Positions 1 through 64,000 of a stretch of DNA of 64,000 nt are shown here, one piece after another. The translations under genes and the position numbers were made by a program. Numbering within the stretch: the first letter of the stretch is position 1; every line of letters starts with the position of its first letter. Origin of the DNA: Tahibacter aquaticus (GTDB taxonomy: Bacteria > Pseudomonadota > Gammaproteobacteria > Xanthomonadales > Rhodanobacteraceae); NCBI RefSeq assembly GCF_004363655.1, contig NZ_SNZH01000006.1, forward strand, positions 310,001-374,000, given 5' to 3'. A model generated the notes under the pieces. It had not been told where the DNA came from. It saw only the letters and a program-made list of their open reading frames with translations, and did no database searches.

Positions 1-1
1 C

Positions 2-1141
2 GCGCACTACGCCAGCTGGAAGGAAGGCCGCAGCGAATTCGACCGGCTGTGGCAGCGGCGTTTTACCGAGCGGCATCAGCTGCAGTATTCCGGGTTCTCG
101 CCGGCGCGCCTGTTCACTTCGATGTTCCTGCACGGCGATTTCGGCCATCTGCTGGGCAATATGGTGTTCCTCGTCATGCTCGGCCTGCTGGTCGAAGGGG
201 CGCTGGGTTCGGCCCTGTTCCTCGCCGTCTATCTGCTGGGTGGGCTGGGCGGATCGCTGGTGTCACTGGCCTTGCACTGGGGCGAGCCCGGCGGCGCGCT
301 GGGTGCGTCCGGTGCGATTGCTGCGCTGATGGGCGCGTACTGCGTGCTGTGGGGACTGCGCAAGGTACGGGTGTTCTGGTGGGCTTTTGTCGTCTTCGAT
401 TATTCGCGCATCGCGGCCTTGTGGCTGTTGCCGTTCTGGCTGGGCTGGGAGCTGTTCAACCTGCTCGCCAACCCCGATGCAGGCATCGGCTTCGACGCGC
501 ATGCGGGCGGTATCGCCAGTGGCGCGCTGCTGGCCTGGGGCGTGCGTGCGATGGGCTGGGAACGGCGCGAATTCCTCGACGAAGACGAAAAGGCCGACCA
601 GGCCAAGGCGCAGCAGGACGGCCTGGAGTTGGCCCTGCAGCATCTGGGCCGGCTGGAAGTCGCCCCGGCGCGCAAGTTGCTGGAGCCGCTGGACCGCGCC
701 GGGCCGCCGTCGCTGGATGTGCGCATCGCGCTGTACCGCTGCGCGCGTTACGCCAAGTTGCCGGCTGCCATGCGCGATGCCTTGCAGCGTGTGCTGGAAT
801 TGCCGCTGGCCGATGCGGCGGCGGTGCGCAAGGTCAAGGCCGTCATCGACGACTACCTCAAGGTGGATGCCGACGGTCTGGTACTGCAGCCGGCGCAGTC
901 GCTGCAGCTGGCGCGGGCCTGGCTGCGCATCGGCGCCGACAAGGACGCGGAACCGCTGCTGCGCGAGCTGGGCCAGCGCCTGCCGGATCATCCGGGCCTG
1001 GCCGAGCTGTGTTGGCAGGTGGCGCAGCGCGCCCGCGAAGGCTCGGCCGACTGGCGCGCGCGGCTGGAACTGATCGTGCGGCATTGCCCGCGCAGCGAGC
1101 TGGCGCCGAAGGCGCAGTTCCTGCTCAGCCAGACGCCTTAG
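2..1141 (+). CDS. Rhomboid-family intramembrane serine protease (5' end outside window)
   Basis: Intramembrane serine protease fold that cleaves substrate transmembrane helices within the inner membrane. The frame is open from the left edge, so the true start lies upstream and only the C-terminal ~379 residues are seen. Visible motifs are HGDFGHLLGNM (the His-Asn part of the oxyanion region), GASGAIAALMG with the catalytic Ser, and DAHAGGIASG with the catalytic His, set in hydrophobic helices. After the last helix comes a soluble alpha-helical region of about 190 residues, rich in Leu/Ala repeats like TPR-type solenoids, which is longer than the tail of small rhomboids such as GlpG. The substrate is unknown. 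Confidence 0.9.
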   Translation, partial: AHYASWKEGRSEFDRLWQRRFTERHQLQYSGFSPARLFTSMFLHGDFGHLLGNMVFLVMLGLLVEGALGSALFLAVYLLGGLGGSLVSLALHWGEPGGALGASGAIAALMGAYCVLWGLRKVRVFWWAFVVFDYSRIAALWLLPFWLGWELFNLLANPDAGIGFDAHAGGIASGALLAWGVRAMGWERREFLDEDEKADQAKAQQDGLELALQHLGRLEVAPARKLLEPLDRAGPPSLDVRIALYRCARYAKLPAAMRDALQRVLELPLADAAAVRKVKAVIDDYLKVDADGLVLQPAQSLQLARAWLRIGADKDAEPLLRELGQRLPDHPGLAELCWQVAQRAREGSADWRARLELIVRHCPRSELAPKAQFLLSQTP

Positions 1142-1193
1142 CGCCTGACAGCGTGCAATACGCTGCCGGTGGCCGTGGCTTGGCTTGGCTTGG

Positions 1194-1217
1194 AGCCCTC
1201 CCTTGACGGGGAGGGCT
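1194..1217. repeat. 9-bp inverted repeat downstream of rhomboid gene
   Basis: Perfect 9-bp arms (AGCCCTCCC / GGGAGGGCT) around a 6-base loop, 53 bp after the rhomboid stop. There is no T-run on either side, so it is either a weak terminator or an mRNA 3' end-protecting hairpin. A GGCTT repeat lies just before it. Confidence 0.45.
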
Positions 1218-1293
1218 AGACACCCGGTAGCTTGGCGATGGTGTCAGACGCTCTCAGGCACGCTGGGGATCAGCCGCTGCCGGCGTGTTCCGG

Positions 1294-1689
1294 TCAGCTC
1301 TGGAATTGTGCAAAGGTGACAAAGTGGCCGCCGGGCTCGCGGTAGCCGATCTCGTTCGAGCCGTAGAACGTGGTGCGCCGTTCCAGCACGACTTCGCAAC
1401 CCTGCAAGGCGGCGATCACCGCGTCCAGGTCGGCTACTTCGACGAACAGCCAGGTCTTGTCGCCGTCGAACTGGCGCGCGTAGGCGGCGGCGTCGTCTTC
1501 CAGCGAGGCCACGCTCTGCAGCATCACCTCGACCGCGTCCTTGCGCAGGATGACGAAGCCCAGGCGGTCGCCGTGCGGCACTTCGGCAATCACGGGGAAG
1601 CCCAGGCGGTCGCGCCAGAATTCCAGGCTGGGTTCAATGGCGTCGACGAACAGGACCGGTGTGCTGCGGCGAATGACGGGTGTGGACAT
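1294..1689 (-). CDS. VOC-superfamily (glyoxalase/bleomycin-resistance fold) protein
   Basis: A 131-residue single-domain vicinal-oxygen-chelate protein. The N-terminal strand TPVLFVDAIEPSLEFWRDRLGF and the C-terminal GYREPGGHFVTFAQF are typical of the glyoxalase/dioxygenase fold. Members bind a metal and act on small organic molecules or sequester drugs, so the substrate cannot be read from sequence. The ATG at 1689 gives the full usual domain length. It is divergent from the cation transporter that starts at 1770, sharing an 80-bp intergenic region. Confidence 0.8.
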   Translation of the reverse strand: MSTPVIRRSTPVLFVDAIEPSLEFWRDRLGFPVIAEVPHGDRLGFVILRKDAVEVMLQSVASLEDDAAAYARQFDGDKTWLFVEVADLDAVIAALQGCEVVLERRTTFYGSNEIGYREPGGHFVTFAQFQS

Positions 1690-1769
1690 GGGTTTCTGTC
1701 TTCCGGTGGAGGGGGCGGCCGATGATAAACTCGGCCTTCTGTCACCGGGGCATCAGCAGGGAGTTGGAG

Positions 1770-2678
1770 ATGGCTGGAAAAGCGGATTCGGTAAAGACGA
1801 TCTTTTATGCCCTGGGCGCCAACTTCGCGATCTTCGTCGCCAAGCTGGTTGCAGCGATCATCACCGGGTCTGGTTCCATGCTCGCCGAAGCGGTGCATTC
1901 GCTGGCCGATTGCGGCAACCAGGGCCTGCTGCTGCTCGGTCTCAAGCGCGCCAAGGCGCCACCGTCGCCGGATTTTCCGCTGGGCTTCGGCAAGGCCATC
2001 TACTTCTGGTCCTTCCTCGTCGCGCTGATGCTGTTCAGTGTCGGCGGTATGTTTTCCATCTATGAGGGCATGCACAAGCTGGCCCATCCCGAACCGCTGA
2101 AATGGGGCTGGCTGGCGGTCGGCGTGCTGACCTTCGGCATCATCGCCGAGAGTTTTTCCATGTGGGGCTGCGTGCGCGAAGTGAACAAGGCGCGCGGCGG
2201 GCAAACCCTGTGGCGCTGGTTCCGCGACAGCCGCCAGAGCGAGCTGATCGTGATCTTCGGCGAAGACCTCGCCGCCTTGCTTGGCCTGGTGTTTGCGCTG
2301 ATCGCGGTGCTGCTGACCATGGCCACCGGCAACCCGATGTACGACGCGGCCGGTTCCATCGGCATTGGCGTGCTGCTGATCGTGGTGGCGGTGTTCATTG
2401 CGGTCGAGGTGAAGGCGCTGCTGATCGGGCAGGGCGTGGAGCCGCGCACCAAGCAGGCCATGCTCAACCTGCTCAACGAGCGCAGCGAGATCAAGCAGGT
2501 CTACAACCTGCTCACCCTGCAGCTGGGCCCGGACGTGATGGTGGCGGTGAAGGCGGAAATGGCGCGCTTTCTCTCGCCGCGCGACATGATCGACGACATC
2601 AACCGGGTGGAAGCGGCGCTGCGCGAGCAGTTCCCGGAAATCCGCTGGTGCTTCTTCGAGCCGGACATGAAGGACTGA
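1770..2678 (+). CDS. Cation diffusion facilitator (CDF) family transporter
   Basis: Inner-membrane divalent metal/proton antiporter of the CDF family, 302 aa. The ATG at 1770 is preceded by a GGGAG ribosome-binding site and starts directly at the first helix; an upstream in-frame ATG at 1680 lacks this. The first metal-site helix reads HSLADCGNQ. The second, IFGEDLAALLG, has Glu-Asp where classical zinc CDFs have His-x3-Asp, which is the pattern of the SLC30A9-like subgroup. The soluble C-terminal domain ends at FFEPDMKD. Metal specificity is not predictable from this. Convergent with the gene ending at 2685. Confidence 0.88.
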   Translation: MAGKADSVKTIFYALGANFAIFVAKLVAAIITGSGSMLAEAVHSLADCGNQGLLLLGLKRAKAPPSPDFPLGFGKAIYFWSFLVALMLFSVGGMFSIYEGMHKLAHPEPLKWGWLAVGVLTFGIIAESFSMWGCVREVNKARGGQTLWRWFRDSRQSELIVIFGEDLAALLGLVFALIAVLLTMATGNPMYDAAGSIGIGVLLIVVAVFIAVEVKALLIGQGVEPRTKQAMLNLLNERSEIKQVYNLLTLQLGPDVMVAVKAEMARFLSPRDMIDDINRVEAALREQFPEIRWCFFEPDMKD

Positions 2679-2684
2679 AACCGT

Positions 2685-3413
2685 TCAGTCGCCGGCGTAG
2701 AACAAGCCTTCTATCGCCGTGCTGCCGTCGTCCTGGCCGGGCAGGTAGGCCCAGCCGACGATGCCTTCGGCGCTGAGCAGCAGGTAGTTCGGGTTCTGGC
2801 CGCTGTCGTCCACCGTGCTGTTGTCGTTGAGCAGCACGGTGACGCTGCTGCCGGCGGGCAGTACCACGCCGGTGGTCGCGGCCGTGGCGCCCGGCGCGCG
2901 GCGCAGCGGGATTGCCGCGCGGGTCTTGCCGGTCAGCCCGACGTGCAACAGCGGCTGCACCAGTTCTGTAAACCTGTCGCCGTCCCAGCGGAACACCTTG
3001 CGCTGGTCGTAGTAGTTGTCGCTATGGCCGGCGACGACGATGCGGCCGTCGCCGGGAAAGGCGAATTCGCTGCCCGGCGCGTCGAATACGTTTTTCTCCG
3101 GCACGTCGGTATTCGGCAGCAGGCGGCAGCGGGGATCGGCGCTGGGGCCGGAGTCGCAGTACAGGGTCAGCGGCGGGATGCCCTTGCCCAGCCGCAGCCG
3201 CAGCGGCAGCGCGACATACACACCGGCCTGCTCGACCTCGTTCATCCAGGACGGTCGATCGGTGACTTTTTCGGACTGGTCCTTGGCATACAGCACGCGT
3301 ATGCCTTCGTTTTCCAGTTTCAGCGGCGTTAACTGCGGAAACACGGCGGCGAGATCGGCGGCCAGGGCGCAGCCCGGCAGCAGTGCGGCGAGCAGCAGGC
3401 AACGAGCAGTCAC
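2685..3413 (-). CDS. Exported protein of unknown function with SH3-like C-terminal region
   Basis: I do not recognise the family. The 242-residue product begins with a signal peptide (MTARCLLLAALLPGCALA, cleavage near residue 18). The C-terminal part (IPLRRAPGATAATTGVVLPAGSSVTVLL ... GIVGWAYLPG, given here in pieces) has the layout of a bacterial SH3 domain: a multiplied reading followed by a Gly-Trp-x-Tyr end. The middle contains a Cys pair (CDSGPSADPRC) that could form a periplasmic disulfide. It lies 33 bp downstream of the Slp-like lipoprotein gene on the same strand and is probably its operon partner at the cell envelope. Confidence 0.6.
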   Translation of the reverse strand: MTARCLLLAALLPGCALAADLAAVFPQLTPLKLENEGIRVLYAKDQSEKVTDRPSWMNEVEQAGVYVALPLRLRLGKGIPPLTLYCDSGPSADPRCRLLPNTDVPEKNVFDAPGSEFAFPGDGRIVVAGHSDNYYDQRKVFRWDGDRFTELVQPLLHVGLTGKTRAAIPLRRAPGATAATTGVVLPAGSSVTVLLNDNSTVDDSGQNPNYLLLSAEGIVGWAYLPGQDDGSTAIEGLFYAGD

Positions 3414-3446
3414 GGGCGTTACTCCAAAAAACAGGGCGCGCCGACT

Positions 3447-3947
3447 TTAGCGGATATGCACGCCGACACCGATGCCGATGTGCCATTGTGGCCGGTCGAA
3501 CTGGAAGCCCGGCGGCCAGCGGTGTACGTGTTCGGCCTCGACCAGCGGGAAGACGTAGTCGCGTTCGCCGACATGGCCGGCACGCATGCCGGCGATGCGG
3601 CCGTTCAAGGTGACGAACAGGCCGTCGGGATAGTCGTGGCGCTCCACGTAGCCGGGCAGCACGATGATGAAGCGGCCCTGGCTGGGCGCCTGCGGCAGCG
3701 GGCGCTGGGCGCGGTCCAGCGGGTAGGCGAGGATGGTCACTTCGGTGCTGCTGTCGCGGTTTTCCAGCGCCAGGATGCTGCCGCCCCAGAGTACCTGCGC
3801 ACCGGTGTGCTGTTCCGGTTCGGCGGCGGCCTCGTACGGCAGTACCGCCGACAGGCCCGGGCCGGTCGCGATGACCGGCCGGCTGACGCAGCCGCCGAGC
3901 AGGGCGGCGGCAAGAAATAAACAGATCAGCAAAATACCTTTGTTCAT
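3447..3947 (-). CDS. Slp-family outer-membrane lipoprotein
   Basis: A 166-residue lipoprotein resembling E. coli Slp, a starvation/stationary-phase outer-membrane lipoprotein. The signal MNKGILLICLFLAAALLGGC ends in a lipobox with the acylated Cys at residue 20. Family-like stretches are LWGGSILALENRDSSTEVTI, YPLDRAQRP and QGRFIIVLPGYVERHDY. The start codon overlaps the stop of the upstream sirtuin gene by four bases (ATGA), implying translational coupling. A longer upstream reading frame exists but only by reading through the sirtuin gene. Confidence 0.78.
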   Translation of the reverse strand: MNKGILLICLFLAAALLGGCVSRPVIATGPGLSAVLPYEAAAEPEQHTGAQVLWGGSILALENRDSSTEVTILAYPLDRAQRPLPQAPSQGRFIIVLPGYVERHDYPDGLFVTLNGRIAGMRAGHVGERDYVFPLVEAEHVHRWPPGFQFDRPQWHIGIGVGVHIR

Positions 3948-4708
3948 GCGTGTACTCCGTTCCAGGCGGCCAGCACGGCCGGCAGTGCCACGCCGGCGGC
4001 CAGCGGCAGGCACAGGTCGGCCTGGCCGGACAGCGGCGTGCGTTGCGGATTGATTTCGGCGAACCAGGCGCCGTGGCGCTGTGCCTCGGCGGGCAGTCCG
4101 GCGGCGGGATGGACCAGGGCTGAGGTGCCTATGGCCAGTACCACGTCGCAGTCGGCCGCAGCCGCATAGGCCTGTTCCAGCGCGGCGGCGGGCAGGTTTT
4201 CGCCGAACCAGACCACGCCGGGGCGGGCCAGTCCGCGCGGATGGTGCGGCGATGGTGGGGGTTCCTGCGGATGCGCGGCCAGCCAATCGGCATCGATCGC
4301 CTGGCCGGTGATGGAGCAGAGAGTGCGCGCGATGGAGCCGTGCAGGCAGATGGCGTCGTGGAAGCCGGCGCGCTGGTGCAGGTCGTCGACGTTCTGCGTG
4401 ACCAGGGTTGTCGGCAGGCGCCGGGCGATCTCGACCAGGGCGTAGTGAGCCGCATTCGGCTGCGCCCGGGCGATCTGGTCACGACGCCAGGCATACCAGC
4501 GCCACACCAGGGCGGGATCGCGCGCAAAGGCTTCGGGCGTGGCCAGGTCTTCGGGGCGGAAACGTGCCCACAGCCCGGTCTGCGCATCGCGAAACGTGGC
4601 AATACCGGACTCGGCCGATACGCCGGCGCCGGTCAGTACCAGCAGGCGGCGTGCCTGGCTCAGCGTGGCAGCCAGCTGGCGTACGGGTTCCATGGCAACA
4701 GTTTCCAT
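3944..4708 (-). CDS. Sir2-family NAD-dependent protein deacylase (sirtuin), zinc site degenerate
   Basis: Removes acyl groups from lysine using NAD. The 254-residue reading from ATG 4708 has the NAD-binding TGAGVSAESGIATFR, the QNVDDLHQRAG motif and the catalytic His at residue 123 (LHGS). Tyr72 and Arg75 (YAWR) match the pair that directs class III sirtuins such as SIRT5 and CobB to succinyl/malonyl-lysine. The small-domain zinc tetrad is not intact: only Cys131 is at an expected place, and the second Cys-x2-Cys pair is replaced by a Pro/His-rich segment (residues 148-158). An upstream ATG (4783) is in frame but gives an atypical N-terminus. First gene of the Slp operon. Confidence 0.85.
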   Translation of the reverse strand: METVAMEPVRQLAATLSQARRLLVLTGAGVSAESGIATFRDAQTGLWARFRPEDLATPEAFARDPALVWRWYAWRRDQIARAQPNAAHYALVEIARRLPTTLVTQNVDDLHQRAGFHDAICLHGSIARTLCSITGQAIDADWLAAHPQEPPPSPHHPRGLARPGVVWFGENLPAAALEQAYAAAADCDVVLAIGTSALVHPAAGLPAEAQRHGAWFAEINPQRTPLSGQADLCLPLAAGVALPAVLAAWNGVHA

Positions 4709-4820
4709 AATCCCAGTGTGGCATGCCAGGCAGACGGCGGCGCATGACTTTCGGCGGTGGATGCGCTGTAACGCATGCGGCATAAGCGAAGGTTACGTCC
4801 TGAGATTGGGGAATCCCTCC

Positions 4821-6974
4821 GTGCACCGCCGTCTTGTTGCTCTCATTGCCGCTTGCCTCGCCGTTTCCGCCCATGCCGACGAAGGCATGTGGCAGCCGGC
4901 CCAGCTGCCGTCCATCGCCGCCCAGCTCAAGCAGCGCGGACTGGAGCTGGACCCTTCGCGCCTGACCGACCTGACCGGTCCGACCATGGGCGCGGTCGTC
5001 AGCATCGGCGGCTGCACGGCCTCGTTCGTTTCGCCCGAGGCGCTGGTGGTGACCAATCATCACTGTGCCTACGGCGCCATCCAGTACAACTCGACGGCGG
5101 AAAAGAACCTGATCAAGGACGGTTTCCTCGCCCGCAGCCAGGCCGAGGAACTGCCCGGCGATCCGAACCAGCGCGTCTACGTCACCGACGAGATCCGCGA
5201 CATCACTGCGGAAATCACCGGCAAGCTCGACCCCAAGCTCGGCGGCATCGAGCGCTACAACGCGATCGACAAGGCACAGAAGGCCGCCGTGGCGAAATGC
5301 GAAAAACCCGGCGTTCGCTGCGACGTATACAACTTCCATGGCGGCTACAGCTTCCAGCTGGTGCGCCAGCGCGAGATCAAGGACGTGCGCCTGGTCTACG
5401 CGCCGCCGTCGGCGATCGGCAAGTTCGGCGGCGATGTGGACAACTGGATGTGGCCGCGCCACACCGGCGACTTCAGCTTCCTGCGCGCCTACGTGGCCAA
5501 GGACGGCAGCTCCAAGCCGTATTCCAAGGACAACGTTCCGTTCAAGCCCAAGCACTTCCTGCCGGTGAACGCGCAGGGCCTGGAGCCGGGCGATTTCGTC
5601 ATGGTCGCTGGCTATCCGGGCCGTACCAACCGCTATCGCCTGGCCGAGGAAACCCGCGACGCAATCGACTGGCAGTACCCGACCAATATCGGCTGGTATA
5701 CCGAGATTCTTGCGCTGATCGGCGCTGCCGGCGGCAAGGACCCGGCCGTGGCAGTGAAATACGCCAACGCCGTGGCCAGCTACAACAACTATCTGAAGAA
5801 TTTCCGCGGCCAGCTGGAAGGCCTGGCCAAGGCGCATGCGGTCGACGTGAAGACCGCCAAGGAAACCGCGCTGCTGCAATGGCTGGCTGCCCAGGGTGGC
5901 GAAACCGCCAGGCTCGCCGACGACATTACCGCCCTGCGCGGCGTGCTGGCGCAGCAGCGCGCGCTGCGCGACCGCGACCTGGTGCTGGGTTATTTGAATC
6001 GTATAGGATTATACAATTCAGCATATAACATCTACCGCACCTCGATCGAGCGCACCAAGCCCGATCTGCAGCGCGAGCAGGGCTACCAGGCGCGCGACGA
6101 GATCAAGCTCGAAGGCAACCTGCGCCAGCTGGAGCGGCGCATGGACGCGGGCGTCGACCAGCAGCTGTTCCTGCATTTCCTGCGCGGTTATGTGAAGTTG
6201 CCGGCCGGCCAGCGCGTGGCGGCACTGGATACCTGGCTGGGTGCGGCGGCGAGCGACGATGCGGCGCTGGTGCAGAAAGTCGCCGCGCTGTACGCCGGCA
6301 GCAAGCTGACCGACGTGAACGAGCGCCTGACGTGGTTCAAGGCCAAGCGCAGCGAGATCGAGGCGTCCGGTGACGAAGGTCTCAAGCTGATGGTCGCGCT
6401 GATGCCGGACCTGCTGCAGATCGAGAATGCCCGCAAGCAGCGCAGCGGCGACGAGCTGCGCCTGCGGCCGCGCTTCATGCAGGCGATGATCGCCTACAAC
6501 GAATCGCTGCAGCAGCCGGTGTATCCGGATGCGAACAGCTCCCTGCGCGTCACCTTCGGCCAGGTGCAGGGCATCAGGAAGGACGGCGTGGAGTTCACGC
6601 CGTTCACCAGCGGCGACGGCATCGTCGCCAAGACCACCGGTGCCGATCCGTTCGACACGCCGGCCAAGGAGTACCAGGCTCTGGTCGCCCGCGACTACGG
6701 CAGCTATGCCTCGGCCAAGAGCGGCCAGCTGCCGGTAAATTTCCTCGCCGACCTGGACATCACCGGCGGCAATTCCGGTTCGCCAGCGCTGGATGCCCAG
6801 GGTCGCCTGGTCGGCCTGGCCTTCGACGGCAACTGGGACAGCGTCAGTGCCGACTGGATCTTCGAGCCGAAGCTGACCCGTTCCATCCAGGTCGACGTGC
6901 GCTACATGCTGTGGATCATGGACAAGATCGACGGCGCGCAGAACCTGCTCAAGGAAATGGGTGTGGCGCGCTGA
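4821..6974 (+). CDS. S46-family dipeptidyl-peptidase (DPP7-like)
   Basis: Periplasmic serine exopeptidase that releases dipeptides from peptide N-termini. The chosen GTG start (4821), 8-10 bases after a GGGGA ribosome-binding site, gives a 717-residue protein with a clean signal peptide (LVALIAACLAVSAHA). Longer in-frame starts would place 20 or more polar residues ahead of it. The catalytic His is in VVTNHHCAYGAIQ, Asp in GGDVDNWMWPRHTGDF and Ser in GGNSGSPALDAQG. In AFDGNWD the Gly occupies the position where DPP11-type enzymes carry Arg, which favours a DPP7-like hydrophobic P1 preference. An AT-rich rare-codon patch with a dyad lies inside the gene (5989-6036). Confidence 0.9.
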   Translation: MHRRLVALIAACLAVSAHADEGMWQPAQLPSIAAQLKQRGLELDPSRLTDLTGPTMGAVVSIGGCTASFVSPEALVVTNHHCAYGAIQYNSTAEKNLIKDGFLARSQAEELPGDPNQRVYVTDEIRDITAEITGKLDPKLGGIERYNAIDKAQKAAVAKCEKPGVRCDVYNFHGGYSFQLVRQREIKDVRLVYAPPSAIGKFGGDVDNWMWPRHTGDFSFLRAYVAKDGSSKPYSKDNVPFKPKHFLPVNAQGLEPGDFVMVAGYPGRTNRYRLAEETRDAIDWQYPTNIGWYTEILALIGAAGGKDPAVAVKYANAVASYNNYLKNFRGQLEGLAKAHAVDVKTAKETALLQWLAAQGGETARLADDITALRGVLAQQRALRDRDLVLGYLNRIGLYNSAYNIYRTSIERTKPDLQREQGYQARDEIKLEGNLRQLERRMDAGVDQQLFLHFLRGYVKLPAGQRVAALDTWLGAAASDDAALVQKVAALYAGSKLTDVNERLTWFKAKRSEIEASGDEGLKLMVALMPDLLQIENARKQRSGDELRLRPRFMQAMIAYNESLQQPVYPDANSSLRVTFGQVQGIRKDGVEFTPFTSGDGIVAKTTGADPFDTPAKEYQALVARDYGSYASAKSGQLPVNFLADLDITGGNSGSPALDAQGRLVGLAFDGNWDSVSADWIFEPKLTRSIQVDVRYMLWIMDKIDGAQNLLKEMGVAR
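5995..6020. repeat. AT-rich imperfect inverted repeat inside the S46 peptidase gene
   Basis: Arms TGAATCGTATA and TATACAATTCA (10 of 11 bases complementary) flank a GGAT loop. The surrounding ~48 bp uses codons such as TTG, ATA, TTA, TCA and GGA that are almost absent from the neighbouring sequence. Confidence 0.5.
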
Positions 6975-7022
6975 GCGCCACGCTGTTCTGACGCGGGCCG
7001 CAGTTCCGGTGCGGCGGGGTAC

Positions 7023-9890
7023 TTACGGGCGCAGTGACGGCAGCGCATCCCAGCGCTGCCGCAGCGCATCGGCGGCGGGCCGCGCCTGCATCGCGGCGCG
7101 GATCCGTTCGGCCTGCGCGCGGCTGGCCTGCAGCTCGCCCTGGCCGGCCAGCAGTTCGGCCAGGCCCAGGCGGGCTTCGAGCACGGCTGGCGGGCCGGCT
7201 GTGGCTGCCGTGTCCGCGATGCGCAGCGCCGCCTCGAAATGCGCGCGGGCCGCTGTCACATCGCCGGAGGCAAGGTCGAGCATGGCCACATTCGCCTCGC
7301 GTTCGATCAGGTCGACATGGTTTGCCGGCAGCAGTTCGCGGCTGCGCGCGAGCGCTTCGCGCAACAGCGGTGCGGCCTCGTCGCGCCGGCCAGCGACAAG
7401 CAGGCTCTTGCCCAGCGCGCCGCGCGCCCGCTGGGTTTCCGGCGACTGCTCGCCGCGCGCGGCGAGCACGATCTCCAGCGCGCGCCGGCCTGCGGCGACG
7501 GCGTCGTCCGGGCGGCCCAGCTGGCGCAGGGCGACGGCGCGGGTCTGCAGTGCCGCGGCGGTCACGCTGCGCCAGTCGCCGCTGGCCTTGTCGAAGGCGG
7601 CAATGGCCTGGGCGGCAACGGCTTCGGCTTCCGCGTAGCGCAGTTGCAGCCCCAGCGCAGTGGCGAGATTGGTACGAGTCTGGGCGATCTGCGGGTCGTC
7701 TTCGCGGTAGAGCGCCTGGCGGATACGCAGCGCCTCGCGCAGCGGCGGCTCGGCCGCGGCACCGTCGCCGCGCACCAGGGCGACCAGGGCCAGGTTACCC
7801 AGGTGGCGCGCATGGACGGAATCGGGGCGCGGGAAAACCTGCGCATCGATCGCGACGGTTTCGCGCAGCGCCGCTTCGGCTTCGTCCAGGCGGCCCAGGC
7901 TGCGCAGCGACTCGCCCAGGTTGCTCAGGCTGATGCCCAGATCCACGTGGACAGGACCGTGCAGGCGGCGGTTCAGCGCGACCGCCTCGACCAGGTAGGG
8001 CAGCGACTCGGCGGCGCGGCCGCCCAGTGCGAGCGTGGTGCCCAGGTCGTTCAGGCTGAGCGCCACGTCTTCGCCGGGCGGCTGTTGCAGCTGGCGGCGC
8101 AGCTGCAGCGCCTGTTGCAGCTGCGCCACGCCGGCGTCGAGCTGCTTGCGCTGGCTCAGTACCGCGCCTAGCAGGTTGCGCAGGCGCGCTTCCTGCGCCA
8201 GGTCGCGGCCGGCATTCAGGGCAAGGCCGCGCTGCAGCAGGACTTGTGCTTCCTCGTAGCGGTTGCGCCGGCGCTGCAGATAAGCCAGTTCGTACACGCT
8301 GTCGACCAGCTGGCGGGTTTCGCCGGCACCGGCCTGTTCGTAGAGACGGATGGATTCCTGCAGCAGCGGTTCTGCTTCGTCGTACAGGCTCAGCTGAACG
8401 TGGATGCGGCCGAGCACGCCGAGCAGATCGGCCTGCAACAGCGGCTGCGCCGCCAGTTCGCTGCGCGCCCGCAGGGCGCCGCGGGCCAGCAGTTCGCGGG
8501 TATCGGGCACCTGGCTGGCGGCACTGCCGGGCACGGCGTTCTCGAACAGGCCGGTGAGGAAATCCTGTACGGCAGCACCCCGGCGCGACGCCTGTTCGAT
8601 GCGCTGGGCCTGCAGCAGCACCGCGGCCATGCCGCCGAGCAGGGCCAGCACGGCCAGGGCTGCCAGCGCGACCGCCAGGCGGTTGCGTCGCAGGAACATG
8701 CGCAGGCGATAAGCATGGCGCGGGCCGCTGCCGCGTATCGCGCGGCCCTGCTGCCAGGCGACCAGGTCGTCGGCCAGGCGCTGCACGCTGGAATAGCGCC
8801 GCTGCGGTTCTTTCTCCAGCGTCCGGCCGAGGATGCGGCTCAGATCGCCGCGTACCTGGCGGCGGAAAGCGCTGGCACTGGTGGCGCGCGCGGCCAGGTG
8901 TGCGGCACGCCCCGCCTGGGCCTCGCTGCGCGACAGGTTCTGCGTGGTGCGCGCGATGGCCGCCAGCGGCGGCAGGAACGGTGCCGAGCCGGCGATGCGG
9001 CCGGCGGCCTGGGCGTCGTGGCGCGGCACCTGGTAGGGCAGTACGCCGGCCACCAGTTCGTACAGGATCATGCCCAGCGAATACACGTCGGCAGCGATGC
9101 CGACGGGCTCGTCGCCGAACTGTTCCGGCGCGGCGTATTGCGGCGTCAGGGCGCGGCGGCTGTCCAGTGCAGTGAGCGGCGCTTCGGTGTCGCCGGCATC
9201 GCCGTGCAGCAACCCGGCGATGCCGAAGTCGAGCAGGCGCACCTGGCCCTGGGCATCGACCAGGATATTGCCGGGCTTGAGATCGCGGTGGACGACCAGC
9301 TGGCTGTGGGCATAGTCCACGGCGCTGCAGACATCGAGAAACAGTGCGACGCGGCCGTGCAGGTCCAGCCGCTGCGCATCGCACCAGTGCGTGATGATCT
9401 GGCCCTGCACGTAGTCCAGTGCGAACCAGGGCCGTCCGTCGGCGGCAATGCCGCCGTCGATGAAGCGGGCGAGGTTGGCATGCGACAGGCGCGCCAGGAT
9501 GCGCCGCTCGCGCAGGAAACGCGCGTGTACGTCGTCGAAGTCGTAGCCGCGGCGGATCAGCTTGATCGCCACCTGCTGGCGCAAATCCGCCGGCTCGCGC
9601 TGTGCCCGGTAGACCACGCCCATGCCGCCGCGGCCGATGCGCTCGATCACGCGGAACGGGCCGAGCAGGCTGCCGATCAGGGCATCGGCGTATGCGTTGC
9701 TGGGGTCTTCGGCATCGGCCTGGTCGAGTTCGCGTTCGACGGCCTGCGCGCTGGCCAGCAAAGCGGCGACGCGGGCGCTCAGCGCCGCGTCGTCGCCGCA
9801 GTGCTGCTGGATTGCCGCGGCGGCTGCGGCCGGGTCGAGATCCAGCGCGGCGCGCACGATATCCAGCGCGCGCCGTTCGCGTTCATCCAT
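7023..9890 (-). CDS. Membrane Ser/Thr protein kinase with C-terminal TPR domain
   Basis: Hanks-type kinase of 955 aa. Visible elements are the Gly-rich loop IGRGGMGVVY (~84-93), the ATP-binding Lys at ~110 in VAIKLIRRG, the catalytic loop HRDLKPGN (201-208) and DFG (221-223). A single membrane helix at ~404-426 is followed by about 500 residues of tetratricopeptide-like repeats, predicted to be periplasmic. The cytoplasmic N-terminal 70 residues precede the kinase. It lies 21 bp downstream of the ECF sigma factor gene ending at 9912, so the two form a module in which the kinase probably controls the sigma factor. Convergent with the S46 peptidase. Confidence 0.9.
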   Translation of the reverse strand: MDERERRALDIVRAALDLDPAAAAAAIQQHCGDDAALSARVAALLASAQAVERELDQADAEDPSNAYADALIGSLLGPFRVIERIGRGGMGVVYRAQREPADLRQQVAIKLIRRGYDFDDVHARFLRERRILARLSHANLARFIDGGIAADGRPWFALDYVQGQIITHWCDAQRLDLHGRVALFLDVCSAVDYAHSQLVVHRDLKPGNILVDAQGQVRLLDFGIAGLLHGDAGDTEAPLTALDSRRALTPQYAAPEQFGDEPVGIAADVYSLGMILYELVAGVLPYQVPRHDAQAAGRIAGSAPFLPPLAAIARTTQNLSRSEAQAGRAAHLAARATSASAFRRQVRGDLSRILGRTLEKEPQRRYSSVQRLADDLVAWQQGRAIRGSGPRHAYRLRMFLRRNRLAVALAALAVLALLGGMAAVLLQAQRIEQASRRGAAVQDFLTGLFENAVPGSAASQVPDTRELLARGALRARSELAAQPLLQADLLGVLGRIHVQLSLYDEAEPLLQESIRLYEQAGAGETRQLVDSVYELAYLQRRRNRYEEAQVLLQRGLALNAGRDLAQEARLRNLLGAVLSQRKQLDAGVAQLQQALQLRRQLQQPPGEDVALSLNDLGTTLALGGRAAESLPYLVEAVALNRRLHGPVHVDLGISLSNLGESLRSLGRLDEAEAALRETVAIDAQVFPRPDSVHARHLGNLALVALVRGDGAAAEPPLREALRIRQALYREDDPQIAQTRTNLATALGLQLRYAEAEAVAAQAIAAFDKASGDWRSVTAAALQTRAVALRQLGRPDDAVAAGRRALEIVLAARGEQSPETQRARGALGKSLLVAGRRDEAAPLLREALARSRELLPANHVDLIEREANVAMLDLASGDVTAARAHFEAALRIADTAATAGPPAVLEARLGLAELLAGQGELQASRAQAERIRAAMQARPAADALRQRWDALPSLRP

Positions 9891-9911
9891 CGGCTGCGGC
9901 CGGCAGCACGT

Positions 9912-10484
9912 TCAGTGGCTGCCGGCCAGGCGCGAACGCAGCCAGGCCTGCGCAGCGGCCCAGTCGCGCTGCGCCGTGCGCCGGGTGACGCCGAGGGCAT
10001 CGGCGATCTCGCCCATTTCCAGGCCGATGAAATAACGCAGCTGCACAACCTGGGCCATGCGCGGCTGCACTGATTCCAGCTCGGCCAGGGCGTGGTCGAG
10101 TTCTTCCAGGTCGGTAGCGTCGGGAATGGGCAGTTCCAGCGCATGGCAGAAATCGTCGCGGCGCCAGTCGCCGCCGTGCTTGGCGCTGGCGCTGGCGCGC
10201 AGGCGGCTGATCAGGATCTGCCGCATCATGCGTGCGGCGGCGTTGAACAGATGATGGGAGTCTTTCAGTTCTGCCGCAGGCCGTTCCAGCAGGCGCAACA
10301 GTACGTCGTGGACCAGGGCGGTCGGCTGCAGGGTCGTGTGGCCGTCCTTGTGACGCAGCTGGGCCGCAGCGACGCGGCGCAGGTCGGCGTAGACCAGCGG
10401 CAGCAGGCGTTCCAGCGCGCCAGCGTCGCCGCTGTGCCAGCGCTGCAGCAGATGGGTTACCTCGGGTTCGGCAGAGCGCTCCAT
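9912..10484 (-). CDS. ECF-type RNA polymerase sigma factor (kinase-associated type)
   Basis: A 190-residue sigma-70 family regulator with region 2 (LLPLVYADLRRVAAAQLR ... HTTLQPTALVHDVLLRL) and region 4 (MAQVVQLRYFIGLEMGEIADALGVTRRTAQRDW, quoted as parts of one HTH). This layout matches the ECF subfamily often encoded beside Ser/Thr kinases, not beside classical anti-sigma factors. No anti-sigma gene is seen; the adjacent TPR kinase at 7023-9890 is the likely regulator. Target promoters are unknown. The ATG at 10484 gives the full domain length. Confidence 0.87.
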   Translation of the reverse strand: MERSAEPEVTHLLQRWHSGDAGALERLLPLVYADLRRVAAAQLRHKDGHTTLQPTALVHDVLLRLLERPAAELKDSHHLFNAAARMMRQILISRLRASASAKHGGDWRRDDFCHALELPIPDATDLEELDHALAELESVQPRMAQVVQLRYFIGLEMGEIADALGVTRRTAQRDWAAAQAWLRSRLAGSH

Positions 10485-10651
10485 GCGCCGACCATAACCA
10501 AGCCCGCCGCCGGTGGCAAAGCGGCCCTCAGCACCGTGGCGTACTGGACGGTCCGGCGCCCGGCATGCGCGGCAACCTGAAAAAAGTAGAGAAAAACATA
10601 GGTGTACGGCCGTGCCGCCGGGGGCGTTCGCCCGGGCGCGAGCGGGCTGGC

Positions 10652-10657
10652 TACAAT
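10652..10657 (+). promoter_or_regulatory. Candidate -10 element (TACAAT) for miaA
   Basis: TACAAT lies only 6 bases before the miaA ATG at 10664. If it is a -10 box, transcription would begin at or next to the start codon, giving a leaderless or nearly leaderless mRNA. No clear -35 hexamer is visible. Confidence 0.3.
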
Positions 10658-10663
10658 GGGCGG

Positions 10664-11608
10664 ATGCCTGTCTTCGATCCGCGTCCTGCTGCCGTCCTGT
10701 TGATGGGCCCTACTGCTTCGGGCAAGACCGCGCTGGCCTGTGCCTTGGCCGAGCGCTTTCCGCTGGAGCTGATCAGCGTCGATTCGGCCCTGGTCTATCG
10801 CGGCCTGGATATCGGCAGTGCCAAGCCCGATGCGGCCACGCTGCAGCGTTATCCGCACCGCCTGATCGACATCCGCGAGCCCGAGCAGGCGTATTCGGCC
10901 GGCGATTTCCGCGACGATGCCTTGCGCGAAATGACCGCGATCGCGGCAAGCGGGCGTGTACCGCTGCTGGTCGGCGGTACCGGCCTGTACTTCCGCGCGC
11001 TGACGCGCGGCTTTGCCGACCTGCCCACTGCCGATGCCGCGCTGCGCGCGCAGCTGCAGGCCGAATTGGCGCAGGTCGGGCTGCAACGCCTGCATGCGCG
11101 GCTGCAGCAGCAGGATCCGCTTGCTGCGACCCGTATCCGTGCCAGCGACACCCAGCGAGTGTTGCGCGCCCTGGAAGTGATGGCCTTGACTGGCCGCCGA
11201 CTGAGCGAGCTGCAGCAGGCGCCGCCGCCGCCGCGGCCGCCGTTCCGCCTGCTGGGCCTGGCCCTGGTGCCGCAGGACCGCGCACCGCTGCACGAACGCA
11301 TAGCCCAGCGCTTCGCGCAGATGCTGCAGGACGGGCTGATCGACGAAGTCCAGCGCCTGCGCGCCCGTCCCGGTCTGCATGCCGACCTGCCGGCGATGCG
11401 TGCCGTCGGCTATCGTCAGGTGTGGCAGTTCCTCGACGGCGAATTTCCCCGCCAGCAATTGCTGGAGCGCGGTATCTTTGCCACGCGCCAGCTGGCCAAG
11501 CGGCAGATCACCATGCTGCGGGCCGAGCTGGACTCGCGCTGGCTCGACCCCGAACGCGTCGATACCCCGGCGCGGGCGGCACAGGCGCTACAGCTTTTTC
11601 TCGATTGA
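10664..11608 (+). CDS. miaA: tRNA dimethylallyltransferase MiaA
   Basis: Transfers a dimethylallyl group to N6 of adenosine 37 in tRNAs reading codons that start with U. The P-loop GPTASGKT is at residues 15-22, followed by the family hallmarks LISVDSALVYRGLDIGSAKP, HRLIDIREPEQAYSAGDF, VGGTGLYFRAL and the C-terminal MRAVGYRQVW and RQLAKRQITMLR. The 314-residue length is normal. The start at 10664 places the P-loop at its usual distance; the upstream extension is not conserved in character. It heads the miaA-hfq-hflX series, a widespread gammaproteobacterial order. Confidence 0.96.
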   Translation: MPVFDPRPAAVLLMGPTASGKTALACALAERFPLELISVDSALVYRGLDIGSAKPDAATLQRYPHRLIDIREPEQAYSAGDFRDDALREMTAIAASGRVPLLVGGTGLYFRALTRGFADLPTADAALRAQLQAELAQVGLQRLHARLQQQDPLAATRIRASDTQRVLRALEVMALTGRRLSELQQAPPPPRPPFRLLGLALVPQDRAPLHERIAQRFAQMLQDGLIDEVQRLRARPGLHADLPAMRAVGYRQVWQFLDGEFPRQQLLERGIFATRQLAKRQITMLRAELDSRWLDPERVDTPARAAQALQLFLD

Positions 11609-11755
11609 GCGGCACTGCTGCGCATTTCATATCCAGCCGGCGTTCTCGCCGCATTCAAGAACGGTTAACATCCAGCCACTTGGACCGGGGCGCCGGGTTT
11701 TTATTGGGGCGCGTTCCCCGCTGCTTTTTTTCCGGTTCGCTTCAGGAGAATACCA

Positions 11756-12049
11756 ATGTCAAAAGGGCAGTCCTTGCAGGATCCGTTTCTGAACGCCTTG
11801 CGCCGCGAGCGTGTGCCGGTGTCGATCTACCTGGTCAACGGCATCAAGCTGCAGGGCACGATCGAGTCGTTCGACCAGTTTGTTGTGCTGTTGCGCAACA
11901 CGGTAAGCCAGATGGTTTACAAGCATGCAATTTCCACCGTAGTGCCTAGCCGCAATGTGCGTATCGGCGAAAACGGTCCCCATGGCCATGGCGTAGGCGG
12001 CGATCACCACGCCGAACCTGGCGACACGGCCGACCATAGCGAGGGCTAA
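11756..12049 (+). CDS. hfq: RNA chaperone Hfq
   Basis: Hexameric Sm-like chaperone that pairs small RNAs with mRNAs. The 97-residue product starts [20 protein letters not shown], has the Sm1 residues of the distal/proximal faces ([20 protein letters not shown]), and Sm2 with [13 protein letters not shown], where YKHAIST carries the proximal U-binding Lys-His. The C-terminal tail is short, acidic and His-rich ([20 protein letters not shown]). A GGAG ribosome-binding site precedes the ATG. Only 5 bases separate its stop from the hflX start codon. Confidence 0.97.
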
Positions 12050-12054
12050 ACACT

Positions 12055-13371
12055 CTGTACGATCGTGCAGCCAAGGGCGAGCTGGCTATTCTCGTTCAAA
12101 CCACGCAGGGCGGCGCCAGCGACACCGACGCCCGCCTGCAGGAATTCGCCGAACTGGCTGCGTCAGCCGGTGCCACCGTCGTCGCCAGCGTGCAGGCGCG
12201 CGTAGATCAGCCCAACGCGCGTTTCCTGCTCGGCACCGGCAAGGTCGAGGAACTGCGCCAGCTCAAGCTGGCCAACGGCGCCGACCTGATCCTGATCAAC
12301 CATGTCCTCAGCCCGGTGCAGGAACGCAATCTGGAAAAGTATTGCGAATGCCGGGTGATAGGCCGCACTGGCCTGATTCTCGACATCTTCGCCCTGCGCG
12401 CGCGTTCGCACGAGGGCAAGCTGCAGGTGGAGCTGGCCCAGCTCAAGCACATGGCCACGCGCGCGGTGCGCGGCTGGAGCGGCCTGGATAGCCAGCGCGG
12501 CGGCTCCATCGGCCTGCGCGGCCCGGGCGAAACCAAGCTCGAACTGGATCGCCGCCTGCTGCGCGGACGCATCCAGCAACTGCAGGAACGCCTGGACAAG
12601 GTGGCCCTGCAGCGCGAGCAGACCCGGCGCGGCCGCCTGCGCAATGCGATTCCGCTGGTGTCCCTGGTCGGCTATACCAATGCCGGCAAGTCCACCTTGT
12701 TCAATCGCATCACCGGTGCCGGCGTCTACGCGGCCGACCAGCTGTTCGCCACGCTGGACCCGACCCTGCGCCGCATCGAAGGGTTGCCCTGCGGTCCGTT
12801 CGTGCTGGCCGATACGGTCGGTTTCATCCGCGACCTGCCGCACGACCTGGTCGCGGCGTTCCAGTCCACCTTGTCCGAGACGCGCGACGCCGACCTGCTG
12901 CTGCACGTGATCGATGCGTCCGACCCCGAACGCGAGCAGCGCATGGCCGATGTGGCCGAGGTACTGGCGCATATCGGTGCCGACGAAGTACCGCAGCTGC
13001 AGGTGTTCAACAAGATCGACCGCGTCGAAGGCAGCCAGCCGCGGCGCGATGCCGTCGACGGCGGCACCCAGGCGCGGGTATGGCTGTCGGCGGCGAGCGG
13101 GCAGGGCGTGGATCTGCTGCACCAGGCGATTTCCGACCTGCTCGGGCACGACCGTGTCTGTACCACCTTGCACCTGACTTCCGCGCAGGGCCGGCTGCGT
13201 TCGCGCCTGTATGCGGCCGGCGTGGTGCAGAGCGAGGACAGCGACGACAGCGGCTGGCAGGTGGCCATCGACGCGCCGCGCGCGCGGCTGCAGGCGCTGT
13301 ACGGCCTGCCCGATGGCGACGGCGCCACGCTGCGCAAGGCACTGGAAGCCGACGACCGCCCACAGGACTAG
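12055..13371 (+). CDS. hflX: Ribosome-associated GTPase HflX, predicted CTG start
   Basis: Obg-related GTPase that splits stalled ribosomes. The 438-residue reading has an N-terminal HflX domain, a Gly-rich linker (RGGSIGLRGPGETKLELDRR), G1 GYTNAGKS, G3 DTVGFI and G4 NKID. Homologues begin (M/V)-FDR; here the equivalent is Leu-Tyr-Asp-Arg, encoded from CTG at 12055. The frame is open only from 12040, and there is no ATG, GTG or TTG before 12190, which would delete the conserved first 45 residues. GAGGG at 12041-12045 is well placed for CTG. A GCGACC/GGTCGC hairpin (13379-13399) follows the stop. Confidence 0.92.
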   Translation: MYDRAAKGELAILVQTTQGGASDTDARLQEFAELAASAGATVVASVQARVDQPNARFLLGTGKVEELRQLKLANGADLILINHVLSPVQERNLEKYCECRVIGRTGLILDIFALRARSHEGKLQVELAQLKHMATRAVRGWSGLDSQRGGSIGLRGPGETKLELDRRLLRGRIQQLQERLDKVALQREQTRRGRLRNAIPLVSLVGYTNAGKSTLFNRITGAGVYAADQLFATLDPTLRRIEGLPCGPFVLADTVGFIRDLPHDLVAAFQSTLSETRDADLLLHVIDASDPEREQRMADVAEVLAHIGADEVPQLQVFNKIDRVEGSQPRRDAVDGGTQARVWLSAASGQGVDLLHQAISDLLGHDRVCTTLHLTSAQGRLRSRLYAAGVVQSEDSDDSGWQVAIDAPRARLQALYGLPDGDGATLRKALEADDRPQD

Positions 13372-13482
13372 GCCCTTTGCGACCAGTGCCGGAGGTCGCA
13401 CTTGACTCCGCGCCGTGCCGTCCCGATCTGTAACGCTCGGCCCGGTGCGGCGCGATGGGTTCGATTCCCTGATGACAGCGAG

Positions 13483-13488
13483 TACAAT
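13483..13488 (+). promoter_or_regulatory. Candidate -10 element (TACAAT) for hflKC
   Basis: TACAAT 138 bp upstream of hflK in the 254-bp hflX-hflK gap. The -35 region is weak. The rest of the gap (13372-13625) contains a GGTTCGATTCC string like a tRNA T-loop but no tRNA, and no gene was seen. Confidence 0.3.
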
Positions 13489-13625
13489 CTTGCCGCAATC
13501 CGTCCCCGACGACGCCCAGCGTCCGTCCTCAACGGTTGCCGACCGGACAACCGTCATCTCCCAGCTTCATTGGTTTTCAGACATACGACGCGCAAGCGGC
13601 GGTACGACTATCACGAGGTCAACTC

Positions 13626-14711
13626 ATGGCATGGAATGAGCCGGGCAAACGCGACCCCTGGCGTGGCAACCAGAAAGGCCCGGATTTCGAAGAAACCCTG
13701 CGCCGCCTGCGCGAGCGCGTGATGTCGCTGTTCGGCGGCAGTGGCGGCACGAGCAGCGGCAGTGGCAGTGGCGGCGGCATCCTCGTCGCGCTGGTCGCCA
13801 TCGTGCTGGCCTGGGTCGCGCTGGACAGCTGGAGCGTGGTCAACGCCCGCGACGTTGGCGTGGTGCAGCGCTTCGGCAAGATGACGCGGGTGATGAGCCC
13901 CGGTTTCAATCTGAAATGGCCTCGGCCGATCGAGACCGTGACCAAGGTCAAGACCAAGGATGTGCGCCTGCTCGCCGACAGCGTACGCATGCTGACCATG
14001 GACGAGAACATCGTCCAGATCGATTTCAATGTGCAGTACCAGGTCAGCGACGCGCAGAAGTTCCTGTTCCAGGTCAAGGACGTGGAAGATCCGACCGTGA
14101 AGCAGGCGGCGGAGAGCGCGGTGCGCCAGGTGATCGGCGGCAGTGCCATGGACACCATCCTGTCCGGCCAGGGCTCCGAGCTGGTGGCCGAGACCAAGCG
14201 CGTGCTGCAGACGACGCTGGATTCCTACGACGCCGGCATCATCGTCAACGAAGTGAATTTCCAGTCGGTGGCGCCACCGCACGAAGTGAAGGAAGCCTTC
14301 GACGACGTGACCAACGCCCGCGAGAACAAGCAGCAGACCGAGAACGAAGCGCAGGCCTATGCCAACCAGATCGTGCCGGAGGCGCGCGGCCAGGCCGCCC
14401 GTATCAAGGCCGAGGCGGAAGGCTTCCGCGCCGAGCGCATCGCCCGTGCCGAAGGCGATGCCGCGCGCTTCAACCAGCTGGTGGCCCAGTACAAGTCCGC
14501 GCCGGAAATCCTGCGCCGCCGCCTGTACCTGGAAACCATGCAGCAGGTGCTGAAGGACAATATCAAGGTGCTGGACGCCACCGGCGGCCGCAATCTGATC
14601 AACCTGCCGATCGACCGCCTCGTGCCCGCCGCCACCAGCCTCTCTCCCGGCGCTGGCGTGCTGCTGCAGGCCGATGAAGCGGCGCGGGCAAGCCGGGAGG
14701 CACAGCGATGA
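13626..14711 (+). CDS. hflK: FtsH protease modulator HflK
   Basis: SPFH/prohibitin-family inner-membrane protein that assembles with HflC into a large periplasmic cage around FtsH and regulates its proteolysis. It is 361 aa, starting MAWNEPGKRDPW as in other HflK proteins. There is a Gly/Ser-rich cytoplasmic segment (residues 37-50), one membrane helix (51-66), then the SPFH domain (RDVGVVQRFGK ... SPGFNLKWP) and a coiled coil of Ala/Glu/Arg (EARGQAARIKAEAEGFRAER region, ~250-300). A GAGG ribosome-binding site precedes the ATG. Its stop overlaps the hflC start by four bases. Confidence 0.95.
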   Translation: MAWNEPGKRDPWRGNQKGPDFEETLRRLRERVMSLFGGSGGTSSGSGSGGGILVALVAIVLAWVALDSWSVVNARDVGVVQRFGKMTRVMSPGFNLKWPRPIETVTKVKTKDVRLLADSVRMLTMDENIVQIDFNVQYQVSDAQKFLFQVKDVEDPTVKQAAESAVRQVIGGSAMDTILSGQGSELVAETKRVLQTTLDSYDAGIIVNEVNFQSVAPPHEVKEAFDDVTNARENKQQTENEAQAYANQIVPEARGQAARIKAEAEGFRAERIARAEGDAARFNQLVAQYKSAPEILRRRLYLETMQQVLKDNIKVLDATGGRNLINLPIDRLVPAATSLSPGAGVLLQADEAARASREAQR

Positions 14712-15580
14712 AATCTTTTGCCGCACTGATTGCCGCGCTGCTGTTGCTGCTCGGCGTCAATTCCACGTTCATCGTGCGCGAGGGCGAAACCGCGCTGGTG
14801 CTGCAGTTCGGCCGCATCCTGCATGCGGGCTATGAGCCGGGCCTGCACTGGAAGCTGCCGTTCGTGCAGCAGGTGCTGCGCTTCGACAAGCGCATCCTGG
14901 GCCTGGACACCAAGCCCGAGCGCTACCTCACCTCGGAAAAGAAAAGCGTACTCGTCGACTTCTACGTAAAGTGGAAAATTGACGATGTGACCATGTTCTA
15001 TGGCGCCTCCGGCGGCGACGAAGGCCAGGCCACCTTGCGCCTGACCCCGATCGTGAAGGATGCGCTGCGCTTCGAGTTCAACGCCCGTCCGCTGCACGAG
15101 CTGATCGCCGACGGCCGCGTCGACATCACCGCGCATGTGCGCGACAAGGCCAATGCCGCGACGCGTTCCTCGCTGGGTATCCAGATCGTCGACGTGCGCA
15201 TCAAGGGCATCAACTTCCCCGAGGAAGGCACCGTGCTGGCATCGGTCTACGACCGCATGCGCGCCGAGCGCAAGCAGGTCGCCAACGACCTGCGCGCCCG
15301 TGGTACCGAAGCCGGCGTGACCATCCAGGCTGACGCCGACCGCCAGCGCCAGGTGCTGCTGGCCGAGGCGAACAAGGCGGCGCAGTCGGTGCGCGGCGAA
15401 GGCGATGCGAAGGCGGCCGAGATCTACGCCGCTGCCTATGGCAAGGATCCGGAGTTCTACGCGTTCACGCGCAGCCTGGAGACCTATCGCGATTCGTTCC
15501 GCAACGGAAATGGGGTATTGCTGCTCGATCCGAAGTCGGAGCTGTTCCGCTATTTCGACAGTAGCCAGGTCGGCCGCTGA
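14708..15580 (+). CDS. hflC: FtsH protease modulator HflC
   Basis: Partner of HflK in the FtsH-regulating SPFH complex; 290 aa. N-terminal membrane anchor (residues 4-20), SPFH domain (EGETALVLQFGRIL, PGLHWKLPFVQQVLRFDKRI), a YLTSEKKSVLVDFYVKWKI strand and the C-terminal FYAFTRSLETYRDSF typical of HflC. The ATGA overlap with hflK indicates coupled, equimolar translation. The small DUF2065 gene often found between hflC and purA in other gammaproteobacteria is absent. Confidence 0.95.
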   Translation: MKSFAALIAALLLLLGVNSTFIVREGETALVLQFGRILHAGYEPGLHWKLPFVQQVLRFDKRILGLDTKPERYLTSEKKSVLVDFYVKWKIDDVTMFYGASGGDEGQATLRLTPIVKDALRFEFNARPLHELIADGRVDITAHVRDKANAATRSSLGIQIVDVRIKGINFPEEGTVLASVYDRMRAERKQVANDLRARGTEAGVTIQADADRQRQVLLAEANKAAQSVRGEGDAKAAEIYAAAYGKDPEFYAFTRSLETYRDSFRNGNGVLLLDPKSELFRYFDSSQVGR

Positions 15581-15586
15581 GCCCGT

Positions 15587-15606
15587 CGCGCCGCACGTGC
15601 GGCGCG
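15587..15606. repeat. 20-bp perfect palindrome between hflC and purA
   Basis: CGCGCCGCAC followed directly by its complement GTGCGGCGCG, 6 bp after the hflC stop. There is no T-run, so it could be a weak terminator, an mRNA-stabilising hairpin or a protein-binding dyad upstream of purA. Confidence 0.45.
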
Positions 15607-15675
15607 GCTGCGGTGGGTAAGCCATTCATCGGCGCGCCGGGCGCGCCTGCGTGTTCGGCCGCGGCGTTCGCCTGA

Positions 15676-17007
<1,332 letters not shown>

Positions 17008-17021
17008 GGCAGGGCGCTGCC

Positions 17022-17435
17022 GTGCATCCCATCCGCATTCGTGAGATCGACCATATCGTGCTGCGCGCCCGCGACCAGGGCGCGCTGGTGCGGTTCTATT
17101 GCGAGGTGCTGGGCTGCACGGTGGAAAAGCGCCAGGAGGCGATCGGCCTGGTGCAGCTGCGTGCCGGCACCTCGCTGATCGACATCGTCGGCATCGACGG
17201 CAAGCTGGGCAGAATGGGCGGAGCGGCGCCGGGCAGGGAAGGTCGCAACCTCGACCATTTCTGCGTGCGCGTCGAACCGTTCGACCTCGATGCGATTCGC
17301 GCCCACCTGCGTGCCCATGGCGTCGAGCCCGGCGAGTTCGGCTCGCGCTACGGCGCGGAAGGCGAGGGGCCTTCGCTGTATCTCGACGATATCGAAGGCA
17401 ATACGGTCGAGCTGAAAGGCCCGCCGGATGCATAG
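17022..17435 (+). CDS. VOC-superfamily protein (glyoxalase-like)
   Basis: A 137-residue protein with the two-module glyoxalase/dioxygenase fold: IREIDHIVLRARDQGALVRFY and the closing LYLDDIEGNTVELKGPP, where His, and Glu in NTVELKGP, are candidate metal ligands. Substrate unknown. The GTG at 17022 is the best start because it directly precedes the first beta strand; the frame upstream of it lies inside purA in another register. It follows purA by 14 bp and may be co-transcribed. Confidence 0.78.
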   Translation: MHPIRIREIDHIVLRARDQGALVRFYCEVLGCTVEKRQEAIGLVQLRAGTSLIDIVGIDGKLGRMGGAAPGREGRNLDHFCVRVEPFDLDAIRAHLRAHGVEPGEFGSRYGAEGEGPSLYLDDIEGNTVELKGPPDA

Positions 17436-17438
17436 GTT

Positions 17439-17630
17439 GGGGTAAGCCGCAGGCGCACCCCGACATCGAGGCATTGCCGCAGCGAAAACGCCGGGGCGAA
17501 GGAGTTTTTCGCTTCCTGGCGCGGCCAGACGGCGAGGTGCTCCCTCACGCTGCAAGGTATACGAATGCCTTCGGCACGGGTTTTTGAATCGGAGGCAGCG
17601 CGATGGCGGGGTGCGCCTGCGGCTTACCCC
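17439..17630. repeat. 192-bp unit bounded by 30-bp inverted repeats (possible MITE)
   Basis: The left arm (17439-17468, starting GGGGTAAGCCGCAGGCGCAC) and the right arm (17601-17630) are complementary at 29 of 30 positions. The 132-bp core has no gene and contains two GTTTTT tracts. The unit sits immediately after the VOC gene stop. Terminal inverted repeats around a short non-coding core suggest a miniature transposable element or a long palindromic intergenic repeat. Confidence 0.5.
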
Positions 17631-17688
17631 GACCAACGTCGTCGCCGATTGCACCATCGCCAATATCGCCAGGCGAAGCAGGCGCCAC

Positions 17689-18252
17689 TCAAAGCGGAAT
17701 GTCGTCGCGCACCTGATTCACGTAGGCCAGGATCTCGCGCGCATCCGGATTGTCGCGCAGCCATTCGCGCGTCTGCAGGGCGCGTTCGTAGTGCTCGCCC
17801 AGGCGTTCGCTCCAGCGCTGCTCAGCGCGCCGTTCCGCTTCGGTGCTGCGTACGCGGTTCTGCCAGGGCTGGGTAAACACCTGGGTCAGCTTGCCGGCCA
17901 GGGCCAGGCGGTCGAGCAGCTGCCATTCGCCACGGTCCAGCCAGGCTTCGTCGCAGTGCACGCACAGGTCGATCTGGTTGCGCGCATCGGCGCTGACGCG
18001 GAACTTGGTCATGAAGTGCTGGCACTTCGGACAGCACAGCGCGATCGAGGTGTCTTTCACTTCCGTCAGCGGCGCATCGGCCGCATCGGCGTCGGTGTGT
18101 ACTTGTGCAGGCTGGCTCTCGCGCCAGTGCCGATATGCCAGCAGCGACAGCAGACTGCCGCCGCAGCCGTCGCAGGACAGGGCCGGCAAATCGGCTTCGA
18201 TGCGCGAATGGTTGAGGCTGCGGTCCTTGCAGTGCGGACAATTGCTGGCCAT
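17689..18252 (-). CDS. Zinc-ribbon protein (zf-TFIIB-like)
   Basis: A 187-residue protein with two treble Cys motifs: residues 5-30 (CPHCKDRSLNHSRI ... CDGCGG) and ~73-100 (CCPKCQHFM ... IDLCVHCDEAWLDRGEW). The second has the Cys-x2-Cys ... C-x2-C followed by Asp-x-Gly-Glu-Trp seen in the zf-TFIIB domain of bacterial proteins of unknown role. The C-terminal 80 residues are charged and helical. No membrane segment is seen. It probably binds zinc; the partner is unknown. Same strand as the tRNA-Leu upstream, from which a terminator separates it. Confidence 0.75.
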   Translation of the reverse strand: MASNCPHCKDRSLNHSRIEADLPALSCDGCGGSLLSLLAYRHWRESQPAQVHTDADAADAPLTEVKDTSIALCCPKCQHFMTKFRVSADARNQIDLCVHCDEAWLDRGEWQLLDRLALAGKLTQVFTQPWQNRVRSTEAERRAEQRWSERLGEHYERALQTREWLRDNPDAREILAYVNQVRDDIPL

Positions 18253-18287
18253 TGCGCCTATCCCCCGATGTCAATGCGACAGACAGC

Positions 18288-18311
18288 AAAAAGCCCGCGA
18301 TTAAGCGGGCC
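18288..18311 (-). terminator. Intrinsic terminator after tRNA-Leu
   Basis: On the minus strand, a GCCCGC-TTAATC-GCGGGC hairpin is followed by five T residues, 16 bp beyond the tRNA 3' end. Confidence 0.8.
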
Positions 18312-18326
18312 TTTTGCTTTTTCGAT

Positions 18327-18411
<85 letters not shown>

Positions 18412-18541
18412 AGGTGCTTCGCGTTGCGTTGTTGCCGCTGCGAAGGCCGCGAACTATATGGAGCGTCGAAGAGCTTGTCAACGCTTTGCTTGCAATCAAT
18501 TCCAATGTCGGCGAGGCTGACCGGATTCAACGAGAGTACAC

Positions 18542-21049
18542 ATGAAGAAAACACGTAGCACGGACACCACGCGCAGCGGCAACAAGAAAGCCGCGCGCCC
18601 CGGCTGGATGCCGGAAACAGCGCCGCCTTCGCGCGGCAAGCGCTCCACTGAAGTCGCCGCGACGACCGGCGGTGCCGCACCGAAACCACGCGCGGTACGC
18701 AAGATGGCTGCGATGGCCGCGCCGGTCGCTGCCCCGACTGCCGCCGCGCCCAAGCCTGGCGCCGCGCGCAAGACGATGGCGAAGACCGGCAAGAGCACGC
18801 CACCGGCCATGCCGCCGCCGGAAGCCGCGGCAAGGCGCCCGCGCAATAGCGCAGTAACCGCGGAGGCTGCCGGCAGCGATCCGTTTGCCGAGCGCGAACA
18901 GCAGCGCTACGAGCACCCCATTCCCAGCCGCGAAGCGATCCTCTCGTTTCTCGCCGAGCAGGGCCAGCTGATGAATGCCGAAGCCGTGGCCAAGGCCTTG
19001 TCGCTGACGCACGAGCGCGACTTCGGTGCACTGACCAAGCGCCTCGCCGCGATGCTGCGCGACGGCCAGCTGATCCAGAACCGCCGTGGCGGCTACGGCG
19101 TCGCGCAGAAGCTCGATCTGGTTGCCGGGGTTATCCTGGCCAATCCCGACGGCTACGGCTTTCTCAAGCCCGATGCCGGCGGCGAAGACCTGTACCTGTC
19201 GCCCTTCGAGATGCGCAAAGTGCTGCATGGCGACCGCGTGCTCGGCAGCGTTGTCGGCGTCGATCGCCGCGGCCGCCGCCAGGGCGCCATCGTTGAAGTG
19301 CTGGAACGGCGTTCGCCGCGCCTGGTTGGCCGCATCATCGAACAGGACGGCCTGATGCTGGTCGCCCCCGACGACCGCCGCCTGCACCAGGACATTCTCA
19401 TCGCGCCGGGCAAGGAATGCGGCGCGCGCTCGGGCCAGATCGTCGTGGCCGAGATCACCGAGCCGCCGGGCCAGCATCGCGGCCCGATCGGCCGCGTAGT
19501 GGCCGTGCTGGGCGAGCGCCTGACGCCGTCGCTGACGGTCGAGATGGCCATAGCCAGCCACGACATTCCGCACGAGTGGCCCGAGCCGGTGCTGCGCGAA
19601 GCGGCCCAGGTCGAGCCGGAAGTCAAAGACTTCTCCGGACGCAAGGATCTGCGCGGACTGCCGCTGGTCACCATCGACGGCGAGGATGCGCGCGATTTCG
19701 ATGACGCGGTTTTCGCCGAGCCCAGCGCCGGCGGTTTCCGCCTGGTCGTCGCGATCGCCGACGTGTCGCATTACGTGCAGCCGGAAACCGCGCTGGACGA
19801 GGAAGCCTACAAGCGTGCGACGTCGGTGTATTTCCCCGGCTTCGTCGTGCCGATGCTGCCGGAGACCCTGTCCAACGGCATCTGTTCGCTCAATCCCAAG
19901 GTCGAGCGCCTGTGCATGGTCTGCGACATGCTGGTGGACCAGGAAGGCGAGGTGATCAAGTCGAAGTTCTACCCGGCGGTGATGCGTTCGCACGCCCGCC
20001 TGACCTACAACCAGGTCTGGCTGGCGCTGGGCGAGAAGAATGCCGACGCGCGCGCGCAGATCGGCACTCTGATGCCGCATATTGAACAGCTGTACAAGCT
20101 GTACAAAGTGCTGGCCAAGGCGCGCAAGCGGCGCGGCGCGATCGATTTCGAAAGCACCGAAGTGAAATTCCGCCTGGCTCCATCGGGCGAGGTGGTGCAA
20201 CTGGGCGCCGAGCCGCGCAACGATGCACACAAGCTGATCGAGGAATGCATGATCGCCGCGAACGTGCAGGCGGCGCGCTTCCTGGACAAGGCGCATGTTC
20301 CGGCGCTGTATCGCGTGCACGAGCCGCCGCCGGAGGGCAAGTACCACGACCTGCTGGAATTCCTCAAGGATTTCAGCCTGAAGATGCCGACGGCAGCGGA
20401 CGTGGAACCGGCCGATTTCGCCACGCTGATCAGGAAAATCCAGAACCGTCCCGACGCCAGCCTGATCCAGTCGGTGCTGCTGCGATCCCAGTCGCTGGCG
20501 GCCTATCAGCCCGACTGCGGCGGTCATTTCGGCCTGGCACTGGATGCGTACGCGCATTTCACCTCGCCGATCCGGCGCTATCCCGACCTGCTGGTGCACC
20601 GGGCTCTCCGTTATGCGATTGCCAAGGGCAAGCCAGCCAGCTACCGCTATTCGCCGACCGCCATGGCCAGCATGGCCGTGCACTGTTCGCAGTGCGGCCG
20701 CCGTGCCGAGGAAGCCGAGCGAGACGTGGACGAGCGCTACAAGTGCGCCTGGATGGAAAAGCATGTCGGCAGCGAATTCGACGGCATCGTCTCGGGTGTC
20801 ACCTCGTTCGGCCTGTTCGTCGAACTGGTCGATTCGAAAGTGACGGGCCTGGTGCATATCACTCAGCTGCCGAACGACTACTACCATTTCGATCCGATCC
20901 GCCACCTGCTGACCGGTGAGCGGCGCGGACTCAAATTCCGTCTCGGCGACGCCGTACGCATCCAGGTGCTGCGTGCGAGCCTGGAAGACCGCAAGATCGA
21001 TTTCCGCCTGGTGGCGAACGAAACCCCCGTGGAGAAGAAACGGCGATGA
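18542..21049 (+). CDS. rnr: Ribonuclease R
   Basis: Processive 3'-5' exoribonuclease that degrades structured RNA. It is 835 aa, in order: a basic, Ala/Pro/Lys-rich unstructured extension (residues ~1-115), a winged-helix start (IPSREAILSFLAEQGQLMNA), cold-shock domains (~180-330), the RNB catalytic domain with the Asp cluster GEDARDFDDAVFAE at ~379-392, and an S1 domain (~745-830, DGIVSGVTSFGLFVELVDSK). The family's Lys-rich segment is normally at the C-terminus; here the C-terminus ends shortly after S1 and the basic tail is at the N-terminus. The stop overlaps the rlmB start (ATGA). Confidence 0.95.
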   Translation: MKKTRSTDTTRSGNKKAARPGWMPETAPPSRGKRSTEVAATTGGAAPKPRAVRKMAAMAAPVAAPTAAAPKPGAARKTMAKTGKSTPPAMPPPEAAARRPRNSAVTAEAAGSDPFAEREQQRYEHPIPSREAILSFLAEQGQLMNAEAVAKALSLTHERDFGALTKRLAAMLRDGQLIQNRRGGYGVAQKLDLVAGVILANPDGYGFLKPDAGGEDLYLSPFEMRKVLHGDRVLGSVVGVDRRGRRQGAIVEVLERRSPRLVGRIIEQDGLMLVAPDDRRLHQDILIAPGKECGARSGQIVVAEITEPPGQHRGPIGRVVAVLGERLTPSLTVEMAIASHDIPHEWPEPVLREAAQVEPEVKDFSGRKDLRGLPLVTIDGEDARDFDDAVFAEPSAGGFRLVVAIADVSHYVQPETALDEEAYKRATSVYFPGFVVPMLPETLSNGICSLNPKVERLCMVCDMLVDQEGEVIKSKFYPAVMRSHARLTYNQVWLALGEKNADARAQIGTLMPHIEQLYKLYKVLAKARKRRGAIDFESTEVKFRLAPSGEVVQLGAEPRNDAHKLIEECMIAANVQAARFLDKAHVPALYRVHEPPPEGKYHDLLEFLKDFSLKMPTAADVEPADFATLIRKIQNRPDASLIQSVLLRSQSLAAYQPDCGGHFGLALDAYAHFTSPIRRYPDLLVHRALRYAIAKGKPASYRYSPTAMASMAVHCSQCGRRAEEAERDVDERYKCAWMEKHVGSEFDGIVSGVTSFGLFVELVDSKVTGLVHITQLPNDYYHFDPIRHLLTGERRGLKFRLGDAVRIQVLRASLEDRKIDFRLVANETPVEKKRR

Positions 21050-21789
21050 GCCATGAGTTGCTGATCGGCATCAATTCGGTAGAGGCCGCGTTGAGCCATG
21101 ATCCGAAGAACATAGTCGAGCTTTTCATTGAGACCGGCAGCGCCAATGCGCGGCTGAAAGAGCTGTCCGAGCGCGCGCGCGACCTGGGTGTCAAGCCGCA
21201 CGGACGCACGCGCGAACTGCTCGATCGCATGACCGGCGGCGCGCGTCACCAGGGCGTAGTGGCGCAGTACCGTGCCGCGCCGCCGCGCAGCGAGAACGAT
21301 CTGGCCGAACTGGTGGAAGCCGCCGGACGCGAAGCGCTGGTGCTGGTACTGGACGGCGTCACCGATCCGCACAACCTCGGCGCCTGTCTGCGCAGTGCCG
21401 AAGCGGCAGGCGTCACGGCCGTGGTCGTGACCAAGGACAAGGCCGTCGGCATTACGCCCATCGTGCGCCGTGCGTCTGCCGGTGCTGCCGATCGCGTGCC
21501 GTTCATCGCGGCGACCAATCTCGCGCGTACCTTGCGTGCGCTGAAAGAGCAGGGCGTATGGCTGGTCGGCCTGGCGGGCGAGGAATCCAGCCAGAACTTC
21601 TACGCAGTCGACCTGAAGGGGCCGATTGCACTCGTCGTCGGTAGCGAGGGCGAGGGTTTGCGGCGGCTGACACGCGAACAGTGCGATTTCCTGGCACGCA
21701 TACCGATGAAGGGGGCGGTGGATAGCCTCAATGTGTCGGTGGCGACGGGTGTGGGCTTGTTCGAGGTGTTGCGGCAGCGGGCGGGTTGA
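21046..21789 (+). CDS. rlmB: 23S rRNA (Gm2251) 2'-O-methyltransferase RlmB
   Basis: SPOUT-class (TrmH family) RNA methyltransferase of 247 aa. The N-terminal substrate-binding domain has LIGINSVEAALSHDPKNI. The catalytic knot has motif 1 DGVTDPHNLGACLRSAEAAG, motif 2 ALVVGSEGEGLRRL and motif 3 IPMKGAVDSLNVSVATGVGL. It sits in the common rnr-rlmB pair, joined by a four-base overlap, so an exoribonuclease and an rRNA-modifying enzyme are co-produced. Confidence 0.95.
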   Translation: MSHELLIGINSVEAALSHDPKNIVELFIETGSANARLKELSERARDLGVKPHGRTRELLDRMTGGARHQGVVAQYRAAPPRSENDLAELVEAAGREALVLVLDGVTDPHNLGACLRSAEAAGVTAVVVTKDKAVGITPIVRRASAGAADRVPFIAATNLARTLRALKEQGVWLVGLAGEESSQNFYAVDLKGPIALVVGSEGEGLRRLTREQCDFLARIPMKGAVDSLNVSVATGVGLFEVLRQRAG

Positions 21790-21950
21790 ATTTTTGTCTT
21801 TGTGAAATTCTTCGCTGATTCGGTGGCGGCGCGCCGTAAGATTTTCTGATGCGGTTGGTTTTGTTGGATGGTAGCTACCTCTCCTCCACGCCCGGCTTGG
21901 GGGGGGGCGGTGCTGGGTTGAGCTTCGCCGCTGGGTTTCCGGGGAAGGAG

Positions 21951-22241
21951 TCCGCCGTTGGCGGATGTTTTTTGTGTGCGTGGCGGCGCGTTTCGCGCGC
22001 CGTGGGCGCGCGTCCAAGGAGAGGATGCTTGTCCGTCTCCTCCTTGGATTCTCCCAGGACACCCCGGATGCCGCGGTTTTGGGCCATCCCTGGCCCAGAG
22101 CTTCGTGAGGCCGCTACGGCCGGTCGGTGCACGGGACATCCTGTCCCCTGCGCCGACTCGTGGCCATTCTGGCCACGATCCTGCGGGCTTTTGCCTACGG
22201 GGCCTCACGCGGTATACGGGGCCCCGTTTGAAGCGCGCTTC
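21951..22241. repeat. Cluster of eight short perfect hairpins
   Basis: Successive perfect or near-perfect dyads: TCCGCC-GTT-GGCGGA (21951-21965), GGCGCG/CGCGCC (~21983-22000), CCAAGGAG/CTCCTTGG (22014-22047), GGGCCA-TCCC-TGGCCC (22081-22096), GGCCG-CTA-CGGCC (22109-22121), GGGACA-TCC-TGTCCC (22133-22147), CGTGGCCA-TTC-TGGCCACG (22159-22177) and GAAGCGCGCTTC (22230-22241). Several share TCC or TTC loops. The density is far above the surrounding sequence. Confidence 0.6.
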
Positions 22242-22247
22242 CTGCGC

Positions 22248-22351
<104 letters not shown>

Positions 22352-22599
22352 TAGAGCCCACAGCAACGGCGCACGTTGAGGCGGACGTGGGGGCATTTCG
22401 GCACTGAGAATCTTCATGCCGCAGATTCGCTTGGCGAAGGACTGGCTATCTTCGGCGCGGCAATGAATCAGTAACCAACTGCGGCAATGCTGGCCGATGC
22501 AAGTTTATGTACTTGTTTATTGTGTGGCCATGGCTTCGGTATTTCGTACGGAGAGCGGTTTCTGCGTACGCCGAATGCAGGCCTGAGCCGCGGTCGGGT

Positions 22600-22968
22600 T
22601 TACTGCGAACGCGCCAGCGCTGTGGCGCCGATGTCGCTATCGAGTTCGGTGTGGCCGCAAGCGGGCAACAGCTGGGTCGCGGTTTCGATGTAGCCGGCAG
22701 GGGCAATCACGCTGACGGCGATGGCGCTGGCGCGCTTGTCCTGGCAACCGATGGTATGTACGGCGAGATTTCTGCTTATCGCGGAAGTGCGTTCGCTTTT
22801 GCCGGCGACATGCCATTCGTAGCGGTAGCTGGTGCCTTGTGGCCAGGCTTCGCAGCGGAATCCATCACCGCTGGCTGTGCAGCTCAAGCCGGCTGCGCCG
22901 GCGCTGGCCGAGAAGATCATCGCCAGCCCGACCAGGCTGCGATGCAAGAGATGGCGAGTAGAGCGCAT
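22600..22968 (-). CDS. Small exported protein, CEAWPQG family (paralogue 1)
   Basis: I do not recognise a named family. The 122-residue product has a signal peptide ending near residue 26 (IFSASAGAAG). The mature part carries LSCTASGDGFRCEAWPQG, then SYRYEWHVAG, a Cys in IGCQDKRAS, AIAVSVIAPAG, and a late Cys. The same pattern (Cys, Gly, Cys-Glu-Ala-Trp-Pro-Gln-Gly, Tyr-x-Trp, Cys, Val-Pro-Gly) occurs in the neighbour at 23174-23629. Even Cys spacing suggests disulfides outside the cytoplasm. Downstream of an ECF/kinase module on the same strand. Confidence 0.65.
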   Translation of the reverse strand: MRSTRHLLHRSLVGLAMIFSASAGAAGLSCTASGDGFRCEAWPQGTSYRYEWHVAGKSERTSAISRNLAVHTIGCQDKRASAIAVSVIAPAGYIETATQLLPACGHTELDSDIGATALARSQ

Positions 22969-23016
22969 GCACTTCCCCCTGAAGTGACTGGATGGTGCCC
23001 CGCCTGGCTAATTACC

Positions 23017-23061
23017 GCATCGCAATCGCTACGCTCAGGGGGTGCGTAGCGACTGCGATGC
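23017..23061. repeat. Palindromic intergenic repeat
   Basis: 18-base arms GCATCGCAATCGCTACGC and GCGTAGCGACTGCGATGC, complementary at 17 of 18 positions, around a 9-base loop, between the two CEAWPQG genes. The arms resemble the GCGATGAGCG/CGCTACGC type of repeat found at 52.1, 59.9 and 61.4 kb. Confidence 0.6.
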
Positions 23062-23173
23062 GACAGGGCGTTGCGGAGCCCAATTACAACTACTCGGATC
23101 GGAATACCCTGCGGGCTCACGCAGGAAAACAAAATTTGTTACCAAGCGTTACGCGTTACCGGGATGCTGCCGC

Positions 23174-23629
23174 TCAGTTGCAGCTGGGCAGGGTTGCGGA
23201 AGCAAGCGAGGTGCCGCCGCCGGGCCCAACAACAGCAACACTGATCGTGCCGGCGTTGCAGTTGAAGCTGCGGAACGGATTGATCACGTCGGTGGCGATG
23301 GCGGAATTGTTGCTGTTGAACCAGTCGTAGCTGATTTCCTCGCCCTGGGGCCAGGCTTCGCAGGTATAGCCATGTCCGCTGCTGGCGCGTGAGCACTGCA
23401 GGCTCGTATTGGCAGGCGCTGTGCCGATGCTTTGCGTGGTGAGGACGTAGACGCTGTCGGTGCAATCCGCATCGGTCAGCGACTGCGATGTAGAGGTATA
23501 GCACTCGGTGGTATTGCAGAGGTTGAGCGGAATGGTTTCGCAGAACTTGTCGGCGTGCGCGGTGGCGCTGCTCAGACATGCTGCTATGACGACGGCCGAC
23601 GACGCGAAGGAACAGAAGGAACGGAACAT
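23174..23629 (-). CDS. Small exported protein, CEAWPQG family (paralogue 2)
   Basis: A 151-residue product with a signal peptide (ASSAVVIAACLSSATAHA). The mature protein has an extra N-terminal Cys-rich part (FCETIPLNLCNTTECYTS, then DCTDS) and then the shared module: LQCSRASSGHGYTCEAWPQG, SYDWFNSNNSA, FNCNAGTISVAVVGPGGG and a terminal Cys. Family and function unknown. It lies 101 bp downstream of the kinase gene at 23731 on the same strand, so it may be an output or partner of that signalling module. The other paralogue follows after a 205-bp gap. Confidence 0.68.
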   Translation of the reverse strand: MFRSFCSFASSAVVIAACLSSATAHADKFCETIPLNLCNTTECYTSTSQSLTDADCTDSVYVLTTQSIGTAPANTSLQCSRASSGHGYTCEAWPQGEEISYDWFNSNNSAIATDVINPFRSFNCNAGTISVAVVGPGGGTSLASATLPSCN

Positions 23630-23730
23630 GAAAAGCCCCCCTTAGGCTGTGGGAAGAATCTGTGGCGGGAAAGATCGAGTCGGGATTGCTCGATGCTACA
23701 AGCGTACGCGGAAAAGACGGCGTCAGCGGC

Positions 23731-26296
<2,566 letters not shown>

Positions 26297-26313
<17 letters not shown>

Positions 26314-26881
26314 CACCGGGGACTACATCCAGTCGTTCGGCCAGCCAGGCGCGTGCGAAACGCCATTGCCGCCCGACAGTGGCGCGGGACGAGCCGCAGA
26401 CTTCGGCGATTTCTTCCTTGGTCAGCCCCGAGAACAGGCGCAGTTCGACCACGCGCGCTGCATCCGGCGCTGCCTGGGCGAACTCGGTCAGGGCCTGGTC
26501 GACCGCGAGCCAGTCCACATGGTCGCCCTGGGACGGCGTCTCGCGCTGCTGCATGTCGTCCAGGGCGATGAACAGCTGGTCGCCGCCGCGTTTTTCCGCC
26601 TGGCGCTCGCGCAGGTAGTCGACCACGACGCGGCGCATCAAGGTCGCGGCAATGGCGTGGAAATGTGCACGATTTTGCCAATTGACGCCTTGTTGCACAT
26701 GCAGGCGTTCGTAGGCTTCGTTGGCCAGCTCGGTCGCGCGCAGGGTCAAGGCATTGCCATGCCGACGCACCTGCGCGCGCGCCAATTCGCGCAGCACCGG
26801 ATAGATATCGGTTGCCAATGCATCTTCTACGCTGCGATCGCCACGCTTCCAGCGATCCAGCAGTTCAGTGATCGAAGACAT
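26297..26881 (-). CDS. ECF-type RNA polymerase sigma factor (kinase-associated type)
   Basis: A 194-residue sigma factor with region 2 (YPVLRELARAQVRRH ... LRATELANEAYERLH) and region 4 (AARVVELRLFSGLTKEEIAEVCGSSRATVGRQW, in parts). It lies directly upstream of, and overlaps, the kinase gene at 23731-26313, repeating the arrangement at 7023-10484. Start ATG 26881 chosen because MSSITELLDRWKRGD matches the usual family N-terminus; a longer frame adds 41 residues without family character. No anti-sigma factor nearby. Regulon unknown, possibly including the two small exported proteins downstream. Confidence 0.85.
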
Positions 26882-27032
26882 CGCAAAACCCCCTGCTTGC
26901 GACCCGCAGTGTAGCCCTACAACGGCGGCTGCTGGCAAGCCGTCAATCCGCTGCGTTCGTGCAGCCTGCCGGCCAGCTTGGTGAAAATTGCGTGTCCGTG
27001 GCACATGGGGGGCGATTTCAATCAGACCAAGG

Positions 27033-28151
27033 TCAGGCCTGCGGTGTTTGTTGCGGCGGCGGCAGCGGTCGTCGGAACGGCATCAGGTGCTGGCGCCAGA
27101 TGCCGTCGGGGACGGTTTCCAGTTTGAGCACGCCGTATTCGTGCGGCCATTCGCCCCGGGGTGGCAGCTTGAAGGTGCCCATGAGCATGTCGACCAGTGG
27201 CAAGTGGATGGCGTAGTTCTTGTCCACCCAGGCCTTGTCGCGCACATGGTGCCAATGGTGGTAGCGCGGCAGCACCAGCAGGTATTCGAGCCAGCCGAAT
27301 GCAATGCGTACATTTGCATGCGCCAGCACGGCCTGGATGCCGACCAGTACCACGTAGGCATTGATCGCCGCCGGCGCGAAGCCGAGCACGATCAAGGGCA
27401 GCAGCACCGCGCTGCGCGTCAGCACGATCTCGACGAAATGCACGCGTGAGCCGGCCAGCCAGTCCATGTGGCGGCTGGAGTGATGCACGGCATGGAAGCG
27501 CCAGAGCAGGGGAACGTTGTGGTAAGCGCGGTGCAGCAGGGCCTGGGCCAGATCGGCGCAGAAAACGGCCAGCAGAAACTGCAGCCATACGGGCATTGCC
27601 TGGATCTGCGCCTTCAGTCCGGGAAAGGCGGCGAGGGCGGAAATGCCCTGGGTGGATGCAGTGACCAGGATCAGGATGAACTGCACCAGCACATGGCTCA
27701 TGAAGAAATAGCTCAGATCGGTTCGCCACTGCGGCCGCAGCGGCGACTGTTCGCGGCCAAGGAAACGTTCCAGCGGAATGAACACCAGCGCGGAGAAGAA
27801 CAGCGAAATGACAAACCAGTCCAAACCCAGCGAATACGGCGTTTTCCCGATTGCATCGAATTGGACATTGCTGCCCCCGGTCAGTACCGCCAGGGCGGCT
27901 GTGACCACACCGATCAGCGCGACGCGCTTGTTGCGTCCGCGCAGGATGGCCAGGGTGCCCAGCACGAAGGCGGCGATGAGTCCGGCCAGCAGCAGCCGGC
28001 GGGCGAAGGTTTCGCTGTAGATCTGGCGGAAATCGTGGCTGGTCAGCAGTTGCGGAAAATGAAAGCAGATCACGCCGGCCAGGCTGCAGCTGCCGAGAAA
28101 AGCAGCGATACAGGCAAGCCAGGAGCGGCGGGATTGGGGCAGTGCGGTCAC
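27033..28151 (-). CDS. Fatty acid hydroxylase/sterol desaturase-family membrane protein
   Basis: A 372-residue polytopic inner-membrane protein. Di-iron His boxes are visible: LLHRAYHNV, HAVHHSSRHMDWLAGSR and HHWHHVRDKAWVDKNYAIHL, followed by the conserved PLVDMLMGTF and WPHEYGV. The N-terminal ~130 residues contain four extra membrane helices before the catalytic core. Members hydroxylate or desaturate lipids, carotenoids or sterol-like molecules; the substrate here is unknown. It stands alone, with a 291-bp gap upstream in which I see no gene. Confidence 0.85.
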   Translation of the reverse strand: MTALPQSRRSWLACIAAFLGSCSLAGVICFHFPQLLTSHDFRQIYSETFARRLLLAGLIAAFVLGTLAILRGRNKRVALIGVVTAALAVLTGGSNVQFDAIGKTPYSLGLDWFVISLFFSALVFIPLERFLGREQSPLRPQWRTDLSYFFMSHVLVQFILILVTASTQGISALAAFPGLKAQIQAMPVWLQFLLAVFCADLAQALLHRAYHNVPLLWRFHAVHHSSRHMDWLAGSRVHFVEIVLTRSAVLLPLIVLGFAPAAINAYVVLVGIQAVLAHANVRIAFGWLEYLLVLPRYHHWHHVRDKAWVDKNYAIHLPLVDMLMGTFKLPPRGEWPHEYGVLKLETVPDGIWRQHLMPFRRPLPPPQQTPQA

Positions 28152-28442
28152 GGCGGATACCCGGATGGGATGGGAAAGTGGCTGAGAAACGCCCCGGGCA
28201 GCGGCTACCGAACACCGGGCGGTGGATCATGGCGGGCTGGTCCGCTGGTTCGCAATCCCGGCAGGCGGTCGATCTGCCGATTGGGGTTGTCCGGGGACTA
28301 CGGCGACGAGATTTCGCCGCGAGGCGGGGGCGCTGTGCGACGTAGCGGCGAGGGCGATCAGGCGCCGTGACGCTGCTGCTTGCGCGAAGTCAGCATCGGT
28401 CGATGCTTCCGGATCTGCCGGTTTGGCGGTGCGCCGGGCGTC

Positions 28443-29981
28443 TCAGAGGAAATAGCGCAGGCTGATCTCGGCCGAGCGCAGCCATTGCGGCGGCAGATTG
28501 CCGGCGAGCAGGCTGGCGGCCAGTGCGTGCGAGGCGGCCAGGGGCAGCAAGGCGCGCTGGCCCAGCCAGTTCGCGCTCCAGAGCAGCCCGCCGGCGAAGG
28601 TCAGCTGCATCAGGCCCGCATTCGGCGCGTGCAACAGAGCAAACACGCCGGCAGCCGCCAGCAAGCTCCAGCACGGAGCCACACCCGCCAGGCGCAGGCG
28701 GTCGGTCAGCACGACACAGACCAGGTACTGCTGCAGCAGCGCCCAGCCCAGATAGAAAGCGAGTTCGGTGGCAGGGGGCAGGCGTTGCGTCTGACCGAGC
28801 GCGAACATCAGCAACAGCGCCAGGGCCGGTGCCGGCGCGGCGAGCAGCCAGGCGCGCGGACTGCCCAGCCAGTGCCAGGCCGGGGTATTCGCCTCGCGCC
28901 GCAGGCTCAGTGCAAAAGCGAATGCGAGCATCAGTGCCACTGTGCTCCAGCCATCGGGGTTGTCGCCCAGGCGCAGGTCCAGTACCACGAACAGCGGCAG
29001 CGCGAGGGTGGCGGCAGCCTGCAGCAAGGCGCGTGGCCGCTGGGCAGCGGGCGGGCGCAGGCGAAGCAGCAACAGCAGCGCGGCACATACGATCAGCGCC
29101 AGCCAGGACCACAGCAGCGCAGGGGGGCCTGCCGCCGCGCCGGTTGCGCGCCGCACCTCTGCGGCAACAGCGTCGCTATCGCCCTGGACCAGCAGCAAGG
29201 CGGCCGGTTCGGTCTGGCGCAACTGATCGCGCCAGAGCAGGGCCTGTTCTGGTCGCAGCCGTGGCGGCAGCAGAAACAGCGGATAGTGGACGTCGGACCA
29301 ATAGCTGACCGTCGCACCGGAGACGGCAAGGTCGCTGGGTTCGCCCAGCAGGGGCAGGTAGCGCCAATCGGGCGAGCGCGGTGCCGACTGCAGCCAGGGC
29401 CAGGGCGCAGAAAGGTGCAGACTGACACCGCGCAAGTTCAGGTCCTGCGCCGGGGTGGCGAAACGCAGGCGCAGCATGGCGGCACGCTGCGGCGCGGCGA
29501 CAGCAGCGACTTCCTCGCCGCGCCACGACAATGTGGAAAGCGGGATTTCGCCGGTGGCGGCCAGCTGCACGGCCGTCACTTCGGCAACGCGCTGCGGCTG
29601 CGCCAGCTGTTCGCGCACGATCACGGCGAAGGCGGCCGTGGTGTCGGTTTCGACAACGAGCTGGCCGAAACGGCGCAGATCCAGCGCCTGGCTCAGCGGC
29701 AGGCCGATTTCGCAGTCCTGGCTGCCGCGGCGCAGATGCAGGCCGGCACCATCGATACGGTAGTCGCAGCGGCCGAACACAGTGCCACTGACCAGGTCGC
29801 GCGTGCTGGCGAAGCGCCAGCGGTACGGCGTGTCGCCGCGCGCCAGCGTAGCCAGTTGCACAACGCTTTCCCGTTGTAGCTGTCGTGCCAGCTGGTATAG
29901 CGCAAGGGTCTGCAGAAGTACGGCGCAGAGCGCGACCGCGGCCAGCCAGGTGGTCCAGCGCAACAGCCTTGCCGCGAACAC
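28443..29981 (-). CDS. CPBP-like intramembrane protein with large N-terminal extracytoplasmic region
   Basis: A 512-residue membrane protein: N-terminal helix (~10-30), a ~250-residue soluble region, then about eight helices. The C-terminal helices resemble the CPBP (Abi/CAAX-protease-like) fold: ALLQQYLVCVVL at the first motif, FALLHAPN at the second, and ASHALAASLL at the third. The usual Glu-Glu-x3-Arg of motif 1 is Gln-Gln here, so metalloprotease activity is doubtful or the protein belongs to a divergent subgroup. It starts 6 bp after the phhB stop, on the same strand, so the two are probably co-transcribed. Confidence 0.6.
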   Translation of the reverse strand: MFAARLLRWTTWLAAVALCAVLLQTLALYQLARQLQRESVVQLATLARGDTPYRWRFASTRDLVSGTVFGRCDYRIDGAGLHLRRGSQDCEIGLPLSQALDLRRFGQLVVETDTTAAFAVIVREQLAQPQRVAEVTAVQLAATGEIPLSTLSWRGEEVAAVAAPQRAAMLRLRFATPAQDLNLRGVSLHLSAPWPWLQSAPRSPDWRYLPLLGEPSDLAVSGATVSYWSDVHYPLFLLPPRLRPEQALLWRDQLRQTEPAALLLVQGDSDAVAAEVRRATGAAAGPPALLWSWLALIVCAALLLLLRLRPPAAQRPRALLQAAATLALPLFVVLDLRLGDNPDGWSTVALMLAFAFALSLRREANTPAWHWLGSPRAWLLAAPAPALALLLMFALGQTQRLPPATELAFYLGWALLQQYLVCVVLTDRLRLAGVAPCWSLLAAAGVFALLHAPNAGLMQLTFAGGLLWSANWLGQRALLPLAASHALAASLLAGNLPPQWLRSAEISLRYFL

Positions 29982-29987
29982 GGTTGG

Positions 29988-30326
29988 TCAGCGGACCAGC
30001 GCGTCGACCTTGGACGCGCAGATGAAATCGTTCAGCGACAGGCCGCCGACGTCGTGCGTGGACCAGCGCATGCGGCAATAGTTGTAGCCGACTTCCAGGT
30101 CCGGATGGTGGTCTTCGCGATTGGCCATGTAGGCCACGGCATTGACGAAGCCCATGGTGTGGTGGAAGTCGCGGAAACGGAATTCGCGCTGCAGCTGGCC
30201 GGCTTCGCGCTCCACGCGCCACTCGCCAATCAGCTGTGCCAGCTCGCCGATCTGATCGGCCGGAACCGCATCGCCCGGTCCTTTGCGCGGTGTGCAGTGG
30301 CTGGCAGTCAGTTCGTCCTTGGTCAT
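29988..30326 (-). CDS. phhB: 4a-hydroxytetrahydrobiopterin dehydratase (PhhB/PCD)
   Basis: A 112-residue pterin-4a-carbinolamine dehydratase, which recycles the pterin cofactor of phenylalanine hydroxylase. Signature residues are [29 protein letters not shown], seen here as F-x-x-x-x-F/V-N ... A-x-x-x-x-HHP-D, with two catalytic His before Pro. The phenylalanine hydroxylase gene is not in this window. Divergent from nfuA and just upstream of the CPBP-like gene. Confidence 0.93.
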
Positions 30327-30410
30327 GGCGTGCTCCGGGCAATGATGAGGGGCGCGAGTATAGCGGCGGCGGAATGCCGCGGCGCCGTGGTCGCCCCCTT
30401 GAAAGCGGAC

Positions 30411-30416
30411 TACAAT
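30411..30416 (+). promoter_or_regulatory. Candidate -10 element (TACAAT) for nfuA
   Basis: TACAAT 24 bases before the nfuA start codon, in the phhB-nfuA divergent region. A TTGAAA lies upstream but too close (6-bp spacer) to serve as its -35. The same hexamer precedes miaA and hflK. Confidence 0.35.
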
Positions 30417-30439
30417 GGTCCAGATTCAACGGGGTGAAT

Positions 30440-31054
30440 ATGATCAATATCTCCGAGCGAGCGCAGCAGCACTTTCTCAAGCTCATCGAGCAACAAGGCA
30501 TTCCCGGACTCGGCATTCGCCTGCGCGCAGTCAAGGCCGGCACGCCGGCAGCCGACTGCCAGCTGGAATTCTGCGAACCTGCCGATCTGGCCGGCGACGA
30601 ATGGACGGTGGAATGCCGTGGTTTCCCGCTGTATGTCGACGCCGCCAGCGTGTCGTTTCTCGACGCGGCCGACATCGACTACGAAGTGGCGCCGACCGGT
30701 GGACAGCTGACGATTCGCGCACCGCGCATCAAGGGCGAAGTGCCGGGCGAGGGTGCCAGCCTGGTCGAACGCGTGCGCTATGTGATCGAGACCGAGATCA
30801 ATCCGCGCGTCGCTTCGCACGGCGGCCGCATCAGTCTCGAGGAAATCACCGCCGACGGCGTGGTGTTGCTGCGCTTCGGCGGCGGCTGCCATGGCTGCGG
30901 CATGGCCGACGTGACACTCAAGCAAGGCGTGGAAAAAACCCTGCGCGAACGCGTGCCGGAAATTACCGCGGTGCGCGATGCGACCGACCATTCCAGCGGC
31001 GAGAACCCGTATTTCGCCAGCAAGGCAAGCGAAGGCAAATCGGCACTGGCCTGA
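30440..31054 (+). CDS. nfuA: Fe-S biogenesis protein NfuA
   Basis: Iron-sulfur cluster carrier of 204 aa that delivers [4Fe-4S] clusters to target enzymes, especially under oxidative stress. An N-terminal degenerate A-type domain (residues ~1-100) is followed by the Nfu domain with the cluster-binding pair Cys150-x2-Cys153 in [20 protein letters not shown]. The ATG at 30440 sits after GGGGTGA. Several Fe-S proteins in the window (LutA, LutB, Rieske) would depend on such carriers. A strong terminator follows. Confidence 0.95.
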
Positions 31055-31080
31055 TTTTGCGGTGGCGCCGTACAGACAAG

Positions 31081-31112
31081 AAAAAAGCCCGGCAATGCCG
31101 GGCTTTTTTTTG
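31081..31112. terminator. Bidirectional intrinsic terminator between nfuA and cytochrome genes
   Basis: A-run, hairpin GCCCGGC-AA-TGCCGGGC, and a run of eight T; the A-run makes it act on both strands for these convergent genes. Confidence 0.9.
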
Positions 31113-31129
31113 CAACGCGAACCGCCTGT

Positions 31130-31486
31130 CTACTTCTTCGGCGGGTGGCTCAGATCGCCGAGCTTGCTGTCCGGCAGGCTGGCGAAATATGCCGCGAGAT
31201 CGAGCATGTTCTGCTTGTTCAGCGGTTCCACGAACGGTGCCATGATGGCGTTCTTGCGCGTGCCGTCCTTGTACTGCTGCAGCGCGATTTCCAGGTAGTC
31301 GCGGTACTGGCCGGCCAGGCGCGGATACTGTGGGTCGATCGAATTGCCGTCCTTGCCATGGCACTGGGCGCAGGGTTCGGCAAGTTTCTTGCCGTTCTCG
31401 ATGTTGCCGGCGGCGTTGGCGGCGGAAGAAAGGGCCAGCGTCGTCGCCAGCGCCAGCAGGGAAATCGTGCGATTCATCCGGGGCAT
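31130..31486 (-). CDS. Periplasmic cytochrome c (class I, single heme)
   Basis: A 118-residue small c-type cytochrome. Signal peptide through SSAANAA; heme attachment at PCAQCHGKDG; likely distal Met in KNAIMAPFVEPLN; C-terminal helix MLDLAAYFASLP. It resembles cytochrome c553/c4-half proteins that carry electrons in the periplasm, for example to terminal oxidases. Starts at 31486 or at Met4 (31477). It is 5 bp downstream of a similar cytochrome gene, forming a two-gene operon. Confidence 0.9.
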   Translation of the reverse strand: MPRMNRTISLLALATTLALSSAANAAGNIENGKKLAEPCAQCHGKDGNSIDPQYPRLAGQYRDYLEIALQQYKDGTRKNAIMAPFVEPLNKQNMLDLAAYFASLPDSKLGDLSHPPKK

Positions 31487-31491
31487 CCTAA

Positions 31492-31827
31492 TTACTTGGC
31501 AGCCAGGCTGGAAAGGTAGGCGGCGATGTCTTCGATGTCCTCTTTGGAGAGGCTCTCGCCCTGGGCGCGCATGGTCGGGTGGCTGCGTTCGCCGCTCTTG
31601 TAGCCGTTCAGCGCGGCGATCAGGTACTCGTAATTCTGTCCGGCGATCAGCGGCACGTGGTAGTTCGGATACGCATTCTTGTAACCCGGGACACCGTGGC
31701 AGCCGTGGCAGGTATAGGTCTTGACTCGGCCGGCTTCGATATTGCCCTTCGGGTCCGCAGCATGGGCGGTCGTGGCGGCAAGGGCGGCGGTGGCTAGCAG
31801 GGAAGCAAGCAGTTGCGATCGTGTCAT
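31492..31827 (-). CDS. Periplasmic cytochrome c (class I, single heme)
   Basis: A 111-residue product with signal peptide MTRSQLLASLLATAALAATT-AHA, heme site YTCHGCHGVPGYKNAYPNYH and a candidate Met ligand in SHPTMRAQGESLS. The adjacent 31130-31486 gene encodes a related single-heme protein, so together they resemble a split di-heme cytochrome c4-like pair. The ATG at 31827 is preferred over a longer frame because it begins directly at the signal peptide. Confidence 0.9.
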   Translation of the reverse strand: MTRSQLLASLLATAALAATTAHAADPKGNIEAGRVKTYTCHGCHGVPGYKNAYPNYHVPLIAGQNYEYLIAALNGYKSGERSHPTMRAQGESLSKEDIEDIAAYLSSLAAK

Positions 31828-32402
31828 CGTCGGTTTCCGGCGGGGGCAGGTGCCTGGCTGGTAAAGCCGCAAGTATAGCCTGATCGATCCGTATCGGCGA
31901 AGCGGCCTCGGCGTCGCCTGACAGCTATCGGTACCAGGCAGAGTGCTGTGCGGTTCTCCAATGTGCCGAGCTTCCAGAGCGGAGCCGGGTTTTGCTGTCG
32001 ATGGTCGAGCCTCCTTGGGTCAAGGGGCGACGAGTGATCGCCCATAACCGCAGGTTCGGATCAATCTGAACGCCCCACCGGTCAGGCGGACAACCACTTG
32101 CAACGCAAGGGTTTGGCCAGGTTGTGGAGACAGGCAGGTCGGCACAGGAGCGATTCGCTGAACGGCTGGCCTGATGCCCAATGACTACCGGCTCAAGCCA
32201 ACGTCACCGCCTTCACGCAGACTGCACACACGCCGCGGAGGGCAAACCCGGTGCATCCTTTCTCGCCTTGACCGCATCCATACAGCCGTGAACGTATTGT
32301 CACGCATAGTGATGTAGTCTAGTATAACACCACAATACCAGCACACGGGCAGCCGCCATGTCTCGCCACCTCCGCCATTCCGCCGCTCAGGGAAGAATTG
32401 GA
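31828..32402. other. 575-bp intergenic region upstream of the RND operon
   Basis: Between the divergent cytochrome pair and the efflux adaptor. No gene, RNA or repeat was recognised in 31870-32280. The end of the region (32290-32345) is AT-rich and contains a promoter-like sequence, listed separately. Confidence 0.5.
32297..32325 (+). promoter_or_regulatory. Candidate sigma-70 promoter of the RND operon
   Basis: TTGTCA (32297-32302), a 17-bp spacer, and TAGTAT (32320-32325), in an AT-rich island 78 bp upstream of the adaptor start. An overlapping TATAAC is an alternative -10 with a 20-bp spacer. Confidence 0.45.
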
Positions 32403-33605
32403 ATGACACGTAATATTTTGATTATATTGATTATTTATTTTCTCGCCGGATGTGGTGGCAAGGGCGGAGGCGACAAGGACAAGGCGCCGGAAACGGCCCT
32501 GGTTCCGGTCGAAGCGGTTACGGCCGCGGCCCGTCCCATCGATGCCAGCTATTCCGGTACCGCGACGCTGGAAGCCGACCGCGAGGCAGATGTCGTCGCC
32601 AAGACCGGCGGCGTATTGCTCAAGCTGATGGTCGAGGAAGGCAATGTCGTGCATCAGGGCCAGATACTGGCCCGGCTGGACGATGCGAGTCCGCGCCTGA
32701 GCCTGGCCAAGGTCGAGGCGACCTTGCGCAAGCTGGAAGCCGACTACCGCCGCGCCGACGAAATGTTCGGCAAGAAGCTGCTCTCGCTGGAAGAGCACGA
32801 CAAGATCAAGTTCGACCTGGACAACCAGCGCGCTGCCCACGATCTGGCCAAGCTGGAGCTGTCGTATACCCAGGTCGTCGCTCCGATCGACGGTGTCATC
32901 GGCAAGCGCATGGTCAAGGAAGGCAATCTGATCCAGATCAACCAGCCGCTGTTCCATATCGTCGACTTCGACCCGCTGCTGGGCATACTCAATGTGCCGG
33001 AGCGCGAGCTCAACACGCTCAAGCCGGATCAGCCTGTCAGCCTGGTGGTCGACGCCTTGCCCGGGCGTCGCTTTCCCGGCGTGATCGAGCGCGTCAGCCC
33101 GGTGGTGGAAGCCGCCAGCGGTACTTTCCGTGTCACCTGCCGCTTCAAGGCGGATGCGCAGACGCTCAAGCCCGGCATGTTCGGCCGCATCGACGTGATC
33201 TACGACCGCAAACAGGACGCACTGGCGATTCCGCGCGGAGCGCTGATCGAAGAGGATGGCGAAACCGCGGTCTTCCTCATTGTCGACGCGCCGCCGGCTG
33301 CAGCGTCCACGACCCATGCCAAGGACGCTACCAAGACCGATGCGACGCCCGCGGCGAAAACCGAAGCCGCCGCGACCGACGCCAAGCCCGCTCCGGGCGT
33401 GCCTGCCCTGCAGGCGCAGCGCCGCGTGGTCAGGGTCGGTTTCGCCGACAGCGAATACGTCGAAGTGCGCGAAGGGCTCAAGAGCGGCGACCGGGTGATC
33501 ACCGTCGGCCGCAATGCCGTGCGTGACGGCACCCTGGTGCAGGTGCTCGACGGCGATGCACCGCCGCCTGCGAGCAGCGTGCCGGTCGCGGAGAAAACCC
33601 AATGA
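32403..33605 (+). CDS. RND efflux periplasmic adaptor lipoprotein (membrane fusion protein)
   Basis: A 400-residue adaptor linking inner-membrane RND pumps to an outer-membrane channel. Lipoprotein signal MTRNILIILIIYFLAGC (acylated Cys17), then lipoyl halves (YSGTATLEADREADVVAKTG ... VVAPIDGVIGKRMVKEGN, in parts), a coiled-coil hairpin and beta-barrel. Residues ~295-345 carry an unusual Ala/Lys/Thr-rich insertion (HAKDATKTDATPAAKTEAAA) in the membrane-proximal domain. The first 16 codons are AT-rich, unlike the rest. Stop overlaps the first pump gene by four bases. Confidence 0.9.
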   Translation: MTRNILIILIIYFLAGCGGKGGGDKDKAPETALVPVEAVTAAARPIDASYSGTATLEADREADVVAKTGGVLLKLMVEEGNVVHQGQILARLDDASPRLSLAKVEATLRKLEADYRRADEMFGKKLLSLEEHDKIKFDLDNQRAAHDLAKLELSYTQVVAPIDGVIGKRMVKEGNLIQINQPLFHIVDFDPLLGILNVPERELNTLKPDQPVSLVVDALPGRRFPGVIERVSPVVEAASGTFRVTCRFKADAQTLKPGMFGRIDVIYDRKQDALAIPRGALIEEDGETAVFLIVDAPPAAASTTHAKDATKTDATPAAKTEAAATDAKPAPGVPALQAQRRVVRVGFADSEYVEVREGLKSGDRVITVGRNAVRDGTLVQVLDGDAPPPASSVPVAEKTQ

Positions 33606-36600
33606 GCATCGTCGATATTGCCACGCGCCGGCGCGTGACCGTGTTCATGTTCACCCTCACCTTCGTGCTGTTCGGCATCATTGCCCTGTTCGGTCTCAAG
33701 GTGAACCTGCTGCCTGATCTTTCCTATCCCACCTTGACCGTGCGCACCGAATACGAAGGCGCAGCACCGCTGGAAATCGAAAACCTGGTGACCCAGCCGG
33801 TGGAAGAAGTGCTGGGCGTGGTCAAGAACGTGCGCAAGCTGCACTCGGTGTCGCGCACCGGCCAGTCCGACGTGATCCTCGAGTTCACCTGGGGCACGGA
33901 CATGGACATGGCCAGCCTGGAGGCGCGCGACAAACTGGAATTGTTGCAATTGCCGCTCGAGGCGAAGAAGCCACTGCTGCTGCGCTTCAATCCGTCGACC
34001 GATCCGATCATCCGCTACGGCCTGTCCGGCAAGGCCGATGACAAAGGCTTCAACGAGGCCGAACTCAAGCAGTTGCGCCGCTTCGCCGACGACGAGCTGA
34101 AAAAACGCCTGGAACCGATTGCCGGCGTCGCTGCGGTCAAGGTCGGCGGCGGCCTGGAAGATGAAGTCGCTGTCGACATCGACCAGCAGAAATTGTCCCA
34201 GCTTGGTATCGGCGTCGGCGACGTGGTGCAGCGCCTGAAAGACGAGAACGTGAATATCTCCGGCGGCCGCATCGAGGAAGGCTCGCAGCGCTATCTGGTG
34301 CGCACCATCAACCAGTTCGCCAACGTGGACGAGATGCGCGAGCTGCTGGTGAAAGTGGACAAGGGCGTGCCGATCCGGCTGAAGGATGTCGCCCACGTAC
34401 ACCAGAGCTACAAGGAGCGCGAAGGCATTGTGCGCATCGACGGCCGCGAGGCGATCGAGCTGGCCGTCTACAAGGAAGGCGATGCGAATACGGTCAGCGT
34501 CGCCACCGGCATCAAGGCCGCGGTGGAGCAGATGCGCAAGAACAACCTGCTGCCGCCCAGTGCCGAGCTGAAGGTGATCGACGACCAGTCGCTGTTCATC
34601 GGCGCCGCCCTGCACGAAGTGCGCTTCGATGCGCTGCTCGGCGGCCTGCTTGCCATCCTGGTGATCTTCTTCTTCCTGCAGGACAGCTGGAGCACCTTCA
34701 TCATTTCGCTGTCGCTGCCGGTGTCGCTGATCACCACGTTCTTCTTCATGGGCCAGGCCGATCTCAGCCTCAACGTGATGTCGCTGGGCGGGCTCGCGCT
34801 GGCCACCGGCATGGTGGTGGACGATTCCATCGTGGTGCTGGAAAACATCGCGCGCCTGCGGGAAAAAGGCCTGTCCATCGTCGATGCGGCCATACAGGGC
34901 ACCAAGGAAGTCGGCATGGCGGTGACCGCCTCCACGCTGACCACGGTCGCCGTGTTCTTCCCGCTGGTATTCGTACAGGGCGTGGCCGGCCAGCTGTTCC
35001 GCGACCAGGCATTGACCATCACCTTCGCCATGCTGATCTCGCTGGTCGTGTCCATGACCCTGATCCCGATGCTGGCCTCGCTGCAGGGCCAGTCGCCGCT
35101 GGCCTACCGGGAAGAACTGGAGAACGACAAGCCGCAGGGCTTTTTCGGCGCGATACCGCGCGGCTTCGCCTGGTTGGTACTCACCGTGTTCCGCGGCGTC
35201 GGCGGCGTGATCGGTAAAGTGTTGCGCGGCGTCGGCAATATCGTGCTGCTGCCGTACAACCGCCTCGCTGCCGGCTATACGCGCATGCTGCCGCGGGTGA
35301 TCGCCAAGCCCTGGGCGGTGCTGGCTTTCGCCCTGGCCGCGTTCGTCGGCACCTTGGCGCTGGTGCCTACCCTGGGCATGGACTTGATTCCGCAGCTGGC
35401 CCAGGGCCGCTTCGAAATGACGGTCAAGCTGCCGCCCGGCACGCCGCTGGCCGACAGCGACAGCCTCGCGCGGGAATTGCAGCTCAAGCATGCGGGCGAT
35501 CCGAATATCGACTCGATCTACGGCGTGTCCGGCGTAGGCACGCGGCTGGATGCGAATCCGACCGAGTCCGGCGAGAACATCGCGCGCCTGCTGGTGGCGC
35601 TCAAGCCTACGGCTGGCGAAGCCGGCGAGCGCGCCGCGATGGACGCGCTGCGCAAGACCATGACCACGCATCCGGGCGGCGAAGTGAAATTTTCCCGTCC
35701 GCAACTTTTCAGCTTCTCCACGCCGCTGGAGATCGAAATCCGCGGCTATGACCTGGAAACGCTGAAAAAGGCTGGCCAGAAGCTCACTGCGCTGATGAAG
35801 GCGTCGCCACGTTTCAGCGACATCAAGTCCACCGTCGAGAGCGGCTATCCGGAAGTGCAGATCCGCTTCGACCAGGATCGCGCCGCCGCGCTGGGCCTGA
35901 CCACGCGCGCCATCGCCGACCAGATCGTGCGCAAGGTGCGCGGCGAAGTGGCCACGCGCTACAACTTCCGCGACCGCAAGATCGACGTGCTGGTACGCGC
36001 ACTGGAATCCGACCGCGCCAGTGTCGAGGACATCCGCAACCTGATCGTCAACTCGGCCGAGATCGCCGCGGCGACGGCGGCTGCCGCCACGGCAGGTACG
36101 CCCGTGGTCACGATCAAGCCGGTCCGCCTGTCGGCCGTGGCCGACGTCGTCGCGACTGAAGGCCCCAGCGAAATCCATCGCGTGAGCCAGGAACGCGTCG
36201 CTATCGTCGGTTCCAACCTGGCCTACGGCAACCTGTCCAGCGCGGTGCAGGAAGTGCGCGACATCCTGGCGAAGAATCCGCTCGCCGCCGGCGTATCGGT
36301 GAATATCGGCGGGCAGAGCGAAGAACTCGATTCGTCGGTCAACTCGCTGATCTTCGCGTTGGCGCTGGCGATCTTCCTGGTCTACCTGGTGATGGCCTCG
36401 CAGTTCGAATCGCTGCTGCATCCGTTCGTGATCATGTTCTCCATCCCGCTGGCCGCGGTCGGTGCGGTGCTGGCGCTGAAACTGACCGGCAACGCCATCA
36501 GCGTGGTCGTGTTCATCGGCCTGATCATGCTGGTCGGCATCGTGGTGAAGAACGCGATCGTGCTGATCGACCGCGTCAACCAGCTGCGCGAGCACGGCGT

Positions 36601-36901
36601 GGCCAAGCGCGACGCCATCGTTCAAGGCGCCGAGTCGCGCCTGCGCCCCATCGTCATGACCACGCTGTGTACCCTGATCGGCTTCCTGCCGCTGGCCATC
36701 GGCCTGGGCGATGGTGCCGAAGTGCGCGCGCCGATGGCCATCACCGTGATCGGCGGCCTGCTGGTGTCCACCTTGCTGACCCTGGTGGTGATTCCCATCG
36801 TGTACGACCGGCTGGATTTCCGCGGCGACGCCTGGTTCCGTGCCCGCGCCGAACGCCAGTCCGCGCGCCAGGCATCGTCGACGCTGGAGCACACGCCATG
36901 A
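33602..36901 (+). CDS. RND-family efflux permease, first subunit (full proton-relay residues)
   Basis: A 1099-residue, 12-helix proton-driven pump of the AcrB/MdtB type with two large periplasmic loops. Helix 4 reads GMVVDDSIVVLEN with both Asp, and helix 10 reads GIVVKNAIVLID with the Lys that completes the AcrB-like Asp-Asp-Lys relay. A poly-Ala stretch (ATAAAATAG near residue 830) lies in the second periplasmic loop. It follows the adaptor with an ATGA overlap and is itself overlapped by a second permease gene. Substrates unknown (drugs, detergents or lipids). Confidence 0.93.
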   Translation: MSIVDIATRRRVTVFMFTLTFVLFGIIALFGLKVNLLPDLSYPTLTVRTEYEGAAPLEIENLVTQPVEEVLGVVKNVRKLHSVSRTGQSDVILEFTWGTDMDMASLEARDKLELLQLPLEAKKPLLLRFNPSTDPIIRYGLSGKADDKGFNEAELKQLRRFADDELKKRLEPIAGVAAVKVGGGLEDEVAVDIDQQKLSQLGIGVGDVVQRLKDENVNISGGRIEEGSQRYLVRTINQFANVDEMRELLVKVDKGVPIRLKDVAHVHQSYKEREGIVRIDGREAIELAVYKEGDANTVSVATGIKAAVEQMRKNNLLPPSAELKVIDDQSLFIGAALHEVRFDALLGGLLAILVIFFFLQDSWSTFIISLSLPVSLITTFFFMGQADLSLNVMSLGGLALATGMVVDDSIVVLENIARLREKGLSIVDAAIQGTKEVGMAVTASTLTTVAVFFPLVFVQGVAGQLFRDQALTITFAMLISLVVSMTLIPMLASLQGQSPLAYREELENDKPQGFFGAIPRGFAWLVLTVFRGVGGVIGKVLRGVGNIVLLPYNRLAAGYTRMLPRVIAKPWAVLAFALAAFVGTLALVPTLGMDLIPQLAQGRFEMTVKLPPGTPLADSDSLARELQLKHAGDPNIDSIYGVSGVGTRLDANPTESGENIARLLVALKPTAGEAGERAAMDALRKTMTTHPGGEVKFSRPQLFSFSTPLEIEIRGYDLETLKKAGQKLTALMKASPRFSDIKSTVESGYPEVQIRFDQDRAAALGLTTRAIADQIVRKVRGEVATRYNFRDRKIDVLVRALESDRASVEDIRNLIVNSAEIAAATAAAATAGTPVVTIKPVRLSAVADVVATEGPSEIHRVSQERVAIVGSNLAYGNLSSAVQEVRDILAKNPLAAGVSVNIGGQSEELDSSVNSLIFALALAIFLVYLVMASQFESLLHPFVIMFSIPLAAVGAVLALKLTGNAISVVVFIGLIMLVGIVVKNAIVLIDRVNQLREHGVAKRDAIVQGAESRLRPIVMTTLCTLIGFLPLAIGLGDGAEVRAPMAITVIGGLLVSTLLTLVVIPIVYDRLDFRGDAWFRARAERQSARQASSTLEHTP

Positions 36902-39900
36902 ACCTGGCCGAGCTGAGCCTCAAGCGGCCGGTCACCGTCATGATGTTCTTCGTCTCGATGATGGTGATCGGCCTGATTGCGGCGGTACGCCTGCCGCTGG
37001 AAAAATTCCCCGACATCGAGTTCCCGTTCCTGTTCGTCGACGTGCCGTATCCGGGGTCGACACCGGCGGAAGTCGAGCGTGTGCTGGCCAGGCCGATCGA
37101 GGAAGCCCTGTCCACGGTGCCGGGCATACAGCGCATGCAGTCGACCTCGCGCGCCGACGGCGTGCAGATCTTCATCCAGTTCAAATGGGGCAACAAGGTC
37201 GCGATCAAGGCGGTGGAAGCGCGCGAGAAGATCGACGCCATCCGCAAAGATCTGCCGTCCGACCTGCAGCGCTACCAGGTGTTGAAATTCTCGGCGTCGG
37301 ATCAACCGCTGCTGCAGCTGCGCGTGGCCAGCGACATCGACATGTCCAACTCCTACGAGCTGCTCGACCGGCGCGCCAAGCGGCCGCTGGAAAAGCTGCC
37401 CGGCGTGGCCCGCGTCGACCTGCAGGGCGTATCGCCGCCGGAGCTGCAGATCGAGCTGTCGTCCGACCGCATCGCCGCCAGCGGCGTCGGCCTGAATGAG
37501 CTGTTCGCGCAATTGTCCAAGGCGAATTTCTCGGTCTCCGCCGGGCAGATCCTCGACGGCGCGACGCGTTACCGCGTACAGCCCCAGGGCGAGTGGAAGA
37601 ACCTCGACGATGCGCGCAATCTCGTCATCAACGACCGCGGCCTCAAGCTCGGCGACATCGCCACGGTCTCGCTCAAGCCCGAGCGGCTGGACTATATGCG
37701 CCGCCTGGACAAGCGCCCGGCCATCGGCATCGATATCTACAAGGAACGCAATGCCAACCTGGTCGAAGTCGGCCGGCTGGTGAAGGAAGAGGTCGAGCGC
37801 ATCAAGCAGTCGCCGGAAATGCGCGGCATCGACGTCTATGCTCTGGAAGACCAGGCCAGCGCGGTGACCTCGTCGCTGTACGAGCTGAGCGAAGCCGGCG
37901 TGATCGGCACGCTGCTGTCGGTGCTGGTGCTGTTCTACTTCCTGCGCGACTGGCATTCCACCCTGATGGTGTCGCTGGCGATTCCGATCTGCTTCGTCAT
38001 GACCCTGGGCTGCATGTACTTCTTCGGCATCACCCTCAACATCCTCTCGATGATGGGCCTGCTGCTGGCCGTGGGCATGCTGGTGGACAATGCCGTCGTG
38101 GTGGTGGAAAGCATTTATCAGTATCGGGAAAAGTATCCTGACAAACCCTGGTATTGCGCGGTACAGGGCACCCAGGCCGTCGGCGTGGCGATCGCCGCGG
38201 GCACCTTCGCCAGCATCGTGGTGTTCCTGCCGAACATCTTCGGCGCGAAGAACCAGATAAGCATCTTCCTGACCCAGGTCGCCGTGGCCATGTCGATCGC
38301 CCACCTGGCCTCGTGGCTGGTCGCGGTCACCCTGGTGCCTATGCTGTCGGCGCGCCTGCCGACGCCGAAGTTCGTCGGCCGCAAGACCCTGGTCACGCGC
38401 CTGCAGACCGGCTACGCGAACCTGATCGGCTGGACCTTGCGCCATCGCATCCTCACCGCGGCCGGCGTGGTGCTGATGAGCGTGATCAGCGTCATCGGGC
38501 CGATGATGCACACCAAGTTCGACATGTTCCCGGCGGGCGAGGGCGCTACCCTGCGCCTGCAGTACGACCTGAACGGCCTGTACCGGCTGGAGGAACTGAA
38601 GAAGTCGATCGGCAAGATCGAGGACTACCTGCTCGACAACAAGGACAAGTTCGACATCAAGTCGGTCTACAGCTATGCCAACGAGCGCGGCGATGCCATG
38701 ACCAACGTGATCCTGGTTGATGCCAAGCAGCTCAAGCGCAGCTCCAGCGAGATCATGGAAGACATCCGCAAGGACATGCCGAAGATTCCCGTCGGCAAGG
38801 CCACCTTCGACAACAACGGCGGCGGCAGCAGCGGCGAAGGCCTGCGCATTTCCCTGGTTGGCGATTCCATGGACCAGCTGCACGAGCTGTCGCAGGCGGT
38901 GATTCCGGTGCTTTCCCGCGTAACCGGGCTGCGCGACGTGCGCACGGCCGAGCGCACCGGCGACCGCGAAGTCGCCGTGCGCGTGGATCGCGAGCGGGCC
39001 AAGTCGTACGGTTTTTCCGCCACCGAAGTGGCCAGCTACGTCGGCATTGCCCTGCGTGGCGCGCCATTGCGCGAGTTCCGCAACGGCGATACGGAAATTC
39101 CGGTATGGCTGCGCTTCCAGGGCGCCGACACGCAAAGCGTCGCCGGCATGTCCGATTTCAAGCTGCGCCGTGCCGACGGCACGCTGGTGCCGCTGCTGTC
39201 CCTGGTCGACGTACGCACCCAGGATGCGGCATCGGCCATCCAGCGCGACGGCCGCCAGACCTCGCTGCCCATCGTGGCCAATCTCGCGCCGGGCACTACC
39301 CAGGAAGACGCGCGCAAGGCGATCGAGTCGGCGATGAAATCGGTCAGCCTGCCGGCGGGCTATCGCTGGACCTTCGGGCGCAGCTTCGACGAATCCGACG
39401 AAGCCGGCCAGCAGATGCTGCTGAATACCTTGCTCGCGCTGGTGCTCGTCTACGTCGTGATGTGTGCGATGTTCGAATCGCTGGTGTTCCCGGCGGCGAT
39501 CCTGACGACCTTCCTGTTCTCCATCTTCGGCGTGTTCTGGCTGTTCTGGCTGACCGGGACTACGTTCTCGATCATGGCCTCGATCGGCGTGCTGATTCTG
39601 ATGGGCGTGGTGGTGAACAACGGCATCGTCATGATCGTGCACGTGAACCAGCTGCGGCACGCGGGCATGCCGCGCTTCGAGGCGCTGGTCGAAGGGGCGC
39701 GCGACCGCCTGCGACCGATCCTGATGACCATGGGCACGGCCATTCTCGGCATGGTGCCGCTGTGCATCAGCAGCACCGAGATGGGCGGTGACGGTCCGCC
39801 GTACTACCCGATGGCGCGGGCCATCGCCGGTGGCCTGGTGTTCTCCACCGGCGTGACCTTGCTGGCACTGCCGGTGATCTATTCGCAGCTCGACGATATG

Positions 39901-39975
39901 CGCATGTGGGTGAGCCGCGTATTCCGCGACGCGCGCAGCGGGCAGATCCGGCGCCGGCCGGCGCCGGAGGTTTAG
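36898..39975 (+). CDS. RND-family efflux permease, second subunit (altered relay residues)
   Basis: A 1025-residue RND permease starting MNLAELSLKRPVTVMMFFVS, coupled to the first by a four-base overlap. Helix 4 reads GMLVDNAVVVVES (second Asp is Asn) and helix 10 reads GVVVNNGIVMIV (Asn in place of the relay Lys). The one-adaptor, two-permease layout is like mdtABC, whose permeases form a heterotrimer. No TolC-type channel gene is in this operon. Asp-Asn/Asn variants also occur in active RND proteins of other groups, so loss of function is not certain. Confidence 0.92.
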   Translation: MNLAELSLKRPVTVMMFFVSMMVIGLIAAVRLPLEKFPDIEFPFLFVDVPYPGSTPAEVERVLARPIEEALSTVPGIQRMQSTSRADGVQIFIQFKWGNKVAIKAVEAREKIDAIRKDLPSDLQRYQVLKFSASDQPLLQLRVASDIDMSNSYELLDRRAKRPLEKLPGVARVDLQGVSPPELQIELSSDRIAASGVGLNELFAQLSKANFSVSAGQILDGATRYRVQPQGEWKNLDDARNLVINDRGLKLGDIATVSLKPERLDYMRRLDKRPAIGIDIYKERNANLVEVGRLVKEEVERIKQSPEMRGIDVYALEDQASAVTSSLYELSEAGVIGTLLSVLVLFYFLRDWHSTLMVSLAIPICFVMTLGCMYFFGITLNILSMMGLLLAVGMLVDNAVVVVESIYQYREKYPDKPWYCAVQGTQAVGVAIAAGTFASIVVFLPNIFGAKNQISIFLTQVAVAMSIAHLASWLVAVTLVPMLSARLPTPKFVGRKTLVTRLQTGYANLIGWTLRHRILTAAGVVLMSVISVIGPMMHTKFDMFPAGEGATLRLQYDLNGLYRLEELKKSIGKIEDYLLDNKDKFDIKSVYSYANERGDAMTNVILVDAKQLKRSSSEIMEDIRKDMPKIPVGKATFDNNGGGSSGEGLRISLVGDSMDQLHELSQAVIPVLSRVTGLRDVRTAERTGDREVAVRVDRERAKSYGFSATEVASYVGIALRGAPLREFRNGDTEIPVWLRFQGADTQSVAGMSDFKLRRADGTLVPLLSLVDVRTQDAASAIQRDGRQTSLPIVANLAPGTTQEDARKAIESAMKSVSLPAGYRWTFGRSFDESDEAGQQMLLNTLLALVLVYVVMCAMFESLVFPAAILTTFLFSIFGVFWLFWLTGTTFSIMASIGVLILMGVVVNNGIVMIVHVNQLRHAGMPRFEALVEGARDRLRPILMTMGTAILGMVPLCISSTEMGGDGPPYYPMARAIAGGLVFSTGVTLLALPVIYSQLDDMRMWVSRVFRDARSGQIRRRPAPEV

Positions 39976-40317
39976 ACGACGGGTCTTGACGCCATCGCCG
40001 TCAAGCCTGCCGGGACCTTGAGTGCCCCAAGCCGTCAGCCCCCCTTGGTTCTGACGGTCTGGCTTCCACCGCTGAAGGACATTCCGTAAAGCGCGGTTCC
40101 GGCAGCCATCTGCTGTGGCCGCAACTCGCTTTCCTCCTCAAGGGGAAGGCCGGGATGGGGATGGTGTCGGCCTCGGCCCCGCCGCCACAGGGCCCGAAGC
40201 CTCAACCCCGCCGTACGCGACACGCCCCGCACAAGCCCCGCCGGATTCGCTGCTATGATCTGCCCGATCGGCGCGCCGGGGTGCGCCGCGTTCCCAAAGT
40301 TATCGGAGTGATTGCGC
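39976..40317. other. 342-bp intergenic region, RND operon to exbB
   Basis: No gene seen. A hairpin CCGTCAG/CTGACGG (40032-40057) may end the RND transcript although it lacks a T-run. A CCTCAAGGGGAAGGCCGGGA stretch resembles a GC-rich intergenic element common in proteobacteria. TATGAT at 40254-40259, 59 bp before exbB, is a candidate -10 box. Confidence 0.45.
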
Positions 40318-40980
40318 GTGTTAGAGATTCTGATGGCCGGTGGCTGGGCGATGGTGCCCATCCTGATCTGTTCTGCGGTGGCCCTGGCCATCATCCTCGA
40401 ACGATTCTGGTCGCTGCGGCAGAAGTCCGTCAGTCCGCCGGAGCTGGGCGAGCAGGTGCGCACCTGGGCGCGCACGCGCAAGCTCGATCCGTCGCACATC
40501 GATACCTTGAGCAAGAACTCGCCGCTGGGCGAACTGCTCGCCGCGGCGCTGTCGGTACGTAACCGCCCGCGCGAAATCATCAAGGAACGCATCGAAGATG
40601 CCGGCCGCCATGTCGTGCATCGTCTGGAGCGCTATCTCAACACCCTGGGCACCATCGCCCTGATCTCGCCGCTGCTGGGCCTGCTCGGCACCGTCATCGG
40701 CCTGATCCGCATGTTCCTTGCCGTGATGGTGCACGGCATCGGCAATGCCCAGCAGATGGCCGGCGGCATCGGCGAAGCGCTGGTCTGTACCGCGACCGGC
40801 CTGGTCGTGGCGGTGCCGGCGTATATCTTCCATCGCTATTTCCGTTCGCGCGTTTCCGGCCTGGTCGTGGTGATGGAAAAGGAAGCCATTGCGCTGCTCG
40901 ACGAACTCTCGGCGCAACAGCTCGATCCGAATGCCGCCGCCGCTGCAGTACGCCCCGTGCGCGCAGGCACGCCTGCATGA
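40318..40980 (+). CDS. exbB: ExbB-type proton channel subunit (MotA/TolQ/ExbB family)
   Basis: A 220-residue three-helix inner-membrane protein that with ExbD harvests the proton gradient. Family motifs are LEILMAGGWAMVPILICSAVALAIILERFWSLR (start, in parts), the helix 2 segment LGTIALISPLLGLLGTVIGLIRMF and helix 3 ALVCTATGLVVAVPAYIFHRYF with the channel Thr. The GTG at 40318 follows a GGAG site and matches family length; a TTG two codons upstream is possible. It heads exbB-exbD-msbA-lpxK. In this genomic setting the role may be lipid or Ton-type energisation. Confidence 0.88.
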   Translation: MLEILMAGGWAMVPILICSAVALAIILERFWSLRQKSVSPPELGEQVRTWARTRKLDPSHIDTLSKNSPLGELLAAALSVRNRPREIIKERIEDAGRHVVHRLERYLNTLGTIALISPLLGLLGTVIGLIRMFLAVMVHGIGNAQQMAGGIGEALVCTATGLVVAVPAYIFHRYFRSRVSGLVVVMEKEAIALLDELSAQQLDPNAAAAAVRPVRAGTPA

Positions 40981-41405
40981 AGCTCGGTGCGCGTCGCGAC
41001 GACGATTTCGAGATCAACGTGATCCCGTTGATCGACGTGATGCTTACGCTGTTGATGTTCTTCGTGCTCACGGCCACGTTCGACCAGACCGCGCGGCTCA
41101 AGGTCGCTCTGCCGCAGGCCAGCGAAGCGGCCGAGGCCGAGCCCGAGACCGGCCTGACCATCCAGGTCGACAGCGACGGGCGCTATTTCATCGACAACAA
41201 CGAAATTCTCAATCCCAGCGTGGATACGCTCAAAGACGTGCTGAACCAGATCGCCGGCGATGACCGCTCGCGTCCGGTGATGATCCGCGCCGATGCGCAG
41301 ACACCGCACCAGGCCGTGGTGACGGCGATGGACGCGCTGGGCCAGGTCGGCTTCACACGCCTTTCCATTGCCACGACGCCGTCGAAGGAAGCGCCGAAAA
41401 AGTGA
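40977..41405 (+). CDS. exbD: ExbD-type energy-transducing protein (TolR/ExbD family)
   Basis: A 142-residue partner of ExbB. The single membrane helix carries the conserved proton-binding Asp in INVIPLIDVMLTLLMFFVLTATF, followed by a periplasmic domain (TIQVDSDGRYFIDNNEI). It overlaps exbB by four bases and msbA by four bases, so the whole group is translationally coupled. The TonB receptor for PQQ-like cargo at 44156-46279 would need an ExbBD/TonB complex, but no tonB gene is in the window. Confidence 0.9.
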   Translation: MKLGARRDDDFEINVIPLIDVMLTLLMFFVLTATFDQTARLKVALPQASEAAEAEPETGLTIQVDSDGRYFIDNNEILNPSVDTLKDVLNQIAGDDRSRPVMIRADAQTPHQAVVTAMDALGQVGFTRLSIATTPSKEAPKK

Positions 41406-43159
41406 GCGCTGCAGCGCCGGCATCGGCGGCCGCCACCTATCGCCGCCTGCTGCAGTATTCGGCGCGTCACTGGCCCATCGCCAGCCTGGCCCTGCTTGGC
41501 ATGGCGGTGGACGCCGGCGCTACCGCGGCGTTCACCTGGCTGATCCAGCCCATGCTGGACGACCTGTTCGTGCACCGCGATGCCAACACCATTTTCTGGA
41601 TGCCCATCGTCATCGTGCTGCTGTTCCTGCTGCGCGGCGTGGCGACCTGGCTGACCGACTACGGTACCGCGCGCATCGGCCGCGGCGTGGTGCATCGCCT
41701 GCGCGAGCAGGTGTTCGCCCGCTACCTCGGCATGCCGGCTGCGTATTTCGACCGCGAGCCTTCGGGCCAGATGATCGCGCGCATCACCTACACGGTGGAG
41801 CAGGTGGCCCAGGCCAGTACCGAAGCGGTCAAGGTGATGATCCTCGACAGTCTCACCGTGCTGGGCATGCTCGCGGTCATGCTCTGGTACGGACCGCGCC
41901 TGACCCTGGCCCTGTTCGTCATGGCGCCGCTGATCGCCGCGCTGGTCTGGGTGGTCGGCCGGCGCTACCGGCGCATCAGCCGCAACATCCAGCACTCGGT
42001 CGGCTCGGTCACCGGCATTGTGGAAGAAATCGTCGGCGGCCAGCGCGAAGTGAAGGTCTACGGCGGGCGCGAGTACGAACAGCAGCGCTTCGCCGAAATC
42101 AACGAACACAATCGCCGCCTCAACCTGAAGGTGGCCTCGACCAATGCCCTGTCCACCTCGCTGGTGCAGATCATCGCCGCCACGGCGCTGGCGGCGGTGG
42201 TGTTCTTCGCCACGCGGCCGAGCATGCTGTCGAGCATGAGCGCCGGCGCCTTCATGGCGCTGATCACCGCGATGCTGGCCATGCTGCCCTCGCTCAAGCG
42301 CCTGACCACGGTCCAGGCGATGATGCAGCGCGGCGTGGCGGCGGCGCAGGATCTGTTCGCCATTGTCGACGCCACGCCCGAAACCGACAGCGGCACTGCC
42401 CAGATCGATCGCAGCCGCGGCGAGATCGAACTGGCCGGCCTCAGCCTGCGCTATCCCCAGGCTGCCAGCGACGCGCTGTCGAACATCGACCTGGTCTGCC
42501 CGGCGGGCAAGGTCACTGCCCTGGTCGGCCGTTCCGGCAGCGGCAAGAGCAGCCTGGCGGCGCTGATTCCGCGCTTCTACGAGCCCAGCGCCGGCGTAGT
42601 CCGCCTCGACGGCCGGCCGCTCAACGAATGGACGCTGGATTCGCTGCGCCGGCAGATCGCCCTGGTCAGTCAACATGTGGTTTTGTTCAACGATTCCATA
42701 GCGCGCAATATCGCTTATGGCGCACTGGGCAGTGCCAGCCGCGAACAGATCCTCGCCGCGGCCGAGGCCGCCAACGCACTGGAATTCATCCAGCGCCTGC
42801 CGCAGGGGTTGGATAGCATGGTCGGCGAGGGCGGGGCATTGCTGTCCGGTGGCCAGCGCCAGCGCATTGCCATCGCCCGGGCCATCCTCAAGAACGCGCC
42901 CATCCTGATCCTTGACGAAGCCACCAGCGCGCTGGATACCGAATCCGAGCGGCTGATCCAGGACGCCCTGGGCCGCCTCATGCGCGAGCGGACCACCCTG
43001 GTGATCGCCCATCGTCTTTCCACCATCGAACATGCCGACCAGATCGTCGTGCTCGATCACGGCCGCATCGTCGAGACCGGCCGCCACGAGGCACTGATCG
43101 CCCGCGACGGCCACTACGCGGCGCTGCACCGCATGCAGTTCCACGACGCCCCGGCCTGA
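41402..43159 (+). CDS. msbA: Lipid A/phospholipid flippase MsbA (ABC transporter)
   Basis: A 585-residue homodimeric ABC exporter that flips core-lipid A across the inner membrane. Six N-terminal helices are followed by the ATPase domain with Walker A GRSGSGKS (~375-382), Q-loop SQHVVLFNDSIARNI, signature LSGGQRQR (~481-488) and Walker B ILILDEATSALD. The start is GTG overlapping exbD's stop (GTGA). Its stop shares one base with the lpxK ATG. The msbA-lpxK pair is the standard arrangement in gammaproteobacteria. Confidence 0.95.
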   Translation: MSAAAPASAAATYRRLLQYSARHWPIASLALLGMAVDAGATAAFTWLIQPMLDDLFVHRDANTIFWMPIVIVLLFLLRGVATWLTDYGTARIGRGVVHRLREQVFARYLGMPAAYFDREPSGQMIARITYTVEQVAQASTEAVKVMILDSLTVLGMLAVMLWYGPRLTLALFVMAPLIAALVWVVGRRYRRISRNIQHSVGSVTGIVEEIVGGQREVKVYGGREYEQQRFAEINEHNRRLNLKVASTNALSTSLVQIIAATALAAVVFFATRPSMLSSMSAGAFMALITAMLAMLPSLKRLTTVQAMMQRGVAAAQDLFAIVDATPETDSGTAQIDRSRGEIELAGLSLRYPQAASDALSNIDLVCPAGKVTALVGRSGSGKSSLAALIPRFYEPSAGVVRLDGRPLNEWTLDSLRRQIALVSQHVVLFNDSIARNIAYGALGSASREQILAAAEAANALEFIQRLPQGLDSMVGEGGALLSGGQRQRIAIARAILKNAPILILDEATSALDTESERLIQDALGRLMRERTTLVIAHRLSTIEHADQIVVLDHGRIVETGRHEALIARDGHYAALHRMQFHDAPA

Positions 43160-44136
43160 TGCCGGCGCGGCGCGAACGCATCTGGTACCAGGGCCAGGCC
43201 GTGCCCTGGTCCTGGCGTGTGCTGGCGCGGCTGTACGGCGCCGTCACTGCGCTGCGGCGCGCGGCATACCGGCGCGGCTGGCTGCGCTCGTTCGCCGTGG
43301 ACAAACCCGTCGTCGTGGTCGGCAATATCAGCGTCGGCGGCACCGGCAAGACACCGCTGACCATTGCCCTGGTGCGCGCCCTGGACGCGCGCGGCCTGCG
43401 CGCCGGCGTGGTCAGCCGCGGCTACGGCGGCACGGCACGCGGGCCGCTGCTGCTCGATGCACAGTCGACGGCCGGGCAGGTCGGCGACGAGCCCTTGCTG
43501 ATCCAGCGCCTCAGCGGTGCGCCCGTCGTGGTCGGGCGTGATCGCGTCGCTGCGGCGCAGATGCTGCTGCAATCGGCCGACATCGACGTGATCCTGGCCG
43601 ACGACGGTCTGCAGCATTATCGCCTGCGCCGCAAAGTGGAAATCTGCGTCATCGACGGTGCACGCCGCTTCGGCAACCGGCGGCTGCTGCCGGCCGGCCC
43701 CCTGCGCGAGCCGCTGCAGCGCCTGGACAGCGTCGATTTCCGCGTCTGCAACGGCGGCATGGCCCATGCCGATGAAGTACAGCTGCGCCTGCGCGACAGC
43801 GGCGCCCGCCGCCTGCTCGATGTGGCCGAGCCGGTGGCGCTGGAGCACTTCGCCCATCGCCGCGTGCACGCGGTTGCCGGCATCGGCAATCCGGCGCGTT
43901 TCTTCGACAGCCTGCGCGCCTGCCGCATCGAGGTGATCGAGCATGCCTTCGCCGACCACCATCTGTTCCAGCCGCAGGATCTCGCCTTCGGCGACGACCT
44001 GCCGCTGCTGATGACCGAGAAAGACGCGATCAAATGCCGCGACTTCGCCCAGCCGCACTGGTGGCAGGTGGCGGTTGAGGCGCAATTGCCGGCGGCGTTT
44101 CTCGATACCCTGGCCGCGCGCATTCGCGCGCCCTGA
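43159..44136 (+). CDS. lpxK: Tetraacyldisaccharide 4'-kinase LpxK
   Basis: Phosphorylates the 4' position of the lipid A disaccharide precursor at the inner membrane. The 325-residue length is normal. The P-loop is GGTGKTP (~60-66) with the family contexts NISVGGTGKT, VVSRGYGG, DEPLLIQRLSGAPVVVGRDR, ADDGLQHYRL and LMTEKDAIKCRDF. Overlaps msbA by one base. Convergent with the TonB receptor gene, with only 19 bp between the stops. Confidence 0.95.
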   Translation: MPARRERIWYQGQAVPWSWRVLARLYGAVTALRRAAYRRGWLRSFAVDKPVVVVGNISVGGTGKTPLTIALVRALDARGLRAGVVSRGYGGTARGPLLLDAQSTAGQVGDEPLLIQRLSGAPVVVGRDRVAAAQMLLQSADIDVILADDGLQHYRLRRKVEICVIDGARRFGNRRLLPAGPLREPLQRLDSVDFRVCNGGMAHADEVQLRLRDSGARRLLDVAEPVALEHFAHRRVHAVAGIGNPARFFDSLRACRIEVIEHAFADHHLFQPQDLAFGDDLPLLMTEKDAIKCRDFAQPHWWQVAVEAQLPAAFLDTLAARIRAP

Positions 44137-44155
44137 ACGTGTCGCCGACGGCGGC

Positions 44156-46279
44156 TCAGTCGTCGTTCCAGTCCCAGCGCAGACCGAGCAGCCAGGTGCG
44201 ATCCGGCCCGGGCTCGAAATAGCGCGCATTGCCTTCGTTGACGATGACCGAGCCGATATGGCGCTGGTCCAGCGCGTTGTTCAGGCGCGCAAACGCATGC
44301 AGGCGGCTTTGCCCCAGGCGCCAGTCGCGGCTGGCTTCGAGATTCAGCAGGGCATGGCCGGGCGCGCTTTCGCTGCCCAGGTCGTTGACCGTGACTGGCC
44401 CCAGCGCCAGCACCTGCGCCGCCGCGGCATAGGCACCACCGCGCCACTGCATGCGGCCGGCAAACTGGTCGCGGGCGATGCCGGGAATGCGCGTGCCGGC
44501 AGGCACTACGGCTGCTGGCGTTGTGCAGCCGGCGCTGGTGCAGATGGCGAAACCGTCGACGAATGTCGCCTGTAACCGCGTATAGGCCAGATCGAGCTGC
44601 CAGGCGCTGGCCAGCGGCAGCGTCGCCGCCATCTCCAGGCCTTCGCGCCGGCTGCGGCCGGCATTGCGGAAGCTGCTGCGGCCGCCGACATTGCGCGCCA
44701 CAGCCAGTTCGTCGTCGCTGTCGGCGCGGAACAGCGCGGCTTCCAGCGTAGCGCCGCCGCAGCTGCGCCACTTTGCGCCAATTTCCACAGTGCGGCTGCG
44801 TGACGGCTGCAGGTCCAGCGCCAGCCCGGCGCCTCCGTCGGCGCGGTAGCTCAGCTCGTTGAAGGTCGGTGTCTCGAAGCCGCGGCCGGCCGAGGCGTAG
44901 ACCCGCCAGTTTTCCGCCGGCGCGAACAGCAGGCCGGCGACCGGCGTCGTCTGTGCATAGTCCACCTTTCCACTATCGTCGGGATTGGACGCAGTGACAT
45001 AAGCATCGTCCGAGTCGAAACGCACGCGGCTGTGGCGCAGGCCGGCCAGCAGCGACCAGCGCGGCGCGAACTGCCACCAGGCCTGCAGGTACTCGTCGCT
45101 ATTGCGCGTGTCGTTGATTTCGTCGCGACGCAATCTGCCGCGTACGCCCAGCGTGCTGCCGATGAAGTTCTCGTAGCCGCGGCGCTGCTGTTCCTGCCGG
45201 TCGGCACTGAACCCGGCACTCAGCTCGAACGGCCGCCTGGCCAGTTCGCCCTGCCAGGACCAGCGCAGGTCCGCGCCGCCGTAGTCGCCCTGCAGATCGA
45301 CAACGCCGCCGGCGCTAAGCGGATTGGCCTGCGCGCTGGCCGGCACGGCGAGAAACTGTTCGACCGCGCGACGGCCCGCATAGGCCATCGCGCGCAGGCT
45401 GTGGCCCTGGCCCAGTGGCTGCGTATAGACAAGGCCGAGCTGGTTCTGCAGCGCCGATTTGCGCGTGTTGTACTGCGTCGCCACGGCAGTGGCCCGGCGT
45501 GGATCGGCCAGCGCTTCGGCGCGCGACAGACCCAGCGGATCCTGCGCATCGGGCGCATCGAAGCGGTTCGCCACCAAATCCAGCCGGCCTTGCTCGCCCA
45601 CGCCCAGGCCGAGCTTGAGATTGAACGACTGGCGCCGCGATTCGCTGTGCTCGCGATAGCCGTCGCTGTCGGCGACCGATGCGGCGACGTGATAGCCGAC
45701 GCGCGCATTGCCACCGCGCAGTCCTGCGCCGATCACGTTGTTGCCGTAACTGCCGTTGCTGAACTGTACCCGCCCCTGCGTCGGCGCCGTGCCGTCGGCG
45801 CTGAAGATCTGCACCACGCCGCCGGAGGAATTGCCGTACAGCGCCGAGAACGGCCCGCGCATCACTTCGATACGCTCGCCGCCGAACAGGCTGAAATGCG
45901 AAATCTGGCCCTGGCCGTCGGGCATGGTCGCGGGAATGCCGTCGGCATACAGGCGCAGCCCGCGCACGCCGAAGGTCGCGCGGGCACCGAAGCCGCGTAT
46001 CGACAATTGCGTGTCCTGGGCATTGTTCTGCCGGTCGCGGGCGAGCAGGCCGGGGATGCCGGCGAACACCTCGGCGGCATTCGCGTTGCTGCGTTCGGGG
46101 CCGCTGTCCAGGTCGATCACGCTGATCGAGGCGGGCGTGTCGAAACTGCTCACACCTTCGAGCCGCGTCGAGTACACCTCGACACGTTCCAGCACATCGG
46201 CCTCGTCGTCGGCCTGCGCCTGCAGCGCGGCCAGACCGCCGAGCAGGCACAGCGACGGCCAGCTGCGGCGAGCGCGCAT
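44156..46279 (-). CDS. TonB-dependent receptor of the PqqU/YncD type (predicted PQQ importer)
   Basis: A 707-residue outer-membrane barrel with N-terminal plug. From memory, it matches E. coli YncD/PqqU, the high-affinity PQQ receptor, in several blocks: QLSIRGFGAR, YADGIPATMPDGQGQ, VMRGPFSALYGNSSGGV, QYNTRKS, GYENFIGS, GRGFETPTFNELSYR, RIPGIAR and GSVIVNEGNARYFEPGP. Signal peptide MRARRSWPSLCLLGGLAALQAQA. It is the last gene of the alcohol oxidation operon and shares one base with the azurin stop, so import of the cofactor would be co-induced with the PQQ enzyme. Confidence 0.85.
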   Translation of the reverse strand: MRARRSWPSLCLLGGLAALQAQADDEADVLERVEVYSTRLEGVSSFDTPASISVIDLDSGPERSNANAAEVFAGIPGLLARDRQNNAQDTQLSIRGFGARATFGVRGLRLYADGIPATMPDGQGQISHFSLFGGERIEVMRGPFSALYGNSSGGVVQIFSADGTAPTQGRVQFSNGSYGNNVIGAGLRGGNARVGYHVAASVADSDGYREHSESRRQSFNLKLGLGVGEQGRLDLVANRFDAPDAQDPLGLSRAEALADPRRATAVATQYNTRKSALQNQLGLVYTQPLGQGHSLRAMAYAGRRAVEQFLAVPASAQANPLSAGGVVDLQGDYGGADLRWSWQGELARRPFELSAGFSADRQEQQRRGYENFIGSTLGVRGRLRRDEINDTRNSDEYLQAWWQFAPRWSLLAGLRHSRVRFDSDDAYVTASNPDDSGKVDYAQTTPVAGLLFAPAENWRVYASAGRGFETPTFNELSYRADGGAGLALDLQPSRSRTVEIGAKWRSCGGATLEAALFRADSDDELAVARNVGGRSSFRNAGRSRREGLEMAATLPLASAWQLDLAYTRLQATFVDGFAICTSAGCTTPAAVVPAGTRIPGIARDQFAGRMQWRGGAYAAAAQVLALGPVTVNDLGSESAPGHALLNLEASRDWRLGQSRLHAFARLNNALDQRHIGSVIVNEGNARYFEPGPDRTWLLGLRWDWNDD

Positions 46280-46728
46280 CAGTTCACCACCAGCTTGCCT
46301 TTCATCATCGACCAGTGCCCGGGAAACGAGCAGAAGAAGGTGTAATCGCCGCCTTTCTTCAGTTTCGCAGTGGAGAACGTGACCGACGCGACTTCACCGC
46401 CGCCGATCACCGGCGTATGCGCAATCACGCGCGCATCGCCCTTGGGCAGATAGCTGTCGGCCAGTTCGGCCGTGGCCGCGGCAGCCGTCAGGGCGTCGAG
46501 GTTCGCGCTTTCCGCCAGCACCCAGTTATGCCCCATGATTTCCGCGGCCAGCGTGCCGCTGTGCTTCAGCGTGAGCTTGACCTGCGTGCAGCCGGCGGGA
46601 ACAACCAGTTCGGCCACGTTGAAAGCCATCGCATCGTTGCCTTCGATGGCCAGCGCACAGGGCGGCGCGGCGTGTGTGGTGGCAGTAGCCAGCAGAGCGC
46701 CGGCAACGACAATGCAACGGAACAGCAT
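46279..46728 (-). CDS. azu: Azurin (type 1 blue copper protein)
   Basis: Periplasmic electron carrier, 149 aa with signal peptide (cleavage near residue 20, THA-AP). Copper ligands by family alignment are Gly66-His67 in IMGHNWVL, Cys133 and His138 in FFCSFPGHW, and Met142. The Cys24-Cys47 pair matches the azurin disulfide. It is encoded right after the PQQ alcohol dehydrogenase. Azurin is a known electron acceptor for some PQQ dehydrogenases (Pseudomonas putida HK5 ADH-IIB), and this enzyme has no fused cytochrome, so azurin is the likely acceptor. Confidence 0.93.
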   Translation of the reverse strand: MLFRCIVVAGALLATATTHAAPPCALAIEGNDAMAFNVAELVVPAGCTQVKLTLKHSGTLAAEIMGHNWVLAESANLDALTAAAATAELADSYLPKGDARVIAHTPVIGGGEVASVTFSTAKLKKGGDYTFFCSFPGHWSMMKGKLVVN

Positions 46729-46784
46729 GGAATTTCCTCGCTTCGCGGCGCGCCGCGCGTTCAAAAGGTGGGGCGAAAGTCAGC

Positions 46785-46819
46785 ACGCTCCGCGTGTACC
46801 TGACGTACACGCGGAGCGT
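46785..46819. repeat. 15-bp perfect inverted repeat between PQQ dehydrogenase and azurin genes
   Basis: Arms ACGCTCCGCGTGTAC and GTACACGCGGAGCGT with a 5-base loop, 17 bp after the dehydrogenase stop in the operon's longest gap (107 bp). There is no following U-run, so it is better explained as an mRNA-stabilising or attenuating stem than as a full terminator. Confidence 0.75.
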
Positions 46820-46835
46820 ATCGAAGCAACGACAA

Positions 46836-48563
46836 TCAGTCGCCGAGGGCGAACACCCAGACCGAGCCGCCTTCGGGTACGGCCTTTTCCCAGCCGGCCA
46901 GGTCATGCATCTTGCCCTGGATCCACTGCGCGTCTACACCCCAGCCTGACACCACGGCGATGTACTGCTTGCCGTCGATGGAGAAGCTGCTCGGCGGCGA
47001 GATGATTCCCGACGGCGTGGGGAATTCCCACAGCAGCTTGCCGCTCTTGGCGTCGTAGGCGCGGAACATCTTGTCGTTGGTGCCGCCGGCAAACAGCACG
47101 CCGCCGGCCGTGGTCAGGATGGAGCCCCAGTTCCACGAATGCGCATACGTGTCGCGCCAGACTTCCTTGCCACTGTTGATGTCCCAGGCCTGGATGCCGC
47201 CGATGTAGGGGAAGTCTTTCTTGACTGACAGATCCAGCCGGTTGATGTCCACGCCGGCTGACCACTGGCCCGGTATGCGCTGCTGGATCATGCCGGTCAG
47301 GGTGAGGCAGTGGTTGTCGTTGAACGGGATATACAGCATGCCCGTATTCGGGTTGTACGCCTCGTACGGCCAGTCCTTGCCGCCCCACAGGCTGGGACAG
47401 TAGGTGCGCGTCTTGCCGGTCGCCGGCTTGCCGTCTTCGTTGTAAGTCGGCCGGCCGGTCTTGGGATCGATGCTCTTGAAGACCGTGTTGGTGACGTAGC
47501 CTTCGGATTTCTGGTAACTGATCTTGCCCTTGGCATCGCGGTCCAGCCAGTACAGGCGGCCGTTGCGCTGCGCGCTGATCAGGCCCGTCACCTTCTTGCC
47601 GTTGCGATCGAAATCGACCAGCGTCGGCGCGTTCATGCCGGCCCAGTCCCAGGAATCGTTCCAGTGGTACTGGTAATGGCTGAGGATGTTGCCGTTGGCC
47701 GGATCCAGCGACAGCACCGAGGCGAGATAGAGGTTGTCACCGGGACGCTGGTCGCCCAGCCAGGGCGCACCGTTGCCGACGCCCCAGTAGATCACGTCGT
47801 TCTTCACGTCGTAGTTGCCCGGCATCCACATCGTGCCGCCGCCGTTCTTCCAGGCGTCTTTCCATTCGCCGGTCTGCGGCCAGGTTTCCGAACCTGGCTC
47901 GCCCGGCGCCGGCACGCTGTAGCGCGTCCAGGCCAGCTTGCCGGTCTCGGCGTCGAAGGCCTTGAGGAAGCCGCGCACGCCGAACTCGCCGCCCGACGGG
48001 CCTATCATCACCTTGCCCTTCACCACCAGCGGCGCCGAGGTGATGTAGGCGCTCTCGGTCTCCCAGTCGCAGACCTGCGCTTCCCAGACCAGCTTGCCGG
48101 TCTTCGCATCCAGCGCGCTGAGCATGCAGTCGACGCTGCCGACATAGACCTTGTCGTTCCACAAGGCCACGCCGCGATTCGTGCGGTGCAATGCGCCGAT
48201 GCCTTCGGGTACCTCGCGCGTGAATTTCCACAGCACCTTGCCGGTTTTCGCGTGGTAGGCGATGACGTGGTTGTGCGGCGTCGCGACGAACATGTAGTCG
48301 CCGTTGACGATGGCCGGTGCCTCGTGGCCCGAGTTGATGCCCGTCGCGGCAGACCAGACCGGACGAAGCCTGGCGACATTGGCAGTCGTGATCTGGTTCA
48401 GCGCGGAATAGCTCCAGCCGGCGTAGTTGCCCTTGGTCAGCAGCCAGTTCTCTGGTTCCGGATTGGCCAGGCGTGCGTCGGTGACGGGCTTGTAGTCGGC
48501 CGCGGCGAGTGTGCCCGAGGCGAGTGTCGCGGCCAGTGCGGCGGCGGTCAGCGTGCGTTTCAT
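46836..48563 (-). CDS. PQQ-dependent alcohol dehydrogenase (methanol/ethanol family, Ca-type site)
   Basis: A 575-residue periplasmic quinoprotein with an eight-bladed propeller. Signal peptide MKRTLTAAALAATLASGTLA. Metal/PQQ residues by alignment: Glu193 (SGGEFGVRG), Asn264 (GVGNGAPW) and catalytic Asp306 (WDWAG). Ala308, two residues on, is where lanthanide (XoxF-type) enzymes have Asp, so calcium is expected. The vicinal Cys pair that normally precedes the Asn-Arg-Gly motif is absent (ALHRTNRG). No cytochrome c domain. The substrate is not determinable; the neighbouring lactaldehyde dehydrogenase suggests a diol. Confidence 0.92.
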   Translation of the reverse strand: MKRTLTAAALAATLASGTLAAADYKPVTDARLANPEPENWLLTKGNYAGWSYSALNQITTANVARLRPVWSAATGINSGHEAPAIVNGDYMFVATPHNHVIAYHAKTGKVLWKFTREVPEGIGALHRTNRGVALWNDKVYVGSVDCMLSALDAKTGKLVWEAQVCDWETESAYITSAPLVVKGKVMIGPSGGEFGVRGFLKAFDAETGKLAWTRYSVPAPGEPGSETWPQTGEWKDAWKNGGGTMWMPGNYDVKNDVIYWGVGNGAPWLGDQRPGDNLYLASVLSLDPANGNILSHYQYHWNDSWDWAGMNAPTLVDFDRNGKKVTGLISAQRNGRLYWLDRDAKGKISYQKSEGYVTNTVFKSIDPKTGRPTYNEDGKPATGKTRTYCPSLWGGKDWPYEAYNPNTGMLYIPFNDNHCLTLTGMIQQRIPGQWSAGVDINRLDLSVKKDFPYIGGIQAWDINSGKEVWRDTYAHSWNWGSILTTAGGVLFAGGTNDKMFRAYDAKSGKLLWEFPTPSGIISPPSSFSIDGKQYIAVVSGWGVDAQWIQGKMHDLAGWEKAVPEGGSVWVFALGD

Positions 48564-48619
48564 GCGGTGTTCCTCCCGGTGTTGCAATAGTTTTTTGTGG
48601 ATTTATGGGTGTGTATCGT

Positions 48620-49225
48620 CTACGTCGGTGGGCCCAGCGGGCCGTCGAATTTCGCCGCCACGACGAGCGCGCCGTCCTGGATCGCCAGCGGCAGCATGGC
48701 GAGCCGGCGCGTGGCCGGTCCCTGGGTCACGGCGCCACGGTCGGCCGCATCGAATACCGAACCGTGGCAGTTGCAGACGATCTGGCTCTGGCTCGGATGC
48801 AAGGTGGTGATGGGGCAGCCGTAGTGCGTGCACACGGCCGAGAACGCGACGATGCCGTCCGCGGCGTTTTTCGCGCTGGCGGGCTTGAGTGCCTCGGGCT
48901 TGAGCCGCACCACCGTGAGCAGGCCGACGCGGGATACCAGCACCTTGCCGCTGGCTGGATCGAGCGGATAGGCCAGCGTCGGCACCGCGCCGACGACGAG
49001 GTCGGCGGGCTTGATTTCCTGGTCCTTGCGCTCGCCCACCATGAAGGCGAGGCGGTCGCCGGGCTCGGGCTTGGTGCCGCGCGCTGCGGGTGCACCGACG
49101 CTCTCGCCGAGTGCGGCCAGCGGCGCCAGCGCGGCCAGGGCGAGGGCGCCGCCGAGCATGCTGCGGCGGGCCGGGTCGTGCGCGGTACAGGCGCAGCGGC
49201 AGGGAGAATGGCTGGATTTCGTCAT
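48620..49225 (-). CDS. Tat-exported Rieske [2Fe-2S] protein
   Basis: A 201-residue periplasmic or membrane-anchored iron-sulfur protein. Twin-arginine-like signal (DPARRSMLGGALALAALAPL, residues 17-36). The Rieske cluster motifs are CTHYGC (Cys132, His134, Cys137) and CNCHGS (Cys151, Cys153, His154), with the usual 13-residue spacing. It is not next to cytochrome b/c1 genes; instead it lies between the aldehyde and alcohol dehydrogenase genes, so it may be a dedicated redox carrier for this pathway. The Cys-rich N-terminus (CRCAC) before the Tat motif is odd. Confidence 0.85.
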   Translation of the reverse strand: MTKSSHSPCRCACTAHDPARRSMLGGALALAALAPLAALGESVGAPAARGTKPEPGDRLAFMVGERKDQEIKPADLVVGAVPTLAYPLDPASGKVLVSRVGLLTVVRLKPEALKPASAKNAADGIVAFSAVCTHYGCPITTLHPSQSQIVCNCHGSVFDAADRGAVTQGPATRRLAMLPLAIQDGALVVAAKFDGPLGPPT

Positions 49226-49247
49226 GTCTGGCTTCCTACTGCCTCGC

Positions 49248-50684
49248 TTACGGCGTCTGCAGGTAGACGACGTGGGTTTCGGTGAATTCGTACAGGCCGT
49301 GCTTGCCGTCGGCACCGCCGATGCCGGATTTGCGCCGGCCCGCATGGAAACCCTGCATCGCCTCGAAATGCTCGCGATTGATGTAGGTTTCGCCGAAGCG
49401 CAGTTCGCGCACGGCGCGCATGGCCGAATTGATATTGCTGGTGAAGATCGACGAGGTCAGGCCGAACTCGGAATCGTTGGACAGGGCGATCGCCTCGTCC
49501 AGGCTGTCGACCACCTGCACCGGCAGCACCGGACCGAAGATTTCCTTGCGCATGATGTCCATGTCGGCGCGGGCATCGACGATCAGGGTCGGTTCGTAGT
49601 GAAAGCCCTGTGCCAGCTGTGCGCGCTGGCCGCCGGTGACGATGGTGGCGCCGTCGCGCTTGGCCTGTTCCACCATGGCCGCCACCTTGTCCAGGCCGGC
49701 CTGGTTGATCAGCGGTCCCATCTGCAGGTCGGCATCGACCGACGGATCGCCGTAGCGCGTGGCCTGCATATGCGCGGCGAGCTTCTGCACCAGTGCATCG
49801 TGTACGCCGCGTTCCACATAGACGCGTTCGGCACAATTGCACACCTGGCCGGTATTGATCACGCGCGAGTCGTAGATGGCCTTGGCGGCGAGGTCGAGAT
49901 CGGCGTCGGCCAGTACGATAGCCGGTGCCTTGCCGCCGAGTTCCAGGTTCACCCGGGTCAGATGGCGGCCGGCCGCCTGCATGATGCGGCTGCCGGTGGC
50001 GACGCTGCCGGTGAAGGTGATCAGGTCGACATCGGGGTTGGATACCAGCGCGTCGCCGGCGGTGGCGCCGCGACCGCCGACCAGGTTGAATACGCCGGCG
50101 GGCAGGTCGGTCTCGCTGACCAGCTGGGCGAATTCGAACGCGTTGATCGGCGTCTCCTCGCTGGGCTTGATCACGATGGTATTGCCGGTGACCAGGGCCG
50201 GCGCGAGCTTTCGCGCAATCAGGAAAAAGGGAAAATTCCATGGCAGGATGCCGGCGACCACGCCGACCGGCTTGCGCAACAGGAAAATTGTTTCATTGGC
50301 GCGGTCGCTGCTCAGCACCTCGCCTTCGAGGCGCCGTGCCCATTCGGCCATGTAGTCGATGTAGTCGGCGGTGAAGTCGACTTCCACTTGGGCCAGCCCG
50401 GGCACCTTGCCCTGTTCGCGCACGATGATGCCGGCCAGCTCGGTGCGCCGCTCACGTACCTTGGCGGCAATCTGGCGCAGGTGATTCGCCCGCTGGATCG
50501 GCGCGAGTTTCTCCCAGGCCGGCTGGGCGCGCCGCGCCGCGGCCACGGCGCTGGCGATGGTGTCGGCGCTGCTGTCGGGAATACGCGCCAGCAACGCGCC
50601 GTTGGCCGGGTTGGTCACGTCGATCGTGGCGCCGTCGGACGGTACGAACGCACCGTCGACATAGTTTTTATACAAAGTTGTCAT
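49248..50684 (-). CDS. aldA: Lactaldehyde/glycolaldehyde dehydrogenase (AldA type)
   Basis: A 478-residue NAD-dependent aldehyde dehydrogenase. It closely follows E. coli AldA in memory-checked blocks: EVDFTADYIDYMAEWARR, GILPWNFPFFLIARK, SRVINTGQVCNCAERVYV, FGETYINREHFEAMQGFHAG and KSGIGGADGKHGLYEF. Key residues are Asn150, Glu248 and the nucleophile Cys282 (GQVC). AldA oxidises L-lactaldehyde to lactate and glycolaldehyde to glycolate. Start ATG 50684 is preceded by the intergenic gap to the channel gene; a much longer in-frame reading overlaps that gene and is rejected. Confidence 0.92.
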   Translation of the reverse strand: MTTLYKNYVDGAFVPSDGATIDVTNPANGALLARIPDSSADTIASAVAAARRAQPAWEKLAPIQRANHLRQIAAKVRERRTELAGIIVREQGKVPGLAQVEVDFTADYIDYMAEWARRLEGEVLSSDRANETIFLLRKPVGVVAGILPWNFPFFLIARKLAPALVTGNTIVIKPSEETPINAFEFAQLVSETDLPAGVFNLVGGRGATAGDALVSNPDVDLITFTGSVATGSRIMQAAGRHLTRVNLELGGKAPAIVLADADLDLAAKAIYDSRVINTGQVCNCAERVYVERGVHDALVQKLAAHMQATRYGDPSVDADLQMGPLINQAGLDKVAAMVEQAKRDGATIVTGGQRAQLAQGFHYEPTLIVDARADMDIMRKEIFGPVLPVQVVDSLDEAIALSNDSEFGLTSSIFTSNINSAMRAVRELRFGETYINREHFEAMQGFHAGRRKSGIGGADGKHGLYEFTETHVVYLQTP

Positions 50685-50740
50685 TGTGCTTTCCTTATCG
50701 GCGGGCAGGGGCGGGCGCCGCGTGCGTATGCGTGCCGCGG

Positions 50741-51616
50741 TTACCAGACATAGGCGTATTTCAGGTTGAAGCTGTCGTTGACCGCGTGGTTTTCGCCGTC
50801 GAGCGAGGTCGAATAGCGCAGGGTGATCGACTGGTTGTCGAAGGTGTGGATCATCAGTCCGGCGCCGCCGTCCAGCGCCCAGGATGCGGGGCGGCCGTCC
50901 TTGCTGCCGCTGCGCTCGTGATCCAGCGCGAGGAAAGGTTCCAGTCGGCGGTTGGCGCGGTAGGCGAAGCGGTGGTTCTGGTGCCAGCTCATGGCCGGCT
51001 TGAAGCCGTCGTCGCGCGTGCCCTGCCAGACGAAGCCGGCGTCGCCGGTCCAGCCGAATTTGTCGCCGATGCGCCAGTCCCAGAACAGGCTGGACAGGTT
51101 TTTCCAGTTGGTATCGCTGATGCGGTCGGTGCCGACTGGCACCTGCAGGAAAGACTGGAAACCCAGGGTCAGGTTGGGCCGCGCCTTGTACCAGATGGCG
51201 AAGCCGGTCAGCGGATCGCCCAGGCCGCTGATATGCCGGTCGCCCTCGGGCGCCTGGCGGTTGCGGATCGCCACTTCCGGCACGATCACTTCCCAGGCCA
51301 CGCCGATCTTGCGGTTCGATTCCGGCGTCCAGAAGCGCACGTATTTCGACAGGCCGCTGATCAGCTGGCTGCCGCTGCCGTCGACCTTGTCGCCGTTGGC
51401 GTCGAAGACGCGGTCGTTGTCCTGGATGGTTGCATATTGAACAAATACATTGAACGGCTTGAAGTCGACCGGCAGCTCGTATTCGCGCGGGCCGATCACG
51501 TCGAAGGTGGTCTGCGCGATGCTGCTGCCGGCGTAGGCGAGCAAGGCGGCAGCGATGGCGTGTGCAGGCAAAAAGCGGCGCCGCGACGCTGGCGGCGTCG
51601 TCGAAGAAATGGCCAT
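50741..51616 (-). CDS. Predicted outer-membrane channel/transporter (MetA-pathway phenol-degradation type)
   Basis: A 291-residue beta-barrel-like protein. Signal peptide MAISSTTPPASRRRFLPAHA followed by a hydrophobic stretch to SSIAQ. Alternating aromatic strands (FAIWYKARPNLTLGFQSFLQ, SSLFWDWRIGDKFGWTG, FAYRANRRLEPFLALDHE) end in LKYAYVW, a terminal Trp typical of outer-membrane barrels. The family is found in aromatic, alkane and alcohol degradation clusters, presumably for substrate uptake. First gene of the sigma-54-type operon, with a GGAGGA ribosome-binding site. Confidence 0.72.
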   Translation of the reverse strand: MAISSTTPPASRRRFLPAHAIAAALLAYAGSSIAQTTFDVIGPREYELPVDFKPFNVFVQYATIQDNDRVFDANGDKVDGSGSQLISGLSKYVRFWTPESNRKIGVAWEVIVPEVAIRNRQAPEGDRHISGLGDPLTGFAIWYKARPNLTLGFQSFLQVPVGTDRISDTNWKNLSSLFWDWRIGDKFGWTGDAGFVWQGTRDDGFKPAMSWHQNHRFAYRANRRLEPFLALDHERSGSKDGRPASWALDGGAGLMIHTFDNQSITLRYSTSLDGENHAVNDSFNLKYAYVW

Positions 51617-51735
51617 GTAATCCTCCCGTATGAATGCTGCGGAGCGCTGCGGGCTTTGTGCGCCCCTGTCGCGCATCCGTCCTGTTCGCGAGGCTTCGGC
51701 GCCGGTCTGTGCCGGTGTCCGCGCCTGACCAGTCA

Positions 51736-51753
51736 TCGCAAGTCACGTGCCAG
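51736..51753 (-). promoter_or_regulatory. Sigma-54 (-24/-12) promoter
   Basis: On the minus strand the sequence reads CTGGCACGTGACTTGCGA, matching TGGCACG-N4-TTGC at all fixed positions, with GG and GC elements at the canonical spacing. It points toward the channel gene, whose ATG is 120 bp downstream. The adjacent gene encodes a sigma-54 activator. Confidence 0.85.
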
Positions 51754-51835
51754 CGCGCCTTGCTGCAAGGCAGCAGACCAGGTGATTGATCCTTATGAAG
51801 GCCTTGTGCGACCGCACATTAATCACCGCGCTGCT

Positions 51836-51886
51836 GCGACAGCGCGACGCGCACAGGTGTCGCTGCTGCTGCGACAGGTGTCGCAG
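51836..51886. promoter_or_regulatory. Predicted enhancer (upstream activating) sites for the sigma-54 activator
   Basis: A perfect dyad CTGCGACA-GG-TGTCGCAG (51869-51886) and a second pair of GCGACA and TGTCGC half-sites (51836-51841 and 51858-51863). The decamer CAGGTGTCGC recurs with a 21-bp offset, two helical turns. The sites lie 85-135 bp upstream of the -24/-12 promoter, a normal enhancer distance. Confidence 0.55.
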
Positions 51887-52105
51887 GCGAAAACCAAGTG
51901 CTGCGGTGCTTTGCTGCGGATTTCTGCGTTATTCGCAGGCAGCCGGGTGGTGCATTGGAAGCGCAGGTGGCTCCGTTGCAGATTGGGTAAAGAAATAATT
52001 TAAAAAATATAGTTTTGTGTATATAGCGGAGCGATGCCCGGCCTGTATCAGGCTGGAAAATCGCGCCGCGGGGTGCTACGGCTTGCTTTCGTCGCAAGAC
52101 CTTGC

Positions 52106-52268
52106 GGTGCAATTCGCTACGCTTATCGCACCCTACGAAAGCCCAGGCTGGCTAATCGCGTTCTGTGGGGCGCGATGAGCAACGCGAATTGCGCCGCGCG
52201 GTCGCGGCGTTGCCGTGCCGCAAGTCTTGCGGTGCAAGCGGTGCAATTCGCTACGCTCATCGCACGCT
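52106..52268. repeat. Three palindromic intergenic repeat copies
   Basis: Copies of a ~30-bp unit at 52106-52136 (minus), 52165-52195 (plus) and 52240-52268 (minus). The plus-sense form is approximately GTAGGGCGCGATGAGCGACG then CGAATTGCGCC. Alternating orientation is typical of REP/BIME-like elements. Confidence 0.7.
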
Positions 52269-52296
52269 GCCAAGACTGTCTGCTGCGCGCGCGCCG

Positions 52297-54294
52297 TCAG
52301 CTCAACTGCGTCGGCGACAGGATGCCGTGGCGTTTCATGCGCCGGTAGATGGTGGCGCGGCACAGGCCGAGTTCGCGCGCGGCATCGCTGATGTTCCAGC
52401 GGTGGCGGCGCAAGGTGGCCAGCAGCAGCGCGCGTTCGTCCAGCGCGCAGATGGCTGCGGCGGGTTCGTGGCCGCTGTGGCTCAGGGCGAAGCCGGTCGG
52501 TTCGGGCGGCGGTTCTGCCGCATCGAGGATTTCCTGCGGCAGATGCCAGACATCGATCGCTTCGCCGTCGGCGATCGACAGGGCAAAGCGCAGCGCATTG
52601 CGCAGCTCGCGCACATTGCCCGGCCAGTCGTAGCGCAGTAGCAGTTCGCGTGCATCGTCGGCCAGGGCCGCGTTCGCGTTCATGGCGCTGGCCTCGGCCT
52701 GCAGGATGGTTTCGATGAGGAAATCCTTGTCGCTGCGCTCGCGCAGCGGCGGCAGCGCCAGCGTCGCGCCGCAGAGACGGTAGTACAGATCCTCGCGGAA
52801 GGTGCCGGCAACGATCTGCCGGCGCAGGTCGCGGTGCGAGGCGGCGACCACGTGCAAGTCCACAGCAACGGGTTTTTCCGCACCCAGCGGCAGTACTTCG
52901 CGCTCCGCCAGTACGCGCAGCAGGCGCGTCTGCAGCAGCAGCGGCATGTCGCCGATTTCGTCGAGAAACAAGGTACCGCCGTCGGAACGCTGGATCAGTC
53001 CCTTCATCCCCTTGCTGCGCGCACCGGTGAAAGTGCCGGCGGTATAGCCGAACAATTCGCTTTCGATCAGCGATTCGGGAATCGCCGCGCAATTCACCGC
53101 GACGAAGGCGGCCGCCGCGCGCCGGCTGGCGTCGTGCAGCGCCCTCGCCAGCACTTCCTTGCCGGTGCCGGTATCGCCCTGGATCAGGATGGAAATAGGC
53201 TTGTCGACCAGGCGTGCCGCGCGTTCCAGCAGCGTGCTCATGCGCGCATCGCCGCCACCGAGCCGGGCCAGCACGTCGTGCTTGCGCGGATTGGCCTGCG
53301 CCTCGCTGTCGTTGCTGCGCTGCCAGCGCGGCGCGGTCTTCGGCGCGATCATGCTGGCGTGATAGCCCTGGCCGTCCCAGGTGGTGACGATGCTGCTGGC
53401 GTCGCCCGTGCCCTTGGTCAGGCGCCAGATCGCGTCGATGCGCGAGCCGAAAACGCCAGACAGGTGGCTGCCGACCACGCTGGCACGCGCTTCGCGCGTC
53501 AGCCCGGCCGAATCGAGCAGGCGCAGGTAGCGCCGCGCATCGGTATTCGCGCCGACGATGCGGCCGTCGCGGTCCACGGCCAGCATCAGTTCGCCGCAGA
53601 CATCGACCAATGGCCCGGCCGTACCCAGGCGCAGAATCCATTGGTCGCGGAACTGGTGCATGAAATTGGCGTCTTCGATCATGCGCCCGTACAGCACGGT
53701 GAGATGCCGCGCCAGATGCTGGCTTTCCCGCGCATCCGGCGAGGACAGCGCGGAAATATCCAGTGCGCCGAGAAAGCCGCCATGCGGGTCGAACAGTGGC
53801 GTGCAGGTGCAGCTCAGGCCGACGTTGCCGATGTAGAAATGGTCTTCGCGATGGCAGGTCAGGGTATTGCGTTCGGCGATGCAGGTGCCGATGCCGTTGG
53901 TACCTGCATGCACTTCGTTCCAGTTCGCGCCGAGCAGCAGGCCGGCGCGCTTGAGCGAGGCATCCCAGGTGTCGTTGCCGATGTAGTCGATGGTGACGCC
54001 TTCGGCATCGGTCAGCATTAATACGTAGCCCAGCGCGGACACATGCTTGTACAGCTGCTCCATGCCGGCGCGGGCGACGTGCAGGTATTCCTCGTTGAGC
54101 TGGCGGCATTCGCGCAGCCGCGTCGAGGTTTCGATGCGCACGTCCGGCAGCAAGGTGGGGTCGAGTTCGTGTTCGCGCACGCAGCGGCGCCAGGAGCGGT
54201 GGATCAGCGCGGTATTCGCATCCAGCGCCGGCAGCTGCGGCGAATGCACCACGCGCAGGATGGTCTGTATATGTTGCTCGACGACGATGCTCAT
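52297..54294 (-). CDS. Sigma-54-dependent transcriptional activator, AcoR type
   Basis: A 665-residue enhancer-binding protein: N-terminal GAF-type sensor (~70-210), a PAS-like middle, AAA+ ATPase with Walker A GDTGTGKE (373-380), Walker B LFLDEIGD (442-449), and a Fis-type HTH (~635-656, NISDAARELGLCRATIYRRM). The sigma-54 contact loop reads GTFTGA (420-425) instead of GAFTGA. AcoR-type proteins sense small metabolites such as acetaldehyde/acetoin. It probably activates the promoter at 51736. Its ATG is 61 bp after the lutB stop, so it may also be expressed with the lut genes. Confidence 0.92.
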   Translation of the reverse strand: MSIVVEQHIQTILRVVHSPQLPALDANTALIHRSWRRCVREHELDPTLLPDVRIETSTRLRECRQLNEEYLHVARAGMEQLYKHVSALGYVLMLTDAEGVTIDYIGNDTWDASLKRAGLLLGANWNEVHAGTNGIGTCIAERNTLTCHREDHFYIGNVGLSCTCTPLFDPHGGFLGALDISALSSPDARESQHLARHLTVLYGRMIEDANFMHQFRDQWILRLGTAGPLVDVCGELMLAVDRDGRIVGANTDARRYLRLLDSAGLTREARASVVGSHLSGVFGSRIDAIWRLTKGTGDASSIVTTWDGQGYHASMIAPKTAPRWQRSNDSEAQANPRKHDVLARLGGGDARMSTLLERAARLVDKPISILIQGDTGTGKEVLARALHDASRRAAAAFVAVNCAAIPESLIESELFGYTAGTFTGARSKGMKGLIQRSDGGTLFLDEIGDMPLLLQTRLLRVLAEREVLPLGAEKPVAVDLHVVAASHRDLRRQIVAGTFREDLYYRLCGATLALPPLRERSDKDFLIETILQAEASAMNANAALADDARELLLRYDWPGNVRELRNALRFALSIADGEAIDVWHLPQEILDAAEPPPEPTGFALSHSGHEPAAAICALDERALLLATLRRHRWNISDAARELGLCRATIYRRMKRHGILSPTQLS

Positions 54295-54355
54295 GCGCCC
54301 CCCTTCCGGTTGCGCGCTCCGGCGCTTCCTTCCGTTTGAAAATTTGCCGGATCGT

Positions 54356-55837
54356 TCAATCCGGCGAGTGTCTGTCGCGCAGCGCCTTGCGGGAATGCAG
54401 CGGCGTACGTGTCGCCAGCTGTTCGCGTAGCGAGCGTCGTGCCGGGCGCAGCGGCGCGCGGGTACGGGTCCAGCCGCTGCGGGCGGCAACCGCCAGTACG
54501 CGCAGGCGCGGTGCGATCCAGGCAAACAGCGCATACAGCGCGCTGTGCGCATAGAGCAGGCGCCAGGCCTTCCAGGCAACAACCTCGACGATGCTACGCG
54601 CCGCGCCCTGGCCCTTCAACGCCTGCCGTTGCTGCGCTGCGGGATGCGAGTGCCTGCCGGCTTCGCGCAGACGCATCAGCAGATCGGGAATCGGTATGCC
54701 GACCGGACATACCTCGCCACAGGCACCGCACAGGCTGGATGCAGTCGGCAGATCGCGCGTGCTGTCCAGGTTCATCAGGTGCGGCGAGATGATGGCGCCT
54801 ATCGGCCCGGGATACGTGGTGCCGTAGGAAAGCCCGCCGATGCGCGCATATACGGGGCAGTGGTTCATGCACGCGCCGCAACGTATGCACTGCAAGGTGG
54901 CGCGGAAATGCTCCTCGCGATAGGCCTGGCTGCGGCCGTTGTCGAGCAGGATCAGGTGCACTTCGCGCGGCCCGTCCTTTTCGTCCGCGCGGCGCGGCCC
55001 GCTGATCACATTGAGGTAGGTCGTCACGGCCTGGCCCGTCGCCGAGCGCGTCAGCAAAGTGAACAATGGAGCAATGTGATCAAGCGTGGCGACTACTTTC
55101 TCGATGCCGGTGATGGCGATATGCACATCGGGTACCGTCGTCGACAGCCGGCCGTTGCCTTCGTTCTCCACCAGCACCAGGCTGCCGGTTTCGGCGACGA
55201 GGAAATTCACGCCGGAAACGCCGATCTTCGCCGTGCGGAACTCATTGCGCAGCGCGCGCCGGCCGATGGCGATGAGTTCTTCCACGTCTTCGGTATAGCC
55301 GGCGCCGGGAATATGCGTGGCGAAGATCTTGGCCACGTCTTCCTTGGTCTTGTGGATGGCCGGCATGATGATGTGGCTGGGCCGGTCGCCGTCGAGCTGC
55401 AATATGTATTCGCCCATGTCGGTTTCGATGCAGGCGATGCCGTGGGCGGCCATCTCGTGGTTCAGGCCGATTTCCTCACTGACCATGGACTTGCCCTTGA
55501 CCATCGTCGGGGCGTCGTGGCGGCGCGCCAGGTCGAGGAAGATCGCATTCGCCGCGGCAGCATCCTCGGCCCAGTGCAGGTGGATGCCGTTTTCGTGCAG
55601 GCGCGTTTCCAGCTGCATCAGCAGCTGCGGCAGGTTGGCCAGGGCGTGCTGGCGAATCTGCTTGCCCAGGTCGCGCAGTTCGGCGAAGGCGTCCGCATCG
55701 GGAAACTGCGCTGCGCGCTTGTCGGTCAGGAAATCCATCGCGCCGCGGAAATTGCGCCGCAATACCGGATCGGCCAGTACCAGGCGCGAATTGTCCTTGA
55801 ACGCGCGCGGGTCGGCGGTAGGCCGCTCGGCACTCAT
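54356..55837 (-). CDS. lutB: L-lactate oxidation iron-sulfur protein LutB
   Basis: A 493-residue subunit of the LutABC complex, which oxidises L-lactate to pyruvate in the cytoplasm. An N-terminal LUD domain (residues ~70-290, with TMVKGKSMVSEEIGLN and GVNFLVAETGSLVLVENEGN) is followed by two ferredoxin-type clusters: CIRCGACMNHCPVY (Cys317-327) and CGACGEVCPVGIP (Cys370-377). The C-terminal ~80 residues are Arg/Ala-rich. Start ATG 55837 overlaps the lutC stop by four bases. Confidence 0.93.
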   Translation of the reverse strand: MSAERPTADPRAFKDNSRLVLADPVLRRNFRGAMDFLTDKRAAQFPDADAFAELRDLGKQIRQHALANLPQLLMQLETRLHENGIHLHWAEDAAAANAIFLDLARRHDAPTMVKGKSMVSEEIGLNHEMAAHGIACIETDMGEYILQLDGDRPSHIIMPAIHKTKEDVAKIFATHIPGAGYTEDVEELIAIGRRALRNEFRTAKIGVSGVNFLVAETGSLVLVENEGNGRLSTTVPDVHIAITGIEKVVATLDHIAPLFTLLTRSATGQAVTTYLNVISGPRRADEKDGPREVHLILLDNGRSQAYREEHFRATLQCIRCGACMNHCPVYARIGGLSYGTTYPGPIGAIISPHLMNLDSTRDLPTASSLCGACGEVCPVGIPIPDLLMRLREAGRHSHPAAQQRQALKGQGAARSIVEVVAWKAWRLLYAHSALYALFAWIAPRLRVLAVAARSGWTRTRAPLRPARRSLREQLATRTPLHSRKALRDRHSPD

Positions 55838-56517
55838 GCGCCTGCCTCCCCGTGCAGCAGCAGGATGACCAGCTGTTTCGGCCCGTGCGCGCCGTAGACC
55901 AGCAGGCGCTGGATATCCGCCGTCTTGGACGGGCCGGTCACGAGCAGGGCATTGGTCGGCAGCTGTCCGGCCCAGCGCTGCGCTTGCATCGCCGCGTACA
56001 GGGTTTCGTGCAGTGTGTGCGCGTGCAGCACGGCGATATGGATGGGCGGCACCAGCGACAGAGTGCGCGGTTCGTCCGCATCGGGCCAGACGATCAGGCT
56101 GCCAGTGTCGGCGATGCCGCCCCGCGTCGTGCTGATGCCCGCGTCGATCTGGTCGAACAGCACCGGCTTGAAGGTTTCCATGGTTTCGTCGTACCAGTGC
56201 AGCGATGTCGCCGGTGCCAGCGCGGCGATTCCCGCGGCAAGCGGTGTAGTGCGCCCGGCCAGCAGATGGCGGATCCCCTTTGCGGCAACGATGCGTGCAA
56301 GCGCCTCGGCCCAGTTGTGCGCGGTGCAATCGACCACTTCGGCGCGCCAACTGCGCGCGCGTTCGGCAAAGCGTGTAGCGATGCTGCTGCGCTCTGGCGT
56401 GGCGAGCCTGCCGTAATAGGCGGCCACGCCGGGCGCTGTGCCGGTGTCTGCCGGCGCGGCTTCGCGCAAGCGCGCCAGGATCGCGCTGCGCGCACGGGCA
56501 TTGTCGGCGGGGTTCAT
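55834..56517 (-). CDS. lutC: Lactate utilisation protein LutC
   Basis: A 227-residue LUD-domain subunit of LutABC. The core shows TTRGGIADTGSLIVWPDADEPRTLSLVPP (in parts) and the closing PSKTADIQRLLVYGAHGPKQL, the typical LutC/LutB-shared end. The gene order lutA-lutC-lutB differs from the lutA-lutB-lutC order of Bacillus subtilis. Overlaps of four bases on both sides show tight coupling of all three subunits. Confidence 0.92.
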   Translation of the reverse strand: MNPADNARARSAILARLREAAPADTGTAPGVAAYYGRLATPERSSIATRFAERARSWRAEVVDCTAHNWAEALARIVAAKGIRHLLAGRTTPLAAGIAALAPATSLHWYDETMETFKPVLFDQIDAGISTTRGGIADTGSLIVWPDADEPRTLSLVPPIHIAVLHAHTLHETLYAAMQAQRWAGQLPTNALLVTGPSKTADIQRLLVYGAHGPKQLVILLLHGEAGA

Positions 56518-57296
56518 GCGGCGGGCTCGCTGTCGAGTCGCAGGCGGTTGCGCAGGAAGCTCGCGATATGCTGGCCGCGCAGCGGCTCGCCGCGTTTTTC
56601 CAGCGTGGTGTTGAGGTTCAGCAGGCAGCCGCAGTCGGCGCTGACATAGCGGCTGCAGCCAGTGGCCAGCAGCGCATCGACCTTGTCGCCGGCCATCGCC
56701 GCAGAAATTTCCGCGTGCTTGATGCTGAAGGTGCCGCCGAAGCCGCAGCATTCGGGTTCGTGTTCCTGCGTGCGCAGTTCGACGCCGGGCAGGGTATTCA
56801 ACAGCTGCCGCCCGCTGCGCAGCGCATCCGTCTCGCGGCGCGCACTGCAGGAAGTGTGCAGGCATAGCGCGATCGCTTCGTTCTGCGCGGCAGTGAGATC
56901 CAGCCCCAGCGTGGCCACGACGAAATCGGTGAACTCGACCACGCGCTCAGCCACCGCGGCAGCGCGCGCGGCAAGGGCCGCGTCGTCGGCAAACAGGCGC
57001 GGCCAGTGGTGGCGGATCATGCCGGCGCAGGAACCTGACGGCACGACGATGGGCCAGGGCTGGGCAAACAGGTCGAGCTGCGTGCGCGCGACGGCGCGCG
57101 CATCGGCAGGGAAGCCGCTGGTATAAGCCGGCTGGCCGCAGCAGGTCTGCGCAGCGGGAAAGCTCACGCGCACACCGGCGTGTTCCAGCACGGCAATTGC
57201 GTCCATGCCGGCTTCGGGCATGAACAGGTCGACCACGCAGGTGGCGAAGAAATACACGTCGGCAGGACGGTCGTGGCGGGGAATAGGCGGGTTCAT
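56514..57296 (-). CDS. lutA: L-lactate oxidation protein LutA (Cys-rich CCG-domain subunit)
   Basis: A 260-residue member of the heterodisulfide-reductase-like family. Two CCG domains: FPAAQTCCGQPAYTSGF and EPECCGFGGTFSIKH, each with the conserved Cys cluster-binding set, plus LHTSCSARRE. First gene of the lut operon, divergent from a GntR/FadR regulator gene with an 88-bp shared control region. Works with LutB and LutC on L-lactate, here perhaps the product of AldA. Confidence 0.93.
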   Translation of the reverse strand: MNPPIPRHDRPADVYFFATCVVDLFMPEAGMDAIAVLEHAGVRVSFPAAQTCCGQPAYTSGFPADARAVARTQLDLFAQPWPIVVPSGSCAGMIRHHWPRLFADDAALAARAAAVAERVVEFTDFVVATLGLDLTAAQNEAIALCLHTSCSARRETDALRSGRQLLNTLPGVELRTQEHEPECCGFGGTFSIKHAEISAAMAGDKVDALLATGCSRYVSADCGCLLNLNTTLEKRGEPLRGQHIASFLRNRLRLDSEPAA

Positions 57297-57347
57297 GGGC
57301 TATCCGTTGGCTGGGCGCAGTCTCGCGCCGGCTCGCCCAGGCGGTAT

Positions 57348-57362
57348 ATTGGTCAGACCAAT
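57348..57362. promoter_or_regulatory. Operator for the FadR-type lactate regulator
   Basis: ATTGGT-CAG-ACCAAT, a perfect dyad matching the TTGGT-N3-ACCAA consensus bound by LldR/PdhR-type FadR regulators. It lies midway between the divergent lutA and regulator genes, so binding could repress both. Confidence 0.8.
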
Positions 57363-57384
57363 TTTCTCCCGTGGCCAGTCCGGC

Positions 57385-58104
57385 ATGAGCAGCCAGGTCG
57401 ACGAAGTCAGCACGCAACTGGAACAGGCCATCGCGGCAGGCCGCTATACGCCGGCACGCCGGCTGCCGGCGGAACGCGCGCTGGCCGTGCAGTTCTGCGT
57501 ATCCCGCGCCACCGTGCGCGAGGCGATCGGCAGCCTGGTGGCGCGTGGCCTGCTGCAGCGCCGGCCGGGCGACGGCACCTATGTATTGCCCGAGTCGGAC
57601 CGGCGCATGGCGGAAGTCTGGCTGGACATGGTGCAGCGCCACCCGGCCTTGCAGGGCGACCTGATCGAATTCCGCGCCATGCTGGAAAGCCGCGCCGCCG
57701 AACTGGCTGCGCTGCGCCGCGATGCCGACGACTGCCTGCGCCTGCAGGCCGCGCATGCCGCTGTCGATGCGGCTTATGCGGGCAGCGACCGCGACGAACA
57801 GATCCGCAGCGACGTGGCCTTTCATCGCGCGATTGCCGCGGCCACGCACAACCCGGTGTTTTCCTACCTGACCTCGTCCTTGCTCAAGGTGATGCACGAA
57901 CACGTGCAGCTGAGCCTGGCCGGGCTGCAGCCGCAATCGAGTACGGCACAGCAGTTGCGTGTGCAGCATGACGCGCTGCTCGCCGCCATCGTCGATGGCG
58001 ATGCGGTACGCGCACGTGCCGCCGCAGGCCAGCATATGGATTTCGTCGCGGTGCGCCTGAATGCGCTGGCACAGCGGCCACGCCGGGCGGCGGCGCGCCG
58101 GTGA
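57385..58104 (+). CDS. GntR/FadR-family transcriptional regulator (LldR/LutR type)
   Basis: A 239-residue regulator with a winged helix (residues ~5-70: ARRLPAERALAVQFCVSRATVREAIG, in parts; GTYVLPESD at the wing) and a C-terminal FCD ligand-binding domain with metal-binding His/Asp candidates (DVAFHRAIAAATHNPVF and VQHDALLAAI). LldR/LutR homologues respond to lactate. Start ATG 57385 gives the normal length; longer frames overlap lutA's start region. It is divergent from lutACB and flanks the operator at 57348. Confidence 0.88.
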   Translation: MSSQVDEVSTQLEQAIAAGRYTPARRLPAERALAVQFCVSRATVREAIGSLVARGLLQRRPGDGTYVLPESDRRMAEVWLDMVQRHPALQGDLIEFRAMLESRAAELAALRRDADDCLRLQAAHAAVDAAYAGSDRDEQIRSDVAFHRAIAAATHNPVFSYLTSSLLKVMHEHVQLSLAGLQPQSSTAQQLRVQHDALLAAIVDGDAVRARAAAGQHMDFVAVRLNALAQRPRRAAARR

Positions 58105-58255
58105 AGCGAGGGCGAAGCAGTTCGCGCGTATTGGCCGATGCGGCCGTGCCGGCTTGGGTTTGCGCCGCCGGCCCCAATTCTCTGCGGCGTCCCGTGCGCG
58201 GCGGCGCCAGCGCGAAAGCCGCGTACTCACTCTCTAAATCTGTGCGGAAACCCCA

Positions 58256-59827
<1,572 letters not shown>

Positions 59828-60261
59828 GTGGCGGTGGTTGCGTTGCGCTTGGTGCGATGAGCAACGCGGATTGCGCCGCGCGGCGATGGAGCTGTCTGGT
59901 GCTCGCATGGCGGCGGTGCCATTCGCTGCGCTCATCGCCCCCTACGCAGGGCGGCTACCGTGCCCGAGAGTCCGTGCCGGCGTTTCGTAGGGCGCGATGA
60001 GCGACGCGAATTGCGCCGCCCGGCAATGGGACTGCATCGCGGTCTTCGTTTTTCGATAGGTATAAAAATAGATACATTTTTAACTGTATCTTGGGCGTCG
60101 GTATGCCCGCTGTAGGCGAAAAACGGGGTTGTCCATCTTACGGATCGTTGTTACATGCGGATGACAAAGGCGTGTCGTTTTACCGTCCAGCCACTGCAAT
60201 ATTTCCGTAACGAGTTCGCAATACCCTGCGCGCCTTCCCAACGCTAACGGGCTTTTAACCC
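59828..60261. other. 434-bp intergenic region: repeats, then porin control region
   Basis: The first half (59849-60017) holds three palindromic repeat copies. The second half, upstream of the porin gene, is AT-rich: a dyad GATACA-N8-TGTATC at 60071-60090, and GTTACATGCGGATGACAA at 60150-60167 whose reverse complement vaguely resembles two PhoB half-sites 11 bp apart. The latter is only a weak match. Confidence 0.45.
59849..60017. repeat. Three palindromic intergenic repeat copies
   Basis: Copies at 59849-59878 (plus), 59915-59945 (minus) and 59987-60017 (plus), same family as at 52106-52268. The last copy is closest to the consensus GTAGGGCGCGATGAGCGACG with CGAATTGCGCC following. Confidence 0.7.
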
Positions 60262-61425
60262 ATGAAACTCTGGACTCCGCGTCTTCTTGCCCTTGCCGTC
60301 TCCGCGGCCCTCGCCGGCAGCGCCCAGGCCGAGATCGCGATCGACGTGATCAACGGCAGCGAGATCAGCCTCGAAGGCCTGATGCAGGCTGACGGCAACT
60401 GGTTCGACAACGATGTCGCCGACCTCAACGCCGCTTCGCCGGTCGGCAACGACGGCAAGGACAGCGAGTTCGACATGCGCCGCGCCGAAGTGATCCTCAA
60501 GGGCAAGGGCGGCCGCTTCGACTGGACTGCCGGCTACGACGGCAAGGCGAACAAGTGGCTGGACGCCAACATCAAGTGGAAGCTGGGCACCAACTATGTG
60601 CTGGCTGGCCAGTACAAGCAGCCCAACAGCCTGGAAGAACTGACCAGCACGCGGCATAACGATTTCATCGCCAAGGCCATGGTCACCAACCTGTTCGGCG
60701 TGGCCCGCCGCGTCGGCGTCGCCTACGGCGACGACTCGCAGAACTTCGGCTACCAGATCAGCTATTTCGGTCGCGAACTGACCCGCAACCTCAACCAGGG
60801 CCAGGGCTTCGGCGGCCGCGTCTATTTCGCGCCGATGGCCGAAACCGGAAACATTCTCCACTTTGGTCTTTCTGCTGTCGATTTCGACACCGATGCCGAC
60901 ACGGCGCGTCCGCGCGTGCGTCCGGATGCGGACCAGGCCACCATTCGCCTGGTCGACACCGGCAACATCCTCAATGCCGACCGCCAGCGTACCTACGGCC
61001 TGGAAGGCCTCTGGGTCGGCGGCCCGCTGAAAGTGCAGGGCGAATACATGCGTTCGCGCGTGACCCGCACCACCAACCAGCAGGAATGGAGCGGCGACAG
61101 CTGGTACGTCTACGGCGTATACAACCTGACCGGCGAAACCTGGGGCTACAAGGCCGGCCTGCCCACCACCAACCTGCCGGACAACCCGTCCAGCGGCATG
61201 TGGCAGCTGGGCCTGCGCTACGACGCGACCGATCTGAACGACGGCGCCATCCTCGGTGGCAAGGAAGACAACCTCACCCTGGGCGTGAACTGGTACTGGC
61301 GTTCCAACTTCAAGTTCATGCTGAACTACGTCAAGGTCAACAGCAGCAAGTACGTGAGTTCGCTGCGCGCCGAGCTGGACGACAATCCGAACATCCTCGA
61401 AGCGCGTGCGCAGTTCTACTGGTAA
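60262..61425 (+). CDS. Phosphate-selective porin O/P-type outer-membrane protein
   Basis: A 387-residue beta-barrel porin. Signal peptide ends at SAQA (residue ~23). Strands such as FDMRRAEVILKGKGG, GYQISYFGREL and LTLGVNWYWRSNFKFMLNYV, and the final ARAQFYW with terminal Trp, match the OprP/OprO family. The related Pseudomonas proteins are phosphate/pyrophosphate channels induced by phosphate starvation; substrate and regulation here are not shown. Single-gene unit with a long AT-rich leader. Confidence 0.88.
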   Translation: MKLWTPRLLALAVSAALAGSAQAEIAIDVINGSEISLEGLMQADGNWFDNDVADLNAASPVGNDGKDSEFDMRRAEVILKGKGGRFDWTAGYDGKANKWLDANIKWKLGTNYVLAGQYKQPNSLEELTSTRHNDFIAKAMVTNLFGVARRVGVAYGDDSQNFGYQISYFGRELTRNLNQGQGFGGRVYFAPMAETGNILHFGLSAVDFDTDADTARPRVRPDADQATIRLVDTGNILNADRQRTYGLEGLWVGGPLKVQGEYMRSRVTRTTNQQEWSGDSWYVYGVYNLTGETWGYKAGLPTTNLPDNPSSGMWQLGLRYDATDLNDGAILGGKEDNLTLGVNWYWRSNFKFMLNYVKVNSSKYVSSLRAELDDNPNILEARAQFYW

Positions 61426-61440
61426 GCGCTGCGCAATGTC

Positions 61441-61472
61441 GTAGGGCGCGATGCGCGAAAGCGAATTGCGCC
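61441..61472 (+). repeat. Palindromic intergenic repeat copy
   Basis: GTAGGGCGCGATGCGCGAAA followed by GCGAATTGCGCC, 15 bp after the porin stop; a member of the dispersed family at 52.1 and 59.9 kb. It is followed by a CTTCTCCCC/GGGGGAGAAG hairpin near 61486-61515. Confidence 0.65.
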
Positions 61473-61544
61473 GTAGCGGTTTAGCCTTCTCCCCTACGCC
61501 TGCGTGGGGGAGAAGGAACTTTCACCCCTGTGTCAGGCTGTCAC

Positions 61545-61607
61545 GCATCCGGCATCCGGCATCCGGCATCCGGCATCCGGCATCCGGCATCCGGCGTCCG
61601 GCGTCCC
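61545..61607. repeat. Nine-copy heptanucleotide tandem repeat (GCATCCG)
   Basis: Seven perfect copies of GCATCCG (61545-61593) followed by two variants (GCGTCCG, GCGTCCC). It lies about 100 bp before the glycosyltransferase start. Since 7 is not a multiple of 3 and no frame is conserved across it, it is non-coding. Confidence 0.9.
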
Positions 61608-61705
61608 ATCCCGCAACAGGCGCCTGGCGCTGTCTGTCGCGTGTCGCGCATCCTGCGCCCGCGCAGCGTGTCCCATCTCCTCCGTTCTCAGGCAAAATCG
61701 CCCTC

Positions 61706-62797
61706 ATGCGCCTTTGCCTATCCATGATCGTCAAGAACGAATCCGCCGTTATCGAACGCTGCCTGCGTTCGGTGCTGCCGCATATCGACTGCTGGGCCAT
61801 TGCCGATACCGGCTCCACCGACGGCACCCAGCAACTGATCCGCTCCCTGATGCGCGACAAGCCCGGCGAATTGATCGAACGCCCCTGGGTGGATTTCGCG
61901 CATAACCGCAACGAGGTGTTGCAGCTGGCGCGCCGGCATGGCGAGCTGGCGCTGGTGATCGATGCGGACGAAATCCTGCATGTAGCCGCCGATGCGGCGC
62001 GGCCCGACGGAACCCTGCCGGGACATATGTTCCAGTTCGTGTTCGGACTCACGCGCTACTGGCGCGTCTGCATCGTGCGGCTGGATCGCGACTGGCGCTG
62101 GGAAGGCGTGCTGCACGAGGTGCTGGTATCCGAGCATGCTGCCGCCGCGACCAAGCTGGCGGGCTGGCAGATCGAGACCTTTTCCGATGGCGCGCGCAGC
62201 CAGGTGCCGGCGGTGCAGAAATACGCGGCCGATGCGGAGATTCTGCGCAAGGCGCTGGAGCGCGATCCCGGCCACACGCGCAATACCTTCTACTACGCGC
62301 AAAGCCTGCGCGATGCGGAACGCAACGAGGAATCGCTGGCTGCCTATCGCCGCCGCATCGCACTGGGTGGCTGGGACGAGGAAGTGTTTTATGCCAGGTT
62401 CCAGGTGGCGCGCCTGCTGGAACGCCTGAACGCCAGTGCGGCGGAAATCATTGCCGCCTATCTCGACGCCTACGATTTCCGTCCGGCGCGGGCAGAATCG
62501 CTGTGCGAGCTGGCGCGCTATCTGCGCCTGCAGCAGCGCTATGCCTCGGCCGTGGTGTTTGCCCGCGTCGCGGCCAGCCTGCCCATGCCCGAGGATCTGC
62601 TGTTCGTCGACGACGGTGTCTATTCCTGGCGTGCCAAGGACGAACTGGCCGTGGCGAGCTGGTACTGCGGCGACGGCACCACTTCGGCGGCGCTGTGCGA
62701 GGAATTGCTCGGTAGCGGCAGTCTGCCCGACAGCGAGCGTGCGCGTATTCAGACCAATCTCGGCTTTGCGCAGCAGCTGCTGGCGAAGAACGCCTGA
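61706..62797 (+). CDS. Family 2 glycosyltransferase with C-terminal helical repeats
   Basis: A 363-residue cytoplasmic GT-A glycosyltransferase. The nucleotide-sugar domain shows RLCLSMIVKNESAVIERCL, ADTGSTDGTQQ and the metal-binding VIDADEILH. After ~190 residues comes a TPR-like helical region (HTRNTFYYAQSLRDAERNEE and following). Similar proteins modify surface polysaccharides or glycoproteins; the acceptor is unknown. The ATG at 61706 is chosen because upstream frame crosses the heptamer repeat. CAAAAT 8 bp before the ATG may be a -10 box, giving a nearly leaderless mRNA. Confidence 0.85.
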   Translation: MRLCLSMIVKNESAVIERCLRSVLPHIDCWAIADTGSTDGTQQLIRSLMRDKPGELIERPWVDFAHNRNEVLQLARRHGELALVIDADEILHVAADAARPDGTLPGHMFQFVFGLTRYWRVCIVRLDRDWRWEGVLHEVLVSEHAAAATKLAGWQIETFSDGARSQVPAVQKYAADAEILRKALERDPGHTRNTFYYAQSLRDAERNEESLAAYRRRIALGGWDEEVFYARFQVARLLERLNASAAEIIAAYLDAYDFRPARAESLCELARYLRLQQRYASAVVFARVAASLPMPEDLLFVDDGVYSWRAKDELAVASWYCGDGTTSAALCEELLGSGSLPDSERARIQTNLGFAQQLLAKNA

Positions 62798-62826
62798 AAA
62801 AAACCGCTCCGGAGAGCGGTTTTTCT
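62798..62826. terminator. Bidirectional intrinsic terminator
   Basis: A-run, hairpin ACCGCTC/GAGCGGT with CGGA loop, and a T-run, between the convergent glycosyltransferase and amidase genes. Confidence 0.9.
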
Positions 62827-62844
62827 GTGGTGCCGGCTACGCGC

Positions 62845-63999
62845 TCAGTTGGATTTCCACTGCACGTCGTCGATATACGCGTTCACCGTGAACGTGGTGT
62901 GGGCGTGTTCCAGCCAGATCGCATCCAGCGTCACGCTGGCTGCATCGATGCTGCCGTTGCCGCCGACCCAGGCGTCCCACTGGCCGGCATCGGCCAGGTT
63001 CCATTCCACATAGGTCCAGGTATTCGCCGCCACGGCTTTCTGCGTGGAGCGTTCGGTGGCCGCGCCGTCGTCGATGCCGACACCGACCGTGAAGCCGCTG
63101 CCGCCGACATAGACCCAGAAGCCCACGCGGCCGTTGCGCGAGACGCTGCTGTTGCTGCCGGGCGTGCCGCCGCCGGAGAGGAAGCGCACGGCCCAGTCCT
63201 GGGTATTGGCCGGGTTGTCGACCAGGGTCAGGTGTTCGGAGCAGTTGCCGGCCTTGGCAATGGTGCAGTCGCGCTCGGCGGTGGACGTGGCATTGATGCC
63301 GGTGGTGCTGCCGGAATAGCTCGGTGTCGAGGTGAAGTGGCCTTCGCTGCTTTCGAAGCTGTCGAGAAGGGTCGTCGTGCCGCCGCTGCCCGGATTGAGC
63401 AGGGTGTAGTAGCGGCGCCAGTCCCAGTTGATGCCCGGATCGGTATGGGTATTGTCGGGGAAGTGCTGGTGCCCCTTGACCTTGACCGAGGCAGCCAGCA
63501 CGACGATGCCGCTGTGGGCGTCGCCGTTGTAGGCGCTGGCGCAGGAGATCGAATAGGTGGAACAGAAATGCCGCGTCAGTGCCGCCGAGGCGTTGTACAT
63601 CGCCGTTGTATACCAGCTGGCATTGTTGACAAAGCCTTCGTGTTCTATGCCCAGGGTATAGCCGTTCTGGCTGCCGATGTGATGGGCCGCCTGGGATTCG
63701 CGCACCATCTGCGTGATCTGGCCGTCGGAGCTGCGGATCAGGTAATGCGCGCTGACCGAGCTGGGGTTGCTCTGGAACCAGGAAATGCTGCCGGCGTACG
63801 AGCCCTGCATGGTATGGATGGCGACGGCCGTGATCGACTGGCCGCGGGCATGGAAGTAGGGCGAGGCGACCCACAGCGCGGGGCCGTAGTCGGTACTCTC
63901 GATGGCTTCGGTGACGGGATCGGTGCGGCGCAGGGTCTCGTCGACCGTATCGACGTGGTAGCCGTCGACCTCGACACTGCCGCGGCTCACATCCAGGCG
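62845..63999 (-). CDS. N-acetylmuramoyl-L-alanine amidase with C-terminal beta-sandwich (5' end outside window)
   Basis: The minus-strand frame is open to the right edge, so the N-terminus is missing. The amidase_2-type catalytic domain shows AVAIHTMQGSYAGSISWF (zinc His), SAHYLIRSSDGQITQMV, AHHIGSQNGYTLGIEHEGF and HTDPGINWDW with the second zinc His and catalytic residues. It hydrolyses the bond between muramic acid and L-Ala in peptidoglycan. A Gly/Ser-rich linker leads to a ~170-residue jelly-roll-like domain (DSFESSEGHFTSTPSYSG) with two Cys, probably for binding. Likely secreted. Confidence 0.85.
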   Translation of the reverse strand, partial: RLDVSRGSVEVDGYHVDTVDETLRRTDPVTEAIESTDYGPALWVASPYFHARGQSITAVAIHTMQGSYAGSISWFQSNPSSVSAHYLIRSSDGQITQMVRESQAAHHIGSQNGYTLGIEHEGFVNNASWYTTAMYNASAALTRHFCSTYSISCASAYNGDAHSGIVVLAASVKVKGHQHFPDNTHTDPGINWDWRRYYTLLNPGSGGTTTLLDSFESSEGHFTSTPSYSGSTTGINATSTAERDCTIAKAGNCSEHLTLVDNPANTQDWAVRFLSGGGTPGSNSSVSRNGRVGFWVYVGGSGFTVGVGIDDGAATERSTQKAVAANTWTYVEWNLADAGQWDAWVGGNGSIDAASVTLDAIWLEHAHTTFTVNAYIDDVQWKSN

Positions 64000-64000
64000 C

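Follow-up and report, generated by a model that had tools for sequence, protein, structure and literature searches.

The Pseudomonas ped/exa systems combine periplasmic type I PQQ-dependent alcohol dehydrogenases (ADHs) for short alcohols (PedE, PedH and ExaA) with cytochrome c550. In E. coli, the FucO-AldA-lactate route leads from L-1,2-propanediol to lactaldehyde, which AldA converts to L-lactate, followed by pyruvate. In Bacillus subtilis, L-lactate is oxidized by the three-subunit LutABC complex, and in E. coli the receptor PqqU serves glucose dehydrogenase. In a 2026 review (PMC13210347), the NAD-linked route from 1,2-propanediol to pyruvate is listed as non-specific and as 'not a canonical' pathway. 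PqqU (YncD) is described as a high-affinity PQQ importer in a section of PMC12124388, which names cytochrome c, quinone and azurin as acceptors of quinoproteins. How electrons leave PQQ, and which role the disulfide between adjacent cysteines plays in quinoprotein dehydrogenases, is treated as unsettled in passages of PMC8546591 and PMC12997753.

Within a 64,000-nt stretch of Tahibacter aquaticus DNA, in the following called the window, we analyzed a locus of eleven genes that resembles these systems in part. Like ped/exa it encodes a periplasmic type I PQQ ADH of the kind acting on short alcohols, but it has no cytochrome c550 gene and contains genes for a Rieske protein and azurin; its ADH lacks the vicinal disulfide, a sigma-54 activator is encoded and the lut genes are attached. 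The proposed pathway shares the diol-lactaldehyde-lactate-pyruvate sequence with the FucO-AldA route, whereas its first step would be periplasmic and PQQ-linked instead of NAD-linked and lactate would be oxidized via LutABC. Unlike in B. subtilis, the lut genes are ordered A-C-B and are followed shortly, on the same strand, by the gene for a sigma-54 activator. In contrast to E. coli pqqU, the pqqU gene of the window lies inside the operon of the ADH, the enzyme it would serve.

Our preferred reading, to which we assign a probability of roughly 0.6, is that two operons jointly encode a pathway that allows the cell to grow aerobically on a small alcohol, with a Rieske-linked PQQ ADH, LutABC and PQQ import, for which we infer substrate, electron path, auxotrophy and regulation. 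The best candidate and most likely substrate is (S)-1,2-propanediol. The alcohol would enter across the outer membrane, aided by the PF13557 barrel, and be oxidized to L-lactaldehyde by the periplasmic Ca/PQQ ADH. Its reduced PQQ would be re-oxidized by the exported Rieske protein, not by cytochrome c, and in this genome electrons would then pass to azurin as a second carrier and on to the oxidases. AldA would convert lactaldehyde to L-lactate, LutABC would oxidize L-lactate to pyruvate, and the co-encoded PqqU would import PQQ. If true, the cluster would represent a dedicated PQQ-linked 1,2-propanediol pathway with a testable regulator and operator.

All eleven genes named in the original prediction are present and intact between positions 44156 and 58104 according to Pfam and NCBIfam, and no unrelated genes were seen between them, just as had been claimed (Table 1). 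Judged by spacing, they form two transcription units: lutA-C-B-activator, with lutA first (gaps of -4, -4 and 61 bp), and barrel-aldA-Rieske-ADH-azurin-receptor (gaps of 56, 22, 56, 107 and -1 bp), while 680 bp separate the activator gene from the barrel gene. The regulator gene fadR is divergent from lutA across an 88-bp gap.

Table 1 Features of the cluster and of its control region, listed from high to low coordinates of the window.
Feature	Position	Strand	Basis and remarks
FadR-type GntR/FCD regulator	57385..58104	+	Pfam GntR and FCD
LutA, cysteine-rich (CCG) subunit of the L-lactate oxidation complex	56514..57296	-	Pfam CCG
LutC, LUD-domain subunit	55834..56517	-	Pfam LUD; 4-bp overlap with lutA and with lutB
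LutB, iron-sulfur LUD subunit	54356..55837	-	TIGR00273 over cut-off
Sigma-54 enhancer-binding activator (AAA+, Fis HTH)	52297..54294	-	Pfam Sigma54_activat, HTH_8
Dyad TGCGACA-NN-TGTCGCA	51870..51885	-	133 bp upstream of the promoter; proposed activator binding site
Sigma-54 (-24/-12) promoter TGGCACGTGACTTGC	51738..51752	-	Perfect match; ahead of the barrel operon
Outer-membrane barrel, PF13557	50741..51616	-	Pfam; proposed alcohol channel
AldA-type NAD aldehyde dehydrogenase (lactaldehyde/glycolaldehyde)	49248..50684	-	NF007497 over cut-off; PDB 2opx
Rieske [2Fe-2S] protein, Tat-like signal	48620..49225	-	Pfam Rieske; sequence motifs
PQQ-dependent type I alcohol dehydrogenase (ADH)	46836..48563	-	TIGR03075 over cut-off; residue table; tree; AF2 model
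Azurin	46279..46728	-	TIGR02695 over cut-off; PDB azurins
PqqU-like TonB-dependent receptor, proposed PQQ importer	44156..46279	-	Similarity to E. coli PqqU

All three subunits of the LutABC complex were found (CCG, LUD, LutB_C, TIGR00273), with zero NCBIfam matches for LutC. The AldA-type enzyme scores 753.6 bits against NF007497 (NCBIfam cut-off 500), and its closest PDB chain is 2opx, aldehyde dehydrogenase A (E 1e-189). Azurin reaches 171.8 bits with TIGR02695 (cut-off 105) and matches PDB azurins at E 1e-38. The identical gene set in the same order recurs in four Pseudoxanthomonas loci (L045, L046, L047, L068), of which L047 belongs to P. japonensis DSM 17109, and the arrangement is therefore more than chance. 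The earlier statement that no cluster with this exact set has been described agrees with our literature search, which yielded none, but the set itself does exist in other genomes.

The ADH scores 509.5 bits against NCBIfam TIGR03075 (cut-off 480). Its positions E193, N264, D306, R333, W246, R130 and T175, which we take to be PQQ-binding, metal-binding or catalytic after methanol/ethanol dehydrogenase, are conserved in all 35 clade rows checked, and PedH is the best PDB match of its AF2 model by E-value (TM 0.87). The lanthanide-diagnostic position two residues after the catalytic Asp is A in the window (WDWAG), and 18 A and 17 D were counted there across the 35 clade rows. We rejected a lanthanide-dependent enzyme of the XoxF/PedH type because of this A in place of the second Asp, and a type II quinohaemoprotein because a C-terminal CXXCH occurs in nine rows, of which the window ADH is not one.

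Where other PQQ ADHs have ..CCD..NRG, the window ADH reads GIGALHRTNRG. His126 is nearly invariant. The pair of adjacent cysteines (CC) is absent from all 80 clade ADH rows, a count that leaves out L120, L121 and L122 with aligned hits of at most 400 residues, and is present in all six distinct PDB sequences among the matches listed (29 matched). In a tree of proteins of 520 to 800 residues, the Rieske-linked ADHs lie on one branch (78 rows, support 100); three outlier rows in this tree are also without the CC pair. Certain other quinoprotein dehydrogenases likewise lack it, and its loss therefore need not imply a Rieske partner. Passages of PMC8546591 and PMC12997753 cite Mennenga 2009 as having reported that electron transfer to cytochrome c550 requires the disulfide. 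In this naturally occurring clade the disulfide is missing, the active-site positions checked are kept and the ADH is associated with a Rieske protein, so that the question of how electrons leave PQQ and what the disulfide does can be tested directly.

Among 78 related loci that could be tested, the Rieske gene is located directly upstream of the ADH gene in 69 and within ~2.5 kb in three more; six lack it. None of 27 loci of other PQQ-ADH-like proteins from the same order has a Rieske gene alongside (~1.5 kb checked on each side), and the comparison of 72/78 with 0/27 gives a Fisher p of 1e-19, calculated on rows that are related to each other. Both cluster motifs are retained in all 74 Rieske ORFs recounted; in the window protein they read CTHYGC and CNCHGS, and the sequence also contains the Tat-like RRSMLGG. 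The ADH-Rieske pair is the conserved core of the cluster, and we propose the Rieske protein as the electron acceptor of the ADH, which, if true, would add an iron-sulfur protein to the acceptors named in PMC12124388. We found no description of an ADH-Rieske quinoprotein clade in the literature. On balance we lean slightly toward a broader scenario, a widespread, mostly proteobacterial PQQ-ADH clade in which a dedicated Rieske protein would have replaced cytochrome c and the disulfide would have been lost in the switch, with one lineage adding an aerobic, oxidative 1,2-propanediol-lactate pathway that has its own PQQ scavenging.

It is rather unlikely, in our judgment, that the Rieske protein is instead a later carrier or an assembly or protective factor, with a cytochrome c, or azurin directly, taking the PQQ electrons. 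Such an indirect role would fit the co-encoded azurin, named as a quinoprotein acceptor in the section of PMC12124388 mentioned above, and locus L070, where a cytochrome c gene lies upstream and a Rieske gene downstream of the ADH. However, azurin resembling that of the window occurs in only five loci, the window and the four Pseudoxanthomonas loci, as opposed to the near-constant Rieske gene, and the Rieske-linked branch has lost the disulfide that is associated with electron transfer to cytochrome. An export-like CXXCH ORF on the same strand within 1.4 kb of the ADH was found at one of 80 clade loci, but this is weak evidence, because a neighboring cytochrome c gene is also rare beside CC-type ADHs (adjacent in 3 of 24 loci; nine ADH rows contain a CXXCH of their own). 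That the ADH is degenerate, has lost PQQ binding and shows in the missing disulfide a sign of decay is highly improbable. It matches TIGR04528 ('acido-empty-quinoprotein') with 330 bits, below the cut-off of 650, but the seven checked positions are invariant, a PqqU gene closes the operon and the model resembles PedH.

AldA and PQQ-ADHs are broad, and ethylene glycol or simple alcohols therefore fit the first two steps as well. The operon could serve such an alcohol (ethylene glycol, ethanol or a longer one), with lut a neighboring lactate operon joined to it by chance or shared regulation. AldA oxidizes glycolaldehyde too, in the E. coli route outlined in a passage of PMC13210347, and Azoarcus, Zoogloea and Neptuniibacter keep ADH-Rieske-AldA with lut absent from the fetched flanks. 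Separation of lut and adh in nearly all relatives, which the original prediction had named as evidence against itself, is found in the wider clade, where the scan of 55 more distant loci, many of them on short contigs, showed no lut beside the ADH, but not in the close subclade, where 14 of 27 loci are linked. The lactate route thus belongs to this subclade. Five of the 13 close loci without adjoining lut are on short contigs, and five of their genomes have no LutB match (E 1e-40). In the alphaproteobacteria Hyphomicrobium and Methyloligella, ADHs 74–82% identical are linked to a LutB of merely 43–45% identity in a different gene order, which implies that lut and ADH genes came together, or were brought together again, on more than one occasion, and we rejected a chance neighborhood on these grounds. 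Pyruvate dehydrogenase genes lie alongside in both genera, together with a lactate permease gene in Hyphomicrobium. For ethylene glycol, moreover, a glycolate oxidase would be expected rather than Lut. We therefore regard another alcohol as unlikely; the recurrent, partly independent linkage supports the predicted chain from alcohol via aldehyde and L-lactate to pyruvate. A 450-codon gene between lutC and the Rieske gene of Hyphomicrobium has no Pfam family, as is the case for several other neighbors.

The receptor had been called PQQ-type, correctly so: it matches E. coli YncD/PqqU (6v81, E 3e-154; 9c4o, E 4e-154) far above any other receptor (next match 8e-13), for which reason a siderophore or lanthanophore receptor was rejected. 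Its best NCBIfam model is NF041535 with 649.5 bits, below the equivalog cut-off of 1200 bits. At the PQQ contacts Q84, Y99, Q121, K274, R304, R365 and R536, seven of the 12 compared here with those named in a section of PMC12124388, six residues are identical and Y99 is F (alignment, by eye). The host genome, scored 100% complete, gave zero pqqC matches. PqqE gave weak matches below cut-off, the same as in all 14 controls, so that it is pqqC on which the claim of PQQ auxotrophy rests. Given the missing pqqC match and the PqqU-homologous receptor, the host is probably unable to make PQQ and scavenges the cofactor. Genome searches for pqqC, PqqU and LutB covered a chosen set of hosts, namely G000, G011 and G049 as well as those of 33 loci out of the 80 scanned, except L043; a PqqU homolog was found in eight of nine pqqC-less genomes (G174 had no match) versus 10 of 26 with pqqC.

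Concerning regulation, the FadR-type protein is probably a lactate-responsive repressor of the lut unit, and we propose that the sigma-54 activator responds to the alcohol and turns on the operon from barrel to receptor, acting via the dyad. The gene of this activator probably shares a FadR-controlled transcript with lutACB, which would couple the two halves. The sigma-54 promoter is the sole perfect match in the 64 kb (0.23 expected), and relatives carry counterparts in equivalent position. Such a site is missing from the Dokdonella locus L048, which lies outside a set of 19 promoters picked by hand from loci with a site ahead of the barrel or Rieske gene, leaving out near-duplicates. In 13 of these 19, the window included, the dyad is present exactly or with one mismatch at -133 to -167.

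All eleven genes that the original prediction had named, from the barrel channel to the FadR regulator, are in the window and intact. On the minus strand, lutA-lutC-lutB (L-lactate oxidation) overlap by 4 bp each and are followed, 61 bp behind lutB, by the sigma-54 activator gene, with fadR divergent from them. A gap of 680 bp separates this unit from a second minus-strand operon encoding, in this order, a PF13557 barrel protein, AldA, a Rieske protein, the PQQ alcohol dehydrogenase (ADH), azurin and a TonB receptor (gaps of 56, 22, 56, 107 and -1 bp). The flanks are ordinary, with ExbB, ExbD, MsbA-type ABC and LpxK genes on one side and SelO on the other.

Coordinates of features in the window and in relatives' loci scanned around the ADH (L numbers)
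Feature	Locus	Position	Strand	Remark
Whole cluster	window	44156-58104		
TonB receptor gene	window	44156-46279	-	
ADH gene	window	46836-48563	-	
TGGCAC-N5-TTGC	window	51752-51738	-	122 bp before barrel start
exbB-exbD-msbA-lpxK	window	40312-44136		directly past receptor gene, opposite strand to it
512-codon ORF	window	28443-29981		no Pfam family; within strongest AT-skew stretch
Serine/threonine protein kinase gene	window	23731-26316		with TPR repeats
Hyphomicrobium cluster	L053	2661-20284		
Conserved 450-codon gene	L053	7340-8692		no Pfam family; between lutC and Rieske gene; own sigma-54-like promoter
Conserved 450-codon gene	L056	7387-8760		as in L053
Clade locus	L070	9414-11713		cytochrome c gene upstream of ADH, Rieske gene downstream

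The species-genome collection was scanned with an alignment of three ADH orthologues, and the best 80 of 110 loci were confirmed; the scan was seeded by two peptides and is thus biased to near relatives. Of the 78 loci with enough upstream DNA, 69 have a Rieske gene directly upstream of the ADH and in the same orientation. One is nearby in L062 (behind a tandem ADH), L083 (1.1 kb) and L070, and none was found at L082, L099, L110, L111, L112 and L120. Around other PQQ-ADH-like proteins of the host's relatives, no Rieske gene was detected within about 1.5 kb at any of 27 loci, nor across 20 kb for six of them, using a model made from the clade's own Rieske proteins, which a strongly divergent Rieske might escape. 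In a recount of one ORF per locus, excluding L001-L003, CxH..C and CxxH were both kept in all 74 Rieske ORFs, and a twin arginine precedes the cluster motif in 67 of 68 scored. One ADH-Rieske pair (L096) comes from a metagenome bin under the name Klebsiella pneumoniae; the contig was probably assigned to the wrong bin or given the wrong name.

These Rieske-linked ADHs also lack the adjacent cysteines (CC) that form a vicinal disulfide near PQQ in other quinoproteins. The pair is absent from all 80 aligned clade rows and present in all six distinct PDB sequences displayed among 29 matched. The loop that carries it elsewhere (..CCD..NRG) is three residues shorter in the clade (e.g. GIGALHRTNRG) and contains a His in 78 of 80 rows. 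Of the 109 ADHs in a tree, 78 without CC group together on a single branch (SH-aLRT support 100, quick method); three further CC-less rows (L028, L029 and the second ADH of L064) fall outside it on long branches, as outliers. The seven PQQ, metal and catalytic positions that were checked do not vary among 35 clade rows, and the AlphaFold2 model of the window ADH is a confident propeller (pLDDT 89.8, pTM 0.90) whose best PDB match is PedH (TM 0.87). In clade ADHs at about 47-58% identity to that of the window, the lanthanide position is an Asp (WDWDE or similar); Ca- and Ln-type enzymes may therefore both occur in the clade.

Some quinoproteins are without the CC pair. Because its loss coincides with a fixed Rieske neighbour, these sequences suggest that the clade ADHs changed their electron acceptor. 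ExaA reportedly cannot pass electrons to cytochrome c550 without its adjacent cysteines (Mennenga 2009, as cited in passages of PMC8546591 and PMC12997753). However, few ADHs of either group have a cytochrome c gene as neighbour (1 of 80 clade loci vs 3 of 24 CC-type loci), so that the lack of one is weakly informative, and L070 retains a cytochrome c.

No match to pqqC was found in the host genome, whose completeness the tool puts at 100%; pqqE searches gave weak matches below the cut-off alone, likewise in every control genome. The window receptor matches the E. coli PQQ importer YncD/PqqU at E 3e-154 (next-best match 8e-13) and falls below the NF041535 equivalog cut-off (649.5 vs 1200 bits). 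Of seven PQQ-contact residues named in a section of PMC12124388, Q84, Q121, K274, R304, R365 and R536 are conserved and Y99 is F (alignment read by eye). Among 35 host genomes, a chosen sample without that of L043, pqqC is missing from nine, and the receptor (E 1e-60) occurs in 8 of these vs 10 of the 26 with pqqC (Fisher p 0.018, genomes not independent); G174 had a match to neither. Azurin and receptor share the operon at five loci (window, L045, L046, L047 and L068), all in pqqC-less genomes. According to PMC12124388, no more than 23% of PqqU bearers have PQQ synthesis genes. Another PQQ-ADH group is found in six genomes of the host's family (L037-L042), with CC and lanthanide Asp, beside a sigma-54 activator and an ALDH; in L038, L040 and L041 a PqqU-like receptor 48-51% identical to that of the window lies in the same 20 kb.

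Among 27 loci with an ADH at least 74% identical, 14 have lut genes within the flanking DNA retrieved (window, L035, L043-L047, L049, L051, L053, L056, L062, L063 and L068); none of the 55 remaining scanned loci has them. Among the 13 unlinked loci, L050, L054, L055, L069 and L119 are on short contigs (L055 and L069 being one isolate), LutB had no match anywhere in the genomes of L048, L057, L058, L059 and L116, and it is present elsewhere in those of L052, L060 and L061. In Hyphomicrobium (L053, identified by Pfam, and L056, by clustering) the order is activator, FadR, L-lactate permease, LutA-B-C, an opposite-strand gene without Pfam family, Rieske, ADH, a two-subunit molybdenum-type aldehyde oxidoreductase replacing AldA, and pyruvate dehydrogenase E1, E2 and E3. 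Methyloligella (L062, by clustering) has barrel, AldA, Rieske, two ADHs, activator, FadR, LutA-B-C, E1 and E2. Since their ADHs are 74-82% identical to that of the window but LutB only 43-45%, in another gene order, lut joined the clade ADH more than once or was replaced in place. This linkage, with a predicted run-on to acetyl-CoA in the Hyphomicrobium/Methyloligella type, is the strongest support for a lactate intermediate.

The window AldA scores 754 bits against a cut-off of 500, and its best structure match is E. coli AldA. AldA and Lut together suggest lactaldehyde and hence 1,2-propanediol as the probable substrate, as originally predicted. Ethylene glycol would yield glycolate, and no glycolate oxidase lies within the cluster.

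The other seven searched genomes of the host's genus lack a close ADH (best E 1.9e-8), so the cluster was gained or widely lost. Among the open-licence papers listed in searches on PQQ-ADH/quinoprotein with Rieske, propanediol/propylene glycol with lactaldehyde/PQQ/lutABC, and the disulfide, none describes the ADH-Rieske pair or the cluster in its title and abstract; judging from portions of each, the nearest published works are the PqqU paper (PMC12124388) and a ped review (PMC12997753).

The sole perfect window match to TGGCAC-N5-TTGC lies before the barrel gene; with 0.23 expected by chance in the whole window, it is weak by itself. Counterpart sigma-54 promoter sites precede the barrel or Rieske gene in many relatives. 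In addition, 13 of 19 hand-picked loci, the window included, carry the dyad TGCGACA-NN-TGTCGCA with no more than one mismatch, 133-167 bp upstream of the promoter; L052 (degenerate), L062, L058, L060, L084 and L053 are not among the 13. Since promoter and dyad both recur and the activator gene is adjacent, the alcohol operon is likely under sigma-54 control.
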